DNA of 64,000 bases, from NCBI RefSeq assembly GCF_041346925.1, contig NZ_CP166840.1:1674001-1738000 (forward strand). Direction: 5' to 3'. Below are positions 1 through 64,000 of this stretch, piece after piece. Below the pieces are notes generated by a model. That model made no database searches, was not told the origin of the DNA, and saw only the letters and a program-made list of their open reading frames with translations. A program made the position numbers and the translations under genes. This DNA is from Agaribacterium sp. ZY112 (GTDB taxonomy: Bacteria > Pseudomonadota > Gammaproteobacteria > Pseudomonadales > Cellvibrionaceae). Positions within the stretch are counted from its first letter, which is position 1, and every line of letters begins with the position of its first letter.

Positions 1-767
1 GTAAAAAGAACGATGCTCTGCGAGATTATTTCGATTTATTTAATCATCGAACAATCTCCATGTTTTATCAGGCGTGGCATAAATATCAATTACCAGCGAG
101 CTACGAGCGCAGTAAACAAAGGCAAGATCGCAAGCCCGATCTCTTTACTGAAGCGTTAATGTCCATTGCCGGTATTGGCACCTCGGAGCTGCAATATCGT
201 TTGCCGGTTCCCGATGAGAGTATTGCCGGTTTTGCAGGGCTGCTCGGCCGTAACATTTGTTCTGCTGATAGCCAAGGGCGCATGATCAGACAGTTCTTTA
301 ATCTCGACGTAGAAATAGAGCAGTTTAAAGGCCAGTGGCACGATCTGCCTGAAGATGTGCGCTGTCAGTTGCCTGGCCCAGAAAATATGAATCGCGGCAT
401 TAATAACCAACTTGGTGTGAGTACAGTACTTGGCGCTAAGTGTTATCAGGCTCAAAGTAAATTTACGGTGGTGGTGGCGCCATTAAATGCTGATGATTTT
501 ATGGATCTAGCACCAGGCTCTAAAAAACTTGAAGGGCTTAAGAGCTTTATTAAAATGGGAGCCGGTGTTGATATGGATTTCGACATTGAAGTGAATTTAA
601 CCGATGATCATATTCCTATGGCCCACTTGGTAGATACCGAAGAGTATCGCCCGTTACTAGGTTGGAATACTCATATGTGTGAAGATCGTGAACAAGCGCC
701 ACCTGTGTCAATTTTATTGTCGCAGGACATGTCATCGCCGGATGATGGTTTACCGCTGGCGTTGTAA
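1..767 (+). CDS. tssG: T6SS baseplate protein TssG (5' partial)
   Basis: The reading frame is already open at base 3 and ends at TAA 765-767, so the start lies outside the window and 254 codons are visible (the family is usually about 330-350 residues). The first visible residues, FDLFNHRTISMFYQAW, match the TssG/ImpH/VasB pattern 'DLFxHRxxSxFYRAW'. The rest keeps the family layout, including the late block ending in GWNTHMC. TssG joins TssE, TssF and TssK in the cytoplasmic baseplate wedge that docks the sheath onto the membrane complex. It is followed 166 bp later by tssH on the same strand, a common T6SS order. The ATG at 60 is internal to the gene, not its start. Confidence 0.93.
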   Translation, partial: KKNDALRDYFDLFNHRTISMFYQAWHKYQLPASYERSKQRQDRKPDLFTEALMSIAGIGTSELQYRLPVPDESIAGFAGLLGRNICSADSQGRMIRQFFNLDVEIEQFKGQWHDLPEDVRCQLPGPENMNRGINNQLGVSTVLGAKCYQAQSKFTVVVAPLNADDFMDLAPGSKKLEGLKSFIKMGAGVDMDFDIEVNLTDDHIPMAHLVDTEEYRPLLGWNTHMCEDREQAPPVSILLSQDMSSPDDGLPLAL

Positions 768-799
768 TGCAATGGCCTTGGCAGACTGAAGAGGATTTA

Positions 800-831
800 A
801 CTAAGGCGCAGTATCATTGTTTTGCCTTAGT
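800..831 (+). other. Hairpin between tssG and tssH
   Basis: Perfect 8-bp inverted repeat ACTAAGGC / GCCTTAGT with a 16-base loop in the 166-bp gap between tssG and tssH. No T-run follows, so it is not a classic intrinsic terminator. It may affect mRNA processing or stability, or partly uncouple tssH expression. This is inference from the sequence only. Confidence 0.4.
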
Positions 832-933
832 CATGCATTAAAAACTAAGATAGCTAACAGCTAGACAGTAAATAGTTAAATAACCATTAAATAAACAAGG
901 GATATTCACCCTCACAATAAGGAAAACGCTCGG

Positions 934-3597
934 ATGATTAATATCAACCTGAAGTCCTTAGTAGATAAAATGTCGCCTTATATGCGCGACTCTCTCGAAG
1001 GCGCCGCCGGACTTTGCTTGGCACACACTCAATATAATGTTGAGCTAGAACACTGGCTGTTGAAATTATTGGATCAGAGCGATACTGATTTTTATCATCT
1101 GCTCGAAAAGCATGGTGTTAACCCATCAAACTTAGCCAAGCAACTTGCCAATACCATTGCTAAGTTTAAGTCTGGCAGTAGTCGCCCTGCAGCGTTAGCG
1201 CCCACTATTGTCGAGGCGGCTAAAAATGCGTGGATGCTGGCATCGGTTGACTACGGACAGCAAGCCATTAGTTCAGGCCACTTACTGGCAGCACTATTAT
1301 TGGATGAGCCATCGCGCCGTCAGCTTTATGAAAGCTGCCCAGAGCTAAAAGAAATTGCACCTGAGTCTATTCGTGAAACCGCCAAAGCTATTTTTGGTAC
1401 GACCTCAGAAACCAGTAGCTTGCCAACGGCTTCTGGTGCTGTAGCGCCAACATCCGCTGATGGTCAGCCTGTTACGGCTAGTAAAACCCCATCGCTTGAT
1501 AAATTCACCATCAACTTAACCGAGCGTGCTAAAAACGGTGAGATCGATCCGGTGCTCGGGCGTGATGATGAAATTCGTCAGTGTATAGATATTCTTACTC
1601 GTCGCCGTCAAAACAACCCCATTATGACGGGTGAAGCGGGTGTGGGTAAAACCGCTGTAGTCGAGGGTTTTGCTTTGCGTATTGCCGAAGGTGATGTGCC
1701 AGAGCCTTTACGAGGTGTTGCCGTTCGCACTCTAGACTTAGGTTTATTACAAGCCGGCGCCAGCGTTAAAGGTGAATTTGAAAACCGCCTTAAATCTGTT
1801 ATTGAAGAGGTTCGTGCCTCAGCTACACCAATTATCTTATTTATTGATGAAGCCCACACCATGATCGGTGCCGGTGGTAAAGAAGGTCAGGGCGATGCTG
1901 CCAACCTTCTTAAGCCTGCTTTAGCGCGTGGTGAATTGCGTACTATCGCTGCAACAACCTGGGCCGAATACAAAAAGTATTTTGAGCGTGACCCAGCACT
2001 AACGCGCCGCTTCCAAGTGGTTAAAGTGGAAGAGCCTTCAGAAGAAAAAGCCATTGATATGATGCGTGGAATTTCGACTTCCCTGCAAAGCCATCACAAT
2101 GTACGTATTTTAGATGAAGCCATTGTTGCCTCTGTGGTCTTGTCTCATCGTTATATTCCTGGGCGCCAGCTTCCTGATAAGTCTGTGAGCTTGTTAGATA
2201 CTGCGTGTGCGCGTGTGGCTTTAAGTCAGTCTGCCACACCCGGTGCTATTGAAGATGCTCAGCGTCGTATACAGCGCGCAGAAACCACCATTGCTAAGCT
2301 CGAGCGTGAACACGCTGCTACCGGAGATCATGAAGATCGCCTTCAAGCGTTAGCTGAAGAAAAAAGCAGCGCAGAAACGCTGCTGGCAGAATTAAGTGAG
2401 CAGCACAAAAAAGAAAGCGCACTGATTGAAGAAATTCGCAGTATTCGTGATGCCATTGATGAAAACTTCTTAAAGGCCGATGGCGATACCTTGCCAGAAG
2501 CAGAGTTGGCTGGTCTTAAAGAGTCATTGCAGTCATTAACCCGTGACCTAGAAGAAATTCAAGGCCAAGAGCCTTTAATGCAAGCGAACGTCGATGAGCA
2601 AGCCATTGCCGAAGTAATCGCCAACTGGACAGGCATTCCGGTAGGTAAAATGGTTAGTGATGAAATTGTTGCCGTACAGTCGCTAGCAGATAGGCTGGGG
2701 GAGCGTGTTATTGGTCAGCCCCACGCATTAGAAGCGGTAGCACAAGCTATACGTACCTCTCGTGCCGGCTTAACCGACCCGCGTAAACCAGTCGGTGTGT
2801 TTTTATTCTGTGGTACCAGCGGTGTAGGTAAAACGGAAACGGCCTTGGCGCTTGCCGATCAGCTTTTTGGTGGCGAGCAAAACATTACCACGATTAACAT
2901 GTCGGAATTTAAAGAAGAGCATAAAGTATCTATGCTACTTGGCTCTCCTCCGGGCTATGTTGGTTTTGGTGAAGGCGGTGTTTTAACCGAAGCGGCGCGC
3001 CGTAAACCTTATTCTGTCATCTTGCTGGATGAGATGGAAAAAGCGCATAAAGGTGTGCAGGATATTTTCTACAACCTATTTGATAAAGGCACCATCAAAG
3101 ATGGCGAAGGTCGAGATATCGACTTTAAAAACACCGTTATCATTATGACCTCTAATGCCGGTGAAGATGCGATCCGTGCAATCTTCGATCAGGTTGAAGA
3201 AAAGCCAGACCCAGAAGTGCTGCTTGATAATATTCGCCCGCACTTGCTGCAGCACTTTAAGTCGGCGTTTATGGGGCGCGCTAATACCATTGCGTTCTAT
3301 CCATTAGACGATGAAAACTTAATGAAGATTGCTGCCATCAACCTGCGTAAAATCGAAAAACGTGTGGTGGCTAATTACGGCGCAGAATTTAGCTATGATG
3401 AAGATGTACTGATTAATATCGTCGCTCGTTGTCAGGAATCCGATACGGGTGCGCGAAATATCGAAACTATTCTTAACCGTACTTTACTACCTTCGCTTGC
3501 CAGCGAGTGCTTAAATAAAATGGCACAAGATGAACCAATTAAGAAAGTACACATTGGTGCAACGGAAGAGGGCGATTTTACTTACGAACTAAGTTAA
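934..3597 (+). CDS. tssH: T6SS sheath-disassembly ATPase TssH (ClpV)
   Basis: This 887-residue protein is a ClpB/ClpV-type AAA+ ATPase. It has an N-terminal Clp-N helical domain (about residues 10-150), a first AAA domain with Walker A GEAGVGKT (about 233-240), a coiled middle domain (about 430-550) and a second AAA domain with Walker A GTSGVGKT (about 627-634), then a C-terminal ClpB-D2-small domain. The family hexamer extracts TssC from contracted sheaths and recycles the sheath subunits. Its place directly after tssG separates ClpV from the heat-shock ClpB. The ATG at 934 follows an AAGGA at about -13. The gene ends at a strong hairpin with a T-run and is the last T6SS gene of this left operon. 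Confidence 0.97.
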   Translation: MININLKSLVDKMSPYMRDSLEGAAGLCLAHTQYNVELEHWLLKLLDQSDTDFYHLLEKHGVNPSNLAKQLANTIAKFKSGSSRPAALAPTIVEAAKNAWMLASVDYGQQAISSGHLLAALLLDEPSRRQLYESCPELKEIAPESIRETAKAIFGTTSETSSLPTASGAVAPTSADGQPVTASKTPSLDKFTINLTERAKNGEIDPVLGRDDEIRQCIDILTRRRQNNPIMTGEAGVGKTAVVEGFALRIAEGDVPEPLRGVAVRTLDLGLLQAGASVKGEFENRLKSVIEEVRASATPIILFIDEAHTMIGAGGKEGQGDAANLLKPALARGELRTIAATTWAEYKKYFERDPALTRRFQVVKVEEPSEEKAIDMMRGISTSLQSHHNVRILDEAIVASVVLSHRYIPGRQLPDKSVSLLDTACARVALSQSATPGAIEDAQRRIQRAETTIAKLEREHAATGDHEDRLQALAEEKSSAETLLAELSEQHKKESALIEEIRSIRDAIDENFLKADGDTLPEAELAGLKESLQSLTRDLEEIQGQEPLMQANVDEQAIAEVIANWTGIPVGKMVSDEIVAVQSLADRLGERVIGQPHALEAVAQAIRTSRAGLTDPRKPVGVFLFCGTSGVGKTETALALADQLFGGEQNITTINMSEFKEEHKVSMLLGSPPGYVGFGEGGVLTEAARRKPYSVILLDEMEKAHKGVQDIFYNLFDKGTIKDGEGRDIDFKNTVIIMTSNAGEDAIRAIFDQVEEKPDPEVLLDNIRPHLLQHFKSAFMGRANTIAFYPLDDENLMKIAAINLRKIEKRVVANYGAEFSYDEDVLINIVARCQESDTGARNIETILNRTLLPSLASECLNKMAQDEPIKKVHIGATEEGDFTYELS

Positions 3598-3602
3598 ACC
3601 TC

Positions 3603-3635
3603 AAAAAAACGGCCAATATTACTGGCCGTTTTTTT
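3603..3635. terminator. Bidirectional intrinsic terminator
   Basis: Stem AAAAAAACGGCCA / TGGCCGTTTTTTT with a 7-base loop, directly after the tssH stop. T-runs on both strands allow it to end tssH (+) and the converging minus-strand pair. Confidence 0.9.
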
Positions 3636-3665
3636 ATTTCTTTTTATTTGTCTTTTTGGGTCTGT

Positions 3666-4466
3666 CTACCAAGAAAAATCATCACTTGCTTGTTCTTTTT
3701 CTGTCTCGCTTCGGCCAATTTCAAAACGCTCTTGGCTTGGTGGTGTGAGGCTTAGGTTATCCATAAAATCCCAGAATGGCATCATAATTACCTTAAGTGC
3801 TTTTTCGCTAGGCTCATGCATAGGAGGCCAAACTTCGCTGGGTTCATAGCAAATGCTTAGTGCATGATGCTCATCAAGCATATGGTAAAAATTAAAATTC
3901 CAGTTGTGTTCTCTATTTCCGTCAATAATCCGTAACCATTCTCTTTGCTTGATAGTAGTACTGGTTATCTCATCAACCGACTCTGGGCAAAACCAAGTAT
4001 CGTAATTCAATTGTTCTTGGGTTTCTTGATGCATGGCGAGGATAAGGGACTTTATAGAATCTGTTACTCTGGGAATGAATTTATAAATTCGAATATCAAA
4101 ATTTAAGGTGCTAAAACAGCAGGTAGAGTCATCACCAATATCAACATGAGCGTTAGTAACGATATCAGCGATACGTAGCCACATATAGCGTGTGTCTTCT
4201 TCCCATTGTTTACGCTTGCCCCTGTATTGAGGATAACTTTCTGTTTTATAAATATCGGTATGGTAACTCGCGTAATTTAATAAGCCGTATTCATCGTCTT
4301 GACAGTCTCCAAAAAAACGTAAATTCCAGCCAGACAGATCATAGCTACTATGTACTTCATCTTCAAAAGGTGGCCAAAAACAGCCGTCCATCTGTTCCAG
4401 TAGTGGCTGGTCTGGGTCTACTACATCAATTTTATATGCCTTTTTTACCCTGTATTCTTTAGACAT
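3666..4466 (-). CDS. Hypothetical protein, candidate immunity partner
   Basis: I do not recognise this protein of about 266 residues. It is acidic and rich in Trp, Tyr and His, with no signal peptide or membrane segment, so it is probably cytoplasmic. The chosen start is the ATG at 4466, which overlaps the stop of the upstream gene as TAATG, the usual layout of translational coupling. A GTG nine bases upstream (4475) is possible but less likely. It is the second gene of a two-gene unit lying next to tssH. Coupling to a larger unknown protein in a T6SS neighbourhood is typical of effector-immunity pairs, but nothing in the sequence proves that role. Confidence 0.75.
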   Translation of the reverse strand: MSKEYRVKKAYKIDVVDPDQPLLEQMDGCFWPPFEDEVHSSYDLSGWNLRFFGDCQDDEYGLLNYASYHTDIYKTESYPQYRGKRKQWEEDTRYMWLRIADIVTNAHVDIGDDSTCCFSTLNFDIRIYKFIPRVTDSIKSLILAMHQETQEQLNYDTWFCPESVDEITSTTIKQREWLRIIDGNREHNWNFNFYHMLDEHHALSICYEPSEVWPPMHEPSEKALKVIMMPFWDFMDNLSLTPPSQERFEIGRSETEKEQASDDFSW

Positions 4467-5611
4467 TAAGCCCACCCTGTACTAATTGCTTTATTGGCTT
4501 TACTCAAAACATCCACAAAAGTGGTTTGGTTATTACTTAATAAAGACTTTTTATACTGATCCGCAATCGGACTTACGGTGCCATCAAGGGTATTCCAAGC
4601 GCTATTTTGAGCCTTTAATGCTTTAGGTCTAACGTCATCGGCTTTATATATTTGGTGAAGCTTGCTGCTTAAGTTATCTTGAGCTATTTGAAAGTTCGTT
4701 TTATCTGCGCGGGCACCTAGCTTGTCTAGCTCAATCAAAAGGCTGCCAATATTTTCTTTTGGGTCAATAAAGGTGAACTGGTGTTCATGCAGCTTTTTAT
4801 TAGTGGTAATCGCGCTAAGCTCTTTAAGGCTTAAAGCAAGAATTTTTGCGCCTTCACCAAAAACGTACCAGTGATATTTAGCCTTGCCTTCAGTGTTTGT
4901 TGTGCCCCAAGGTAAAGAGGCTTTAAAGATCTCAGCTAGCTGTTTGGGGCCGGCATTACTTGCTATTCGTTTTTGCTTGGCTGTTTTCCAAATACCTAAG
5001 GCATCAACTATATAGCTAGGGGCATAATAAAGAGAAAACTGATTGTTTAGATCCTTATTTTTGACTTGGCTATTGCTTTCAAAATATTTACCAAATTGGT
5101 TGGCTGTTTTTTTTGCGTCGTAGCGCTCGCCGTTAAAAATAGCGCCAATAGAGCCAATCGCCGTTGGGATTGTGCAGCCTTCTTCTTTTTTTAAGTCCCA
5201 AGATCTTCGGTTGCTAAGAGTAGCTTTATAAAGCCCCGCTGGTTTATCTTCCTCTTGTTCATCCTTATGCAGGCGTTTTAGCTTGGTAATATAAGCGCCA
5301 GGCCCTCTGTGGCTACTTGCATTGTCTTGATACACCGTATAGGTCACCTCAACAGGGCCGCAATCCTTACGGGCTTCAAAGCCATTACTTAGGTTGCTAT
5401 TGGTGCTAAGGCCATTGGCATCGACTTTTATATCTTTAATGGCATTGATTAAGCGAGCTGTATTTTGTCCGGAGCTTTGTCGTGTGTCGATAAGATCTAA
5501 AAACCGGCTTAGTAGCTCTGGGTTGATATACACTGCTCGACCAGATTCTCCCTTTGTGCTTTCGTGAAAATAAACAAACGACGCATAGTCTTCGTTGTGT
5601 ACGTTTTTCAT
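4466..5611 (-). CDS. Hypothetical protein, candidate T6SS effector
   Basis: Unrecognised protein of about 381 residues, with no signal peptide, no obvious membrane helix and no catalytic motif I can name. The C-terminal half is Lys/Ala-rich and predicted helical; the middle has aromatic blocks such as FSLYYAPSYIVDALG and YHWYVFGEG. The start is set at the ATG at 5611 because AAGGA lies just upstream; a TTG at 5632 would add seven residues but lacks a good ribosome site. The stop overlaps the ATG of the next gene. Position beside tssH and coupling to a small cytoplasmic protein make a secreted toxin or a T6SS accessory factor plausible. Both readings are inference. Confidence 0.75.
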   Translation of the reverse strand: MKNVHNEDYASFVYFHESTKGESGRAVYINPELLSRFLDLIDTRQSSGQNTARLINAIKDIKVDANGLSTNSNLSNGFEARKDCGPVEVTYTVYQDNASSHRGPGAYITKLKRLHKDEQEEDKPAGLYKATLSNRRSWDLKKEEGCTIPTAIGSIGAIFNGERYDAKKTANQFGKYFESNSQVKNKDLNNQFSLYYAPSYIVDALGIWKTAKQKRIASNAGPKQLAEIFKASLPWGTTNTEGKAKYHWYVFGEGAKILALSLKELSAITTNKKLHEHQFTFIDPKENIGSLLIELDKLGARADKTNFQIAQDNLSSKLHQIYKADDVRPKALKAQNSAWNTLDGTVSPIADQYKKSLLSNNQTTFVDVLSKANKAISTGWA

Positions 5612-5911
5612 ATCTATGTCCTTATTTGGCAAGCGATCCCTGCTGGCAGCAATGCCTTAGCTTGTACCTATTCGTGCTTGCTAGATCCTAGTTTAATAAC
5701 GTCTAGCATGATGATAAAAACGACAGATTGTAGACATTAATGTGCGTAAATAATAGTGGCTAATGTCTATATCTATGTAGGATATTGACTATGTAAGACA
5801 TAATTTCACTCTCTGTGATTTATATCGTATGGGCGGGAATCTGAGTCGGGTTTGATTATTAGTGCTGGTTATTTTGTGGGGGCAGGCGTGATTTTTTTTA
5901 GTACAAGAAAT
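5612..5911. other. AT-rich intergenic region
   Basis: About 300 bases between the start of the unknown minus-strand gene pair and the terminator of the lipoprotein gene. It must hold the promoter of the pair (reading leftward). I see no convincing ORF, repeat or RNA element. Confidence 0.5.
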
Positions 5912-5942
5912 AAAAAAGCCGCGAAAATATCGCGGCTTTTTT
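5912..5942. terminator. Intrinsic terminator downstream of lipoprotein gene
   Basis: Stem AAAAAAGCCGCG / CGCGGCTTTTTT with a 7-base loop, placed 27 bases beyond the lipoprotein stop on the minus strand. The A and T runs make it functional in either direction. Confidence 0.9.
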
Positions 5943-5968
5943 ATTAGCGGCTGGATTAGATAATAATC

Positions 5969-8155
5969 TTAATCGTCGTAAGTAAACAGAGGGTTGGGGG
6001 TGATAAATGCATCGGCAATTATGCCGTCGGATCTGTTATCCCCTTCAACTATATCCCACATATAGCTGATAAATTGTATATAACGGCCATCGCCAGTGAT
6101 ATTTATCTTTGACGCTTCAAGTCGACCTGGGGAGATATCTAGTAATGTAATTGTGTTGTTTTGAGTGTCAATAATGTAAGACTCGACTCGGTCGTCTGTT
6201 GTAACGCCTTCGACAATATTGGTTGCATCGGAGCGCATAAGCACATAACGGCCATCCAGGGATGAGCTTTCAGTAAAAGCGTTATTATCTGTTTGCTCGT
6301 TGTTCCTGGTAATATCCACTTGGCTTACTTGCTTGGTAGCTGGGTTATAACGATAAACGTCTGTTCGGGTATTGGTGTCGCCATCTCCAATATCGTTTAA
6401 TGCATTGTAATAAATAATGCCGTTATTAAACATGGCCCCTGTTCGTATTCTGGCATCGCTAGCATTTTCAACAACGGTCATTTCTTGGTTTTGTGTGTCG
6501 TAAATAAGTTGATCTGTTAGGCCGTTGGGGCTGCTTTCATATTGATCACAGACAGTTTGGAAGGTTAAGTACCTGCCATTGTGGGATGTGTTTTGGCTAA
6601 ATCGGTTGTCATTGGCATTACCGCAAGAAGGGGCGATTAACTCGGTAGTTGTATTGTTAACAAGGTCGCGGGCATAAACGCCGTTTTCGCCTATAAAACC
6701 ATCTAATAAAACAAAATGGCCGTTACCAGAAACGGTTAATGACAGGCCTGTGTGATATTGCAGCTCATTATTTTCATCGTAATTTAAAGGAGTAAGGCTA
6801 CGAGCTTCAATGCCTGCCATAAATGCGCCTTCGACATCGGCGCTGGCGCAGCTTGCACATAGTTCAGCTGCTTTTGATCTAAAAAATACCTTTTTGCCGT
6901 CCGAAGTTAGGTTGCCCTCAATGGCATCTTCCGAAAGGGCGTTATTATCCACTTGGGTGAGCAGCTTTAGTTCGTTAGTGATTATATCTTTGCGATAAAG
7001 CTGGTTGACGCCAGTTGGGTTGTCTGCAAAATTAGTGGCCTTGGTAGAGATAAGGTTCCAGCGACCGTTATAGCTGGTGTGCCTTTCTGTTGGGAACGTA
7101 TATAGGGCATGGGTATCTGTTGCAATACCCTCTGCATCGGTACTGATACGAATAGTTCTATCAACCGTAATACACATCAGATTAAAGCGTTGTTTAAGTG
7201 TATTTGGGCTAAGCAATTCAATGTCACCTTCATTGGTGGCAGTGCTGCCATCAAGATCGCAAATTTGGTCGTCGGGTTGGCGGTGAATTTTTAGCGAAGC
7301 TGTTTCGCCGTAGGCTAGATTTATATCCGTTGTTAAATCACCGTTAGTATTTACTATGCTGGTTTGTTCTGTATTGGCATCGATTAAGGTGAGCTGGCCA
7401 TCTAGGCCTGTCACGCTACCTATCAGGTTGAGATTGTACTCAGTTGTTACTGTTGTTGGCTCAGCGCAGAGGCTGTTATTTACTGCGCAGGCTTCAATTT
7501 GATAGCCGGCGGCAAATTGGGCTTCACTTAAGTCTTCGGCAGCTAATGACAAGCTGGTAGCACTAATCGCAGCGTGCCCATCAACTAAACTGTATTCTGT
7601 TTCGCCATCGAGCTTGCGGTAAAGCCGGTAAGTATCGGCCCCAGTTCCGGCTGTCCATGTAAAATCTAGGCCGCTATGTGAGCCCATTAAGCTGGCACCG
7701 GTAGCTGGTGCAGGTAAGACCTTTACCTCACGTGTAACCGGTACGGCAATATTGCCACTAGAATCACTGACGGTATACGTCAGGGTGTAGGAACCCGGTA
7801 CATCAAAATCCAAGTCGTCAGTATTAATAACACTGATATTGGCGCTGAGATCAACGGCATTGCCGTTGGCATCGGTATCGCTGACACGCACAACTCCATT
7901 GCTATCCATATATTGTGCGATGTCGCTGTCTGAAACTGTGCCGGCAGTTAACTCAATGGCATCGGTGCTTAGCAGTTCTAGTACCGGGATACTGGTATCA
8001 ACGGGCGCTGGACTTGGGCTTACGCGGGATTCGGGATTCGGGCTTGAGTCTGGGCTGCTAGAGCCGCCCCCTCCGCCGCCACAGGCACTTAATAAGAGGC
8101 TAATGCTAGCGGCTAGGCTAAGGCGCTTAAGTTGTGTTGTATGTGCAAAAAGCAT
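5969..8155 (-). CDS. Large lipoprotein with Ig-like domain and predicted beta-propeller
   Basis: A 728-residue protein with a lipoprotein signal peptide: basic start, hydrophobic core and lipobox LLLSAC, followed by a Gly/Ser/Pro-rich linker (GGGGGGSSSP). Residues about 55-150 look like a bacterial Ig-like/DUF5011-type domain ending in GSYTLTYTVSDSSGN. A fibronectin-III-like segment follows (about 155-240). The rest has repeated blocks of the kind 'SxDGRYVxFxS' (for example SLDGRYVLMRSDATNIV), typical of TolB-like propellers. It is probably anchored in the outer membrane, as Ser follows the lipid Cys region and no Asp+2 is seen. The ATG at 8155 has AAGGA about 9 bases upstream. Its substrate is unknown. 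It is divergent from tpsB and could share its control region. Confidence 0.85.
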   Translation of the reverse strand: MLFAHTTQLKRLSLAASISLLLSACGGGGGGSSSPDSSPNPESRVSPSPAPVDTSIPVLELLSTDAIELTAGTVSDSDIAQYMDSNGVVRVSDTDANGNAVDLSANISVINTDDLDFDVPGSYTLTYTVSDSSGNIAVPVTREVKVLPAPATGASLMGSHSGLDFTWTAGTGADTYRLYRKLDGETEYSLVDGHAAISATSLSLAAEDLSEAQFAAGYQIEACAVNNSLCAEPTTVTTEYNLNLIGSVTGLDGQLTLIDANTEQTSIVNTNGDLTTDINLAYGETASLKIHRQPDDQICDLDGSTATNEGDIELLSPNTLKQRFNLMCITVDRTIRISTDAEGIATDTHALYTFPTERHTSYNGRWNLISTKATNFADNPTGVNQLYRKDIITNELKLLTQVDNNALSEDAIEGNLTSDGKKVFFRSKAAELCASCASADVEGAFMAGIEARSLTPLNYDENNELQYHTGLSLTVSGNGHFVLLDGFIGENGVYARDLVNNTTTELIAPSCGNANDNRFSQNTSHNGRYLTFQTVCDQYESSPNGLTDQLIYDTQNQEMTVVENASDARIRTGAMFNNGIIYYNALNDIGDGDTNTRTDVYRYNPATKQVSQVDITRNNEQTDNNAFTESSSLDGRYVLMRSDATNIVEGVTTDDRVESYIIDTQNNTITLLDISPGRLEASKINITGDGRYIQFISYMWDIVEGDNRSDGIIADAFITPNPLFTYDD

Positions 8156-8836
8156 GAGGGTGATCCTTGTATCTTGAAATCCTGAAGGCTTGCTAAGCGA
8201 TGAAAAATGGTATTAATCGTAGCACAAGCTGCTTGCGAATAAGGTTGTGAAAAGCGACAAAAACTAAATCGGCGCCTCTGATTTTGTATGCCTCTACTTA
8301 TTTGTGATTTGGTTCAAGTTTTGATGTCTTTTATGCTTTTAAGTTCCTTTGTGTTAGTAACTACAAACACCTCGGCACCCTAGGTTTACGGTTTTTGTGT
8401 ACCAAGACTTGGCGCCTAAAAGAACATTTTTTATACAAAAATCATTGTTTTTTTGATAGAATAATCCGTGATTATAAGAAAAAGATATAAGGCTTTGCCT
8501 CTCTTAGTTCTTTTGGCTGTAGCTCTTGTGTATGAGGGCAGGCTTGCAGATGGGGGAAGCCGTATTTAAGGCCGTATTTGAGGCGTTGTTTTGTAGAAAG
8601 GCCCACTGGGGCAGGTTTAAAGCCCTAAGGGCGTAGACATAAAAGGGAGAGTTGGGCGCAAAGGCGCTAGCTAGGCTGATAAAGCCAGTATTAACAGGTT
8701 GAGGATGAACCGATATTGTCCACCCAAGTAGCGAGCTTATTTGTTTGTTATTGGCAGAGGTGCCTCAGTGTCGGTTTTTTTGCGTTCAGCGTTTTTGCTT
8801 TATTGCCCAGACGTTGAGTGATAGGAATTAATAAGA
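8156..8836. promoter_or_regulatory. Long divergent control region / tpsB leader
   Basis: A 681-bp gene-free stretch separates the lipoprotein gene (-) from tpsB (+), so promoters for both must lie here. Visible structure: a direct repeat GCCGTATTT at about 8559-8579, a hairpin GGCT/AGCC near 8673-8685, and GGTT-7 bases-AACCGA near 8697-8713, preceded by GGGCGCAAAGGC at 8654-8665. The last elements loosely recall a c-di-GMP-I (GEMM) riboswitch, but the invariant GGCAAA and ACGCAAAGCC blocks are not intact, so I do not call one. A long structured 5' leader for tpsB is plausible. Confidence 0.4.
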
Positions 8837-10852
8837 TTGAAAATAGGAATAGGTGTGTCTCAAGAGTTTATTAATCGTAAATGTCTGCAGCGCTCGCTGT
8901 TGTCGAGTGCTATTGCCTTGGTGGTATCGGCGGGTTTATCCAGTGCTGCAGCTGCTCAGTCACTGCGTGATGTTTTTCAGCAAGATACTCCGACTCAAAC
9001 CCCCGATGTAACCGAAGAGTACTTCGAACGCACGGTTATTGATCAAAATGCGCCTAAGCTCGATACCACTATTCCAGATGCAGAGCAGCGTGTCGGTGGG
9101 CCTCGTATCTTGGTGCGCAAGTTTGAATTTGAACGCCTAGAGGAATTCCCAGAGGCGGGCATTAGTAAAGAGCAGGTAGAGGCCGAAGCCGAAAAGCTGC
9201 GTATTAAATATATGAAAGAAGATCAGATGTTGGCCGGAGGTTTTACCGAGGCTGAGCTGGTTGAGTTGGCAGAGTATCTAAATGAAGTGGGTGCGCAAAC
9301 CAACGCTGATGATATTACCTATGAAGATATGCAATTGCTGATCGATATTGTGCGTCAGCAAAACAACAATCGCGGTTTGAGTTATGCCGATCTTGAAGAG
9401 GTGACCAACGAGCTTACTCGTTATTATCGTGAGCAAGGCCTGTTTTTAGCCAAGGTGCAAATACCACCTCAAGATGTTGAAGAGGGGGTGTTGGTGCTAA
9501 GCGTGATGGAAGGGCGTTTAGGGCAAGTTGCTGTTGAGAATAATCGTAAGTATCAACTTAAAACCCTAGAAAAACCTTTTGTTGATGATTTGGGTGGCTT
9601 GGTTAGCCACGATCAAGTTGAAGAAAGCTTGTACCTGCTGAATGATTTACCCGGTTTAAATGTAGCCGGTTATTTTAGTGCCGGTGACAAACCTGGTGAA
9701 ACGAAGCTTAACTTAAATGTTCGTGAAGAAGATGCGTGGAGGCTGACGGTTCGAGCAGATAACCACGGCTCGACCTTTACGGGTGATAAACGCTTATTTA
9801 CCACTGTGGACTGGTACAACCCTATTGGTATAGGCGATAGCTTAACGGTTGGTTATTTACGTTCAGAAGATATTGAGGGGCGTAACCTTGCCGAGAACGA
9901 AGCTAAATCCGATTTAGGCCAGTTTAAATACACTCTACCTCTGTTTAGCCTGCGCACCCGAGTGGGTGTGAGTGCCGATTACAATGAATTTACTATTGTT
10001 GATGAGGGTGATGAACAAGGTATTAACGCTGCAGGTTTAGAAGGGACTAACAGTACTTATGCTTTGTTCTTGGATCATCAATTCCGTCGCTCTCGTGATT
10101 TTAACTTGTCGAGTGGTTTTGCTTTTACCGATAAAGAATCAAAAGTTCGCGCCAGTAACTTGCCTGATGAGTCGCCATTAAATACCGGTGACCATGTTTT
10201 GGGTGGTGAAGTAAACTTTTATATTGATGGCCTAGGTGAAACTGTGCGCATGCTGAACTTAGCCAGCGTAAAACTTCAATACGGTGCTCATCAAAATGAA
10301 ACGGCTGAAGGTCGTGGTGATGAATTTGTGAAATTGAGTTTAGATTCTAACTCGCTATTTTTTATGCCTCTGCCTTTTACCGACGCCTCTAGCCGAATTA
10401 TTTTGCGCTCTCATCTTCAATATACCGATAAATCTCTGCCTGCGTTTGAACAATTTAGTATTGGTGGTGCTAATGCTGCCCGCGCTTATAGTTCACGAGA
10501 TTTCTCTGCCGATAGCGCGGCTTTATTAAGTGCTGAGTGGTATCCAGATTTACCTGCTTGGCCTTTATTTGCTGGAAAGAATTTTAACGACGTTTTCCAA
10601 ATCGGTTTGTTGGCTGATGGCAGTTACGGTGTTGCCAATGGTGGTTATATCCCTACCGGCAGTGCCGAAGAAAAAGAAGACGATTGGGCGTCTCTAACCG
10701 ATGTTGGTCTGGTGCTTAAACTGAATTGGGGTGAGCACTTTGCCGGTAAGGTTTCTTGGGCTAAGCCTATGGTGAGTAATTCTAATTTAGACACTGTGGC
10801 AGAAGACGCAGAAGATAACCGTATTTACGCAGATTTCAGTTTTACCTATTAA
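8837..10852 (+). CDS. Two-partner secretion outer-membrane transporter (TpsB, CdrB/FhaC-like)
   Basis: A 671-residue protein with a signal peptide ending near SAAAAQS, a POTRA region (about residues 80-240) and a C-terminal ShlB/FhaC 16-strand barrel finishing in the outer-membrane signature 'YADFSFTY'. The L6-loop motif appears as GGANAARAYSSRDFSAD, equivalent to VRGY. The first POTRA appears to be interrupted by an acidic insertion of about 70 residues between the VRKFEFE strand and SYADLEEVTNEL, which is unlike FhaC. It exports the TpsA encoded 280 bp downstream. The printed start is TTG 8837 with AGGA upstream; an in-frame GTG at 8855 preceded by AGGAATAGGT is an equal candidate. Confidence 0.93.
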   Translation: MKIGIGVSQEFINRKCLQRSLLSSAIALVVSAGLSSAAAAQSLRDVFQQDTPTQTPDVTEEYFERTVIDQNAPKLDTTIPDAEQRVGGPRILVRKFEFERLEEFPEAGISKEQVEAEAEKLRIKYMKEDQMLAGGFTEAELVELAEYLNEVGAQTNADDITYEDMQLLIDIVRQQNNNRGLSYADLEEVTNELTRYYREQGLFLAKVQIPPQDVEEGVLVLSVMEGRLGQVAVENNRKYQLKTLEKPFVDDLGGLVSHDQVEESLYLLNDLPGLNVAGYFSAGDKPGETKLNLNVREEDAWRLTVRADNHGSTFTGDKRLFTTVDWYNPIGIGDSLTVGYLRSEDIEGRNLAENEAKSDLGQFKYTLPLFSLRTRVGVSADYNEFTIVDEGDEQGINAAGLEGTNSTYALFLDHQFRRSRDFNLSSGFAFTDKESKVRASNLPDESPLNTGDHVLGGEVNFYIDGLGETVRMLNLASVKLQYGAHQNETAEGRGDEFVKLSLDSNSLFFMPLPFTDASSRIILRSHLQYTDKSLPAFEQFSIGGANAARAYSSRDFSADSAALLSAEWYPDLPAWPLFAGKNFNDVFQIGLLADGSYGVANGGYIPTGSAEEKEDDWASLTDVGLVLKLNWGEHFAGKVSWAKPMVSNSNLDTVAEDAEDNRIYADFSFTY

Positions 10853-11132
10853 GTAGTTGGGCCGTGTAGAACTTATTACGCATGGCCGACTCTACTTCTA
10901 TGTAGCTGATTACTGATTGTTATAAGCCCATATTTTTGTATTGATTTTAAGTATAGATTTTGGGCAAAGATTTAAAGCCGGTTATAGCCGGTTATGCGTT
11001 TGTTTAAAGCAATTAGAACAAGCGTTAATAATAAGGGTGATTTGAAGCGCACCCGGTATTTAATAATTATATGTGGGCTAAACTTTGGCCCAGATAGAGA
11101 CACGAGAGTGTCATAACATAGAGTGACTGACT
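10853..11132 (+). promoter_or_regulatory. tpsB-tpsA intergenic leader with small hairpins
   Basis: This 280-bp stretch between the transporter and the exoprotein holds a direct repeat AGCCGGTTAT (about 10976-10996), a GGGC/GCCC hairpin at about 11077-11093 and a perfect GACAC-GAGA-GTGTC hairpin at about 11099-11112, close upstream of the tpsA start. No T-run follows, so read-through from tpsB seems possible. It may be a processing or translation-control leader that lets tpsA be expressed above tpsB. Confidence 0.35.
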
Positions 11133-14100
11133 ATGACTAAGCAAGCCAACAACAGGGCTGTATCTCTTAAGCGTAAAACGACTGCCAATAACAAAGTGGC
11201 AACAGCGTTTAAGCCTCGCCGCAAAGCCTTGGCCAGAGCCATTAGTGCTAGCCGTGTAGTGCGTGGAGGCTTAAAAACCAGCTTATTCGGTGGCTTGTTT
11301 GCAGGCCAGCTGCTTAGCCCTGCTTTTGCCGGCCCAGAGGGTGGTAATGTGGTGGGTGGTAGTGCCGATATTAATCAGTCAGATAAAAATACCACGATTA
11401 ACCAGCACAGCGACCGGGTGTCGATTAACTGGAGCAGCTTTAACGTAGCGGTGGATGAGCGTGTTGAGTTTATTCAGCCCGATTCCAGTTCAGTAGCACT
11501 TAACACGATTCTTGATCAAAACGTCTCGACCATTCGTGGCTCTCTGGATGCCAATGGGCAGGTGATTCTTGTTAACCCTAATGGTGTTTTATTTACCGAT
11601 ACCGCAACTATTAGTGTAAATGGCTTGGTTGCCTCGGGTTTGGGTATCGATTCCGATGCCTTTATGAACGGCAATATGCTGTTTAAAGGTGTTGAAGGTA
11701 AAGACGGTGTAGTGATTAACCAAGGCCTTATTAATGCCTCATCGGTTGCCTTAGTCGGTAAGCATGTTAGCAATAGCGAAACGGCACTTATTAGCGCCGA
11801 TGTTATTTCTTTGGCAGCAGCCGATGAAGCCATGCTGACCTTTGATGCCGATGGTTTAATTGGTGTCAAAATTGAAAAATCTGTCTTAGAGAACTCTTTA
11901 GGTGTTGATTCAGCCGTATTAAACGAAGGTCAATTAGAAGGCCAAAAAGTACTGCTGGATGCGAGTGTCTCTAAAGATTTATTCCATAACGCGGTAAATA
12001 ACAGCGGTACGGTAACGGCACGAGGCATTGATACTTCTGGCGGTAAAATCCGTTTGTTTGGTGGTTCGCCAACAACCGAGGCCGAAGGTTCTGCTCGTGT
12101 GGTGAATAGCGGGACTCTAGATGCCTCAGCCCTGCACGATGGTGGCATTGTGCATATAGAAGGTGATCAGGTTGTTAATAGCGGCACTATTTTGGTCGAC
12201 AGCACAGGCAGCGGTAACCAAGCCGGTAAAGGCGGGCAAATTAATGTACTGGGTGATACGGTTGAACTCAGTGGTGAGTCTTATCTTTCGGCCCAAGGTG
12301 AAGCCGGTGGTGGTGAGATACTGATAGGTGGTGATTACCAAGGTAAAAATACCGAGGTTCGCAATGCCACCACCACAACCATTGGTGAGCATGTTGTTAT
12401 CGATGCCAGCGGTAATAACTTAGGCGATGGCGGTAAGGTGATTGTCTGGGCAAATGAAGATGCTTACTTTTACGGCTTTATCGATGCCAGCTCGGGCCTT
12501 TTGGGTGGTGATGGCGGTTTTATAGAGACCTCGGGTAAACAGATTATTGACCTTAAAGGCTATGCTGTAGCGAAATCCCACAAGGGAGGCCAAGCAGGTA
12601 TCTGGCTGATCGACCCTAAAGATTTTAGGATTGTTGACTCACAAGATGATACCGATGGTACAAACACAGTCACTGATGAGTTTGTTGAGCAGGTCTTGAA
12701 TCAGGGCACAAGCTTAACCATTCAAACAACCGCCTCAAATATTAATTCAACTAATGATTTATCGGATTTTTATAATCCTTGGAATGATAGTACTAATGTT
12801 TCAACGCTTATTTCCGGGGCTAATACTACTACTGCTAACGGCTGGTCTGGCAAGTTAATTGTTGATGCTGAAATAAATACTAATGTAGGTTCAACGGCAA
12901 GCGGAAGTAGTGGTAAAGGCCCTGCTACCTTAACCTTAATTGCTGATGGTGGTGATTTGGTGGTTAATCAAGCCATTATTAATGATGGTGGAGGCAATGC
13001 AACAGAAGGCCTTAATGTCGTTCTGCAGTCGGATAACTTGATTGATGTTAATGCCAATATCACCACTGCGGGCGGTTATGTTGAGATGGGGGGGATTGCT
13101 GCCGATTCTCATTCTGCTCAAGTCGATATTGCGGGAGGTGTGACGATTAACACCACCGATACGATTACCAACGATGTCGCGGCGACCAATGGTTCGGGTG
13201 ATATTACTATTCGCACGGGGCAGTTAACTAATAGCGGTACATTAAATCTGGGCGATTCCGGAGCTAGTTCAACTGGTGGTGATCTTTATGGCAGCTTTAA
13301 TTTAAGCCTTGACGAGGATCTTGAGTCGACTTTAGGTCTTGTGACTAACGCAGGTGGTGTGGCTGTCACCGGCAGTAATAGTGCCGATGTTACGATCAAC
13401 CAATTTATGGCATTGGCAACTGGTAATAGCGGTATATCTATAAATACAGATGGTGATGTCGATATTGCGAATGGTTTAAATACCAATGGCGGCACCCTAA
13501 ACATTGGTAATACGACTGCTGCTGCCGAAGTAAATATAGGCGCAATTGTGGTGCAAACAGGCGGTGCTGCGGCCACGATCAAAACAGCAGGTTCCTTTAG
13601 TAATAGTGGCACTTTAAATGTTGGTACTGGCACTGCTGCTATTGAGGTTGGTACGGCTGGAGCGGGTTCAAATAACACCTTAGGTAATATCACTGCACAA
13701 ACCTTAACGGTCGCTGGTCATTCAACAGGTAGTGATAATTTTAACTACACCACAGACCGTGCTTATACCGTAGATTCAACATCTAACCAAGTTAGCTATA
13801 CCGATGCTTCTGTGACTAATGCCGTTGTGATGACGGGGGTTGATGGCATTACCGATACAGACGGTGGCAGTAGTGTTCTTGCTGATGGAGGCTATACGGG
13901 CTCATTCGATTTGATTGAGAATAGCACCCAAACGGGGCTTGATGCTAGGGCTTCGGGCATTACATTTAGTGGTGTTAATACTCTTACTGGTGCTGGAAGC
14001 ACAGAGGTAAGAAGCTCGGATCAGAGTGTGGATTGGTTTGTCAGCGGAACTAATAGACAAGCTGCTTATGGTTTTGATGGCACGAACGTTAGTAGTGAAA

Positions 14101-17100
14101 TATCCTTAGCTTCCGTCTCCAATAGCTTCTTTGGTGGTAAAAGTTTAAACGTTGGTACTTTGACGGCCAATACTTTTACCGCTGACGCTGAGGGCAGCCA
14201 AAATTTTACTCTTCAGGCTGCAAGTGCAAGTGGTCTTGATGGAATTAATTCTATTGCAATAGACACGGGGAATTTCGTCTTTAGTGATATCGCGACGCTC
14301 GATGCTAATGCTGGTGATGTTGCTATTAAAGCTTCGGATGCTCTTGAAAGTGATACTAGTGCTATCTTCGATTTAAACGGGTCTGGTAGTGCCCTAGCGA
14401 ATTCTGCTGCTCGTTTCTACCGTGAGAACTCTGGAGATGGAAACAATGAACTTCTAATCACAGAAGTTGCAGCTATAAATAATACCCGCCGTTTGAAATT
14501 GGCCGATGGCTCAGATGAGGTTCTTACATTGTCTGGCTTTGGTGCAGCCCAAGCCTTTAACGGCATTGATTTCTCTGACATTAGCGAGATTGATACGGGT
14601 ACGGGGAGCGATAGTTTAACTGCCGATCTCCAAGGTGCTGGTGAAACAGAAAGTTTTATTTTGTCGACATCAGGGGATGATTTAGCCTTAACCGTCGGTG
14701 GCATTCAATTTATCGGTTTAGACGCGGTAAGCAGTAATGCTGATACGAATAACGTTACTAATGCCTCTGGAATTGCAATAGGTTTGGTGGCTGATTCCGG
14801 CAATGGCAACGTTGCGAAAGATAATCAGATCTCAGCCACATACAATACTGATAGTTTAGTTCTAGAGGATGTTTCTAGTGTCAGTACTACGGGCGACTTA
14901 ACGGCAACCGACGCGAACCAAAATTTCACTGTATCTGAATCGAGCCTTAATACTTTAGCCACTGCCGGTATTACCTTTTCTGGTGTAGATTCAGTAGATG
15001 GTGCTGGTGGTAGCGATACTGTGACGGGTGATAGTGACCAGCAGTGGGATTTGGTTAAAGATATTGATGACAATGCTGTTGCTAATGCCATTAGTGCCGC
15101 CGGTATTGATTTTAGTGGAATTAGCAATGCCGTTCAGGGTGCCGGGCTGGTGGCTGATATAGGCTCTATTGGTCGGGTTGCCGGTACTGGTGATACCTTT
15201 GTCTTAGGTGATAAAGCTACGCGGTCGCTAACTGTTAATGGTATTAGCTTTACTCATATTGGTGAGGTTACAAACGCCACGGGCGGTAGCACAACACTAT
15301 CAGATACCGGTGCAGCTGATTACGTGTTATCGAGTTTGACCAGTGTCGATAGTATTAATGGCATTGATTTTAATGGTTTTGTATTTAGTGGAACGCCTTG
15401 GTCTGCTGGTGATACTTTGGCCTTGGCTGATGGTCATTCAATCAGTGGTCATAGTACCGCCAATGCCATTGATGTTAATAGTGCGCAGTTATTGGGTTCT
15501 AGTGGTGCCGATTATTTGCGTTTATTGGATGTCACGTTTGGCGGTAACGCTACCCATGATGGTGTTGGGCTAGGGCAAACAGACACAGTTTATTTTGCCA
15601 ATATTGGCAGTGTCGACTTGTTAGGTGATACAGGGGTAGCGGGTGATACGGTGATCGCCGAGGCCCACTACGATGGCGAAGGTGGTAATGCTGATGCTGA
15701 CGCTATTTGGCTGCTCACTGGTAACGAGAATGAATTGAGTTGGCAGGGCTTAACAATTGCAAATGTTGATAATGCAAGGGTTGCTGATGGTCAAACTGGC
15801 TCTATTAAGAGTAATGGCAGTGATGCATTTGTTCTAGCTGATTATGATAATGGCAATGGAAATAATATTGTTACTGCACGCGGAATAACCTTCAATTCGG
15901 TTAATGCTGTAGCTGTTAGTGGCACTGACACGGTTGGCGACAGTGGTTCGGTTTTCTATGAGTTGAAAGATGATAGTACAACCTTAGCGAATAGCATTAC
16001 CTTTAATGGTAATGCTCAGAGCTGGAACTGGAGTGCAGGAGATTACTTAGGGCTTGCCAGCGGCCATAGTTTTGATGAAAGTGATACCTTTGTTGCTAAC
16101 GGTGCAACTCTTCGCGGTAGTGACCTAGCCGATACCTTCACTCTAGATGGTACCACCGTGCAGTATGCTCGCGGAGCTGCCAGTGGTGGTGTTAATTTCA
16201 CGGGTGTAACGCAAATTGAGGCTGAAGGTGAAAGTGATACGATCAAAGCATCTACTGACCAGCGTTGGCAGTTAACGGCTAATAACGGTGAGTTACAACT
16301 TCTTGATAGTAATGACAGCAGCCTGATCTTAACGGCCTCGTCTATTGAGTTTGTTGAAGCGGGTGACTCCGTTACAGGCGATAGTGGTACGGTAGAGACT
16401 TTAGAGATTAGCGGCAATCAAAGCTTTAGTATTGCTGCCATGGATTTCTCAGGTATCGACTCTGTCACTTTGCAAGCTGATGACCTTGTAACAGACACAG
16501 ATACAGACGCTGGTGAAGGTACTACAGAGTTAGATACTCATTACCAGATTACAAATGCTACCGAGGTTGTTTCCGAAGGTATAACCATTAGTGGAGCGAC
16601 TCTGGCCAATTATGCGTGGGCAGCAGGCGACACAATTGGCCTTACAACTGGGCATGGTGTTAGCGCCTTTGATGCGAAAAGTGCTGAAATATTGGGTACG
16701 ACAGGCAGTGACCTCGTCACCCTTGTTACATCAAGCAGCATCGATTTAAGGCAGTCTGGTGATGCTAGTGATGTTCGCATTAGTAATGTTGGTTCTGTTG
16801 ATTTAGGTGGCAGTGATTCGGATTCAGTTGTTGGCCTTGCTGATCAGAGTTGGTTACTTACCGATAACACCGGTAATTTCCAGGCAGGTGTTGGTGGTAT
16901 TACCTTAGCGGGTATCGAGCAAGCATCGGTTGCTTCCGGTACCGCTTCTATAACTACAAGCTCTGGTTATGTAGACGCTTTTGTAATTTCTGGCTCGAAT
17001 TCAGTTACAGCAAACGGCATCGACTTTAGTTTGGTGTCTGATATCACTTTGGATTCTACGGATACCGTGGCGGATGACGGCACTGGTTATAACTACGAAT

Positions 17101-20100
17101 TGGCATCTAGCAGTGCAGTGAATGTAGGTGATATAGCTTTCACAAGTGGTGATATTGATAATTTTAGTTGGGCTTCTGGTGACACCTTAGCTTTAGCTGC
17201 TAGCCACTCTTTTACGGCGTCCTCGACCGATATTGACGCCAATGGCGCGACGCTAACGGGTACAGCCAGTGATGATACGTTCACAATTAAAGGCAGTGAA
17301 GCCGTTGATTATCAGCGCGCGAGTGCGGGTGAACAGGTTAGCTTTGTCAATGTTAGTGATGTGGATGCGGGTGATGACACTACAGGGGACAGCATTCGGT
17401 CTGATGTTGGCACCCCAGCGTGGCAGTTGTTAGCTGGCGCTGAGGTTTCGTCAAGCGATGTGACTTTCTCTAATGCTGAGATTTTTGGTGAAGTTGGCGA
17501 TGATGCTAGTTTTACAGGTAAATCCAGTGCTGCAGATGCGGTTACTTCAGGTGGAACTAACAGTATAACGGTTGATGGTTTGACGTTTGCTGGTATCGAT
17601 GAAGTCAATTTAACTCAGTCAGAAGGTGATACTTTTGGCTCGAGCTTATCTAATACTCACTTTGACTTATTCAGTGCTAGCCGTACCGATGTAAATAGTA
17701 TTCAAGTTAAGGGCCTAACTACGAGTCAGTTTACTTGGGGGGCAGGCGATACACTCGGTCTTGCCGATGGTCATGAATATACGGCCTCATCGACGGACAT
17801 TGACGCCAACGGTGCGACGCTTACGGGTACGACCAGTGATGACACGTTCATAATTAAAGGCAGTGAAGCCGTTGATTATCAGCGAGCGAGTGCCGGTGAG
17901 CAGGTTAGCTTTGTAAATGTTAGTGATGTGGATGCGGGTGACTCGACTACGGGCGACAGCATTCGGTCTGATATTGGCACGCCTGCGTGGCAGCTATTAG
18001 CTGGCGCTGAGGTTTCTTCAAGTGATGTGACTTTCACTAATGCAGAGTTTTTTGGTGAAAGTGACGATGGTGCTAGCTTTACCGGCAAATCAGGTGCAAC
18101 CGATGTCGTTACCTCTAGCGCGATTAATCGCTTAACTGTCGATACTCTAGAGTTTTATGGGATTACGGAAGCTAATTTAGTCGAGGCTGAAGGTGATACT
18201 TTTGAATCGATAGCTGACTCAACTCATTACAGCTTGGTAAGTAGTGCTGAAGCCTTTGTTAATGATATCGAGGTATTGGGGCTCAGTTCGTCCAACTTTA
18301 ACTGGAATCATAAAGACAGTATCGGCCTTGCTGATGGACATACGTTTACAGCCATAGATGAAATTAAGGCTAAAGATGCGACCTTAATTGGTTCGACCGG
18401 TGACGATGTATTTACTATTACGGGATCTGGCGAGCTAAATTATACTCGTGGTGATACCGGTAATGGGGTTTCAGGTGTTGCGGTCACGATCACCGGTTTA
18501 TCTGAAGTAAGCGGTCTTAGTGGTGATGACACGGTTATCGGTATGGCTAATCAAGCTTGGTCATTGATTAGTGATGATGTTGCTACTGTAGGCCTTGATG
18601 ATGGGCAAAATAGTATTGAGGCGTCAGCACAGAGCTTAAGCTTTAGTGATGTGGATATGCTGAGTGTGGCTTCAGGTACAGCCTCATTAGCCAACCGTAG
18701 TGAGACAGATTCTTATAGCATTACAGGTGATAGCAGCTTAGATGTTCTTGGTTTGAGTATTTCTGGCCTGGGCTCAGTGGTACTTGATAGTAGTGACACG
18801 GTTACCGATGACGGTGTTACGGGTTATAGCTATGAATTAGTCTCTAATACGGCTGTTAATGTTGGCAGTTTGGCATTTACTAGCGGTGCTCGTAGCAACT
18901 TTACTTGGGGGGCTGGGGATACTGTAACCCTAAGTTCTGGGCATAGTGTTAGTGGTTCTGTGGCGCTGACTGGTGCCGGTCTTCAGGGCAGTGATTCTGC
19001 TGATGCGCTTATTATTACCGGTTCAGATTCTCTTAACTTAAACTACGAAGGTGATGGAAACCTTGTTGCTTTCACTGGTGTTAGTACCGTTGATTTAGAC
19101 GGTGGTGCGGATACGGTTAGCGTTTCTGGTTCTGCTGGTATTTCCAAAACTTGGACTTTAGTTAGCGATATTCGTGTTGATGTTGCGGATATGCAAATAT
19201 CTAACGCACTATCATACAGTGGCGTCGTTGACGATAATACTTGGACCTTCAATGACCGTGATTCTGAAGTAGATATTATTACTTCAAGTGGGATTAATAG
19301 TCTTACTGTGGAAGGTATTGATTTTGATGGTATTCAGGTTGCGCAATTATCATCTGATGATGGCTTCAGTTCGACCCTAAGTAACACGCATTATGACTTG
19401 CACAGTGCTAGCCGTATTGATGTTAATGCTATTCAAGTTCAGGGCTTGGATACCTCTGGGTTTACTTGGGATTCAAACGATAGCTTAGGTTTGGCTGATG
19501 GTCATTCATTTACAGCACTGTCAGATGATATTGACGCCAACGGCGCGACTCTTCGCGGCAGTGATCTTGCTGATACATTCACTCTAAGTGGCACGACGGT
19601 ACAATATGCTCGTGGAGCAGCTTCCGGAGGTGTTCACTTTACGGGCGTAACAACTATTGATGCGGGGGATGAAGCCGACACGATTCAAGCGTCTTCAGAT
19701 CAGCGTTGGCAGTTAACGGCTAATAACGATGAGTTACAACTTCTTGATAGTAATGACAGCAGCCTGATCTTAACGGCCTCGTCTATTGAGTTTGTTGAAG
19801 CGGGTGACTCCGTTACAGGCGATAGTGGTACGGTAGAGACTTTAGAGATTAGCGGCAATCAAAGCTTTAGTATTGCTGCCATGGATTTCTCAGGTATCGA
19901 CTCTGTCACTTTGCAAGCTGATGACCTTGTAACAGACACAGATACAGACGCTGGTGAAGGTACTACAGAGTTAGATACTCATTACCAGATTACAAATGCT
20001 ACCGAGGTTGTTTCCGAAGGTATAACCATTAGTGGAGCGACTCTGGCCAATTATGCGTGGGCAGCAGGCGACACAATTGGCCTTACAACTGGGCATGGTG

Positions 20101-23100
20101 TTAGCGCCTTTGATGCGAAAAGTGCTGAAATATTGGGTACGACAGGCAGTGACCTCGTCACCCTTGTTACATCAAGCAGCATCGATTTAAGGCAGTCTGG
20201 TGATGCTAGTGATGTTCGCATTAGTAATGTTGGTTCTGTTGATTTAGGTGGCAGTGATTCGGATTCAGTTGTTGGCCTTGCTGATCAGAGTTGGTTACTT
20301 ACCGATAACACCGGTAATTTCCAGGCAGGTGTTGGTGGTATTACCTTAGCGGGTATCGAGCAAGCATCGGTTGCTTCCGGTACCGCTTCTATAACTACAA
20401 GCTCTGGTGACGTAGACGCTTTTGTAATTTCTGGCTCGAATTCAGTTACAGCAAACGGCATCGACTTTAGTTCGGTGTCTGATATCACTTTGGATTCTAC
20501 GGATACCGTGGCGGATGACGGCACTGGTTATAACTACGAGTTGGCATCTAGCAGTGCAGTGAATGTGGGTGATTTGGCCTTCACAAATGGTGATGTCGAT
20601 AACTTTGGTTGGGCTACTGGTGACACTTTAGCGCTAGCTTCTAGCCATTCTTTGACTGCCTCATCGGCAGATATTGATGCCAATGGCGCGACCCTTCGTG
20701 GCAGTGATCTAGCTGATACATTTACTTTAGATGGTACAACTGTTAACTATACACGCGGTGCAGCTGGTGCAGCAGTTAGCTTCACCAGTGTGAGTGTTAT
20801 TGATGCTGGGGATGAAGCCGATACGATTCAAGCGTCTTCAGATCAGCGTTGGCAGTTAACGGCTAATAACGGTGAGTTACAACTTCTTGATAGTAATGAC
20901 AGCAGCCTGATCTTAACGGCTTCGTCTATTGAGTTTGTTGAAGCGGGTGATTCCGTTACAGGGCATAGTGGTACGGCAGAGACCTTAGAGATTAGTGGTA
21001 ACCAAAGTTTTAGTATTGCTGCCATGGATTTCTCAGGTATCGACTCTGTCGCTTTGCAAGCTGATGACCTTGTAACAGACACAGATACAGACGCTGGTGA
21101 AGGTACTACAGAGTTAGATACTCATTACCAGATTACAAATGCTACCGAGGTTGTTTCCGAAGGTATAACCATTAGTGGAGCGACTCTGGTCAATTATGCG
21201 TGGGCAGCAGGTGACACAATTGGCCTTACAACTGGGCATGGTGTGAGCGCCTTTGATGCGAAAAGTACTGAAATATTGGGTACGACAGGCAGTGACCTCG
21301 TCACCCTTGTTACATCAAGCAGCATCGATTTAAGGCAGTCTGGTGATGCTAGTGATGTTCGCATTAGTAATGTTGGTTCTGTTGATTTAGGTGACAGTGA
21401 TTCGGATTCAGTGGTTGGCCTTGCTGATCAGAGTTGGTTACTTACCGATAACACCGGTAATTTCCAGGCAGGTGTTGGTGGTATTACCTTAGCGGGTATC
21501 GAGCAAGCTTCGGTTGCTTCCGGTACCGCTTCTATAACTACAAGCTCTGGTGATGTAGACGCTTTTGTAATTTTTGGCTCGAATTCAGTTACAGCAAACG
21601 GCATCGACTTTACTACAGTGTCAGCAGTTACCCTAGACTCAACGGATACGGTAGTGGATGACGGCGTTGGTTATAACTACGAGTTGGTATCTAGCAGCGC
21701 AGTGAATGTAGGTAACATAGCTTTCACAAGTGGTGACATTGATAATTTCAGTTGGGCCGCTGGCGATACTTTGGCTCTAGCTTCTGGCCATTCATTTACT
21801 GCATCATCGGATGATATTGATGCTAATGGTGCGACGTTAACGGGTACGACCAGCGATGACACGTTCACCATTACTGATACGAATGATATTGACTACCAGC
21901 GAGCGAGTGCCGGTGAACAGATTAGCTTTGTCAATGTTAGTGATGTGGATGCGGGGGACTCGACTACGGGCGACAGCATTCGGTCTGATGTTGGCACCCC
22001 AGCGTGGCAGTTACTAGCTGGCGCCGAGGTTTCTTCAAGTGGCGTGGTTTTCTCTAATGCTGAGATTTTTGGTGAAGTTGGCGATGGTGCTAGTTTTACG
22101 GGTAAATCAGGCGCTATAGATGCAGTTACTTCTACTGCGCTTAATAGGGTGACCGTTGATACTTTAGTGTTTGCTGGAATTGACGAAGTTAATTTAACTC
22201 AGTCAGAAGGTGATACTTTTGGCTCGATCTTATCCAGTACCCATTTTGATTTGTACAGTGCTAGCCGTACTGATGTGAACAGTATTCAAGTGCTGGGTTT
22301 GAATACGAGTCAGTTTACTTGGGCTTTAGGTGATACTTTGGCTTTAGCTTCTGGCCATTCATTTACTGCATCATCGGATGATATTGATGCTAATGGTGCG
22401 ACGTTAACGGGTACGACCAGCGATGACACGTTCACAATTAAAGGTAGTGAAGCCGTTGACTATCAGCGAGCGAGTACCGGTGAACATATTAGCTTTGTCA
22501 ATGTTAGTGATGTGGATGCAGGGGACTCGACTACGGGCGACAGCATTCGGTCTGATGTTGGCACCCCAGCGTGGCAGTTGTTAGCTGGGGCCGAGGTTTC
22601 TTCAAGTGGTGTGACCTTCTCTAATGCTGAGTTTTTTGGTGAAGTTGGTGATGGTGCTAGTTTTACGGGTAAATCAGGCGCTATAGATGCAGTTACTTCT
22701 GCTGCGCTTAATAGTGTGACCGTTGATACTTTGGTGTTTGCTGGAATTGACGAAGTTAATTTAACGCAGTCAGAAGGTGATACTTTTGGCTCGAGCTTAT
22801 CTAATACTCATTTTGACTTATTCAGTGCTAGCCGTACCGATGTAAATAGTATTCAAGTTAAGGGCCTAACTACGAGTCAGTTTACTTGGGGGGCAGGCGA
22901 TACACTCGGTCTTGCCGATGGTCATGAATATACGGCCTCATCGACGGACATTGACGCCAACGGTGCGACACTAACGGGTACGACCAGCGATGACACGTTC
23001 ACAATTAAAGGTAGTGAAGCAGTTGATTATCAGCGAGCGAGTGCCGGTGAGCAGGTTAGCTTTGTAAATGTTAGTGATGTGGATGCGGGTGACTCGACTA

Positions 23101-26100
23101 CGGGCGATAGCATTCGGTCTGATATTGGCACGCCAGAGTGGCAGCTATTAGCTGGCGCTGAGGTTTCTTCAAGTGATGTGACTTTCACTAATGCTGAGCT
23201 TTTTGGTGAAATCGGCGATGGTGCTAGTTTTATTGGTAAAGCTGGCGCTGTAGATACAGTTACATCCAGCGCGATTAATCGCTTAACTGTCGATACTCTA
23301 GAGTTTTATGGGATTACGGAAGCTAATTTAGTCGAGGCTGAAGGTGATACATTTGAATCTACGGCTGCGTCGACCCATTACAGTTTAGTGAGCAGTAGCG
23401 AGGCTCATGTTAATGATATTAACGTTAAGGGTCTTAGCTCAGGGGCTTTTGAGTGGGATGCGGACGATACCATTGGTCTTGCTGATCTACATACATTTAT
23501 AGCCAGTGATGAGATTCAAGCTAAAGATGCGACCTTAATTGGTTCGACTGGTGACGATGTATTTACTATTACTGGGTCTGGCGAGCTAGATTACACTCGT
23601 GGTGATACCGGTAATGGGGTTTCAGGTGTTGCGGTCACGATCACCGGTTTATCTGACGTAAGTGGTCTTAGCGGTGATGACACCGTTATCGGTATGGCTA
23701 ATCAGGCTTGGTCACTGGTTAGTGGTGATGGGCAAAATAGTATTGAGGCATCAGCGCAGAGCTTAAGCTTTAGTAATGTCGATGTATTGGGCGTGGCTTC
23801 AGGTACCGCCTCATTAGCCAACCGTAGTGAAACAGATTCTTATAGCATTACAGGTGATAGCAGCTTAGATGTTCTTGGTTTAAGTATTTCTGGCCTTGGC
23901 TCAGTTGTACTTGATGGTAGTGATACAGTTACCGATGATGGTGTCACAGGTTATAGCTATGAATTAGTCTCTAATACGGCTGTTAATGTTGGCAGTTTGG
24001 CATTTACTAGCGGTGCTCGTGATAACTTTGGTTGGGGGTTGGGCGATCAAATTAGTTTAGCGAGTGCTCATAGCGTTTCTGGTTCGGTAGATGCAAACTC
24101 TGCTCAGTTACTTGGTAGTGATAGCAATGATGGCTTTAATTTACTTGCGGTAGGTGAGCTTGAGTATCAAAGAGCCAGTGTTGGTGACTGGGTTCAATTC
24201 TCAAATCTTGTCTCGGTCGATGCGGGTGATGCTGCTGGAGATAGCTTGTCGACGGATGTTGCAGCGACAGAGTGGGCTTTAATATCGGCCACACAGGTTG
24301 ATGCTGCTGGGATCAGTTTCTATAACGTTGATAATTTTAGTGACAGTGCAAATAGCGCTACTTTTGTTGGGCGTACCTCTTCGGCAGATATTGTTACGAC
24401 TTCAGCGGACAATGAGCTGAGTGTTGAGGCCTTAAGTTTTAGTGGGGTTGCATCCGTCGAGTTACAAGATGGCGATAGCTTCACCGTTGACGGTGACCAG
24501 CTGTTTACCTTAAACGGTATGTCGGATGTAGATGTTAACGAAATGAATGTTACTGGCTTATTGCTTGGCCAATTTGACTGGGGCACTGGCGATTCATTAG
24601 CGCTGGCAAACGGTCATACGTTAACCTCTAGTGACGAGATTGATGCTAATTCCGCATTACTTCTTGGTAGTGATGGCGATGATATTTTCAGTGTTTTGGC
24701 TGATAACAGTGTGTCGTTTGAGCGATCAAATTCCGATGAGGCCGTTGAATTTATAAATGTATCTACGGTGGACGCCGGTGATGCATCTGACGTAGATACA
24801 GTCATAAATAATCACGATAAATCTTGGACTCTAGTTAGCTCAACTCAGGTTGATACGCCTACGATTAGCTTCTTAGATGCGGAAAGTTTTAGCACTGGTT
24901 CTAACGACGCTACCTTCATAGGCTCTTCTAGTACTGATGAGCTTGTATCTTCTTCTAATAATCACGTTGAGGTTCTTGGCTTAACATTTAACGGTATTAA
25001 TAAAGCTGAACTTAGCGCTGATGATACTTTTGAGGTTGATAGTGCTAGCTCCGTTACTTATTTAATTTATAGCGATAGTCGTACTGATGCTAATTCGATT
25101 TGGGTGGAAGGTTTGCCTTCTGCTGGTTTTGGCTGGGCTGCGGGTGATCAAATTGCATTGGCCGATGGCCATACCTATACCCAAACCATTGACGCGGGTG
25201 GGGCTACGTTATTAGGCAGTGATGGTGAAGATGTATTTACCGTAACGACAGATGGTAATGTAAGTTATCAGCGTGCAGGTTCAGCATTAGAAGTCTTGGT
25301 AACCTTTGACGGGGCAGGCACAGTTGATGCGTCTTTGGGTGACGATTTGGTCGTTGCCGCCTCTGATCAGGATGTCACAATCAATGGTGAGAACAGTGTT
25401 TCAAGTGCGAACCTCGTATTTGCAGATATTCAGGACGTGACGCTTACTGGTGGTCAGTTGGTAAATGATGCTAGCGCTGTAGATGAGTTCATAATTACTG
25501 GTGATAGTGAGTTAAGTGCTCGTGGCATGAATTTCAGCGGTGTTGACTCTGTGCTTATGGCTGCAGACGATACATCAAGCCACGATGGTTTATTACCAGT
25601 TAACTATTTCTTGATGTCTGATAAGCGGGTTGACCTTACTACACAAAACATATCTCTTGAGCTAGACGCGACTGCAAGTGCTTTTGCTTGGGCTAATCTT
25701 GGCTGGGTAGTCGGTGATACTGTTGGTTTACAACAGGGGCACAGCTTATCGAGTAACAATCAGGCGAGCGCTATTGAGCTAAATGGTGCAACCTTGGTTG
25801 ATGGTGTAGGTAATGATGAGTTTGTGATCGTTGATGACAGAGTTGTGACTTTGTCTCTGGATGATGGCAGTGATAATGCAACGATCTATTTTACGGAGTC
25901 TACACTTGCGCAACTGAATATCGAAAGCGAATTCGGTTCTGATACAGACACTATTTCAAGCCTATCTGATTGGCAGATAGAAAGTACCACATCTGCCCAG
26001 TCTGCCAATGTATTAGTCGATGGTATTGAGCGTATTACCAGCGCTAGTACAGTCACAGGTAAAGATGGCAACAGTGATAGCGTTTTAGTTACGAGTAATG

Positions 26101-29100
26101 ATAGTTTCGAGCTTGAAAATGGTATCGAGTTTACTGACGTTGATGCTCTAGTTTTACAGGCTGAAGACACTGTTTCTGACAATGGCGCCTATGATTATTT
26201 CATAGCAGGTCAAAGTAATGTTGACCTCGTACTATCAGGTGGAAGTCGCACTGATGGTATCAATATTACCGGTTTAGATATTACTGCTTTTGCGCAAGCT
26301 GATGTTGGTTGGTCAAGTGACGATGTTATTAAGGTTGATTCCGCTCCTGCTGTTGTGACTGCCTCTGCCCTAGATAGTAAAGGCGCGTTGATTGTTGGTA
26401 GTGCAGCTGAAGATAATACTTATACTCTGATTAGTGATGATTCACTGGGCTTAAATGGTGTTAATTTCTCAGGTGTTGATTTCTCTAGCGCCGCAGGCTG
26501 GGATAACAATGACTTTATTGAATTGGCTGACAGCTTTGTTTTAAACGATCAGCAAATTGATGCGAACTATGCCACCTTTGTTTCTGGTGATGGTGATGAC
26601 ACCTTTAATTTAGAGGGGCTTGCGAGCTTAGATAGCGTTGAGTACTTTGGGGGCGATAGTAAGCTCACACTTACCAATATCAATAATGTTTTAATGGATA
26701 GTGGCAACGATACTGTTACCGGCTCTTCGGATCAGGCTTGGAGTTTAGAGGGTGCAAACCAAGTTAGCAGTAACGGTGTGTTATTTTCAGGTGTTGATAT
26801 CGTTGAGTTGGCAGACGGACAGTCTGTGAGCGGTATGATTCTTTCTCATAATTCGGGTAATGCTGAGACATTTAACATTGTTGCAGAGAATACTGTGGAG
26901 GTTGATGCAATAACTTTCACGGGTATTGGCAGTGTGAATTTGGATGATGCGCAAGACTCGGTGACGGATGCTGGTGATTTAACGTATAAAATTGCTTCTG
27001 TTAATGAAATTGAAGTTGCATCGATTAATTTCAGTGGTGCGGGTACGGATGACTTTAGCTGGGGAGCAGGCGATCAGCTGACTTTGGCCGAAGGTTATAG
27101 TTTTACCGATGGCTTTAGTTTGGATGCCCAGCAAGCGTCACTATTAGGTAGTGACGGTGATGATATCTTTGCTGTTTCTGGCAGCTCGGTTGCATTCTCT
27201 CATAGTGGCTTAACAGCCGTTGAATTTACAAATGTTGGCTCTGTTGACGCTGCTGGTCAAGCTTCATCTGACCTTGTTACGGGGGTTAATGGTCAGACTT
27301 GGCAGATAGATGGCAATAGTTCAGTCACTGCGGTGAATGCCAGTAATTCTTCTGCGTCGATAGCTGTTACAGGAGTTGAATCTGTTGGTGCGGCTGGTAC
27401 AGATTCTCATATTTTGGGGACTTCTTCTGCCGATACTTTTGATGTAACAGGACAGAATGCGGTAAGCGCTTATCAAATGGACTTTAATGGTGTTCAGTCT
27501 ATCGCGGGTAATGGCGGCGATGACACTGTAGTTGGTTTGGATGGCGCTGATTGGCAGTTACTGGCAAATGAAGTTAATTCTGTTATCACCAGTGGAGTAA
27601 CATTCACTGAATTTACAAGTGCTACAGCAAGTGGTTCAACGCTTCATGGTGTTGATAATGTAGCAGATACCTTTGTTCTCAATAGTAGTGATAACTCTAT
27701 TCGTAACAATTCAGACGGTATTTTATTTTCTGGTGTGACTCGTATTGACGCAGGGAGCGGAGAAGATTCGGTGATTAGCTCCAATGCGATTACTTGGAGC
27801 TTAAGCGGTGTTGATAATCAATTAATCGCGAATGGAATGGATTTTGTTGGTATTGATCGCGCTGTTCAAGAGGGCTCCTCTGAGGCGGTTATTGCTGGTT
27901 CTTCTGGTGGCACTAACTATCAGTTAAATGGTAGTGATGGTGCTCTCTCTGCAGCATCCATTGAGTTTGTAGGTATTAGCCAAGTCGAGGCTCATGAGAA
28001 TGATGCTTTAGTGGGCAGTGACTTAGGTGAAGATTATGTGTTGAATAGCGATGCGTCTGTTGATGTACGCGCTATTAGCTTCACTAATATTCGTACAATA
28101 AACGCAGGTTCTGGCCAAGATTCTGTTGCAGGCTCTGCTGCAGATTCATGGTCGGCCGCTTCTGAGAATAACGAGCTTCTAAGTCAACAGGCCTTAGCAT
28201 TAATAAGTGGTGTTAGCTTACGCTTCACAGGTTTAGAGCAAGTGACGGGTACTGGTCTTTTGACTGGCTCTGGTGTTAGTTCTGAATATTCGTTAACTGA
28301 TTTTAATACGATTGACATTATTGGTTCGAATATCACTTTCCATGATGTAGCTGAGGTGGATGTTAATGGATCGAATGACACCTTAATTGGACCTAATTTA
28401 TCTGCCAGCTGGACGATCAATGGTGATACTGGTTCGATTGAAAATATAGCAGGTAGTGAGACCTTAAGCTTTAGTGGAGTTGAAGCTATAGGAGCGGGCT
28501 CTGAAGCTGATGTGTTTTACTTCCTTTCCGGCTCGATAGACTCTGTATCTACAGGCGCTGGTAATGATCTAGCTTATTTTGATGGTGGTGTCGTTACGAG
28601 TTTAAATTTAGGAGATGGAAACGATATTGTTGAGATTAATACTATCGATTCGGCTCCAAGTAATTTAAATGCCGGAGCCGGTACAGATAGCCTAATCAAC
28701 AATGTTGCAGGCCTTGTTTGGAGAGTGACAGGAAACATCAGTGCTGTTAATTATTTAGGTGACTTTGCGTTTAGCAACTTTGAGAGCCTTGATAATAATG
28801 TCACTGATCTTGTTCTAGAGACTTCTCTGCAAACAGTGTTTAACAGCAGCAGCGTCAGCTTTACTGATGCGGGTATGGACTTAAGTTTCAATTCTGAAGG
28901 TAACGTTAGTATTAACAGCACTAACACTTCTAGCGAAGCTATAACTGGCCGAATAGAAGCGGTTGAGTTGGATATCGTCAGTTCTGGTGATGTAACGCTG
29001 GAGACAGCTATTGATGTTGTGAATGTTGCAACAAATGATGAGCGCTCGATTTCTGTTGATATTTTAGAAGACGATGACTTAGTCTTGCGAACAATTGATG

Positions 29101-29981
29101 CTGGTCGTGATGGATATATCAAGTTAGGTAGTGTTGGTGCAGGCAACCTTACTTCTGAAGGTTATGGTGATACCAATTTTATTGCAGGCACAGTTGAAAT
29201 TGGCACCGATTATCGTTTCTTGGAGATCGGTGATACGGCGAGACAGCAAGGTGTGACCTTTGATGTAACCGATCGTGTTGATATGAAGTCGTTCTTCTTC
29301 GTAACACCAACTTTTGTTGGTCAGGTTCCAACCAGCTTTAGCGCAGAGGGTGAGGAGATTCAGCCTTATACAGGTAATGTATTGCCTATCCTAGAAAGCT
29401 ACGCTCAGGTCGATCCAGGTATTTTTGAGTCAGTTAATCCTTATACCGCCGATGCAAATGCTTTGGGTGGTGTAGAGCAGGGCGAAGCTGCCGCTATTGT
29501 GGGTGGTGACGCTGCTGATGCGGGTTATGATGCAAATAACTACGCAGAAGTTCTGTTGACTCTAGCTCCAACAGCAGCGGGTGAAGGAGATACGGAAGAG
29601 GAAGTAGCTGAAGAGCTTGTAACTGAAGATAGTGATTGGTATACCAACGCTGAAGGTCAGGTTCGAGTTGCGCTTGATGAAGCGGGAGATATTCTTGGTG
29701 TGGTTGTGGACTACGCGGTTGTTCAAGGCGATACCATGTGGGATCTGTCTGAGCAGTATCTACAAAATGCTAAAGATTGGCAGGCTATTTGGCAGCGCAG
29801 CCCTGGTGTTGAAGACCCTGATCTTATCTACCCTGGCGAGGCTGTTAATGTCGTTGTTAAAGTTGGTGGTGAGTTATTAGAGCAGCTGCGTGCGGCGCTA
29901 GCTGCTCGTCGTGAAGATGGCAGTGACAACCCACTAGGTATGGATGTGCTTGTACCTGTAAGTAATCGTAATGAGTTCTAA
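11133..29981 (+). CDS. Giant TpsA exoprotein/adhesin with TAAG site and C-terminal LysM (CdrA-like)
   Basis: A 6282-residue two-partner secretion exoprotein. It has an extended signal peptide of about 66 residues (cleavage near SPAFA/GPEGG), then the TPS/haemagglutination domain with the NPNG motif (VNPNGVLF), and the FHA-family block AGIWLIDPKDFRI near residue 495. From about residue 900 to 5800 it is built of degenerate repeats whose hallmark is 'W-x-AGDTLxLADGHSFTASS' followed by 'DIDANGATLxGSxxDDTFT'. Some copies are nearly identical in DNA. The C-terminal 400 residues are non-repetitive and contain TAAG (residues 6147-6150) and a LysM domain (about 6194-6245, VVQGDTMWDLSEQYL). I noticed no cysteine. 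It is probably a surface adhesin held by its C-terminus in the periplasm. An intrinsic terminator follows. Confidence 0.93.
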   Translation: MTKQANNRAVSLKRKTTANNKVATAFKPRRKALARAISASRVVRGGLKTSLFGGLFAGQLLSPAFAGPEGGNVVGGSADINQSDKNTTINQHSDRVSINWSSFNVAVDERVEFIQPDSSSVALNTILDQNVSTIRGSLDANGQVILVNPNGVLFTDTATISVNGLVASGLGIDSDAFMNGNMLFKGVEGKDGVVINQGLINASSVALVGKHVSNSETALISADVISLAAADEAMLTFDADGLIGVKIEKSVLENSLGVDSAVLNEGQLEGQKVLLDASVSKDLFHNAVNNSGTVTARGIDTSGGKIRLFGGSPTTEAEGSARVVNSGTLDASALHDGGIVHIEGDQVVNSGTILVDSTGSGNQAGKGGQINVLGDTVELSGESYLSAQGEAGGGEILIGGDYQGKNTEVRNATTTTIGEHVVIDASGNNLGDGGKVIVWANEDAYFYGFIDASSGLLGGDGGFIETSGKQIIDLKGYAVAKSHKGGQAGIWLIDPKDFRIVDSQDDTDGTNTVTDEFVEQVLNQGTSLTIQTTASNINSTNDLSDFYNPWNDSTNVSTLISGANTTTANGWSGKLIVDAEINTNVGSTASGSSGKGPATLTLIADGGDLVVNQAIINDGGGNATEGLNVVLQSDNLIDVNANITTAGGYVEMGGIAADSHSAQVDIAGGVTINTTDTITNDVAATNGSGDITIRTGQLTNSGTLNLGDSGASSTGGDLYGSFNLSLDEDLESTLGLVTNAGGVAVTGSNSADVTINQFMALATGNSGISINTDGDVDIANGLNTNGGTLNIGNTTAAAEVNIGAIVVQTGGAAATIKTAGSFSNSGTLNVGTGTAAIEVGTAGAGSNNTLGNITAQTLTVAGHSTGSDNFNYTTDRAYTVDSTSNQVSYTDASVTNAVVMTGVDGITDTDGGSSVLADGGYTGSFDLIENSTQTGLDARASGITFSGVNTLTGAGSTEVRSSDQSVDWFVSGTNRQAAYGFDGTNVSSEISLASVSNSFFGGKSLNVGTLTANTFTADAEGSQNFTLQAASASGLDGINSIAIDTGNFVFSDIATLDANAGDVAIKASDALESDTSAIFDLNGSGSALANSAARFYRENSGDGNNELLITEVAAINNTRRLKLADGSDEVLTLSGFGAAQAFNGIDFSDISEIDTGTGSDSLTADLQGAGETESFILSTSGDDLALTVGGIQFIGLDAVSSNADTNNVTNASGIAIGLVADSGNGNVAKDNQISATYNTDSLVLEDVSSVSTTGDLTATDANQNFTVSESSLNTLATAGITFSGVDSVDGAGGSDTVTGDSDQQWDLVKDIDDNAVANAISAAGIDFSGISNAVQGAGLVADIGSIGRVAGTGDTFVLGDKATRSLTVNGISFTHIGEVTNATGGSTTLSDTGAADYVLSSLTSVDSINGIDFNGFVFSGTPWSAGDTLALADGHSISGHSTANAIDVNSAQLLGSSGADYLRLLDVTFGGNATHDGVGLGQTDTVYFANIGSVDLLGDTGVAGDTVIAEAHYDGEGGNADADAIWLLTGNENELSWQGLTIANVDNARVADGQTGSIKSNGSDAFVLADYDNGNGNNIVTARGITFNSVNAVAVSGTDTVGDSGSVFYELKDDSTTLANSITFNGNAQSWNWSAGDYLGLASGHSFDESDTFVANGATLRGSDLADTFTLDGTTVQYARGAASGGVNFTGVTQIEAEGESDTIKASTDQRWQLTANNGELQLLDSNDSSLILTASSIEFVEAGDSVTGDSGTVETLEISGNQSFSIAAMDFSGIDSVTLQADDLVTDTDTDAGEGTTELDTHYQITNATEVVSEGITISGATLANYAWAAGDTIGLTTGHGVSAFDAKSAEILGTTGSDLVTLVTSSSIDLRQSGDASDVRISNVGSVDLGGSDSDSVVGLADQSWLLTDNTGNFQAGVGGITLAGIEQASVASGTASITTSSGYVDAFVISGSNSVTANGIDFSLVSDITLDSTDTVADDGTGYNYELASSSAVNVGDIAFTSGDIDNFSWASGDTLALAASHSFTASSTDIDANGATLTGTASDDTFTIKGSEAVDYQRASAGEQVSFVNVSDVDAGDDTTGDSIRSDVGTPAWQLLAGAEVSSSDVTFSNAEIFGEVGDDASFTGKSSAADAVTSGGTNSITVDGLTFAGIDEVNLTQSEGDTFGSSLSNTHFDLFSASRTDVNSIQVKGLTTSQFTWGAGDTLGLADGHEYTASSTDIDANGATLTGTTSDDTFIIKGSEAVDYQRASAGEQVSFVNVSDVDAGDSTTGDSIRSDIGTPAWQLLAGAEVSSSDVTFTNAEFFGESDDGASFTGKSGATDVVTSSAINRLTVDTLEFYGITEANLVEAEGDTFESIADSTHYSLVSSAEAFVNDIEVLGLSSSNFNWNHKDSIGLADGHTFTAIDEIKAKDATLIGSTGDDVFTITGSGELNYTRGDTGNGVSGVAVTITGLSEVSGLSGDDTVIGMANQAWSLISDDVATVGLDDGQNSIEASAQSLSFSDVDMLSVASGTASLANRSETDSYSITGDSSLDVLGLSISGLGSVVLDSSDTVTDDGVTGYSYELVSNTAVNVGSLAFTSGARSNFTWGAGDTVTLSSGHSVSGSVALTGAGLQGSDSADALIITGSDSLNLNYEGDGNLVAFTGVSTVDLDGGADTVSVSGSAGISKTWTLVSDIRVDVADMQISNALSYSGVVDDNTWTFNDRDSEVDIITSSGINSLTVEGIDFDGIQVAQLSSDDGFSSTLSNTHYDLHSASRIDVNAIQVQGLDTSGFTWDSNDSLGLADGHSFTALSDDIDANGATLRGSDLADTFTLSGTTVQYARGAASGGVHFTGVTTIDAGDEADTIQASSDQRWQLTANNDELQLLDSNDSSLILTASSIEFVEAGDSVTGDSGTVETLEISGNQSFSIAAMDFSGIDSVTLQADDLVTDTDTDAGEGTTELDTHYQITNATEVVSEGITISGATLANYAWAAGDTIGLTTGHGVSAFDAKSAEILGTTGSDLVTLVTSSSIDLRQSGDASDVRISNVGSVDLGGSDSDSVVGLADQSWLLTDNTGNFQAGVGGITLAGIEQASVASGTASITTSSGDVDAFVISGSNSVTANGIDFSSVSDITLDSTDTVADDGTGYNYELASSSAVNVGDLAFTNGDVDNFGWATGDTLALASSHSLTASSADIDANGATLRGSDLADTFTLDGTTVNYTRGAAGAAVSFTSVSVIDAGDEADTIQASSDQRWQLTANNGELQLLDSNDSSLILTASSIEFVEAGDSVTGHSGTAETLEISGNQSFSIAAMDFSGIDSVALQADDLVTDTDTDAGEGTTELDTHYQITNATEVVSEGITISGATLVNYAWAAGDTIGLTTGHGVSAFDAKSTEILGTTGSDLVTLVTSSSIDLRQSGDASDVRISNVGSVDLGDSDSDSVVGLADQSWLLTDNTGNFQAGVGGITLAGIEQASVASGTASITTSSGDVDAFVIFGSNSVTANGIDFTTVSAVTLDSTDTVVDDGVGYNYELVSSSAVNVGNIAFTSGDIDNFSWAAGDTLALASGHSFTASSDDIDANGATLTGTTSDDTFTITDTNDIDYQRASAGEQISFVNVSDVDAGDSTTGDSIRSDVGTPAWQLLAGAEVSSSGVVFSNAEIFGEVGDGASFTGKSGAIDAVTSTALNRVTVDTLVFAGIDEVNLTQSEGDTFGSILSSTHFDLYSASRTDVNSIQVLGLNTSQFTWALGDTLALASGHSFTASSDDIDANGATLTGTTSDDTFTIKGSEAVDYQRASTGEHISFVNVSDVDAGDSTTGDSIRSDVGTPAWQLLAGAEVSSSGVTFSNAEFFGEVGDGASFTGKSGAIDAVTSAALNSVTVDTLVFAGIDEVNLTQSEGDTFGSSLSNTHFDLFSASRTDVNSIQVKGLTTSQFTWGAGDTLGLADGHEYTASSTDIDANGATLTGTTSDDTFTIKGSEAVDYQRASAGEQVSFVNVSDVDAGDSTTGDSIRSDIGTPEWQLLAGAEVSSSDVTFTNAELFGEIGDGASFIGKAGAVDTVTSSAINRLTVDTLEFYGITEANLVEAEGDTFESTAASTHYSLVSSSEAHVNDINVKGLSSGAFEWDADDTIGLADLHTFIASDEIQAKDATLIGSTGDDVFTITGSGELDYTRGDTGNGVSGVAVTITGLSDVSGLSGDDTVIGMANQAWSLVSGDGQNSIEASAQSLSFSNVDVLGVASGTASLANRSETDSYSITGDSSLDVLGLSISGLGSVVLDGSDTVTDDGVTGYSYELVSNTAVNVGSLAFTSGARDNFGWGLGDQISLASAHSVSGSVDANSAQLLGSDSNDGFNLLAVGELEYQRASVGDWVQFSNLVSVDAGDAAGDSLSTDVAATEWALISATQVDAAGISFYNVDNFSDSANSATFVGRTSSADIVTTSADNELSVEALSFSGVASVELQDGDSFTVDGDQLFTLNGMSDVDVNEMNVTGLLLGQFDWGTGDSLALANGHTLTSSDEIDANSALLLGSDGDDIFSVLADNSVSFERSNSDEAVEFINVSTVDAGDASDVDTVINNHDKSWTLVSSTQVDTPTISFLDAESFSTGSNDATFIGSSSTDELVSSSNNHVEVLGLTFNGINKAELSADDTFEVDSASSVTYLIYSDSRTDANSIWVEGLPSAGFGWAAGDQIALADGHTYTQTIDAGGATLLGSDGEDVFTVTTDGNVSYQRAGSALEVLVTFDGAGTVDASLGDDLVVAASDQDVTINGENSVSSANLVFADIQDVTLTGGQLVNDASAVDEFIITGDSELSARGMNFSGVDSVLMAADDTSSHDGLLPVNYFLMSDKRVDLTTQNISLELDATASAFAWANLGWVVGDTVGLQQGHSLSSNNQASAIELNGATLVDGVGNDEFVIVDDRVVTLSLDDGSDNATIYFTESTLAQLNIESEFGSDTDTISSLSDWQIESTTSAQSANVLVDGIERITSASTVTGKDGNSDSVLVTSNDSFELENGIEFTDVDALVLQAEDTVSDNGAYDYFIAGQSNVDLVLSGGSRTDGINITGLDITAFAQADVGWSSDDVIKVDSAPAVVTASALDSKGALIVGSAAEDNTYTLISDDSLGLNGVNFSGVDFSSAAGWDNNDFIELADSFVLNDQQIDANYATFVSGDGDDTFNLEGLASLDSVEYFGGDSKLTLTNINNVLMDSGNDTVTGSSDQAWSLEGANQVSSNGVLFSGVDIVELADGQSVSGMILSHNSGNAETFNIVAENTVEVDAITFTGIGSVNLDDAQDSVTDAGDLTYKIASVNEIEVASINFSGAGTDDFSWGAGDQLTLAEGYSFTDGFSLDAQQASLLGSDGDDIFAVSGSSVAFSHSGLTAVEFTNVGSVDAAGQASSDLVTGVNGQTWQIDGNSSVTAVNASNSSASIAVTGVESVGAAGTDSHILGTSSADTFDVTGQNAVSAYQMDFNGVQSIAGNGGDDTVVGLDGADWQLLANEVNSVITSGVTFTEFTSATASGSTLHGVDNVADTFVLNSSDNSIRNNSDGILFSGVTRIDAGSGEDSVISSNAITWSLSGVDNQLIANGMDFVGIDRAVQEGSSEAVIAGSSGGTNYQLNGSDGALSAASIEFVGISQVEAHENDALVGSDLGEDYVLNSDASVDVRAISFTNIRTINAGSGQDSVAGSAADSWSAASENNELLSQQALALISGVSLRFTGLEQVTGTGLLTGSGVSSEYSLTDFNTIDIIGSNITFHDVAEVDVNGSNDTLIGPNLSASWTINGDTGSIENIAGSETLSFSGVEAIGAGSEADVFYFLSGSIDSVSTGAGNDLAYFDGGVVTSLNLGDGNDIVEINTIDSAPSNLNAGAGTDSLINNVAGLVWRVTGNISAVNYLGDFAFSNFESLDNNVTDLVLETSLQTVFNSSSVSFTDAGMDLSFNSEGNVSINSTNTSSEAITGRIEAVELDIVSSGDVTLETAIDVVNVATNDERSISVDILEDDDLVLRTIDAGRDGYIKLGSVGAGNLTSEGYGDTNFIAGTVEIGTDYRFLEIGDTARQQGVTFDVTDRVDMKSFFFVTPTFVGQVPTSFSAEGEEIQPYTGNVLPILESYAQVDPGIFESVNPYTADANALGGVEQGEAAAIVGGDAADAGYDANNYAEVLLTLAPTAAGEGDTEEEVAEELVTEDSDWYTNAEGQVRVALDEAGDILGVVVDYAVVQGDTMWDLSEQYLQNAKDWQAIWQRSPGVEDPDLIYPGEAVNVVVKVGGELLEQLRAALAARREDGSDNPLGMDVLVPVSNRNEF
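16259..17130 (+). repeat. Long intragenic repeat, copy A
   Basis: About 870 bases inside tpsA, almost base-identical to copy B (offset 3441 bp, 1147 codons) and to most of copy C. It starts at CAGCGTTGGCAGTTAACGG and encodes the segment from QRWQLTANN to about SSSAVNVG. Confidence 0.9.
17204..18337 (+). repeat. Two tandem 567-bp units in tpsA
   Basis: The anchor ATTCGGTCTGAT occurs at 17394 and 17961, exactly 567 bp (189 codons) apart. Each unit runs from DIDANGATLTGT through DSIRSDxGTPAWQLLAGAE to the next ADGHxxTASS. Unit boundaries are approximate. Confidence 0.88.
19669..20571 (+). repeat. Long intragenic repeat, copy B
   Basis: Near-identical to copy A at 16259-17130. It shares its first bases (GATGAAGCCGA and onward) with copy C rather than A. 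The offset to C is 1143 bp (381 codons), so reading frame is kept. Confidence 0.9.
20812..21611 (+). repeat. Long intragenic repeat, copy C
   Basis: About 800 bases near-identical to copies A and B, with a few substitutions (for example GGGCATAGT where A has GGCGATAGT). The similarity ends at ATCGACTTTACTACAG, near 21611. Confidence 0.88.
21788..23488 (+). repeat. Three tandem 567-bp units in tpsA
   Basis: The anchor ATTCGGTCTGAT occurs at 21978, 22545 and 23112, again exactly 567 bp apart. The last unit matches the unit at 17771 at a constant offset of 5151 bp through at least 23340, and the following KDATLIGSTGDD block is shared as well. Confidence 0.88.
29571..29582 (+). other. TAAG motif, candidate LapG cleavage site in TpsA
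   Basis: Codons ACA GCA GCG GGT encode Thr-Ala-Ala-Gly at residues 6147-6150, in the context LAPTAAGEGDTEEE. LapG proteases cut between the two alanines of TAAG-type motifs in LapA and CdrA. The site lies in an acidic, flexible-looking stretch between the repeat/passenger part and the LysM domain. It is the only TAAG I found in the protein; related DAAG and SAAG strings lie within the repeat region. Cleavage is inferred. Confidence 0.6.
29712..29867 (+). other. LysM domain at the C-terminus of TpsA
   Basis: Residues about 6194-6245 read YAVVQGDTMWDLSEQYL, then WQAIWQ and DPDLIYPGEAVNV, the classical LysM pattern (YxVxxGDTxWxIA...NP..I.PGQ.L). LysM binds N-acetylglucosamine in peptidoglycan. 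At the far end of a protein secreted N-terminus first, it is positioned to stay in the periplasm and hold the adhesin on the cell. Confidence 0.9.
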
Positions 29982-30028
29982 GGCCTTTCCTTATATTGGG
30001 CTGTTTTTAGCGGCTTAATATTGAGTTC

Positions 30029-30055
30029 TAAAGCCCTCTTGATGAGGGCTTTTTT
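30029..30055 (+). terminator. Intrinsic terminator of tpsA
   Basis: Stem AAGCCCTC / GAGGGCTT with a 5-base loop and a following T-run, 50 bases after the tpsA stop. Confidence 0.88.
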
Positions 30056-30293
30056 GTTTCTTGTTCTTTGGAGTCAGCTATTAAATGTGATCGGTGTCTC
30101 ATTTATCTTTGGGGCTATTAGATGGTTTTTGCGTATCATTTGTAAAAATGCCCAGCTCTTTTCTATATGGGATGTGGCTTTGTGTCCTACTCGTAAACTA
30201 GATAAAATTAGCTTATAAGTAGGCTTAGATAGTAAATGTTGGCTTAGCTTTACGCTTGATATAAATAAGCTTGCGTGCGAGCAGGCTAGCACG
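30056..30293 (+). other. Intergenic region upstream of the next plus-strand gene
   Basis: About 240 bases between the tpsA terminator and the following gene (312 bases gene-free in all). It must hold that gene's promoter. A short ORF across 30021-30218 overlaps the terminator and has no ribosome site, so I do not count it as a gene. Confidence 0.45.
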
Positions 30294-31151
30294 ATGGATT
30301 GTATGTCAGATTATTCTCTTAAATTTTCAGCACGCTTACGTAATGGCTTTGAAGCCGAGCAGGCGAGACTAGCTCTGATTAAGTTATTTAAGCTTAATGA
30401 CGAGCGAGCCGATAAGTTAATTACGGGCTCGCCGCGAATTCTAAAAAATGACTTAACGAAGCCGCAAGCTCACAAATGGGTTAAAGCGCTTTGGTCTGCA
30501 GGTTGGCATTCTTCGTTAATAAAAGCAGATAAAGAAGTCTATACAACGGTTGAGGCTAAAGAGTCTAAGCTTGCGGTTGGACGTTCTGATGCTGATGTAG
30601 CGCCTACACAGGGCAAGCAGCTTGAAAAGCCCAGTGTCGGGCCAGCTAAAAAAGCTCATATACAGCGGATTTATGCCCCTCGCGTTCCTGCATCAATGTG
30701 TATTTTAAAAGGCTGGCAGCAGCAAAACACACTTAATCCTAACGCTTGTATTCAGGCTGGCTGTCAAGACCGTGATGCCTACATGATTGTGATTGCCCAA
30801 CCTAAAAAAGACATTGAAGGTAGCCCAGACTTAAAGGCCTATACTAAGGCCGTTATAGAGTCTGCAGCTGGGTTTATTGCGCAGGGACGTATTTCTACCC
30901 CAATAGCAAAACAGGCTCACCGAGAATTAGATTGCTTGTCTGCTGAAATAACGGGCTTAGTCGATCAGTCTAATGTGCACTATCTTATCAGTGTCTTTGA
31001 GGGTTTAGATCATTTCTACGCTGTGTACTTTTGGACGAGTAAGCACAACTTTCAGCAAGTCCGCCCACTTTTTAATGCTATGAATGCGAGCTTTTCGTGT
31101 ACTAAAACACGCAAGCAAGAAATGCTCTCGGAAGCCGAGCTTACCCACTAG
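30294..31151 (+). CDS. Uncharacterised two-domain protein
   Basis: A 285-residue protein with no signal peptide. Residues about 5-70 form a small domain ('FSARLRNGF..EQARLALIKLFKL..ERADKLITGSPRILKNDL') that I have seen at the N-terminus of unrelated proteobacterial proteins such as DUF805 proteins. A Lys/Ala-rich linker follows. The C-terminal 150 residues (from about RVPASMCILKGW) resemble the PsbP/DcrB-like fold, with a late aromatic FYAVYFWTSKHNF block. Its function is unknown. The start could equally be the ATG at 30303. It stands alone after the TPS locus and converges with the next gene. Confidence 0.75.
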   Translation: MDCMSDYSLKFSARLRNGFEAEQARLALIKLFKLNDERADKLITGSPRILKNDLTKPQAHKWVKALWSAGWHSSLIKADKEVYTTVEAKESKLAVGRSDADVAPTQGKQLEKPSVGPAKKAHIQRIYAPRVPASMCILKGWQQQNTLNPNACIQAGCQDRDAYMIVIAQPKKDIEGSPDLKAYTKAVIESAAGFIAQGRISTPIAKQAHRELDCLSAEITGLVDQSNVHYLISVFEGLDHFYAVYFWTSKHNFQQVRPLFNAMNASFSCTKTRKQEMLSEAELTH

Positions 31152-31203
31152 ACTTAACAGCTAAGTATTAGCGGGCAAGCGGCACAGAGCTGGGGGTTTA
31201 AGC

Positions 31204-31647
31204 CTAGCCTCGTTCTGCGCTCATTGTGGTTTCAAAGCTAAAGGATGTATTTTCAGCTAGCCCGCCTTCTTCGAATTCAATGATGAGCTCACCGGTAAGT
31301 TTAAATTCATCGGGGGCTGTTTCTTCAATGGCTAAGCGTTTTACATCACACCAATTATCGATGTCATTGATCATTAGTGAGCCTTCTGCTTCTGGGTAGG
31401 CTTCATGCGTGAGATTTAAACCATTTAAGGCGTAGCGTTCGCCTAGGTCTAAGTCATACCAATCAAATACAAGTTCAGTATCAATGGCTTTAGTTTCGCC
31501 CTCAATGTCTAATTTAAACTGGCTCAGAGGAATGGTAATGCGATGGTAAAGCGTTCGGGCCATGCCAGCCGCTTTATCTTCGTGCCAAAACACATCTACA
31601 CGGCCATGTTCAGCTTTGGTGAGAGATTGTAGTTCGATTTTGTTCAT
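31204..31647 (-). CDS. Hypothetical acidic cytoplasmic protein
   Basis: A 147-residue acidic protein with beta-rich composition, no signal peptide and no transmembrane segment; I do not recognise the family. The paired strands 'MARTLYHRITIPLSQFKLDI' and 'FKLTGELIIEFEEGG' suggest a beta-sandwich. It is divergent from the metallopeptidase gene about 255 bp away, which raises the possibility of an immunity or chaperone role. There is no direct evidence for this. Confidence 0.7.
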   Translation of the reverse strand: MNKIELQSLTKAEHGRVDVFWHEDKAAGMARTLYHRITIPLSQFKLDIEGETKAIDTELVFDWYDLDLGERYALNGLNLTHEAYPEAEGSLMINDIDNWCDVKRLAIEETAPDEFKLTGELIIEFEEGGLAENTSFSFETTMSAERG

Positions 31648-31903
31648 AGTCTGATTTATTCCATTAGCGACGTTAAGGGCAATCTAACGCATTAGACGCT
31701 ACTTTTATAGTGAAAATATCTGTATCGCTATTCATTATGCCTACCGCATAAGTGCGCTATTTCTGTCTTGCCTTTAATTAATGCCCGAGTGGGAGTAACG
31801 ACAAATTAGGAACAAATGTGAATGCTGCGTTTTACACTTTAACAATCATCTCGCTTGAGTAAACTGTCATTACAGATAAAACATGAGACATCAGGAGAGA
31901 GAG

Positions 31904-32476
31904 ATGGGATATGGAATAACAAAGCAAAGTGCTCGTAAGTGGGTATTACCTATTCAGATTACCGTTCCAAATGATTTTCCTTCATTATTACTAACGCGCT
32001 TAAAAAACGCAGCAAATTCTTGGAATACTCAAACAGGCTTGCCGTTATTTGTTTTTATCGGCTTAAAAACAAGTATTGTGTCGTTAAAAAAACAGGACGG
32101 TGCTGGTGGGTCATTCACTGCCGGTGATGGTGGCTTAGGGAAGCCAATTAAAGATGTAAATTCTATCTTATCAATTGGGACACAAATATCAGATCATAAT
32201 ATCCTCCATGAACTAGGGCATGTACTTGGTCTTGCTCATGAAGAAGAGCGCCCTGGTGACAAAACACAAGCATTTTACAGTTCAAAAAAATCGGTAAACC
32301 CCAAAGTACAAAGCTGGCTCTTAGATGCTCAGTGGGATAACTGTCGTAATAACCAAAAACAGTTTGGTTATATGGCGCATGGCGATTTTGATGCAAATTC
32401 GGTTATGAAGTATGGGAATAGTAATGGAACTTTAAGTGCTGGTGATATTGCCGTGGTTCAAGCTATTTATGGTTGA
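31904..32476 (+). CDS. Astacin-like (M12A) zinc metallopeptidase
   Basis: A protein of about 190 residues with the full astacin-type zinc signature HELGHVLGLAHEEERPGD (first His at residue 102): HExxHxxGxxH plus the Glu after the third His. A Met-turn, SVMKYGN, lies near residue 170. It therefore looks catalytically intact. The start is moved to the ATG at 31904, which has AGGAGAGAG directly upstream; the in-frame ATG at 31883 has none. There is no signal peptide or prodomain, unlike secreted astacins, so it must either act in the cytoplasm or leave by a non-Sec route. T6SS delivery would fit the neighbourhood but is inference. Confidence 0.87.
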   Translation: MGYGITKQSARKWVLPIQITVPNDFPSLLLTRLKNAANSWNTQTGLPLFVFIGLKTSIVSLKKQDGAGGSFTAGDGGLGKPIKDVNSILSIGTQISDHNILHELGHVLGLAHEEERPGDKTQAFYSSKKSVNPKVQSWLLDAQWDNCRNNQKQFGYMAHGDFDANSVMKYGNSNGTLSAGDIAVVQAIYG

Positions 32477-32484
32477 GTTTGTCT

Positions 32485-32508
32485 ATAAGGCCGTTATGGC
32501 GGCCTTAT
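32485..32508 (+). terminator. Hairpin after the metallopeptidase gene
   Basis: Nine-bp stem ATAAGGCCG / CGGCCTTAT with a 6-base loop, just beyond the stop codon at 32476. The following bases (GTTCATTCAATTTC) are only moderately T-rich, so termination may be weak. Confidence 0.6.
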
Positions 32509-32579
32509 GTTCATTCAATTTCTAAGCCTGAATAGCCAGTGTAATGCTTTTTGTTGTGCCTCCCTTTTTTGAAGGCCAC

Positions 32580-32626
32580 TTTATACCCTTGCAGTTATTA
32601 TTAGTTTACAGCTGTAAGGGTATAAA
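32580..32626. repeat. Long inverted repeat in a convergent gap
   Basis: Arms TTTATACCCTTGCAG (32580-32594) and CTGTAAGGGTATAAA (32612-32626) pair at 14 of 15 positions around a 17-base loop. It lies between the convergent metallopeptidase and lipase genes. The right arm ends in AAA rather than a clean T-tract, so it may be a terminator-like hairpin, an operator, or a small mobile-element remnant. Confidence 0.6.
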
Positions 32627-32682
32627 TATTGAGCACTAAGCACTGCGCTTATCACTCTGGTTTTTAAAGTCAGAGTAAATTA

Positions 32683-33840
32683 CTAAGACTCCAGACCACG
32701 GCCAGCTTGCCTAACCAACTCAGACACTGCGTGATGCATTCGTATAAAAATGCTTCTTATAAATGAGTAGGTGATGTTTACGCCTTCAACAATCTTGATT
32801 CCCAGAATTGTAGCCATACGAATAATAAGGCGTGTAACCCAAAAAGAGGCTTCTTTAACTAAATCAGCGGCTTTGTGGACGACATAAGCAAGACGATCCA
32901 AAATCGTAAATATTGTACTTCCACCTAAAACTACAGCTATACCTGAAAGGTTGATGGCTTTCTCTACCACCCATAATAAAGCGGCACCGGCAACTTCGGC
33001 GGTATTTAAACAGAATGACAGAGGGCCGTCAGACTTTAACCAAGCTTCAATAGAGGCATCTAGCATTTTCTGAGGTCTAGAGCCTGCAAGCTTATCCCAG
33101 CTATCTCTTTTTTCTACCGAGTCTATGTAGTTAGCCATTAAATGAGGCTGCCAAAATGCTAGTTGGGCATTTGATGGCAGTAAGAAGTCACCTCTTCCTG
33201 AGCTGGGTACATGCACAAATGGCCAAGTAGGGACCATAGCGACAGGGTCTGTTTTATGATGAACGCGGTAAAGATTATTGTCGCCTATTCGTGTTTTTGC
33301 CTTATTTGAAAAAAACTCTAATCCAACTCTAGGGCTGCCAAATGTATATAGTTTAACTGTGCGCCCAGTAGATGACTTAAGCCAGTCAGCGGTAAGTGTT
33401 GCTAATGCACCGCCTAAGCTGTGACCAACACAATGGATTGTGTGAATGTTTTTCGATGGTGTAGGTATATCATCTGCATATGTGTTGAAGGTATCTTGGA
33501 AGCCTTGGTGAACTTTTCCTCCCGTTCTAGATGCCTTAATGCCCGCGTTTAAATCTGTTAGGGCATCCATTAGGCTCGCCGTACCTTTTATAGCAAAAAT
33601 AGCTTGGTTTTGATAAATAGTATCTTTTAGTCCTTCGGCATATAGCCCCATCATATGAGAGGTTTTTAGTACGATGCCGCCCGTTTTACCGCTTAAACCT
33701 TTATCGCTTAAAGACGCGTTGTCACCAAGATCAAGCAAGTTTTTATATTTAAAATAAAATAACTTGCGTGTTTTTTCATTCTTTATATCGTAGATATTTG
33801 AGGCTAATCCAGCTGCAAACTCAGGGCTTAATTCAGTCAT
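32683..33840 (-). CDS. Class 3 lipase, predicted T6SS lipase effector (copy 1)
   Basis: A 385-residue alpha/beta-hydrolase of the Lipase_3 family. The nucleophile elbow is GHSLGG, the acid is in TDPVAMVP and the probable His in QPHLMANYI, so the Ser-Asp-His triad appears intact. The C-terminal third (about residues 265-380) is hydrophobic/amphipathic (AALLWVVEKAINLSGIAVVLGG and onward) and may insert into membranes. There is no signal peptide. It is a clear paralogue of the lipase at 35272-36441, with the same GHSLGG, KLYTFGSP and DPV-P-FVH-P blocks. It lies downstream of PAAR and VgrG and just after a small exported protein. Tle-type T6SS phospholipases use the same fold. AAAGGA precedes the ATG. 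Confidence 0.88.
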   Translation of the reverse strand: MTELSPEFAAGLASNIYDIKNEKTRKLFYFKYKNLLDLGDNASLSDKGLSGKTGGIVLKTSHMMGLYAEGLKDTIYQNQAIFAIKGTASLMDALTDLNAGIKASRTGGKVHQGFQDTFNTYADDIPTPSKNIHTIHCVGHSLGGALATLTADWLKSSTGRTVKLYTFGSPRVGLEFFSNKAKTRIGDNNLYRVHHKTDPVAMVPTWPFVHVPSSGRGDFLLPSNAQLAFWQPHLMANYIDSVEKRDSWDKLAGSRPQKMLDASIEAWLKSDGPLSFCLNTAEVAGAALLWVVEKAINLSGIAVVLGGSTIFTILDRLAYVVHKAADLVKEASFWVTRLIIRMATILGIKIVEGVNITYSFIRSIFIRMHHAVSELVRQAGRGLES

Positions 33841-33865
33841 ATGATAGTCCTTTGAATTATAAGTG

Positions 33866-34324
33866 TTACCAATTGCAATTTGTTAGTAGTAGTGTTTTGA
33901 ATTCTTCGTGCAGAACTGGTTCATTTGAAAGCTCGCAAGTTAATACTAATGCTTGACCGCCAAGCTCTGAGTTTTCGTCAGGTCTTCTCTTGGAGTTTAA
34001 CCATATTTCAACTTCTTTCCCTTGATAAAATACAGTAAGGGATTGAGCAACAACAAATTCAACTGGTAGTAAACTTGTAAGAGAGCGCTGATAGACAGCT
34101 TCGAGATGGATTTCACCGTTGTCATTGAGGGTGAATTCATCGCTTACTTCTTTTTGCCAAGAAATATAGCGTGTTAACTTAGCACCTGAAGCAGGTTTTC
34201 CATCCTGGGTGACTTTTAACTTTACCTCAGAAAATACGCATGACTTTCCGGCATCAAATAACGACATTGCAGCTCCAAAGCTTGAAATTAAAATTAAAAC
34301 AAAAAAAACGATAACTTGTTTCAT
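33866..34324 (-). CDS. Exported DUF6795-like protein, putative immunity to lipase copy 1
   Basis: A 152-residue protein with a Sec signal peptide (MKQVIVFFVLILISSFGAA). The mature part has the pattern 'SEVKLKVTQDGKPASGAKLTRYISW...DEFTLNDNGEIHL', a transthyretin-like carboxypeptidase-regulatory beta-sandwich as in DUF6795 (family name from memory). It then has 'NSELGGQALVLTCEL', matched by 'HSELGGSPIDLTCNL' in its paralogue at 36442-36930. It sits 25 bp upstream of lipase copy 1 in the same direction. A periplasmic protein paired with a lipase fits an immunity role, but an adaptor role is also possible. Confidence 0.82.
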   Translation of the reverse strand: MKQVIVFFVLILISSFGAAMSLFDAGKSCVFSEVKLKVTQDGKPASGAKLTRYISWQKEVSDEFTLNDNGEIHLEAVYQRSLTSLLPVEFVVAQSLTVFYQGKEVEIWLNSKRRPDENSELGGQALVLTCELSNEPVLHEEFKTLLLTNCNW

Positions 34325-34461
34325 GGTTATCCAATTTATACAGTTACTGACCAGTTTAGTCGGCTATGTATGTGGTTGTCTTTATAAGCAAACTAAGTAT
34401 TCGCTAGATTATTGTGTAGCTTGCCGCTTTAACTTTCTCGTTACCTTAGGCGACAATTAAC

Positions 34462-34944
34462 TCAAGGGTGGCCAGACTTAATGCTTTTGACTTGTTGCTT
34501 GGTTAGACTTAGCTCGATATTTGATCTTTCTAAATATTGCTTAGATTTTACTCCGAAGAGCTTAAAGTTAAGCTTAATATGTGCAGAGTCATTATTAATC
34601 AATACTGATAAGGCAATTGAAGTTTCATTATTTGGGCTTAATGCATAGTGGTCAGTTGCAGAAAGGCAGGTTAAGTCTAAATTTTTTTCCCCAAGTTGTG
34701 AGGAAATATCTTTATAACCATCTACAAACTTACCAGCGGTTAAGCTCAATCGACACTGGGTCAACTCTTTTGAAGAAAAGATAATTACAGAACCGGTCTC
34801 ACCATCATCAAATTTGAATGAGTAATCATTTACGCCTGATACAGCGAACTCGTTGTTGTTTGAGGTTGAATTCATTGTGGTACCAGCTCTTGTAAAACTT
34901 ACAAATACAGTAAAAAATAAGAGAGTGTAGATAACTGATTTCAT
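34462..34944 (-). CDS. Exported hypothetical protein
   Basis: A 160-residue protein with a signal peptide (MKSVIYTLLFFTVFVSFTRA) and a beta-rich, Ser/Asn-rich mature part with two cysteines (CRLSL, LTCLS) that could form a disulphide. I do not recognise the family. It follows the PAAR gene by 25 bp in the payload operon, so it may be a second periplasmic immunity protein. A 137-bp gap separates it from the next exported protein gene. Confidence 0.72.
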   Translation of the reverse strand: MKSVIYTLLFFTVFVSFTRAGTTMNSTSNNNEFAVSGVNDYSFKFDDGETGSVIIFSSKELTQCRLSLTAGKFVDGYKDISSQLGEKNLDLTCLSATDHYALSPNNETSIALSVLINNDSAHIKLNFKLFGVKSKQYLERSNIELSLTKQQVKSIKSGHP

Positions 34945-34969
34945 ATGATCATGCTCTACGACTCTTTAG

Positions 34970-35260
34970 CTAACCTATTAATACAGTCGGGCAGCCCACA
35001 ACAATCTTACCGCCGTGGGCGGTGGTATCTCCCAAGCGTGCGGCAGGTTTGTTGCTTAGCAAAACGGTAGTGCTACCCATGGCGATGCTGTCTGGTGGTC
35101 CTACACAAACGCAGCTGCTACCAAGTGTTGCGGCTGGCATATTGGCTATAAGAACAGTAGGGGCACCTGGCGACACAATAGGTCCGCCAACATGGGGTAC
35201 GGTGCCTGTCACCATTGGGCAGACATGCATGTCGGTTATTCTTGAAGCGGGCATTCCCAT
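34970..35260 (-). CDS. PAAR spike-tip protein
   Basis: A 96-residue protein made entirely of one PAAR domain: MPASRITDMHVCPM at the start, then repeated Pro-Ala-Ala-Arg-like turns (MPAATLGSSC, KPAARLGDTTAHGG) and the closing GCPTVLIG. PAAR proteins form the zinc-bound conical tip on VgrG and recruit effectors. It lies directly downstream of lipase copy 2 and in the vgrG operon, so it probably caps this VgrG and loads one or both lipases. There is no effector extension. Confidence 0.95.
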   Translation of the reverse strand: MGMPASRITDMHVCPMVTGTVPHVGGPIVSPGAPTVLIANMPAATLGSSCVCVGPPDSIAMGSTTVLLSNKPAARLGDTTAHGGKIVVGCPTVLIG

Positions 35261-35271
35261 AGTGATTTCCT

Positions 35272-36441
35272 CTATTTTCCTATGCCGTAAATAGCTTTAC
35301 GAGCAACTTCAGTTGTTTTTTGCATAAGCCGGTATATGACATTTCGAATTAAGACGATGGTCATCTCTTTAATATTTTTGACCACGGCCATGCCAAGTGC
35401 CTGCATCATTTTTGCGATCAAGCGAAAGAGCCATACAGAGCCATCCCAAGTCGGAAATTTTATATCTTTAATTTTGGATAGTAGATACGCGAGCTTATCT
35501 GCCAGGCTCATGAAACCAATCAAGGGCAGTTGAAGCGCATGAAAAATGCCACTTCCCGCTTTTTTGAATACCCAAATTAGAGCGCTGTTCAGTAGCTGCC
35601 AGGTTTTTGCACTTGATGAGTCTATTGGGCTTTTGGATTTTAAAAACTCTTCAATGATTTCATCAAGGGTATGGGTTGGTTGTCTTCTTTTCAGATCTTG
35701 CCATGTTAAATCTTTAACCGAGTTACAGTACTCTTTCATATCATGGGCTTGAGCAGACAATATACTCTCGCTAGAGCTAATGTAATGTCCGCTAGACTGA
35801 AATGGAGGATGAACAAAAGGGAATAGTGGGATCATTGGCACAGGATCGGTTGCTTTGAAAACTCTTTTTATATTTCTCTCTCCAATGCTACGTGTAAAAT
35901 GAGAAGAGAAAAACATCATTGCGGGCTTCGGGGCGCCAAATGTATACAGTTTTACTTCCTGTGTTTTTCTAATTGACTGAACCCAGTCGGCAGCGATAGT
36001 GGCTATAGCTCCGCCTAGGCTATGACCTATGCAATGAATATTGCCTGTACGACTATTGTTCTGATTCAGAAAGGTTAAGATATCCGACTTCATGCTTTTA
36101 AATATGTTGTTAAAACCAACATGTACAGCAAATCCTGTTTCGGAAATCTCAGTACCTATTTTAAAGTTGCTGACCCAGTCGGCACTGTTGTTTGCCGTAG
36201 TAGATCCACGAAAAATAATAAAAATATCGTTGGAATAATCGCCTGAACCAAGAGCGCACACACCAAAGCCATCAGTGGCACTTCTAATAATATGTCCGCC
36301 GACTTTAGCGGTAAGCTTTTTTTTGTCAGCGTTTTTTGTTGAAAACTCTGGCCTTAAAAGAAAGCCTTTTAAGTCTATGTCATCTTGTACGGCATAAACT
36401 TCATCAGCAAATTGGGAGGAAAGCTTAGGGTTTAACTCCAT
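35272..36441 (-). CDS. Class 3 lipase, predicted T6SS lipase effector (copy 2)
   Basis: A 389-residue Lipase_3 protein with nucleophile elbow GHSLGG, acid in TDPVPMIP and candidate His in AQAHDMKEY. It has no signal peptide; its C-terminal region has several hydrophobic/amphipathic helices (SALIWVFKKAGSGIF, LPLIGFMSLADKLAYLL). It is paralogous along its whole length to the lipase at 32683-33840. Its ATG immediately follows the stop of the upstream exported protein, so the two are translationally coupled, and PAAR follows 11 bp later. This is the classic order for a T6SS effector module. Confidence 0.9.
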   Translation of the reverse strand: MELNPKLSSQFADEVYAVQDDIDLKGFLLRPEFSTKNADKKKLTAKVGGHIIRSATDGFGVCALGSGDYSNDIFIIFRGSTTANNSADWVSNFKIGTEISETGFAVHVGFNNIFKSMKSDILTFLNQNNSRTGNIHCIGHSLGGAIATIAADWVQSIRKTQEVKLYTFGAPKPAMMFFSSHFTRSIGERNIKRVFKATDPVPMIPLFPFVHPPFQSSGHYISSSESILSAQAHDMKEYCNSVKDLTWQDLKRRQPTHTLDEIIEEFLKSKSPIDSSSAKTWQLLNSALIWVFKKAGSGIFHALQLPLIGFMSLADKLAYLLSKIKDIKFPTWDGSVWLFRLIAKMMQALGMAVVKNIKEMTIVLIRNVIYRLMQKTTEVARKAIYGIGK

Positions 36442-36930
36442 TTACCTATGCTCCTTTAATTCTCTCCAGTGACAAATGGTCATAAGTCCGCCTCGCGGGG
36501 TTTCAACTCTTCGAAGCTCATCTGTCAGGTTACAAGTTAAATCGATGGGGCTGCCGCCAAGCTCAGAGTGTATGTCTGTGTCCATCTTTCCAAAATTCCA
36601 TATTAAATATTCTTCATCTTTGTATTGGACAAAAATCCGTTGGCTTGCGAGAAATTGGTTTAAGGGCGTTAACTCAAGCTCCTCTCTTACTAGTGGTAGT
36701 TTGAAGTGCCCATGACTATCAGCTTTAAATTTTTCTTCTGAATACTCCTCGCCTTGTAACTTAATTATCCTAGTGATCTCTGCGCCAGAAGCAGGAGAAC
36801 CATTTAATAAAACATGCCCCTCTAGAGGAGAAAAAAGTACGGCATCAACTATTTTTGTACCTAAAAGTTTCACGTCAGCCTCGCAAGCAGAGATAGAAAA
36901 AGTTAAAAGAAGTACTAGAAGTATTTTCAT
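36442..36930 (-). CDS. DUF6795-like lipoprotein, putative immunity to lipase copy 2
   Basis: A protein of about 162 residues starting at the ATG at 36930, which gives a proper lipoprotein signal (MKILLVLLLTFSISAC, lipobox ISAC). The ATG at 36954 would bury that signal behind eight extra residues and overlap the previous gene. The mature part, 'LFSPLEGHVLLNGSPASGAEITR', is the small beta-sandwich also seen in the paralogue at 33866-34324. It is sandwiched between the DUF6931-like gene and the lipase with almost no spacing. Membrane-anchored periplasmic location fits protection from a phospholipase; this is inferred. Confidence 0.83.
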   Translation of the reverse strand: MKILLVLLLTFSISACEADVKLLGTKIVDAVLFSPLEGHVLLNGSPASGAEITRIIKLQGEEYSEEKFKADSHGHFKLPLVREELELTPLNQFLASQRIFVQYKDEEYLIWNFGKMDTDIHSELGGSPIDLTCNLTDELRRVETPRGGLMTICHWRELKEHR

Positions 36931-36934
36931 TCCT

Positions 36935-37510
36935 CTAGACCTGACCATTACCACCGCGAGCTAGATCCAAACCTTGGGCGATAAAATATTTGTAATTTTC
37001 TTCGAGCTTTTCTGGGTCGATTAGGGCTGCGGCTAAGCTAACGCAGCCAGCGACGGCGTGGGCGAATAGGTATTCAGGTGGTGGAACTTCTGGCTCGCCT
37101 TCGGGGGTCATACTTCCGGTACACCAAGCTGCAGCGGTTGCAGCCCAACTTGCGGCGGTTTTACTCTTGGTGAGTTCTCCGAGTTCTTTGCAGCGAAGGC
37201 GGTTGTCTTCAGAGGGCTTTTTGGCCCAAGCTTCGGCCGCGAGCAGTGCGTTGATGTTGGCTTCGTCTGTTTCTGGGGTCTGAGCTTTACGGGCCGCTAA
37301 ACAGGCCCACCACACGGCTTCACGCTTGGGCAGGCCGTGTGCGAGAAGTTTGACTGAGTCGTGAAAAAAACCGGCGTCACGTAAACGTTCTATGCTGATT
37401 TGAGGCGCTGTATCAAGAATGACGACATCCTCAGAGCCCTCATCAGTCAATTCGAAGTGATTGAGTAGTTCTTCAGCGGTTAGAGCTTGAATTTTTACCA
37501 GATCCGTCAT
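36935..37510 (-). CDS. VgrG-associated DUF6931-like protein
   Basis: A 191-residue soluble, Ala/Trp-rich helical protein. The stretch 'LLAHGLPKREAVWWACLAARKA', followed by 'AAEAWAKKPSEDNRLRC' and 'PPPEYLFAHAVAGCVSLAAAL', is the pattern I associate with DUF6931, a family found beside vgrG in T6SS loci (family name from memory). The role is unproven; a chaperone or adaptor for loading effectors on VgrG is the usual suggestion. It lies 39 bp after vgrG and just before the lipoprotein-lipase-PAAR unit. Confidence 0.82.
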   Translation of the reverse strand: MTDLVKIQALTAEELLNHFELTDEGSEDVVILDTAPQISIERLRDAGFFHDSVKLLAHGLPKREAVWWACLAARKAQTPETDEANINALLAAEAWAKKPSEDNRLRCKELGELTKSKTAASWAATAAAWCTGSMTPEGEPEVPPPEYLFAHAVAGCVSLAAALIDPEKLEENYKYFIAQGLDLARGGNGQV

Positions 37511-37549
37511 GGCTTTATGTAACTCTCTATTTCTTTAAGTGCGTATGCT

Positions 37550-39490
37550 TTAGTTGATCTTGGTGATGCCGCCTTTTACGGTCATCATGCCGCCTGCAGA
37601 TACTTCGCCCATGGCGCTGGCTTTAGCTTTAACCATGGTGCCTTTAATCTGCACGCCGCTGGCATCTAGTTTAATGCTGCTGCCACCTACTTTAAGCTCG
37701 ATCGAGGTCTTGGAGCTGATCTTAATGGCTTTCATTGCGTCGATTGTGCAAGAGCCTTTACCTATTTTTAGGCTGTGGTTGCCAGAGTCTACTTTGACGG
37801 TTTGGTTTCCTTTGGAAACCGTAACATTTTGATTACCTTTGCTGACGGTATAGCTTTGGTTGCCTTTGGCGATGGTGGTTTCTTCATTGCCATCTGTAAC
37901 GGTAATCGAACGATTGTTTTTGACTTCTAGAGTCTGATCGTTTTCAACCTTGCCAGTTTGATCGTTATGGATGATCCAGTTGTGATCTTTACCGGCCTCC
38001 ATATAGATTTCTTCTTCGCCTTTTTTATCGTCAAAGCGGTATTCATTAAACTTGCTGCCATCAAGCTCGGTTTTCCAGCCGCTTTGAGTGCTGGTGTAGT
38101 TTGGCCCTTCGTTGGTGCCGTTGTAGACAGCACCCGTAACCAGTGGGCGATCAGGGTCGCCATTGATGTAACTGATAACCACTTCTTGGCCCACGCGCGG
38201 AACGAAGTTTGCTCCCCAGCCTTTACCTGCAAACTGCTGTACAACGCGTACCCAGCATGAGTTTTGGGCGCTATTCCAAGGGAATTTTACTTTGACTTGA
38301 GTGTAGGGGTCTTTTGAGCTAGATGCTGCTGTGGCTTTTACTTCGAGCACAGTCGCTACTTGCGGCGAGTGAATTTTCTTGGCAAAGCCCGATGGTGCTG
38401 GGCGCAATACCACACTGCTAGGAACACAGCTAAAGCGGTTGCTAAAGTAGCTGTCTTGATCGTTGCGGTCGCGCGCGACGATATGCACATGGGTCAGTAG
38501 ATATTTCCCTTTTTCTGAACTCAGTGGGTGGTCAATCTCAAAGCGTCCGCCTGCAGCGAGTACGGTGACATCACTGGTGCCTTTGGCAATATCAAAACCA
38601 GCTTCTTCAGCTTCCATTGAGTATTCATTAAGCCCCTTATTGTAGGAGTCTTTAAATTTGTGTTTGTGCTCTGCGTCGATTTCAAAGTTATAAAGACCAT
38701 ATTGACGGTGTTTATAGCTCGATACGCTATTGAGGGGTGAGTTTGTTTTTACCTCTTGCTTGTTATCTTTGGTGGTGGTGAATTCGCTGTAATCTTTAAA
38801 TTCAAAACCACCGGTATGGTAGTTAAAGCTGCGCTGCCAAGAGTGGATTGTGTCTTTGGTTGGTTGGCTGCCACCGCCATCGTATTCGATTTTATCTGTT
38901 TCGGCGTCGAAGTAGTCTTGGGCATCATCGGCTAAGACAAGCTCATGTTTGCCGTCGGCATGTTTAAAGTAATAGCTAATGCCTTCTTCGGCCATAAGGC
39001 GGTTAACGAAGTCGAAGTCTGATTCGTCAAATTGCACACAATACTCACGAGGTAAATACGTTGCTGAGAGTTTTAGTTGCAGGCTGATTACTTTTGAGTA
39101 TTCGCCGAGAACTTCGGTGATGATGTCTTTGGCGCTTTTTTCATGGAAGACTCGATTATTGGAGCCTAAAGTTGCAAACCAAAAACCTGGTACGATCTCG
39201 GCGCGATAACGGCGTAGGCCGTTGCCATCGACATCAAGCATGGCCAAATGCGTGACATAACCGTTGATAAAACGAGGTTTGTCTTCACCGCTGTTTAAGA
39301 GTTTGACGGTTAGGTCTTTACCGACAAGGTCTTTTTGGTCGACAGTATGATTGTCTGAGTAGAGTTCCAGCTCAAAGCGGAATAGATCGGATACGTACTC
39401 ATCACCGCTGACTTCGGATGCGATAAAGGCGTCCTTTCCCAGTGGAGTGTCGATATGAATCAGTCGTTTATCTTGGTTGAGTATAGACAT
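37550..39490 (-). CDS. vgrG: T6SS spike protein VgrG (TssI)
   Basis: A 646-residue VgrG. It has an N-terminal gp27-like domain (about 1-370, beginning with LIHIDTPLGKDAFIASEVSG), a gp5 OB-fold (about 395-470, with WVRVVQQFAGKGWGANFVPR and GQEVVISYINGDPDRPLVTG) and a C-terminal beta-helix of short repeats (VSKGNQNVTVSKGNQ and similar). There is no C-terminal effector extension, so cargo must bind non-covalently through PAAR or adaptors. It is first in an operon with the DUF6931-like, lipoprotein, lipase and PAAR genes, and sits downstream of hcp, from which it is separated by a strong terminator. Confidence 0.97.
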   Translation of the reverse strand: MSILNQDKRLIHIDTPLGKDAFIASEVSGDEYVSDLFRFELELYSDNHTVDQKDLVGKDLTVKLLNSGEDKPRFINGYVTHLAMLDVDGNGLRRYRAEIVPGFWFATLGSNNRVFHEKSAKDIITEVLGEYSKVISLQLKLSATYLPREYCVQFDESDFDFVNRLMAEEGISYYFKHADGKHELVLADDAQDYFDAETDKIEYDGGGSQPTKDTIHSWQRSFNYHTGGFEFKDYSEFTTTKDNKQEVKTNSPLNSVSSYKHRQYGLYNFEIDAEHKHKFKDSYNKGLNEYSMEAEEAGFDIAKGTSDVTVLAAGGRFEIDHPLSSEKGKYLLTHVHIVARDRNDQDSYFSNRFSCVPSSVVLRPAPSGFAKKIHSPQVATVLEVKATAASSSKDPYTQVKVKFPWNSAQNSCWVRVVQQFAGKGWGANFVPRVGQEVVISYINGDPDRPLVTGAVYNGTNEGPNYTSTQSGWKTELDGSKFNEYRFDDKKGEEEIYMEAGKDHNWIIHNDQTGKVENDQTLEVKNNRSITVTDGNEETTIAKGNQSYTVSKGNQNVTVSKGNQTVKVDSGNHSLKIGKGSCTIDAMKAIKISSKTSIELKVGGSSIKLDASGVQIKGTMVKAKASAMGEVSAGGMMTVKGGITKIN

Positions 39491-39545
39491 GGCCTTGTCG
39501 CTATTTCCTGAGTGGTTAGCAATACTTTAACAGAGGGGTAGTTGC

Positions 39546-39576
39546 TTGGCTGAGCTGTCGGTAACAGTTCAGCCAA
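39546..39576. other. Second hairpin in the hcp-vgrG gap
   Basis: Arms TTGGCTGA / TCAGCCAA (8 bp, perfect) with inner CTGT/ACAG pairing around CGGTA. It lies directly downstream of the hcp terminator on the minus strand and upstream of vgrG. It may reinforce termination or shape the vgrG leader. Confidence 0.55.
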
Positions 39577-39582
39577 AAAACC

Positions 39583-39628
39583 AAAAAGGGCCGAAGCCCC
39601 CACAGCCTAAGCTGTGGGCACTCGGCCC
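39583..39628 (-). terminator. Intrinsic terminator of hcp
   Basis: On the minus strand GGGCCGA...TCGGCCC encloses CCCACAG...CTGTGGG and is followed by TTTTT. This long two-part stem lies 27 bases beyond the hcp stop. It probably makes hcp mRNA abundant and separate while allowing limited read-through into vgrG. Confidence 0.88.
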
Positions 39629-39654
39629 TCTTATAAGAAACCGAGAACGGAAAC

Positions 39655-40143
39655 TTATAATGGCTTAGCTGTAGTAAGGTCGTAACCAACCTTCATGTTC
39701 TTAGTATTCTTATTCGTCTTATCAGCGTGAGTAAGATCAGCTTCAATCTTAGCGAAGCTAAGAGAGATAGACTCGTGTGGAGCACCACCAGAAGAAGCGC
39801 TAACGCTGTAAGAAGAGATCATTACTTCTTCTAGAGTGAATACTGCGTATTTCTCTACTTGTGAAGCACCAGTTTGAACAACGTGGATTTCAACTTTAAC
39901 ACCGGCATCACCAGTTACAGAGTTCTTGAACAAACCACCAGAAGCAGCGTCAAGAGGCTTAGTTACGGTAACTTCGCTGATGCTAGGACGAGTAGCTTCA
40001 CGGTTAGACATTGCGCCAGCTTCCATAGTGATGGCACGGCCTACGCCGAAGTTCATGCTGTCAACTTCGATCCAGTTTTCGTAACCAGCAGCAGTAACGT
40101 TACCAGCAGGAGAGTTTGCGTTAAAGTTCATGTAGATAGCCAT
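39655..40143 (-). CDS. hcp: T6SS tube protein Hcp (TssD)
   Basis: A 162-residue Hcp starting at the ATG at 40143 (MAIYMNFN). AGAGGAATT lies just upstream; the longer frame to 40242 adds 33 residues without family similarity. Recognisable features are the N-terminal strand, 'ITMEAGAMSNREATRPSISE', the conserved 'VTKPLDAASGGLF' extended loop, and 'KYAVFTLEEVMISSYSVSASSGG'. Hexameric rings stack into the inner tube and carry small effectors. It is monocistronic or the first gene of the vgrG payload operon, with its own terminator. Confidence 0.96.
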   Translation of the reverse strand: MAIYMNFNANSPAGNVTAAGYENWIEVDSMNFGVGRAITMEAGAMSNREATRPSISEVTVTKPLDAASGGLFKNSVTGDAGVKVEIHVVQTGASQVEKYAVFTLEEVMISSYSVSASSGGAPHESISLSFAKIEADLTHADKTNKNTKNMKVGYDLTTAKPL

Positions 40144-40304
40144 CGATCGAATTCCTCTTTCTATGGTCTTGGTTAAATTCAGGGTTTTATTTTTTTCCCT
40201 TATCGACGGATATGCCGTTAAAGAAAACCTTGCCCTTGGCAATTGCGATGAATTAAAGCAGAGTTTTTTTACTCTGAAAACCCCTGTTTTTAAGGCTTTT
40301 AATC

Positions 40305-40548
40305 GACTCTGGCACCATTTAATTTTTTGACTCTGGTACGAATTTAAATAAGCAAACTTGACTCTGGCACGAATAAAAAGCCTAGCCTGTCGTGCAAATT
40401 AGCAGAGTGCTTAAATTTGGCCCTGTAAGCCATAGGGCTGAATATTATTTAGTCAGTGATTTGTTTTGACTCTGACACCAATTAATTTTTATGAGGTTTT
40501 GACTCTGACACGCTTTTTTGAATTGTGGGTCGACTCTGACACCAATTA
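40305..40548. repeat. Six short GACTCTGRCACC repeats next to a RAYT-type gene
   Basis: Copies of GACTCTG[AG][CT]AC[CG] begin at 40305, 40329, 40360, 40468, 40501 and 40532, all in the same orientation. Several are followed by AATTxATTTTT or AATT. They fill the otherwise gene-free 596 bases between hcp and the transposase gene. Such arrays are typical flanks of Y1/RAYT transposase genes. The nominal 83-codon frame over them (40445-40696) has no support as a gene. The promoter of hcp must also lie in the right part of 40144-40300. Confidence 0.8.
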
Positions 40549-40739
40549 GGATCAAAAAAATTTCAAAAACTTTAAAAAAGTGAGATGGATGTCGCGTTTT
40601 TCCGCGTCTTGCTCCGAGTAGGCGGTGAGTTTTAGGATAGGAATGCGTAGGAAAATTAAATAAGCCAAGATCGATATCACTTGGCTTGAGCTTCATTTTA
40701 TGTGATTTGAGTAGAGCAAGGCTTGTACTTTATTAGGAG

Positions 40740-41447
40740 TTAGTCGCTGGAATCGTTCGCTTCTTTTTTGCTTGGCCGACCACGCTTAAGTGGGCGAACC
40801 CGTTGATTGGCAATTTTCTCAATCTTGTCTTTAAAGGCGTCGCCACCTAAGACTTGTCCGAGTTTGACTGTTTCTGCAATGTATTCAATCAAGCGAGAGT
40901 CAAAGTCAAAGCGGAATAAACGGCTGTACTCTTGGCCGCGCTCCACATCGCTTTCACCTAGGGCATTATAAAGTCGGTGGTCTTTAATAAGTTCGCTATC
41001 AGCTTTGCAGGTGTGGTAGTTAAAGCTAGACCATTGATAGTCTTCAGGGCTATCTGCTAAGCCTAAGTACATGGGTTTGAGCTCAACATAGCGGTAGCAT
41101 GTAAGTAAATAGGCGTCTGAATCAATCAGGCTGGATTTGTATCGACCTCCCCAGAGGGTGCCTGAGCGCTTATAGCGGTGGTTTACGTATTGCACATAAC
41201 GCCTGCCAAGGGATTGCATCATGGATGAGATGCCCTGGGTCATTTTGGGGGTGGCAATAATTTGAATCATATTAGGCAGCAAGACATAGGCATGCACGTG
41301 CACCTGATATTGTTCAGAGGCTTTGTGTAGGCACTGCAAGTAAAATTCATAATCTTCGTCGTCGAAGAAACAGGCCAGATTGTTATGGCCTACTTGAACA
41401 ATATGCTGTGGTATATCGGCAATATTAATGCGCGGCAATCGAGCCAT
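40740..41447 (-). CDS. REP-associated tyrosine (Y1/RAYT) transposase, HUH motif lost
   Basis: A 235-residue member of the Y1_Tnp/TnpA-REP family: N-terminal 'IPQHIVQVGHNNLACFFDDEDYEFYL', then 'GRRYVQYVNHRYKRSGTLWG' carrying the usual catalytic Tyr, and 'GRYKSSLIDSDAYLLTCYRYVE'. The HUH site, normally MPNHVHL, reads LLPNMIQII here, so both metal-binding histidines are replaced (Met and Gln). The protein should not catalyse normal single-strand cleavage. The frame is intact and the C-terminus ends in the basic tail RPLKRGRPSKKE (an AT-hook-like GRP), so it may survive as a DNA-binding protein. It lies beside six repeats that look like its substrates. Confidence 0.88.
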   Translation of the reverse strand: MARLPRINIADIPQHIVQVGHNNLACFFDDEDYEFYLQCLHKASEQYQVHVHAYVLLPNMIQIIATPKMTQGISSMMQSLGRRYVQYVNHRYKRSGTLWGGRYKSSLIDSDAYLLTCYRYVELKPMYLGLADSPEDYQWSSFNYHTCKADSELIKDHRLYNALGESDVERGQEYSRLFRFDFDSRLIEYIAETVKLGQVLGGDAFKDKIEKIANQRVRPLKRGRPSKKEANDSSD

Positions 41448-41668
41448 AACTGCTTATTCTTATTCCCTAATATCGTTTCATCGACCCTAGATGCGGGCTG
41501 CGATCCTGCAGAGTCGGCAATTATGCGTAAGTGTGCTGTCGATTTCAATTTTTACCTCAACCCTATTCTACAGCGGCTATTAATGCTTTAATCGTGATTC
41601 TATACAATCGGGTTTGGTATAGCCTGAAAGATTGTCTGCTTTATAGACAAAAAATAACGGATTTAATA

Positions 41669-42544
41669 ATGAATGAAATGGGTAGCATCCGTCTCGCGGT
41701 CAATGGCCGAACTGATATTGGCCAAGTAAGGGATGAAAACGAAGACAGCATTCGTTGGTTTGCTCATCCTACGTTGCCGTTTTCTTATACGGTTATCGCA
41801 GATGGAATGGGCGGTTATACCGGTGGCGCGTTAGCTAGCAAGATTGCCGTAGATACTTTAGGTCAACAGCTCGAGACTTTAATGAACCCTACGTTTCTAT
41901 CGTGTACGCCTGATCAACAGGAACTGATGATTAAGGCATTACTCCTCGATACAGTTAAACAAGCGAATCAAGCCATATTAAATGCCAAGTTGGCTAATCC
42001 CCAGTTTGCCCATATGGGGACAACCCTGGTGTTAGCTTTGGTTTGGCAAGATCAGGTCACTATTGCCCATTTGGGGGATTCTCGCGCATACCTTTGGGAT
42101 TCACAGGGGCTGGTACAACTGACGAAAGATCACAGTGTTGTGCAAGATATGATTGACTCGGGCGCTCTGACCGAAGATCAGGCTCGTACGAGTGATGTCA
42201 GAAACCACATTACTCGTGCTTTGGGGGTCATGCCTGATGTTGAGCCTAGCATCAATAATTATCAGCTTACAGGTAATGCCTTATTGATGCTTTGTAGTGA
42301 TGGTTTAACAGAGTATCTAGATAATAGTGAGCTCGAGTTCGTGCTTGCTACGCATAGGCCTGCACTAGAGTGTTGTTTTCGTTTTATTGACGATGCTAAC
42401 CAGCAAGGCGGTAAAGATAATATTAGTGTAGGTATTATCGAATACACGGTTGGGGCTCAAGCCTCAGTAAATCATTTCCCTCCTCCAGTGAGCTCAAGTG
42501 AGCCTTCGGATGATATTACGGTACGTAAAGAGCGTAACCCCTAA
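41669..42544 (+). CDS. pppA: PP2C-type Ser/Thr phosphatase PppA
   Basis: A protein of about 292 residues with the PP2C/PPM motifs in order: GQVRDENEDS, VIADGMGGYTGG, MGTTLVLA, IAHLGDSRAYLW, LLMLCSDGLTEY and KDNISVGIIEY, which carry the metal-binding Asp residues. The start is set at ATG 41669 (MNEMGS); the open frame upstream to 41531 has no family similarity. In T6SS the phosphatase dephosphorylates the FHA protein (TagH) and so opposes PpkA, which is also encoded here. It is separated by about 50 bp from the Rhs gene on the same strand. Confidence 0.94.
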   Translation: MNEMGSIRLAVNGRTDIGQVRDENEDSIRWFAHPTLPFSYTVIADGMGGYTGGALASKIAVDTLGQQLETLMNPTFLSCTPDQQELMIKALLLDTVKQANQAILNAKLANPQFAHMGTTLVLALVWQDQVTIAHLGDSRAYLWDSQGLVQLTKDHSVVQDMIDSGALTEDQARTSDVRNHITRALGVMPDVEPSINNYQLTGNALLMLCSDGLTEYLDNSELEFVLATHRPALECCFRFIDDANQQGGKDNISVGIIEYTVGAQASVNHFPPPVSSSEPSDDITVRKERNP

Positions 42545-42597
42545 TGCTGACGCACTAGAAAAGAAATATAAGAATGCTGACGCTATAGAGATCTAAG

Positions 42598-45500
42598 ATG
42601 TTGACAAAGGAAAGTCTGAATCGCTCTGACGACAAGCCGAACGAGCCTGCTGGGGCAGTGCTTGTTAGCCCTGGCTGGCATATCAGTGCTAAACATTTAC
42701 AGAAGAAGGTTCAGCAGCAACTTAAGCTACCTTCACTGCCGCTACCTTCCGTTGCAAGGCCGTGCTTTTCTAAAGTTTTAGAAGGGCATGCTCTGGCCAA
42801 GCTTGATGAGCATCCAACTCTGCCTATTTCGATAGTTTCGGGTGAGTTGGTTTTTCAGGTAACGGATTTCACATTGCCTGGCCCGATTGCCTTTGCCTGG
42901 CGGCGTGTTTATCGCAGCAGTCTTCTTTCTGGCACTGGGCATGGTCCTGGTTGGGTTACACCCTTAAGTGAGCGCTTACATATTAGTGCTGGCACCGTTA
43001 TTTTAACGACGAGTTCCGGCCGTTTAATAGAGTTTAAAAACCCCACTATTGGCTCGAGCTGCCAGCACCGTCAGGAGAAAATGCTGCTAACACGCCAAGC
43101 GGAACATAGCTACCTTTTATCAACCATTGGCTGTGATGATTTTCGCCTGTTTCGTGCTGATGGCGTGAGTGATTACTTACCCCTAGTTGAATTTAGGGAT
43201 GGTTTTAATAACAGTATTAGTGTGGATTATAAGCGCGGCCAAGTGCAGAAGCTGGTCTCGAGCTGGGGGCGCAGTATTCATTTTGAACATACTGATAGCG
43301 GCCAAATTAAATCGATTCACTCTCATGACCTTGTTTCCGATACTAACCCTCAAGGCTTGTTGGCGCACTATGGTTATAGTGAAGCGGGGGCTTTGGTTGA
43401 GGCGACTGATTTTAGCCGCAGTGGTGAGTGTTATGCCTACGAGGCTGGTTTTTTGGTATCTAGAGATACACAAGTTGGCCAGAGTTGGCACTACAGTATT
43501 GAGTCAGACTCCGTTCCTGCGCGCTATTTTCAAGCCGAGTGCGCTCAGACGGGTGAAATCTACCAGCTTAAATGGCGATATAAGCAGTTAAAAACAGAGC
43601 TAAGGCGTGGTTGTGATGCTCTGTGGACTTATCAGCTCGATAATCAAGGACAAATTCGCCAAGTGAGTTTACCGGATGGCAGCGTTATTCGCCGTTTATT
43701 CGATAGCTATGGCAACTTATGTTGTGAATCCAATGGTGAGGGCCAAGCGTTTTATTTTCGCTATAACCGCAGTGGCCAAGTTACCCGCATGACGGACAGT
43801 TTAAATCGCACTACACGTATCCGTTATGATGACAAAGGCCGCCCTAATTTAATTACCGATGCATTAAACAATCACTGGCAAAGGCGTTATGGTTCTGCTG
43901 GTGAGTTGTTAGAGGTTCGTAGCCCTAAGGCTTCGGTGTGGCAGTTCAGTTATAGCGCTAAAGGTCAGTTGGAGTGCGTGCTTGACCCAGAAGAGGCCAA
44001 AACGCAATTTCAGTGGGATAGCCAATTCAATTTAACTCAGTTGATTGATGCTGAGAATAACAGTACGCGTTTTGAATACGATCATTGGCAAAGGCTTGAG
44101 CGTGTACTTGATGCGTGTGGTATGGAGCAGAGCTTTACTTACGATGCTCGGGGCTTGTTGGCTCAAATTACCCAAGCAGATTTACCTGTTATTAAACTGC
44201 AATACAGTCAAGTTGGTTTGGTGACAGAGCTTGCCAAGGGCGAGCAACACCGTGCTCAGTATCATTATCAGCACGGTTTGTTAGTTGCGCTAGAAGACTC
44301 GCGGTGCGGTCATGCTGAGTTTAAATATGACAAGCAGCTTCGCCTTATAGAGGCTCTAAACTCAACGGGCTTACGCTTTAGTACCAGCTATCATCCTTGC
44401 GGTTACGTTGCTGAACAAAATGATTTTTATGGTCGTCATTATCGCTTTGAATATAACAAAGCCGGTCAATTGATTGAATACCGAGACCCAGAGGTGATTA
44501 CAAGCCTTGATCGTGACCAAGCAGGCCAGCTAACAAGGGCGAGTAATAATAGTGGTGATGCTTGTGACTACCACTACGATCCTATAGGCCGAATTATTGC
44601 GGCGAATAACCGTGAAGCATTAATTCGTTATCAATATGACAGCGAAGGCCAGTTACTTAGTGAGCATGTAGACGATCAGGAGTTTGGTAGCCATTCTTTT
44701 GAGCACCAGTACGATGTCTGTGGTCGTCGTATCAAAACCATTACCGATGAGATTTTTCTGCAATACCATTACAGCCCTGCCGGTCGTTTCTTTGGTGTGG
44801 ATCTAAATGGTGAAACCGTTCTACGCCGAGCTTACGACGCCTGTGGCCGAGTGCTTGAACAGACGCAGCTTGAGCTGCAGTCTCAGTTTGCTTATAGCGA
44901 TTTGGGCCAGTTAGTTGCTCAGTCAGTGATAAAAACGGGTGTGGCTGAGCCGATTATCGAGCGCAAATATGAATACGATGTAAAAGGGCGCTTGTCTGTT
45001 ATGGACGACAAAGTGTTTGGTCCTTGTCAGTTCAGTTATAACGAACAGGACAAGCTCATAGCGTGTGATGGTACGTTTGCAGAGCAGCTAAGTTACAACG
45101 AACAAGGTCTGCTTAATCGAGTGGCTGAATCGGCGCTATCTTATTCGCCTTTTCAGTTGCTTGAGCAGTTGGGTGACATGAGCCTCAAGGCTGATAAACG
45201 CGGCAATCTTGTCTTTCGATCTGCAGGAAAAACGAGTCCTAACTCAGTGACTTATAACTATACCGGCTGGAACCAGTTGTCGAGCATTGAAAACGGTGAC
45301 TTTAAGACTTTCTACCGTTATGACGCACTGGGAAGACGTTTGTCTAAAGTCGTAACGCATTTAAAAACCAAACAAAAGAAAAAGGGCTCGTTTCGCCATA
45401 ATGGCCAACAGCTGTGGTCGGATATTCAGTTAACTCCAAAGGGACAGCGTGTTCAAAATTATGTCCTAGCCCCGCAAAATGCCGAACTGCTTGCAGTTGT

Positions 45501-45927
45501 TCGCGATGGTGAGTTATTCGCTATGCACCAAGACGGGCGCGGTTATGTCTGTGAGCTGACTAATGCCAAAGCTGAACTGGTTTGGAAAAATCAGGCTCGT
45601 CTACTTGGTGGGGTAAATCGTTTTCATGAGAAGCCTCAGGTATCCAATCCTGTTCGCTCAGCCGGTTTATATACGGATAGTGAATCGGGCTTAAACTATG
45701 TTTGGCAAGATGGCCATCACGCTTATCGTGAGCCCTTATCTCATACTTCTTTGAGTGCGCCTATTCAAACACGTCTAGGCCCTGTTTCACTGTGGGCTGC
45801 ACCTAGTATGGAGCTTCGCCAAGATGCGTATGAAGCCGTTAATTTGAATGATTTAAGGCATTTAAAAGATCAAAACTGCGCCATTGCGGCACTTCTGACT
45901 GATTATTTACATTTCTCTAAGGACTAA
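42598..45927 (+). CDS. Rhs-repeat protein lacking a recognisable toxin tip
   Basis: A 1109-residue protein. The region before the repeats has the DUF6531-type entry 'VSGELVFQVTDFTLPGPIAFAWRR.YRSS', followed by many YD repeats (for example 'YRYDALGRRLSKV') and a late 'LYTDSESGLNYVW' that matches the end of an Rhs shell. The usual 'GRFxxxDPxGL' hallmark and the variable toxin domain that follows are missing; only about 70 residues remain. There is no PAAR domain and no signal peptide. It lies two bases before the TssB-TssC-like gene. It could be an Rhs shell for a separate cargo, or a toxin that lost its tip. Confidence 0.9.
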   Translation: MLTKESLNRSDDKPNEPAGAVLVSPGWHISAKHLQKKVQQQLKLPSLPLPSVARPCFSKVLEGHALAKLDEHPTLPISIVSGELVFQVTDFTLPGPIAFAWRRVYRSSLLSGTGHGPGWVTPLSERLHISAGTVILTTSSGRLIEFKNPTIGSSCQHRQEKMLLTRQAEHSYLLSTIGCDDFRLFRADGVSDYLPLVEFRDGFNNSISVDYKRGQVQKLVSSWGRSIHFEHTDSGQIKSIHSHDLVSDTNPQGLLAHYGYSEAGALVEATDFSRSGECYAYEAGFLVSRDTQVGQSWHYSIESDSVPARYFQAECAQTGEIYQLKWRYKQLKTELRRGCDALWTYQLDNQGQIRQVSLPDGSVIRRLFDSYGNLCCESNGEGQAFYFRYNRSGQVTRMTDSLNRTTRIRYDDKGRPNLITDALNNHWQRRYGSAGELLEVRSPKASVWQFSYSAKGQLECVLDPEEAKTQFQWDSQFNLTQLIDAENNSTRFEYDHWQRLERVLDACGMEQSFTYDARGLLAQITQADLPVIKLQYSQVGLVTELAKGEQHRAQYHYQHGLLVALEDSRCGHAEFKYDKQLRLIEALNSTGLRFSTSYHPCGYVAEQNDFYGRHYRFEYNKAGQLIEYRDPEVITSLDRDQAGQLTRASNNSGDACDYHYDPIGRIIAANNREALIRYQYDSEGQLLSEHVDDQEFGSHSFEHQYDVCGRRIKTITDEIFLQYHYSPAGRFFGVDLNGETVLRRAYDACGRVLEQTQLELQSQFAYSDLGQLVAQSVIKTGVAEPIIERKYEYDVKGRLSVMDDKVFGPCQFSYNEQDKLIACDGTFAEQLSYNEQGLLNRVAESALSYSPFQLLEQLGDMSLKADKRGNLVFRSAGKTSPNSVTYNYTGWNQLSSIENGDFKTFYRYDALGRRLSKVVTHLKTKQKKKGSFRHNGQQLWSDIQLTPKGQRVQNYVLAPQNAELLAVVRDGELFAMHQDGRGYVCELTNAKAELVWKNQARLLGGVNRFHEKPQVSNPVRSAGLYTDSESGLNYVWQDGHHAYREPLSHTSLSAPIQTRLGPVSLWAAPSMELRQDAYEAVNLNDLRHLKDQNCAIAALLTDYLHFSKD

Positions 45928-45929
45928 CT

Positions 45930-47447
45930 ATGCCACGCGCCACCATGCAAACATCCGGTGCTGTTTTTAGTGATGGGCAAGACCATCCAATCCGCCCTAA
46001 AGCAACTCTGACCAAGCCCTTACGTGTTGCGATATTAGGTGACTTCTCAGGCCGTAGTAGTCGTGGTATATCGGAGCCCGAGACAATAGCAAAGCGCAGG
46101 GCCTATACGCTGAATAAAGATAATTTTGAGCGTACTTTTGAAGACCTTGGCGTTCAGTTGAAGGTACCGGTGATGGATGAGCCTCTTTCGCTGATGGAGT
46201 TTGATGATCTTCACCCAGACTACCTCTATAGCCGTGTACCTCTATTCAAGCAGTTTATCGAGCTCAATAAGCAGCTGTTAACACCGAGCAAGTTTGATCA
46301 AGCGGCTGATGAAATCAAGCAGTGGGTGAATTTTCAGGCACAGCAATTTACGTCAACAGGCGCTGATACTGATGCTGAAGAAGGCCAGCTAATGCTTGAT
46401 GCGATTTTATCTTCAAGTAACTATCAAGCTCAGTATGCCAGCTCTCCACAAGGGCAAATCGATCAGCTGATCAAAGACATCGTTGCACCGTTTGTGGCTC
46501 CTACGGCTGACCCTCGTCAGGCGGATATGTTGAAGGCTGTGACGGAGGCGACGAATGATGCAATGAGAAAAATCATGCATCAGAGTGATTTTCAGCAAAT
46601 TGAAGCAAGTTGGCGTAGTTTACATATGTTGATGCGTCGTTTAGATAGTCACCCAGAGCTTTATATCGACATCATTGATATCACTAAAGCTGAGCTATTG
46701 GCAGATCTTGCGGCTGCTGGTGAAGATTTAGAGCAGGCTCAGATTTTTAAACGTTTGGTATCCTCGCAAACGTCGAGTGGCAACATGCCTTACAACCTAG
46801 TGCTTGGTGACTTTTTTATTGAGGATCGTGTTGAGGATGTGGCGCTTTTGATCGATATGGCGACCATTGCCCAAGCCGTAGACGGCTGTTTTGTCAGTGG
46901 CGGTAGCACTAAGCTTGCTGGTTGTCCAAGTGTCGCTGGTTCTGCAGACCCGGACGATTGGTACTATCCTATTGATGATGAGTTTCAGTCGGCTTGGCAG
47001 GCTTTAAGGGCGTTTGATGCAAGTGAACACCTTTGTTTAGCCGCCCCGCGTTTCTTATTGCGCCTGCCTTTTGGTGCGAAGACGGCCTCTACAGATTGCT
47101 TTGAGTTTGAAGAGTTGCCAGAAACAAAAGGGCATAAATATTACTTGTGGGGCAACAGTGCCTATTTGGTGACTCTGCAGTTATGTCAGAGCTACTTGGA
47201 TTTCGGCAGTCACTTTAATCCGGATCACAATCCTAAAGTGTCTGACCTTCCGCTCCATGTGTATAAAGAGTACGGCAGCCAACAGATAAAACCTTGTGCG
47301 GAAAATTTATTAACCGACTCAGGTATTGGCGTGTTAGCTCAAGCGGGTTTAACGGCCGTACGTTCGGTTCAAAATAGTGATGCTGTATTGATCAATCAAT
47401 TTAAATCAGTGTCCGAATCAGGGCTTTTGAGAGGCCCTTGGAGTTAG
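45930..47447 (+). CDS. Single-chain TssB-TssC-like sheath protein
   Basis: A 505-residue protein. Residues about 28-130 follow TssB ('PLRVAILGDFSGR', 'LNKDNFERTFEDLGVQL', 'MEFDDLHPDYLYSRVPLF'). Residues about 200-480 follow TssC ('IMHQSDFQQIEASWRSLHMLM', 'DIIDITKAELLADL', 'VLGDFF', 'APRFLLRLPFG', 'YYLWGNSAY'). Canonical sheaths use two separate proteins, which are not encoded in this window. It follows the Rhs gene by 2 bp and precedes lapG by 7 bp. It could cap or modify the sheath or serve as an assembly factor for the Rhs payload. Function is unproven. Confidence 0.85.
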   Translation: MPRATMQTSGAVFSDGQDHPIRPKATLTKPLRVAILGDFSGRSSRGISEPETIAKRRAYTLNKDNFERTFEDLGVQLKVPVMDEPLSLMEFDDLHPDYLYSRVPLFKQFIELNKQLLTPSKFDQAADEIKQWVNFQAQQFTSTGADTDAEEGQLMLDAILSSSNYQAQYASSPQGQIDQLIKDIVAPFVAPTADPRQADMLKAVTEATNDAMRKIMHQSDFQQIEASWRSLHMLMRRLDSHPELYIDIIDITKAELLADLAAAGEDLEQAQIFKRLVSSQTSSGNMPYNLVLGDFFIEDRVEDVALLIDMATIAQAVDGCFVSGGSTKLAGCPSVAGSADPDDWYYPIDDEFQSAWQALRAFDASEHLCLAAPRFLLRLPFGAKTASTDCFEFEELPETKGHKYYLWGNSAYLVTLQLCQSYLDFGSHFNPDHNPKVSDLPLHVYKEYGSQQIKPCAENLLTDSGIGVLAQAGLTAVRSVQNSDAVLINQFKSVSESGLLRGPWS

Positions 47448-47454
47448 GTCTATT

Positions 47455-48246
47455 TTGTTTGGCGCGAGCCCTGAAAAACGACAGGCCCAAAGTGCGGATG
47501 CAGGGCTTAAGAGCGCTTTTCAGGGTTTGCTCGAACCTCAGCAGCATTTCTATCAATACAGACGCGTATATCGGTTACAAAAAGTTAAAGCTGTCTTCTT
47601 GGCTATTCTTATATCTGCGTTTAGCTCTTGGGCTAATAGTCCCGCTGTTAAAGCCGATTTTGCCTATATTCTTAATTTGCCCCAAGTGAAAAGCTCACCC
47701 AAGGTGTCCAATGTGCACTCTTGGCAAGACTTCTTGGCATCGACCCTACAAAAAACAGAAATAGACAGTGTGCGTTCGGTTAATCACTTTTTTAACGACA
47801 TGCTGGAGTTTAATGCCGACCTTGCCATTTGGAAGCAAAGTGATTTCTGGGCAAGCCCTGTTGATAGTCTTATTGTTGGTCAAGCAGACTGTGAAGACTA
47901 CGCCATTGGTAAATACATCAGCTTATTGGCAATGGGGGTGGAGGAAAGCAAGCTGCGCTTTGTTTATGTTAAAGCGACGCGGCCTAATGGAAAAGCTCCG
48001 CAAGCGCACATGGTGCTTGCTTATTATCCTAGCCCAAGTGCATCGCCCTTTATTTTAGATAACCTTAACCCAACGTTATTGCCTGCTTCTAAAAGACCAG
48101 ATTTAAGGCCTGTATTTAGTTTTAATGGTGATAGCTTATGGTTAAGGGCTGGCAGTAGTTCATCTGAATCACAATCTAAAAATAACCTATCGTTGTGGAG
48201 AGAATTATTGCAGCGCTTACAGCGCCAAGGAATTACTTTAATTTAA
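47455..48246 (+). CDS. lapG: Periplasmic LapG-type cysteine protease (BTLCP)
   Basis: Bacterial transglutaminase-like cysteine proteinase with a complete triad. Counted from 47455 these are Cys146 (QADCEDYAIG), His185 (QAHMVLAYY) and Asp202 (FILDNLNP). The spacings of 39 and 17 residues are close to P. fluorescens LapG (37 and 17). A signal peptide is visible (VKAVFLAILISAFSSWANS), so it is periplasmic. No ATG is available upstream of the signal; TTG 47455 or TTG 47527 may start it, the latter giving a more normal leader. LapG cleaves TAAG-type sites of surface adhesins and is inhibited by c-di-GMP-bound LapD, whose gene follows directly. The candidate substrate is the giant TpsA. Confidence 0.92.
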   Translation: MFGASPEKRQAQSADAGLKSAFQGLLEPQQHFYQYRRVYRLQKVKAVFLAILISAFSSWANSPAVKADFAYILNLPQVKSSPKVSNVHSWQDFLASTLQKTEIDSVRSVNHFFNDMLEFNADLAIWKQSDFWASPVDSLIVGQADCEDYAIGKYISLLAMGVEESKLRFVYVKATRPNGKAPQAHMVLAYYPSPSASPFILDNLNPTLLPASKRPDLRPVFSFNGDSLWLRAGSSSSESQSKNNLSLWRELLQRLQRQGITLI

Positions 48247-48273
48247 TTAATGGCTTAATTTAGTAAAGGATCT

Positions 48274-50160
48274 ATGAAATTAATTACCAAACTTTGGATT
48301 GCTATTGCTGTTATTACAGCAATAGCTTTTGTCGGCAGCTTTAGCATTATGGCCCGTTCAAGCCAAGTGGCCTTGATCGAGCAACTCAGTAAACAAAATA
48401 GCGACAATAGCCAATCTTTAGCTTTAAGTTTAAGCCAGGTAGCGGGCGACCCTGTGCAAATGGAGCTGCAAATATCCTCGCAGTTTGATACTGGGCATTA
48501 TGCTTATATTCGATTGCTCTCACCGGAAGGTAAGGAGCTTTATAGTAAAGCGGGTACAGCTGTAGAAAGAGGCTCCTTGTTAAGCCGCTTGTTGCCTATT
48601 GTTCCCCAGCTTGGTCGAGCACAGGTAAGTAATGGTTGGCAGCAATTAGGGAGTCTTGAACTTCAAGTGCAAACGCAGTTTGCCTATAGAGCATTAAAAG
48701 CAACACTAGTGATGATGGTTTTTTATTTTGTTGTTTTTGCCATTTTTTTGGGGCTATTAGGGCGTTTATTCTTAAGCCGAATTAATCAAACGCTTAGTCA
48801 GGTAGTTGAACAAGCCGATGCCTTGGGTCAGTGGCGCTTTATCTCATTACCTGTCCCCAAAATTATCGAATTTAAGCGCTTAGTTGAAGCGATGAATGCA
48901 CTGAGTTTACGCTTAAAAGAGCAACTCGATAGCGATAGCTCGCGCTTGGCCTTACATAAGGCTGAATTGGAAAATGATGCTTTAACAGGTGCGCTGGAGC
49001 GTGAGGCTTTTATCCGTGAGCTATCCAGCCGACACGCTCGACAGAACGACCTTTCTCAAGGGCTTCTGCTTATTATTCGGGCTCATAATTTAATGGCGCT
49101 TAATCGTCATTTTGGGCGAGCTAAGGTTGACCTTAAATTACAAGGCTTGGTTGAATTAATTCGCACGGATAACGAGTTAACTATTACAGTTGGCCGTTTA
49201 AATGGTTCTGACTTTTCATTGCTGATTGAGTTAAGTGATGATCTTGAGCAAGAGCTAGACAGTTTATTTAATCGCTTGAATAACCATTATTGCGCTGACT
49301 TACCCGCAGGCCTTAGCCATTTGTCGGCAGGTTATACCTACTTTGGTAATATGAATCAGGCACAGCAAGTGCTTACATGGGCTGATGAGGCTCTTGCTAA
49401 AGCTGAGGCTACTTCAAATAGTCTTATTCTTTCCAGTGGGCGCACCTTGCCGAGTCTTGAGCAAGACAAAGATTGGCAGAGCAGATTCAGCCGCCGCTCG
49501 TTAGAGGTTCAAGATTTACAGCCTTGTTTGCGAGAGTTAAGGTTAAGCAATAAATTGGGGCGTTTAAACAAGCTTCAGTTTCAGCTGGATCTTGAAGCCG
49601 AACAGGCTATTAGCTCCGGCCGTTACTTGCCTTGGTTTCGACATCAGGGGCGCATGTTGGAGTTTGATCTTTGCCAGCTCGAGAGCGCCTTATTGCAGGC
49701 TTCAAAAAATGACTTTAATGGCGTCTTAGCCATAACACTGAATACACATCACTATGAAGTTCAGCAGCTTTGCTTGGCTTGTGAGGCTCTGTTTGAACGA
49801 TACTCTGTGCCGCTTGATAAACTTTGTGTGATGTTCCCTGAACAGTGCTTAAGCGCTTCTCTAGTTGAGTTAGCCGATGTAATGAGTTTATTTAAACAAG
49901 CTGGATTTTATATTGGTGTCGAACATATACATCACCAGCTAGGTTCGTTAGCGCAGCTGTATCAACTTGGTTTGGATCTAATCAGTATCGATTATTCTTT
50001 GCTTCATGGCGTGAGTGAGTCTGCGCGTCAGCAAATTTTAGTGCAAGGTATCGTCAATATGGCCAATACCTTAGGGGCGGCTGTGATCGCTGATGGCGAG
50101 CACAGCGAGAAAGAGTGGCAGTACCTAGAGAGTTTAGGTGTTCAGGGGCAAACTATTTAA
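48274..50160 (+). CDS. lapD: LapD-type inner-membrane c-di-GMP receptor (degenerate GGDEF-EAL)
   Basis: A 628-residue protein. It has an N-terminal membrane helix (about 5-27), a LapD/MoxY-type periplasmic domain (about 28-145), a second helix (about 147-170), a HAMP-like stretch, a GGDEF domain with NGSDF in place of GGDEF, and an EAL-type domain without an intact EAL motif. It should be catalytically dead and act as a receptor. Known LapD binds c-di-GMP through its EAL domain and sequesters LapG through its periplasmic output domain. The protein stops at LGVQGQTI, slightly short of the usual end (GVxGxTGPAV). The start has AAAGGATCT upstream. It forms a unit with lapG, and a strong terminator follows. 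Confidence 0.92.
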   Translation: MKLITKLWIAIAVITAIAFVGSFSIMARSSQVALIEQLSKQNSDNSQSLALSLSQVAGDPVQMELQISSQFDTGHYAYIRLLSPEGKELYSKAGTAVERGSLLSRLLPIVPQLGRAQVSNGWQQLGSLELQVQTQFAYRALKATLVMMVFYFVVFAIFLGLLGRLFLSRINQTLSQVVEQADALGQWRFISLPVPKIIEFKRLVEAMNALSLRLKEQLDSDSSRLALHKAELENDALTGALEREAFIRELSSRHARQNDLSQGLLLIIRAHNLMALNRHFGRAKVDLKLQGLVELIRTDNELTITVGRLNGSDFSLLIELSDDLEQELDSLFNRLNNHYCADLPAGLSHLSAGYTYFGNMNQAQQVLTWADEALAKAEATSNSLILSSGRTLPSLEQDKDWQSRFSRRSLEVQDLQPCLRELRLSNKLGRLNKLQFQLDLEAEQAISSGRYLPWFRHQGRMLEFDLCQLESALLQASKNDFNGVLAITLNTHHYEVQQLCLACEALFERYSVPLDKLCVMFPEQCLSASLVELADVMSLFKQAGFYIGVEHIHHQLGSLAQLYQLGLDLISIDYSLLHGVSESARQQILVQGIVNMANTLGAAVIADGEHSEKEWQYLESLGVQGQTI

Positions 50161-50164
50161 TTAA

Positions 50165-50193
50165 AAAGGCCACAGCGTGCTGCTGTGGCCTTT
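50165..50193. terminator. Bidirectional terminator between lapD and tagF
   Basis: Twelve-bp perfect stem AAAGGCCACAGC / GCTGTGGCCTTT with a 5-base loop between the convergent lapD (+) and tagF (-) genes. Confidence 0.9.
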
Positions 50194-50221
50194 CAAAACG
50201 ATAGCCTTGTACTTTTATTCT

Positions 50222-50893
50222 TTAAGGTCTTTGCCAATTCCCTTCAAGCATGGCTGCGTACTGGGTGGGTTCGGGTAAGCTTGGGCTGGCCAAGGTCGCT
50301 GCAGGCATGTTGGCTGAGCCTTTACAGGCCCAAAGGCTATAGCTACTTAAGCTTGCAAAACACGAGTGCAATAGCTGTGGGTAGCTGTTGGCAATATCGC
50401 CATTTCCAAAAGCTACACGAGCTTGATTTATCAGTGGTGGTGTTGCGGGTGTTTGGCTTATTTGGCGTTGCACTTGCGTTGATGCTTTTAGTGACTCCAT
50501 GAGCTGGTCTGCTTGAAATTGGCTTTGTAGAGCGCCAAGTGCCGATTCTTCAAGGCTTGTAAACCAGTCATCATTATTAGCCATAAACTCAAATAAGTTG
50601 CTGTTGCTTTCTAGAGTTGAGGCAATGGTTAAAGGAAAGTAGCGTCCGACACTGTCAACGCTGGGGACGAGTATACCTGCCCATGCGCTTTGATCGATGA
50701 CGCCAGGGCTACTGGCAAAGCGCCAAATAGGGCTGGTTAAATAAATATCTAACCAGCTATCGGCGAGTATTTCTTGCGAGCTTGAAACCGCTCGCTGTAG
50801 CCATTCGTCCCACACATCTAAAAAGCTGCGGGGACATTGCCTATCGATAAAGTCCCCGTGAGCTGGGATTTTTCCAAAAATACCTAGGGTCAT
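50222..50893 (-). CDS. tagF: T6SS accessory protein TagF (ImpM)
   Basis: A protein of about 223 residues with the ImpM/TagF N-terminal signature 'GIFGKIPAHGDFIDRQCPRSFLDVWDEW' (cited in part) and 'WAGILVPSVDSVGRYFPLTIA'. The start is set at the ATG at 50893 (MTLGIF), 11 bp after the tssM stop; a longer frame to 50923 would overlap tssM. In P. aeruginosa TagF is a post-translational repressor of T6SS that acts through the FHA protein. Here it is last in the tagH-tssJ-K-L-M-tagF operon. Confidence 0.94.
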   Translation of the reverse strand: MTLGIFGKIPAHGDFIDRQCPRSFLDVWDEWLQRAVSSSQEILADSWLDIYLTSPIWRFASSPGVIDQSAWAGILVPSVDSVGRYFPLTIASTLESNSNLFEFMANNDDWFTSLEESALGALQSQFQADQLMESLKASTQVQRQISQTPATPPLINQARVAFGNGDIANSYPQLLHSCFASLSSYSLWACKGSANMPAATLASPSLPEPTQYAAMLEGNWQRP

Positions 50894-50904
50894 AGTACTT
50901 AGCC

Positions 50905-53900
50905 TTACAAGCCTTGAGGGCAACGGTAGTTACGTAATAAACCGAGGTCAAATGGGTTCACACTGCTGCTGGCATATAGCTTGAATTCGGCAGAGCGACC
51001 ATTTTCATTAAAGACAACTTTACGAACATTATTGTTGTTGGTGTTGCTCAATTGTGAATTATCTAATAGACGTAACCAAGCCCAATCACCTTCGTATTGG
51101 CGACGGTTCATGGTTTCATTTAAATCTTCAAAGATAATGCGAACACGGTTGTCTTCGCCGCCTGTCCAAGTGACATTTTTCTGGGTTCGTGGGCCGTGGG
51201 AATAAGGCACTCGTGTTTCACCCACTTCCAGCGCAAATAATCTCACACTCGAATCTAGCTTGGTTGGTTCTATGCGGAATTTGATCGCTACTCCGTCGCC
51301 AACACTAAAATAGGCACTACGAATATTGGTGGCTCTACGTAATTGAGTCAGTGTTGATTGCTTAATAGGTAGGCTTTGGCCTTCAAATGATTTTACTTTC
51401 CAGCGACGTGTATCCATAAATGGCTTCAGGTAAGCAGAAACAAAGGCTTGTTCAATACCACCGGCTTTAAAGTAGTCATTAAATGCCATCACAGGGGTCT
51501 CGGTATCACGACCGGCTGTCATCGGATAACGGTTATATAAATTACTTTGGTAGTTTGCATAGACCTGATCACGCCAAGCGGCATCGACGTGGCGCTTGGT
51601 TTTGGCCATAACCAGCCCCCAAGTATTATCCGCTAAGTCTGTCAGCCAGTCTTTCACTACGTCGGGTGCGTTGATGCTTTTAATGCGCAGTTGTTTAATG
51701 GCGTCACCACCGGCACCAGAGAAACGCGCTTTAGCCGATTTAAAAGCGGCTTCGTTGGCATTGGGCGCACTGTCTATTTCTGTCAGATATTCATGCAGGG
51801 TTTGAATGCTGCTTAAATAGTCTTGAAGCTGAGCTGGGCGACCTTGTACGCTGGTGACCATGCGCTGAATATCTTGGAAGCGAAGATCAACCACGTTCGG
51901 TTGAAAGTGCTCACCCATTGCCGAGCTAGCTGCATCAGCAAGTGCACCAGCCGCTTTACGCGTGGTACTGCTAACTGGTGCACGTACACCACTGGTATTT
52001 ACGTTTAAATTAACTTGTGGCGTTAGCTGGGTGTTATTAGCGGTTAATTCGCTCACTGCTAATAGAGGCGAATAAATCGGGTCAGATAATTGCTGCAATA
52101 AATTCAGTGCTTGTGAGGTGCTCGTAAACTTCACAACAGTGAAACTATCGATAAAGTCTTGCCAGCGCTTGGCGTACTCATTTAAATAAATTTGCTCAAT
52201 TTCTTTACTGAGTTTTTCTCTGTCGGCTTCGGAGAAGTCTTCGCCGGTCATGTCGTCACCGTAAATCCAGCGGTCTTTAGCCATTTGCTCCATTAAGTCA
52301 GAGTTGGCGCTAAAGTCGGTTTCTTTATAGCCAGCCTTTGTGAATAGGTAGGGCATAGAGAAGACGGGTGAGTTTTCGGCAAGGCCAAAGGCTTGACGCA
52401 TGTCGCCGCCAATTTCATTGTAAAGGTCGACGATTTGGGCGTTATTACCCGAGCTTTTTAGTTGCGTATATAGACGCTGAGCCACAGGAATACGACGCAA
52501 CTGCTGGCGAGCGCGAGATACGACACGTTCATTAGGCTCAATGGCTTGAGTAAATGGCTGCTGGAATAAGTTATCCAAATGCATTAACAGTTGCTCTTGC
52601 TCACTTGCTCGGCCTGGTAGTTCATCTTGCCAGCGAGTTTGAGCGTAAGAACGAATCATTTGATAATCGAGTTTTTGCTCGTCAAACAACATTAAATACA
52701 TTTTAAAAATGGGTAATAAGGCGGCATCTTTAACGGTGAGGGTATTTAGGTGTTGCTCGATGGTACTAATTAATGAAGGCAAGAAAACCGTATTAAGTTT
52801 ATCTCGGTAAAGTTGGTCGCTGGCTATATCAACACGACCATCGTAAAGGCCTAAGTTGTTAAGTAGAGGGTGATCTTCTTGGTCGTAAACAAGGCTGGCT
52901 TGATGTAGAGGGTTGAGCACAGTTAATACTTCAGCAGGGTTTGAGCTGTTGGTATTAAAGGCTTGCTCGGCCAGCATAAATTCAGTCAGGTTGTCATCGA
53001 CATCACTCATAAATATTTTATTTTGCGCAACACTGCCGCTCCATAAAAGAATGCTGCCGACTAAGGCGCTGGCAAAACCAGCAAAGGCAATACGGCGGAA
53101 CCAAATGGTGGCGCGTTCGATCTTTCTGTTTACCCCAACAAGTTCGGACTCAGGAAAGATAACGTCTTTTAATAAGCGCGAGATAAAGAAACTCTTACCG
53201 CTGTTGTGCTGTTGCTTGCCCATATCTCGTTCAAGGCCAAAATTGGCACTTACTTGAGCCATCATGCGATCGATAGGGCTACCTTCTTGGGTGGCACTAC
53301 TAAAATAAACGCCGCGTACCATTGGCACGGTGTCGTAGCGATTGGGCTTAAAGGTTTGGTTTACAAAGTCGGTAATAATGTCGGCAAGGCCTTCCATGCG
53401 CGCAGGAAAGCTTTGCAGTACAGAGCGTTTTTCAATATTGCGCTCTTGGTGAACACGCCAAAGCAGGCGCTGATTTAAGCGTTCGACTAATTGATCAAAC
53501 TCGGCGGCAAAACTGTCAATGTCGGCCCCAGCTTGCGGGCTGCTTTCAGTTGGGAAGCTAACGCCCCAGACTTGCTCGCGTTCAGCTTGTGACAAGTTTG
53601 CAAAAAACTCGCTAAAACCTGCAACCAAATCACATTTGGTAAAGTTTAAATAAATAGGAAAGCGAATACCCAGCTCTTTTTGTAATTCGTTGATACGGGT
53701 ACGCAAGGTTTTGGCTTGGTGTAAACGCTGCTCTGCGGTTTGTACCATTAAATCTTGTAAACTAATGGCGATAATGGCCCCGTTAATTGGGCGGCGACGG
53801 CGGTATTTCTTTAATAGGCTTAAAAAGGCATTCCAAGCGGAGTTATCGATAACACGGTGGCTGTCTTGGGTTGTATAGCGTCCGGCGGTATCAATCAGTA

Positions 53901-54444
53901 CCGCGTCATTGGTGAACCACCAATCGCAGTTACGTGTGCCGCCAACACCACCGAGCGCTTCTTTACCGTGGCTTTGCGCAAGTGGAAATTCTAGACCTGA
54001 ATTAACTAGAGCTGTGGTTTTACCTGAGCCCGGTGGGCCAATAATAATGTACCAAGGTAATTGATAGAGGCTTTTGCTGCCGCCACGTGCTTTAAAGCGA
54101 GATTTTTTAAGTGTGCTCATTGCCTCGCGAAAACGTTGGCTAATAGCAGCTAGTTCTTCTTTACTGCGCTCTTCATCGGGGTTGCTTGCTTCTTGGGCTT
54201 CTTCTAAATCTTTTAATAGCTCGCGATTTTGTTTGCGCTCAACCAGCCATTGACTTAAGTTCCAAGTCAGCCAAATTGCCCAGATAACACCGATGATAAT
54301 GCCTCGGGTTAATTCGCTGAGAGTTGTATTGTCGGCACCAAATTTAATATAACCAGCACCAAACCAAATTAGCAGTGATAAGGCGCTTAGGCCTATCACT
54401 CCAAGGACCCACTTGTTGGTGAAAAACTCAAGCAGTCGCTTCAT
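50905..54444 (-). CDS. tssM: T6SS membrane-complex protein TssM (IcmF)
   Basis: An 1179-residue inner-membrane protein. It has two N-terminal helices (about residues 11-35 and 43-66), a cytoplasmic GTPase-like domain with Walker A GPPGSGKT (136-143) and Walker B-like VLIDTAGRY, a third helix near 448-470, and a large periplasmic part with the IcmF C-terminal block. TssM links the inner membrane (with TssL) to the outer-membrane lipoprotein TssJ. The Walker A motif is intact, so ATP or GTP use is possible. The ATG at 54444 has ACGGAG upstream. It follows tssL by 69 bp and precedes tagF by 11 bp. Confidence 0.97.
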   Translation of the reverse strand: MKRLLEFFTNKWVLGVIGLSALSLLIWFGAGYIKFGADNTTLSELTRGIIIGVIWAIWLTWNLSQWLVERKQNRELLKDLEEAQEASNPDEERSKEELAAISQRFREAMSTLKKSRFKARGGSKSLYQLPWYIIIGPPGSGKTTALVNSGLEFPLAQSHGKEALGGVGGTRNCDWWFTNDAVLIDTAGRYTTQDSHRVIDNSAWNAFLSLLKKYRRRRPINGAIIAISLQDLMVQTAEQRLHQAKTLRTRINELQKELGIRFPIYLNFTKCDLVAGFSEFFANLSQAEREQVWGVSFPTESSPQAGADIDSFAAEFDQLVERLNQRLLWRVHQERNIEKRSVLQSFPARMEGLADIITDFVNQTFKPNRYDTVPMVRGVYFSSATQEGSPIDRMMAQVSANFGLERDMGKQQHNSGKSFFISRLLKDVIFPESELVGVNRKIERATIWFRRIAFAGFASALVGSILLWSGSVAQNKIFMSDVDDNLTEFMLAEQAFNTNSSNPAEVLTVLNPLHQASLVYDQEDHPLLNNLGLYDGRVDIASDQLYRDKLNTVFLPSLISTIEQHLNTLTVKDAALLPIFKMYLMLFDEQKLDYQMIRSYAQTRWQDELPGRASEQEQLLMHLDNLFQQPFTQAIEPNERVVSRARQQLRRIPVAQRLYTQLKSSGNNAQIVDLYNEIGGDMRQAFGLAENSPVFSMPYLFTKAGYKETDFSANSDLMEQMAKDRWIYGDDMTGEDFSEADREKLSKEIEQIYLNEYAKRWQDFIDSFTVVKFTSTSQALNLLQQLSDPIYSPLLAVSELTANNTQLTPQVNLNVNTSGVRAPVSSTTRKAAGALADAASSAMGEHFQPNVVDLRFQDIQRMVTSVQGRPAQLQDYLSSIQTLHEYLTEIDSAPNANEAAFKSAKARFSGAGGDAIKQLRIKSINAPDVVKDWLTDLADNTWGLVMAKTKRHVDAAWRDQVYANYQSNLYNRYPMTAGRDTETPVMAFNDYFKAGGIEQAFVSAYLKPFMDTRRWKVKSFEGQSLPIKQSTLTQLRRATNIRSAYFSVGDGVAIKFRIEPTKLDSSVRLFALEVGETRVPYSHGPRTQKNVTWTGGEDNRVRIIFEDLNETMNRRQYEGDWAWLRLLDNSQLSNTNNNNVRKVVFNENGRSAEFKLYASSSVNPFDLGLLRNYRCPQGL

Positions 54445-54513
54445 GTAAATCTCCGTAATGCCGAAACCTCGGCATAATCAATTCTGTTGTGTGGCCAAAG
54501 GCCCGCGTACTTT

Positions 54514-55443
54514 TTAGTAAAAGCGTTTGATTTCAGTTTTGGTGTCTGCAGGGCTTTCGACAGCTTCAACACTTTGCTCTTGCGCGACGGGTTCGGATAT
54601 TTGTTCCGAAATCTTTTCGGCCATAGGGCTGGTGGCGTCGTATAGCCAATAGCGGAAGCCGGAATAGCTCAGTACCAAAATTGCTAGTACAACACTGGCA
54701 AATACCCACATCGGTATGTAATTCATCATGCTGCTATTGGGGTCGACACTACCTTGCCAGTGAGGAGATAGGTCGGGTTCACGACTGGGCCTGTGGTTCT
54801 CAATCGTTTGATAAAGGTTGTCGCGTATTTGTTCGAGTTGCTCATGTCCGCGCTGCTCTAAGCGATATTTACCTTCAAAGCCTAGGCTTAAGCACAAATA
54901 GAAGAGTTCAAGAATATCTAGGTGAGATCCCGGTGTTTCAAGCATGCGCTGAAGAATGACAAAACACTTCTCACCGCCAAAGGTTTCTTGGTGAAAAAGG
55001 CTCAACAATGAGTGTTGGCTCCAACCGCTAGCGGTTCCCCACGGGGTATTTAAGACAACCTCATCAATAACTGCGCATAAAAGGTAGCGTGCAGTAACAA
55101 CGGTTTCAGGGGCTGCGCCAGAATTTTTGGCTTTTGACTCAAAGGCTTTTAATTCATCGGTTAAGCGCTTATGTAGGTCGGGTACGTTGCCGTGGTTCAG
55201 CGTGGTACGCAACTTAATAACCACCGTAAGTACAGTAGCAGCAGAATTGACCAAGGGGTTGAGGCCGCGGCGCAGTGCAATTTGCTCTTGTGCCTGAAAC
55301 ATAGCCGCAGGTGTTGGTTGTGCTTGCTGTGGTGGCGGAGTTGCACCAGAGCGAGCTCCACCAGGTGTCGGAATCATAACCGTGCGATCGGCGCCGGTTG
55401 GTGCTGGGGGAGGCGTAAAGCCGCCGTTATTTTGATTGCTCAT
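54514..55443 (-). CDS. tssL: T6SS membrane-complex protein TssL (DotU/IcmH)
   Basis: A 309-residue protein with a Pro-rich cytoplasmic N-terminus (PPPAPTGADRTVMIPTPGG), the DotU helical domain (LRRGLNPLVNSAATVLTVV onward; 'LLCAVIDEVVLNTPWG'; 'SLLSLFHQETFGGEKCF'; 'LELFYLCLSLGFEGKYRL') and a single C-terminal transmembrane helix (about 238-258). There is no OmpA-like peptidoglycan domain after the helix, so this is the non-extended TssL type; another protein may anchor the complex to the wall. It is only 4 bp from tssK. The TxxMI motif in the tail resembles a possible phosphothreonine/FHA target (inference). Confidence 0.95.
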   Translation of the reverse strand: MSNQNNGGFTPPPAPTGADRTVMIPTPGGARSGATPPPQQAQPTPAAMFQAQEQIALRRGLNPLVNSAATVLTVVIKLRTTLNHGNVPDLHKRLTDELKAFESKAKNSGAAPETVVTARYLLCAVIDEVVLNTPWGTASGWSQHSLLSLFHQETFGGEKCFVILQRMLETPGSHLDILELFYLCLSLGFEGKYRLEQRGHEQLEQIRDNLYQTIENHRPSREPDLSPHWQGSVDPNSSMMNYIPMWVFASVVLAILVLSYSGFRYWLYDATSPMAEKISEQISEPVAQEQSVEAVESPADTKTEIKRFY

Positions 55444-55447
55444 AATA

Positions 55448-56782
55448 TCAGTTCCTTATCGCCCAGAGTTCCATATTTAAGCCTGGGAACTCGGCGCCTA
55501 GGTGCACAGCGAAACCGCCCGAGCGCTGCATGGCTGTCCACAAATCGCCACTGCGATCAATTTCAAAGTAAGTAAAACCTGCGTGATACGGAATTTGTCT
55601 TGGTGCGACAGGCAGTGCACGCATTTGTAGGCCTGGCATTTGTGTGGAGATCAAGTCTCGAATAGTTTCTACCGGTGCAATCTTGGCTTGTGTTGGGAAG
55701 CGGCTGCGCAATAGGTCATTTTGAATATCGGCTTTAACGGCAATAACAAAACTTGCGCTCTTTGTGAGTGACGGATCGGTAATCGGTGCCACATGAATAC
55801 CGTATTTGCGTTCAACCAGCTCAAGCGAGGTAGCTGACTGCTCAAGTACCATACTTAAGGATTGACGTAGGGAGTTAAATAAACCGGCATAAGTTTGCTG
55901 CAGGTTTTCATGCAAATACGGTGGGATTTCTGCCGGTCGTTTATTGCTGCTCGTAAAGGTGGCTAGCTCGCCAGATAATTGCAGTAGTTCTGAATACAGC
56001 GTTAGTGGGTGCACGCTCGACAAATTGGCCAAGTGGTGAATCATAGGCTCAACGCGGTTGATCACTTGCAGCAGCATATAATCAGCAATTTCTGCTGAAC
56101 CTGAACGGCCGGAATCACTTAAGCGATGGCTTAAGGCTTCACCGCGTTGCTGCATTAGCCCTTTAACTTCTTCTATATAGGCTCTAATTTCAGAGTTGGC
56201 TTCACAGTGTAATACCGGTGGTATGTAGGTGTTGTCTAATTGCACTGGCTTGTCAGGTTGGCGCTCGAAAATGCGCGCGATACCGATTGTGGCGTAGCCG
56301 CTTAAATCCTCTGAGCCTAGTTTTAAGCAAGCGCGTAATTTACCTATTTGAATACGTGCGGACTCTCCAGAAGCGGAAGCACTGTTGCGCGCATCAAAGT
56401 TATAAGTTTGATAGCGAGCTTGTGGGAAATCTTCCTGATCGCGTACGGATTCTTGTGAGCCTGGGCGCTTTAAAGGAATACATAGGTAGATAATTTCATC
56501 GCGGGTGTTTTCCGGAACATCCAGCACATCTGGTAAGTTTTCAGACTCTGGCGCTAAGAGTGGTGTGCCATCGGGGAAAACTGCCTTAATGTTCGAGATG
56601 GAAATCTTTCCAAGCGACAGTGGTTCACTGTCTATGGCCAACTCTTGAATCCCCCAGTGGTAGCGGCCTAAAGAGCCTGTACGCGCTTCGACTAGGCGTT
56701 CGATAAAACGGTCTTGTTGTTGGAAGTGCTGAGGGCGCAAAAACATACCCTCAGTCCAGATAACCTTATTGTTGGATGACAT
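55448..56782 (-). CDS. tssK: T6SS baseplate protein TssK
   Basis: A protein of about 444 residues. It is recognisable by the N-terminal 'VIWTEGMFLRPQHFQQQDRF', the GRYHWGIQEL block, the central helical trimerisation region ('LLQVINRVEPMIHHLANLSSVHPLTLYSELLQL', cited in part as ISVHPL-like) and the C-terminal 'HAGFTYFEIDRSGDLWTAM', all typical of TssK/ImpJ. TssK trimers connect the baseplate to the TssL-TssM membrane complex. The start is the ATG at 56782 because AAGGA lies just upstream; the ATG at 56800 adds six residues. Confidence 0.96.
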   Translation of the reverse strand: MSSNNKVIWTEGMFLRPQHFQQQDRFIERLVEARTGSLGRYHWGIQELAIDSEPLSLGKISISNIKAVFPDGTPLLAPESENLPDVLDVPENTRDEIIYLCIPLKRPGSQESVRDQEDFPQARYQTYNFDARNSASASGESARIQIGKLRACLKLGSEDLSGYATIGIARIFERQPDKPVQLDNTYIPPVLHCEANSEIRAYIEEVKGLMQQRGEALSHRLSDSGRSGSAEIADYMLLQVINRVEPMIHHLANLSSVHPLTLYSELLQLSGELATFTSSNKRPAEIPPYLHENLQQTYAGLFNSLRQSLSMVLEQSATSLELVERKYGIHVAPITDPSLTKSASFVIAVKADIQNDLLRSRFPTQAKIAPVETIRDLISTQMPGLQMRALPVAPRQIPYHAGFTYFEIDRSGDLWTAMQRSGGFAVHLGAEFPGLNMELWAIRN

Positions 56783-56848
56783 GAAAAGTCCTTGTGTCAT
56801 TGCCGAGGCTGGCCCCGGCTAGAATGCGATAAAAAGTTGGATTTGTTA

Positions 56849-57454
56849 TTAAAAGCTATCGAGTTCTTTTTCTACGGTGCTCTTGTCTTTTTGGGCTTTG
56901 CGAGCATCGTCCATATCTAGGCCAGAGTCGTCATCACTTTTATCGCTAGAAGATGTTTGGCTGGTTTTTTTCATTGGGTAGTCACCGGAGAGCATGTCGG
57001 TGCGATCTAAGGTGACATCAAAGCTGTTTTTCTTGTGATCAGTAATCGGTAATAAAACAATTGCGTCGGCATCTTGGTAGCGTACAAATTCAGCCAGTAA
57101 ACCAATGTACTTAACATCGGTACTCAACTCTAGGGTTTCTGTGCGTAGTTCACCCGGTGCCAACTCTTTAAGAATGATGGTGTCGATAAGGTCTTTACCT
57201 AAGCGATCATCCGCGTTTTCGTAGAGATTGAGGAAATCTTCACGGCTAAACTGGCGGCTATCAGTCAGTTTAAAGACACGTACAACCACAGGCGAGGGGC
57301 GGCCATCATCATCGGGGTTGATGTTTTCCAGAGCTTTGAAATTAATCTCTGCACTGGTATCAAACTTTAGGGTTCTGCGTGTGGTTTGACAGGCTACTAG
57401 AGAGGCGATAACAGTCACAATAATGAAGTATTTAAACAGTCGTGAAAAAGTCAT
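56849..57454 (-). CDS. tssJ: T6SS outer-membrane lipoprotein TssJ
   Basis: A 201-residue lipoprotein with signal peptide 'FKYFIIVTVIASLVAC' (lipobox LVAC). The TssJ transthyretin-like fold is indicated by 'INPDDDGRPSPVVVRVFKLTDSRQF', the loop 'DFLNLYENADDRLGKDL' and 'LGLLAEF'-like strands. TssJ tethers the TssM periplasmic domain to the outer membrane. A C-terminal acidic/Ser-rich tail of about 45 residues (SQTSSSDKSDDDSGLDMDD) extends beyond the usual core. AAGGATA lies upstream of the ATG. Confidence 0.95.
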   Translation of the reverse strand: MTFSRLFKYFIIVTVIASLVACQTTRRTLKFDTSAEINFKALENINPDDDGRPSPVVVRVFKLTDSRQFSREDFLNLYENADDRLGKDLIDTIILKELAPGELRTETLELSTDVKYIGLLAEFVRYQDADAIVLLPITDHKKNSFDVTLDRTDMLSGDYPMKKTSQTSSSDKSDDDSGLDMDDARKAQKDKSTVEKELDSF

Positions 57455-57501
57455 AGGGTATCCTTAGGTTTATTATTCGTGCGTTCCTAAACTCACGCGC
57501 G

Positions 57502-59349
57502 CTATTTACTGAGCGCGCGAGCGTTTTTCAATTCTGAAAGTTGTTGTTCGTAGGTAACAGCAAACTCTTCACCAAACAATTTGTTGTAGGTGGTTTCGCT
57601 ATCGCGGATCATGCTTTCGTAGTATTTTTCGTAAGCTTCCCAGTTTTTGGCTTTTTTACTAGCAAGCAAACCAGAGCCCGCATTGATATAGCGCTCAAGG
57701 TTAGTTGGCTTAAAGTGCTTAAACATTGCGTCATACGCTGCACGCATACCACTGAGTACTGCCACTTGGTGATCTGACAAGTCATCAAAGCTGTCTTGCA
57801 CTGCATCCTGAGGGCGCATAAAAGCTGCTTGATCAGGGCTAAACATAGCACGTAAGGCATCTTCAGCGGTTACAGAGAATTTAAGCGGGTTATTATCTGC
57901 TGTTTGGATGACGGTTCGTTGAACGCGTAACTCATTTTTAATGGCAGAGCGAGCTCGTAATAAGTCAATTAAGCGGTTGGTCGTCTCTTTGATGATGCCA
58001 GCTGCTTCCGGAACCAGTTGTTGCAACTGCTGAGCTTGCATCTGATCAAGCCCTAGTAAGGCTGCGAGTTGGGCGCTGTCGGTGCCAGCGGCTGCCATAG
58101 CTGTAGTTGCTTGGTTTGGCATTTGAGCTGCGGCAGGCTGTTGCTGCATAGCTGCCGCTTGCACGGCCGGATTAGGTGCTTGCTGGGCAGGAGTCTGCTG
58201 AGCTTGCCCCCATTCAGGTTCAACCCCCGCTTGTGGCGGTGGGCTTAAAGGCTGTGCGAACTGGCCTGCCGGATCAGCTGGGGCGCCTGGCATGCCCAAT
58301 GCGCTATCTACATTTGCCTGCTGAACTCCAGCGCTAGATGCTGCAAACGGATTAGCCTCTGGTGTCGCCATCGGTTGGGCAGCTTGTGGTGCTGGTGTTA
58401 CAGGTGCTGCCGGAGCAAAAGCCGGTGCTGCAGGGGCTGTGCCGGGGTGGGCCCCTGGGCTGGGTGTCGGAGGTACTTGAGCCGCAGGTTGAGGAATAAC
58501 CGGTGCTGGTGTGGGTTCAACCGGAGCCTGTGGCTTGGGGATATCCATCATGTGCTGATTCGCTGGCGAGTGATCGGTACCACTGCCTTCTTTCCACCAA
58601 TCATCATCGTCAGCCCAGCCAGCTGTCTGGCTTGGTTGAATACCGGCTGCTTGATCCATGGCTGCAAGTGGGTCACTGCTGGCGGGGCTTTGTTGGTCAC
58701 CACCAAAAGCGGCGAGTGGATCTGAGGAAAACGAATCCGCCGGTGCAGGGCTTTGCTGAAAGCCAGTCAGAGGGTCGGCACTCGGGGCCTGAGGCGCAGC
58801 ACTGGCAAGAGGGTCCGCAGAAGGTGTCACCGAGCCCCAGTCATTATTAGAGCTTGCCGGAGCTTGAGCCGAGGGTGCGGCGGGATCTAGCCAGCTATCA
58901 AGCTCTTGTGCTTCGGATGCAGCTTGCTGTTTAGCCGCTAAGACAGGGCTAAAGGTCGTGCGATCAGAGCTGTCGAGAAAATCAACTTCCCCCAAACCTT
59001 TAGGGAGGCCATCATCTGCTTTAGCGGGCGTTTTCAGTGTCACCTTAAGTTGATAATCGCCGCAGCCAATGATGTCACCATCAGCGAGGGGGTGATTTTT
59101 ACCAGGCCCTAAAGGGTCACTAGCATCATTAACGTATGTACCATTTGTGCTGGTGTCAGCCAATAAAAACTGACCGCCTTGAAATTGAATCGCTGTATGT
59201 TTTGATGAAACAACCCGCTCGGCATCGGGCAGTACCCAGTCATTACCGTCGGCGCGGCCAATGGTGCCACCCGCAGCTTTAAAGACTTTGGTGTGATTCA
59301 GCATGTTGGCGCCGCTAGGGTCTTTGATTACCGTAAGAATTAAATCCAT
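57502..59349 (-). CDS. tagH: FHA-domain T6SS regulator TagH (Fha)
   Basis: A 615-residue protein. The N-terminal FHA domain (about 1-105) has 'GRADGNDWVLPD', 'VSSKHTAI' and 'TSTNGTYVN', the phosphothreonine-binding residues. A long Pro/Ala/Gln-rich linker follows (about 110-420) with recurring DPLA motifs (SADPLASAAP, SSDPLAAFGG, SSDPLAAMDQ). The C-terminal 190 residues match the T6SS-associated FHA C-terminal domain. In the threonine phosphorylation pathway PpkA phosphorylates this protein to promote assembly, and PppA reverses it; both genes are nearby. It is first gene of the operon, divergent from ppkA. Confidence 0.95.
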   Translation of the reverse strand: MDLILTVIKDPSGANMLNHTKVFKAAGGTIGRADGNDWVLPDAERVVSSKHTAIQFQGGQFLLADTSTNGTYVNDASDPLGPGKNHPLADGDIIGCGDYQLKVTLKTPAKADDGLPKGLGEVDFLDSSDRTTFSPVLAAKQQAASEAQELDSWLDPAAPSAQAPASSNNDWGSVTPSADPLASAAPQAPSADPLTGFQQSPAPADSFSSDPLAAFGGDQQSPASSDPLAAMDQAAGIQPSQTAGWADDDDWWKEGSGTDHSPANQHMMDIPKPQAPVEPTPAPVIPQPAAQVPPTPSPGAHPGTAPAAPAFAPAAPVTPAPQAAQPMATPEANPFAASSAGVQQANVDSALGMPGAPADPAGQFAQPLSPPPQAGVEPEWGQAQQTPAQQAPNPAVQAAAMQQQPAAAQMPNQATTAMAAAGTDSAQLAALLGLDQMQAQQLQQLVPEAAGIIKETTNRLIDLLRARSAIKNELRVQRTVIQTADNNPLKFSVTAEDALRAMFSPDQAAFMRPQDAVQDSFDDLSDHQVAVLSGMRAAYDAMFKHFKPTNLERYINAGSGLLASKKAKNWEAYEKYYESMIRDSETTYNKLFGEEFAVTYEQQLSELKNARALSK

Positions 59350-59599
59350 TTCATTACCAATGTTGTAACCGATAGGGACAGGCCCAGTTGGGCACCATTC
59401 TAGCCAGTCTTTTGCGCTTTAGTAAGGGGGTAAAGAGGTCGTCTTGAGTCTTGTGAAATTCCGTTGTCACTCAATAAGTTATCTCTTGAGAGACAGAAAC
59501 GCTTTCTATACTATTGGCGGCAGATTTTACAAGCTGCCAGATCACACTTTGGCAACCCGACGCAGAGAAGGACCCAGCCGTCAATTTTTAGGCTGCATT

Positions 59600-62311
59600 A
59601 TGGTTACACCAATGGATGATAAGACCAAGTTTTCCCCCAAACAAACACAGCCTGAAAGCACAGACGATAAAACCGTTTTTGCGCATAACAAGCCGCCAAC
59701 ACCTCCAGCGGCTCAGCCGCAAGACCCTAGCCACGTACCCGCAAGTGCTGGTGATGACGCTACTGTCTTTGCTCCGCGTCAGCCGACGGCGCCACAGCAG
59801 CCGGCCGTGCCCAGTAACCCTGATGCGACTGTATTTGCACCAAGGCCGAACCCGACGGCCTCACAAACAGGGCAGCACCATACTCAGCAAAACAGTGGCC
59901 AGGCCGGAGCTCAATTTGGTGCGCCAACGCAAGTTGCTAGTTCCCCTACGCAAGGTTTTGGTAGTACCGACCCAGAAGCTAACTCAGATGTTTCAGCGGC
60001 AGGTAACAAGGTTATTAAAGGTCGCTTTGAACTGGTGTCTTTGCTTGGTGTGGGCGGCATGGGGGCGGTGTATAAAGCCCTAGACCGGCGAAAAGTTGAG
60101 GCCAGTGACTCCGACCCTTATGTTGCGGTTAAACTGTTAAACGATGACTTTCGTCAGCATCCCGACGCATTTATCTCTTTACAGCGTGAGTCACGTAAGT
60201 CACAAACGCTCGCTCACCCAAATATTGTAACGGCTCACGATTTCGACCGAGATAACGACATGGTATTTATGACCATGGAGTTTCTTGAAGGGGCACCTTT
60301 AGATGCCCTATTGCGTGAATACCCGCATGGTCTAGAAAATGAAGAGGCGATGACGATTCTTAAAGGGATCTCAAACGCCCTGATTTACGCCCATTCCCAC
60401 AATATTGTTCACTCGGATTTTAAACCGGGAAACATTTTTGTCACCGAGGGCAAAAGCGGTGAAGGCAAAGGCGCTAAAGTCTTTGATTTTGGTATTGCTC
60501 GCGCTGTGTCAGAGGGTAATGCTGCTCATAGTGGGGGTGAAAAAACAGTCTTTGATGCCGGTACGTTAGGCGCGTTAACGCCCGCTTATGCCAGCTATGA
60601 AATGCTCAAAGGCAAAGAGCCATCGCCATCGGATGATCTGTTTGCTCTCGCTTGTGTTGCCTATGAGCTTTTTTGTGGCAGCCATCCTTATGGCAAGGTG
60701 CCTGCCGACCAGGCCTTTGATAAAAAGCTTAAACCTAAGCGCCTGAAGGGTTTATCGCGCCGTCAATGGAAGGCCTTAAGTAAAGCATTAGAGCTTAAAC
60801 GTGAACAGCGCACCGAAACCATTGAGGAGTTTTACGAGGCCTTTTTTGGTAAGCCCAAAATTCTACTGTGGTTACTCTTGGGTTCGGTTGTGGCCTTTTT
60901 GGCTGCAGGCTTGGTGTATATGGAGCTATATAGCGATCAAGCCGAGGCGGAGAAAGAGCTTAAAGCAGAAATGCAGCAGCAAATGGCCGACAAGCTAAAA
61001 ACAGCTGAAATTGATAACCAAAAAGCAACGCTAGAGCGTTTTGTGAAGCTAGCAACCTTGACCCCTGAATGGGATCAAGACGTTAGCAAGGTGCTTGATG
61101 GCTACAGTCAGTTAGCGCCTGCTGACGGTGATACCCCTAAAAGCGTTAAGAATCGTATTGGCAGGCTTTATTTAGACAAGGCCGGTCGACTGATTGAGGA
61201 TAACGATCTAGATGCTGTTGCCCCTGTACTGGCTGCCGCTATCTCTTGGGGGGCTTCTCCCGAGCAAGCTGCTGTGCTTGAAGAGCGGGTTGAATCGTTA
61301 AAAGAAGCTGAGCGCTTGCGTAAAGAAAATGCCCGCTTAGCCGCTGAAAAAGAAGAGGCCGATAGGCTTGCAGCAGAGCGCCGCAAGCGTGAAGCTGCTT
61401 TGGCTGCGAGCCGTGAGCAGAGTATCGACAATGAATTAACGGCTTTGGAAAAAGCATTACGTTGTCGTTCTGGTGTTGATGTTGCCGGAGCTGTCGCCAC
61501 CCATTTGGGGGCTCTAGAAAGGCTCGACAGCGCTCGTGCGCCCCAGTTGCGAGAAGCCGTAGCGGGAGAGTTGGTCACCTGCTTTAACCGCTTAGCGCTT
61601 AAAAGCCCTTACTCTGCAGAAAAAGTACTTCAACAGTCTCGCTTATTATTGCCAGAGCAAGTCGCACTAAAAAGTTTAAAAGTAGATTATTGCTCCCACT
61701 TAAAACCGGGTACAGGTGGTAAAGGTCGTCGTTATACTTGTCAGGATAGGTTGCCTGGAGGCCAAAAAGGGCCATCGTTGGTCGTGGTGCCTTCTCCATC
61801 AGACAAGCCAATTGCAATTGCAAAGTTTGAAACCTCTTACAATGACGTGGCACTTTTTTGTCAGGCCACAGCTAAGTGTGATGCCCGTAAATACAGCGGT
61901 AACAGCATGCCAGTTCATAATGTCGACTTCGCTTTTGCGAAGGCCTACGCGCAGTGGTTAACTAAGATGACAGGTAACACCTATAGATTGCCTAGTCGCA
62001 GTGAGTGGTTACTTTCGGCTAAGGCTAAAGGCGAGGCAGAGCCATCTAACCGCAACTGCCACTTAAAATACGGTGGTATAGAAAAAGGGGGGGAACTCTA
62101 TAAGACGACCGTTGGTGAAGCCAATAGTTATGGCCTAATGAATGCTGCGGGCAATGTGCGTGAATGGGTTATGCAGGGAGATCAGCTTAAAGTGGCTGGA
62201 GGTTCACGTAAGACGCCTATTAATAACTGCCGTTATACCAGTCTTGAAAGTCATAGCGGCAAAGCGGATGAGTTAACTGGCTTTCGTTTGGTGCGGGAGT
62301 TAAATCGCTAG
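59600..62311 (+). CDS. ppkA: Ser/Thr protein kinase PpkA with C-terminal FGE-like domain
   Basis: A protein of about 903 residues. It has a Thr/Pro-rich N-terminus with repeated DxTVFA/KT motifs (DDKTVFAH, DDATVFAP, DATVFAP), which are likely FHA-binding or autophosphorylation sites. The Hanks kinase domain spans about 140-410 (GVGGMGAVYKA, VAVKLL, HSDFKPGN, VFDFGIARA). A membrane helix (about 420-440), a coiled coil (about 565-600) and a C-terminal formylglycine-generating-enzyme-like domain (about 725-900; 'YRLPSRSEWLLSAKA', 'GLMNAAGNVREWV') follow. The upstream frame to TTG 59444 has no similarity, so ATG 59600 (or 59612) is the start. It faces tagH divergently. Confidence 0.94.
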   Translation: MVTPMDDKTKFSPKQTQPESTDDKTVFAHNKPPTPPAAQPQDPSHVPASAGDDATVFAPRQPTAPQQPAVPSNPDATVFAPRPNPTASQTGQHHTQQNSGQAGAQFGAPTQVASSPTQGFGSTDPEANSDVSAAGNKVIKGRFELVSLLGVGGMGAVYKALDRRKVEASDSDPYVAVKLLNDDFRQHPDAFISLQRESRKSQTLAHPNIVTAHDFDRDNDMVFMTMEFLEGAPLDALLREYPHGLENEEAMTILKGISNALIYAHSHNIVHSDFKPGNIFVTEGKSGEGKGAKVFDFGIARAVSEGNAAHSGGEKTVFDAGTLGALTPAYASYEMLKGKEPSPSDDLFALACVAYELFCGSHPYGKVPADQAFDKKLKPKRLKGLSRRQWKALSKALELKREQRTETIEEFYEAFFGKPKILLWLLLGSVVAFLAAGLVYMELYSDQAEAEKELKAEMQQQMADKLKTAEIDNQKATLERFVKLATLTPEWDQDVSKVLDGYSQLAPADGDTPKSVKNRIGRLYLDKAGRLIEDNDLDAVAPVLAAAISWGASPEQAAVLEERVESLKEAERLRKENARLAAEKEEADRLAAERRKREAALAASREQSIDNELTALEKALRCRSGVDVAGAVATHLGALERLDSARAPQLREAVAGELVTCFNRLALKSPYSAEKVLQQSRLLLPEQVALKSLKVDYCSHLKPGTGGKGRRYTCQDRLPGGQKGPSLVVVPSPSDKPIAIAKFETSYNDVALFCQATAKCDARKYSGNSMPVHNVDFAFAKAYAQWLTKMTGNTYRLPSRSEWLLSAKAKGEAEPSNRNCHLKYGGIEKGGELYKTTVGEANSYGLMNAAGNVREWVMQGDQLKVAGGSRKTPINNCRYTSLESHSGKADELTGFRLVRELNR

Positions 62312-62580
62312 CTAGCTCTCTCACATGCTTAGCTCATGGCATGGTGGGTTAAGTGCTTTAAGCAAATTTTAAGAGTATTTTTTAAATGATGACTGCAGCG
62401 CCCGTGAGGCACTTCACATTGGCGTGCCGTGTAATGCTAAGCGTGCACTTAGTTGCGTGCCAGCTGTGCTAATATCTCGCTTTGTTTCTAAGAGAGCGTA
62501 TTCGGCTGCCAAAACGCCACAGCTCCAACCGAGTGAAACCGCCCATGTCATCAAATATCACACAGAGTTAAGACACGGAC

Positions 62581-64000
62581 ATGTCTAGTTACGAGTTAGA
62601 AGATAAAGACGGTAACCGCTACCGTATTTCCATTGGCGCAGGCCCATTGCTGCCACACGATGAAAATCTTGTGGCTGGTAGCTGCATGATGGCTGATAAT
62701 CTACTAGGCGGTATTGGTGAGCCACAAATAATAGGTGCTTTTAGCCACTTTTACTCCTCCGTTAATGGCCTTTCTGGCAATCCTAAAGACGCTTTAAGTT
62801 CGGCTTTATCTCAGTCCTACTTAGTGATCGAAAAGCTCGATTCAGCCTTAGCGATTGACGCCGATGTATCTGACCCCCGTAATGAGCTACGAATCAAAAT
62901 CCGCCAAACCTTAGCGGTCATCATTGCCCAAGAGCAAGCCCAAGCAGCGCAAATTGAACGTGAACTGGCGGCTAAATCGAATCTAGGTGTTGCTGCAGAA
63001 TATGGTATTGCCTTAGGCAAGGGCATCGGCGAAGCAGCTTGGGGTTTAGCCGTTTGGCTAAAAGACGTTAATGACGTAGTTAACCCCGTCATGCGCAGAT
63101 ATCGCCAAAGCCAAGCGCTTGTTGCGGCTTGGCAGTCGGATGATTTTGCTAAAACGTATGGTGAAACCGTTCTAGCTGCAGAAAAGCGTGAGTTGGTAGA
63201 GGTCTTGGGTTTTGACCCAACCCAAATCACGATGAAGCAAGTCGATGAAGCTATCGCTATGACTACGTTAGTCATGGACGACCCTGGACTGCAAAGCATT
63301 TTAAAGAAATTTGCACTCGACTATGCCAACGCCCAGCACTCCATTGAAATCACGGAAATAGCCGGCGGCGGTGTATTTGAATTAATCCTCACCATTATTC
63401 TTGCGGCCGTAACCGGTGGTGCTGCAGCCGTAGCTTCACTTGGCAGTAAAGCGCGCTTATTAGGCAAGTTCAAAAAACTTGGCAAACTACTTACCGAGTT
63501 TGCCGAAGCTACTAAGAAAATTGCTAAGCGTGCGAAAAAGCGCAACGCCAAAATTGATGGCGATAGCTCGGCACCTAAGTTTACGGATTTGGATACAGTT
63601 GAAGGCGGTTCTAAGAAGACTGATCCGCATGGGGCTGAGACTGGGGCTGTATCGAAAGCCAATAATACTTCTGGCGCAACCGTGCCAGATGACGCATCGG
63701 TCTCGGGTGATTCTGAAGCTCCTGCCGCATCAGAGGTGGGTAAAACAGATACCGGTAAGCCATCTGAAGAGGCTAGTAAATCTAGCCTTGAGGGTGAGCC
63801 CATCAACATGGTTACTGGTGAGGAACTACTAGAGCTCACCGATTTTACCTTCCGCGCGCCACTGCCATTAACATGGAGGCGAATTTATCGTTCAACCAGT
63901 ACAGCTAATCGTGGGCTTGGTTATGGTTGGAGTCATCCGCTTAGTGAGCGTCTGTTCATAACAAATGAACAGGTTCGTTTTGTCGATAGCGAAGGCCGAA
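62581..64000 (+). CDS. Rhs-family protein, 3' partial (runs off the window)
   Basis: An uninterrupted plus-strand frame from ATG 62581 to the window end (473 codons). Residues 1-240 are an unrecognised, mostly helical region with some hydrophobic stretches; about residues 260-290 are strongly hydrophobic (VFELILTIILAAVTGGAAAVAS), then basic, then a Ser/Thr/Glu-rich linker. From about residue 403 comes the Rhs entry motif 'EPINMVTGEELLELTDFTF', then 'PLTWRRIYRST' and 'GLGYGWSHPLSERLF', the same design as the Rhs protein at 42598-45927. It follows ppkA by 269 bp. It is probably a T6SS Rhs effector; the toxin end is outside. Minus-strand frames over it (62817-63839) are shadows. Confidence 0.9.
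   Translation, partial: MSSYELEDKDGNRYRISIGAGPLLPHDENLVAGSCMMADNLLGGIGEPQIIGAFSHFYSSVNGLSGNPKDALSSALSQSYLVIEKLDSALAIDADVSDPRNELRIKIRQTLAVIIAQEQAQAAQIERELAAKSNLGVAAEYGIALGKGIGEAAWGLAVWLKDVNDVVNPVMRRYRQSQALVAAWQSDDFAKTYGETVLAAEKRELVEVLGFDPTQITMKQVDEAIAMTTLVMDDPGLQSILKKFALDYANAQHSIEITEIAGGGVFELILTIILAAVTGGAAAVASLGSKARLLGKFKKLGKLLTEFAEATKKIAKRAKKRNAKIDGDSSAPKFTDLDTVEGGSKKTDPHGAETGAVSKANNTSGATVPDDASVSGDSEAPAASEVGKTDTGKPSEEASKSSLEGEPINMVTGEELLELTDFTFRAPLPLTWRRIYRSTSTANRGLGYGWSHPLSERLFITNEQVRFVDSEGR

What the first reader, a model, noticed from the sequence alone, without database searches (positions are those of the whole stretch)
29571..29582. TAAG protease site just before the C-terminal LysM of a giant TPS adhesin, with lapG-lapD in the same window
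Seen: TpsA residues 6147-6150 are TAAG, about 45 residues before LysM; LapG (intact Cys-His-Asp) and LapD are encoded at 47455-50160. Known: LapG cuts TAAG-type sites in LapA and, in P. aeruginosa, in the TPS adhesin CdrA, under control of c-di-GMP-bound LapD. Inferred: low c-di-GMP frees LapG, which severs the repeat/passenger part from its periplasmic anchor and releases the adhesin.
Basis: partly seen in the sequence, partly recalled or inferred. Interest (0 to 1): 0.85.

Follow-up and report, generated by a model that had tools for sequence, protein, structure and literature searches.

The report
Giant adhesin with releasable periplasmic anchor
A giant bacterial surface protein ends in a cell-wall-binding anchor preceded by a conserved cutting site for a known release protease, so the cell can probably cut itself loose from what it is stuck to; this kind of switch is known, but the anchor and its setting in a bacterial weapon gene cluster look new.

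Summary
Observation confirmed: TAAG occurs once in the 6282-residue TpsA (29571-29582), 44 residues before a C-terminal LysM; lapG and lapD are intact frames at 47455-50160. A TAAG somewhere in the protein is near chance (0.74 expected), but the site is conserved. Of 76 distinct homologous tails from 74 genomes, all 10 with LysM carry TA[A/S]G at the aligned place (7 TAAG, 3 TASG); 1 of 66 without LysM has TAAG. LapG passes the family cut-off in 10 of 10 LysM genomes and 15 of 64 others, but the ten are only three genera. Most likely LapG cuts TpsA free from a peptidoglycan-bound LysM anchor that takes the place of CdrA's cysteine hook. Less secure: which of the two LapG proteins of the genome acts, and c-di-GMP control. 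LapD 2 lacks the pocket Arg and Glu; LapD 1 has Asp for Glu and its Arg is alignment-dependent. No LapA retention module was found. tpsBA lies in a T6SS island here and in a genus of another family, a link our paper searches did not find. New variant of a known kind; cutting is untested.

The parts
8837..10852 (+). tpsB: outer-membrane transporter (ShlB barrel, POTRA_2)
   Evidence: Pfam PF03865 and PF08479; 49-56% identical to TpsB beside LysM-type TpsA in three Simiduia and three g106 genomes
11133..29981 (+). tpsA: 6282-residue secreted adhesin with N-terminal TPS domain, no cysteine
   Evidence: PF05860 TPS domain E 4e-27
29046..29528 (+). conserved C-terminal domain of TpsA upstream of the site, used to find homologs
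   Evidence: alignment A2; matched in 59 of 144 family genomes and 28 of 390 order genomes
29571..29582 (+). TAAG, putative LapG cleavage site (residues 6147-6150)
   Evidence: TA[A/S]G at the aligned position in 10 of 10 LysM-bearing homologs
29712..29840 (+). LysM domain, putative peptidoglycan anchor in the periplasm
   Evidence: PF01476 E 2.6e-4 here, 1.9e-11 in a Simiduia homolog; LysM-like fold
47455..48246 (+). lapG (copy 1): BTLCP protease, C146/H185/D202; real start perhaps TTG at 47575, followed by a signal-peptide-like stretch
   Evidence: PF06035; PDB 4u65 and 4fgo; start inferred by reading the frame
48274..50160 (+). lapD (copy 1): membrane receptor, GWxQ loop kept, c-di-GMP pocket Arg uncertain and Glu replaced by Asp
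60..3597 (+). T6SS genes tssG (only its C-terminal part in the frame listed, at the window edge) and clpV
   Evidence: clpV 85-86% identical in three g106 genomes
32683..42544 (.). T6SS block: lipase-like genes, DUF6795, DUF6931, VgrG, Hcp, IS200-type transposase, PP2C phosphatase
   Evidence: similar block beside tpsBA in three g106 genomes
50222..59349 (-). T6SS genes tagF, tssM, tssK and an FHA-domain gene, with two frames not scanned (54514-55443, 56849-57454)

Best explanation
TpsA is a two-partner-secretion adhesin that stays on the cell because its last ~135 residues remain in the periplasm, where a LysM domain binds peptidoglycan. LapG cuts between the two alanines of the conserved TAAG in the linker upstream of LysM; this frees the passenger, which slips out through TpsB and is shed. 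It works like CdrA of Pseudomonas aeruginosa, with LysM in place of the cysteine hook. Shown: the genes, the site, its conservation together with LysM, and LapG in every LysM genome. Inferred: periplasmic place of the C-terminus, peptidoglycan binding, cutting by LapG, and release. Which of the two LapG proteins acts is open; control by c-di-GMP through a LapD of this genome is uncertain (about 0.3).
For: TA[A/S]G aligned in 10 of 10 LysM-bearing homologs from three genera (own, g29 Simiduia, g106 of another family), 7 TAAG and 3 TASG; TAAG in 1 of 66 tails without LysM. Two further database proteins with LysM also carry TAAG. In the five-row alignment VLL....TAAG are the only invariant residues between G175 of the upstream domain and L232 shortly before LysM. 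LapG above the family cut-off in 10 of 10 LysM genomes against 15 of 64 others; LapD in the five LysM genomes of the family and beside lapG in three of the five g106 genomes (the three looked at). Intact LapG triad. No LapA retention module in the genome. Precedent: CdrA is released by LapG at a C-terminal TAAG (PMC7484184 passages; PMC4694147 abstract and first part of the Discussion); consensus [T/A/P]AAG (PMC13090378 passages).
Against: No biochemical evidence. TASG, not TAAG, in three of ten. One TAAG (G096) and two PAAG (G196, G191) tails without LysM. No DP turn at the usual place: the site reads APTAAG here, EPTA[A/S]G in g106, DATAAG in Simiduia, although DPTAAV and DPAAAG occur among listed putative LapG sites (PMC3032553 Table 2). 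lapGD not linked to tpsA in the other genera. Three same-genus genomes have LapG but no match to the TpsA domain. The LysM genomes are three genera, so the Fisher values (4e-7 for TAAG, 6e-6 for [TAP]AAG, 5e-6 for LapG) overstate independence.
Confidence: 0.6

Rival explanations
1. LysM is a permanent anchor and TAAG a conserved linker feature without protease function, or a site for another periplasmic protease; the LapG proteins act on other substrates.
For: Three of ten LysM homologs have TASG; no DP turn before the site; lapGD unlinked in the other genera; other LapG-like targets may exist, such as a second TpsA with TAAG and a C-terminal cysteine pair.
Against: TAAG is among the very few invariant residues in an otherwise variable linker, matches the known LapG consensus, and is nearly absent without LysM.
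Confidence: 0.25
2. The system works in full as first proposed: c-di-GMP-bound LapD 1 holds LapG 1, and falling c-di-GMP releases TpsA.
For: LapD 1 has all domains and the GWxQ loop that binds LapG; lapG and lapD are 27 bases apart; one alignment (to a Simiduia LapD) pairs an Arg of LapD 1 with the pocket Arg.
Against: The R450 position of LapD 1 is Q, K, N, D, Q or E in six of seven alignments, and E617 is D. LapD 2 has A and Q. Of 19 relatives' and own LapD proteins with an EAL region, 16 keep R and 15 keep E; G010 keeps R with D. R450 lies in the pocket by PMC3032553; the role of E617 is recalled.
Confidence: 0.3
3. Chance: TAAG sits there by composition of an Ala/Gly/Thr-rich protein.
For: 0.74 expected in the whole protein.
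Against: Conservation at one position across three genera; 1.8% in shuffles of the 105-residue stretch.
Confidence: 0.08

Closest known systems
CdrA/CdrB with LapG/LapD of Pseudomonas aeruginosa
   Same: Two-partner-secretion adhesin cut by periplasmic LapG at a C-terminal TAAG and so released
   Different: CdrA is thought to be held by a cysteine hook in CdrB (PMC11898600, PMC7616799 passages); TpsA has no cysteine and ends in LysM. 6282 against 2154 residues. Set in a T6SS island.
LapA/LapG/LapD of Pseudomonas fluorescens
   Same: LapG triad, [T/A/P]AAG site, LapD with GWxQ
   Different: LapA is type 1 secreted with an N-terminal site after a helix and DP turn; no LapA retention module was found in this genome
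HMW1 and HxuA two-partner-secretion proteins
   Same: C-terminus expected to stay in the periplasm as anchor (PMC5422565 passages)
   Different: Disulfide loop as anchor; no LapG site known to me
Intimin/invasin (type Ve)
   Same: Periplasmic peptidoglycan-binding part of a type V adhesin (PMC10778856 passage; that it is a LysM is recalled)
   Different: N-terminal beta-barrel in the same protein; no LapG release known to me
Fibrillar-adhesin-like proteins with LysM
   Same: A survey counts four such proteins with LysM as possible anchor, and LapG motifs as anchors of RTX adhesins (PMC8286594 passages)
   Different: The passages do not put LysM and a LapG site in one protein
TasL lipoprotein of Vibrio
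   Same: A large surface protein needed for cell-cell contact in T6SS killing (PMC9040878, start of abstract and passages)
   Different: Lipoprotein, not two-partner secretion; the contact role of TpsA is only inferred from gene order

Membership tests
LapG-released two-partner-secretion adhesin (CdrA type) | TPS secretion domain and cognate TpsB | tested here: met
   PF05860, PF03865 and POTRA_2, neighbouring genes
LapG-released two-partner-secretion adhesin (CdrA type) | [T/A/P]AAG close to the C-terminus, conserved | tested here: met
   TAAG at 6147-6150; 7 TAAG and 3 TASG of 10 LysM homologs
LapG-released two-partner-secretion adhesin (CdrA type) | Targeting helix and DP turn before the site | tested here: inconclusive
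   APTAAG; a low-confidence helix (pLDDT about 30) ends 4 residues before it; no DP at the usual place
LapG-released two-partner-secretion adhesin (CdrA type) | C-terminal cysteine hook | tested here: not met
   No cysteine in TpsA; LysM instead. Hence filed as a variant, not as a CdrA
LapG-released two-partner-secretion adhesin (CdrA type) | Cleavage by LapG and release | not testable with these tools
   needs biochemistry
LapG protease (BTLCP, PF06035) | Cys-His-Asp triad | tested here: met
   C146, H185, D202 aligned to 4u65; DCED stretch also kept
LapD c-di-GMP receptor | Periplasmic domain with GWxQ loop | tested here: met
   PF16448, GWQQ
LapD c-di-GMP receptor | c-di-GMP pocket Arg450 and Glu617 | tested here: inconclusive
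   LapD 1: Arg position alignment-dependent (R in one of seven alignments), Glu is Asp. LapD 2, outside the window: not met (A, Q)
LapA-type RTX adhesin | N-terminal LapA retention module | tested here: not met
   NF033682 has no match in the genome at E 1e-3

The most novel reading that the evidence does not exclude
A type VI secretion island carries its own detachable adhesin: a giant two-partner-secretion fibre, anchored by LysM to peptidoglycan, holds the target cell during T6SS attack, and the LapG encoded in the same island cuts it loose; LapD 1 may have drifted from c-di-GMP and answer to another signal, such as the phosphatase/kinase pathway of the island.
Probability: 0.2. Interest if true: 0.85.

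Novelty: new variant of a known kind. Interest (0 to 1): 0.6.

Why it matters
It would widen LapG release of two-partner-secretion adhesins beyond CdrA, show that the anchor part is exchangeable (cysteine hook or LysM), and tie a releasable adhesin to T6SS loci, where how cells hold and then leave their targets is open. The natural TAAG/TASG variation in one genus is a ready-made test of LapG specificity.

Tried and rejected
Linkage as evidence: lapGD next to tpsA is not kept in the other LysM genomes looked at. LapG lies about 66 and 79 kb from tpsA in two Simiduia genomes, and far off or on another contig in the other two; in g106 lapGD lies by aroQ-like genes. LapA-type substrate: NF033682 no match; the T1SS frame of 4112 residues at 682416-694754 has no [TAP]AAG in its first 1300 residues. 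The first homolog search with the whole TpsA tail matched 135 of 145 genomes, mostly LysM-only proteins of about 340-400 residues, so the upstream domain alone was used later (A2). AlphaFold2 of the 333-residue C-terminus with 5 rows was poor (mean pLDDT 36.9) and not used. The search for homologous proteins with TpsA found only itself; with a Simiduia TpsA, 3 proteins, one of them a genome already in the table. No LapG tree was made; window LapG is 31-47% identical to relatives (27 rows, two of them one gene) and 37% to the second LapG of the genome, so its origin stays open. Literature (PubMed Central library only): two-partner secretion + LysM + adhesin + LapG, 0 papers; LapG + LysM, 1 (passages); LapG + two-partner secretion + LapD, 6 (two read in passages); two-partner secretion + LysM + peptidoglycan, 8 (listing); LapG/LapD/Simiduia, at least two terms, 25 of 71 listed; T6SS and two-partner-secretion terms, 12 of 54 listed (two read in passages); T6SS + LapG + LapD, 8 (one read in passages); LapG/cysteine hook/CdrA, 10 of 56 listed; filamentous hemagglutinin/LysM/LapG, 6 (listing). 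Cooley et al. 2016 on CdrA is not held and is known only through other papers.

Full report
What is there. TpsA (11133-29981) is a 6282-residue frame with an N-terminal TPS domain, preceded by tpsB (8837-10852). It has no cysteine. TAAG occurs once, at residues 6147-6150 (29571-29582), and a LysM domain follows at 29712-29840 (just over Pfam's cut-off, but clear in a relative at E 1.9e-11). AlphaFold2 on ten aligned tails gives a LysM-like beta-alpha-alpha-beta fold with pLDDT about 80; the part with TAAG has pLDDT below 50, and a short low-confidence helix ends four residues before it. Foldseek's hits include structures titled LysM, none better than E 3.3e-3.

Is TAAG more than chance? By composition 0.74 TAAG are expected in the protein; 1.8% of shuffles of the 105-residue stretch have one. 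So conservation was tested. A profile of the domain upstream of the site (A2) matched 59 of 144 genomes of the family and 28 of 390 drawn from the order (in that search at most nine first-look candidates per genome were scored). Thirteen of the 28 were already in the family set, so 74 genomes matched. Tails were read to the stop codon in all 74, with second copies in two genomes; a partial match with a stop in G188 was not fetched. The table has 76 distinct tails. LysM was called with a profile made from five of these tails. All ten carry TA[A/S]G at the aligned place: 7 TAAG, 3 TASG. Of 66 without LysM, one has TAAG (G096, DATAAG close to its end) and two have PAAG (G196, G191). Two more database proteins, one from Simiduia litorea and one without a name, have LysM and TAAG. 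In the five-row alignment V, L, L and T, A, A, G are the only invariant residues between the upstream domain and the approach to LysM. Site and LysM thus largely come and go together.

Is LapG there? LapG passes the Pfam cut-off in 10 of 10 LysM genomes and 15 of 64 others. In genus g4 (Microbulbifer), 4 of the 38 genomes with a matching tail have LapG over the cut-off. LapD is present in the five LysM genomes of the family and next to lapG in the three g106 genomes looked at, of five. These figures rest on three LysM genera; Fisher values assume independence and are too optimistic, and LapG also occurs in several genera whose tails lack LysM. The three same-genus genomes have LapG but no match to the TpsA domain.

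(a) The genome has two lapG-lapD pairs: the one in the window and one at 2414610-2417353, with sugar-polymer genes around it by reading. (b) The LapD proteins. R450 lies at the centre of the c-di-GMP site of P. fluorescens LapD (PMC3032553 passages); the role of E617 is recalled. LapD 2 has A and Q, as does its relative in same-genus G003 (for LapD 2 one of the pairwise alignments left the Arg position unaligned). LapD 1 has D for E617, as does G010, which keeps R; at R450 seven alignments give Q, K, N, D, Q, E and R, so this position is unsettled. All four Simiduia and all three g106 LapD proteins examined keep R and E. LapD 1 keeps the GWxQ loop that binds LapG. So LapD 1 can probably hold LapG, but c-di-GMP as its signal is uncertain. 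(c) Known substrates have a targeting helix, a DP turn and then [T/A/P]AAG (PMC13090378 passages; PMC3032553 Table 2). Here the site reads APTAAG, EPTA[A/S]G or DATAAG; DPTAAV and DPAAAG are listed in that table for Bordetella and Chromobacterium, so the form is not foreign, but recognition is unproven. (d) lapGD is not linked to tpsA in the other LysM genomes looked at.

Surroundings. tpsBA lies in a T6SS island. In genus g106 a similar block (tssG, clpV at 85-86% identity, lipase-like genes, DUF6931, vgrG, hcp at 87-90%, an IS200-type transposase and a PP2C gene at 63-67%) adjoins tpsB-tpsA in three of three genomes looked at, of five. The order differs: there tpsBA follows PP2C directly. 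In three Simiduia genomes tpsBA has other neighbours within the stretches fetched. So the T6SS link is found in two of the three LysM genera, which suggests that the adhesin serves contact during T6SS attack; this is inference from gene order only.

How it most likely works. The passenger leaves through TpsB, the last ~135 residues stay in the periplasm, LysM holds peptidoglycan, and LapG cuts at TAAG to shed the passenger. It works like CdrA, but it is not a CdrA by the anchor test: CdrA is thought to have a cysteine hook, TpsA has no cysteine. I put 0.6 on LapG release and about 0.3 on control by c-di-GMP through a LapD of this genome.

Prior art. In the held library no paper was found that joins LapG, LysM and two-partner secretion or, from listings and few passages, that describes lapGD or a LapG-cut adhesin in a T6SS locus. 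Most subscription papers are not held.

Noticed in passing
G000:C1:2417524-2418087 (L005:3037-3585), L126:7137-7754, L157:2618-3070, L158:5512-5979: A small secreted-looking Ala-rich protein encoded beside lapD carries a segment like known LapG sites (helix, GGAD[P/A], then TAAG): DP in 2 of 4, TAAG in 3 of 4, PEAG in this genome. Found in 4 of the 17 lapD loci scanned; no Pfam family above its cut-off. Possibly a soluble LapG substrate, in this genome perhaps an uncuttable decoy.
   Followed up: partly
G000:C1:3539910-3543152 (L011): Second two-partner-secretion passenger (1080-residue frame) with TAAG 174 residues before its end and a C-terminal cysteine pair like an HMW1-type hook; conservation of its TAAG not tested.
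   Followed up: no
L158:4118-5314, L157:3259-4503: Microbulbifer LapD-like frames at lapG loci are short: four of 398-414 and five of 233-263 residues. The one scanned has the LapD periplasmic domain, a GGDEF match below cut-off and no EAL match.
   Followed up: partly
45930-47447: A 505-residue VipB-like protein with a weak VipA match at its N-terminus, 21-27% identical to the VipB-type proteins of the related islands; a divergent paralog beside lapG.
   Followed up: no
G000:C1:682416-694754 (L043): 4112-residue type 1 secreted adhesin next to a transporter-like frame, without [TAP]AAG in its first 1300 residues; LAEAG near residue 112 could be a lost site.
   Followed up: no
L163, L164, L165: TASG in place of TAAG at the same position in three g106 genomes that keep LysM and LapG: a natural variant for testing LapG specificity.
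   Followed up: partly
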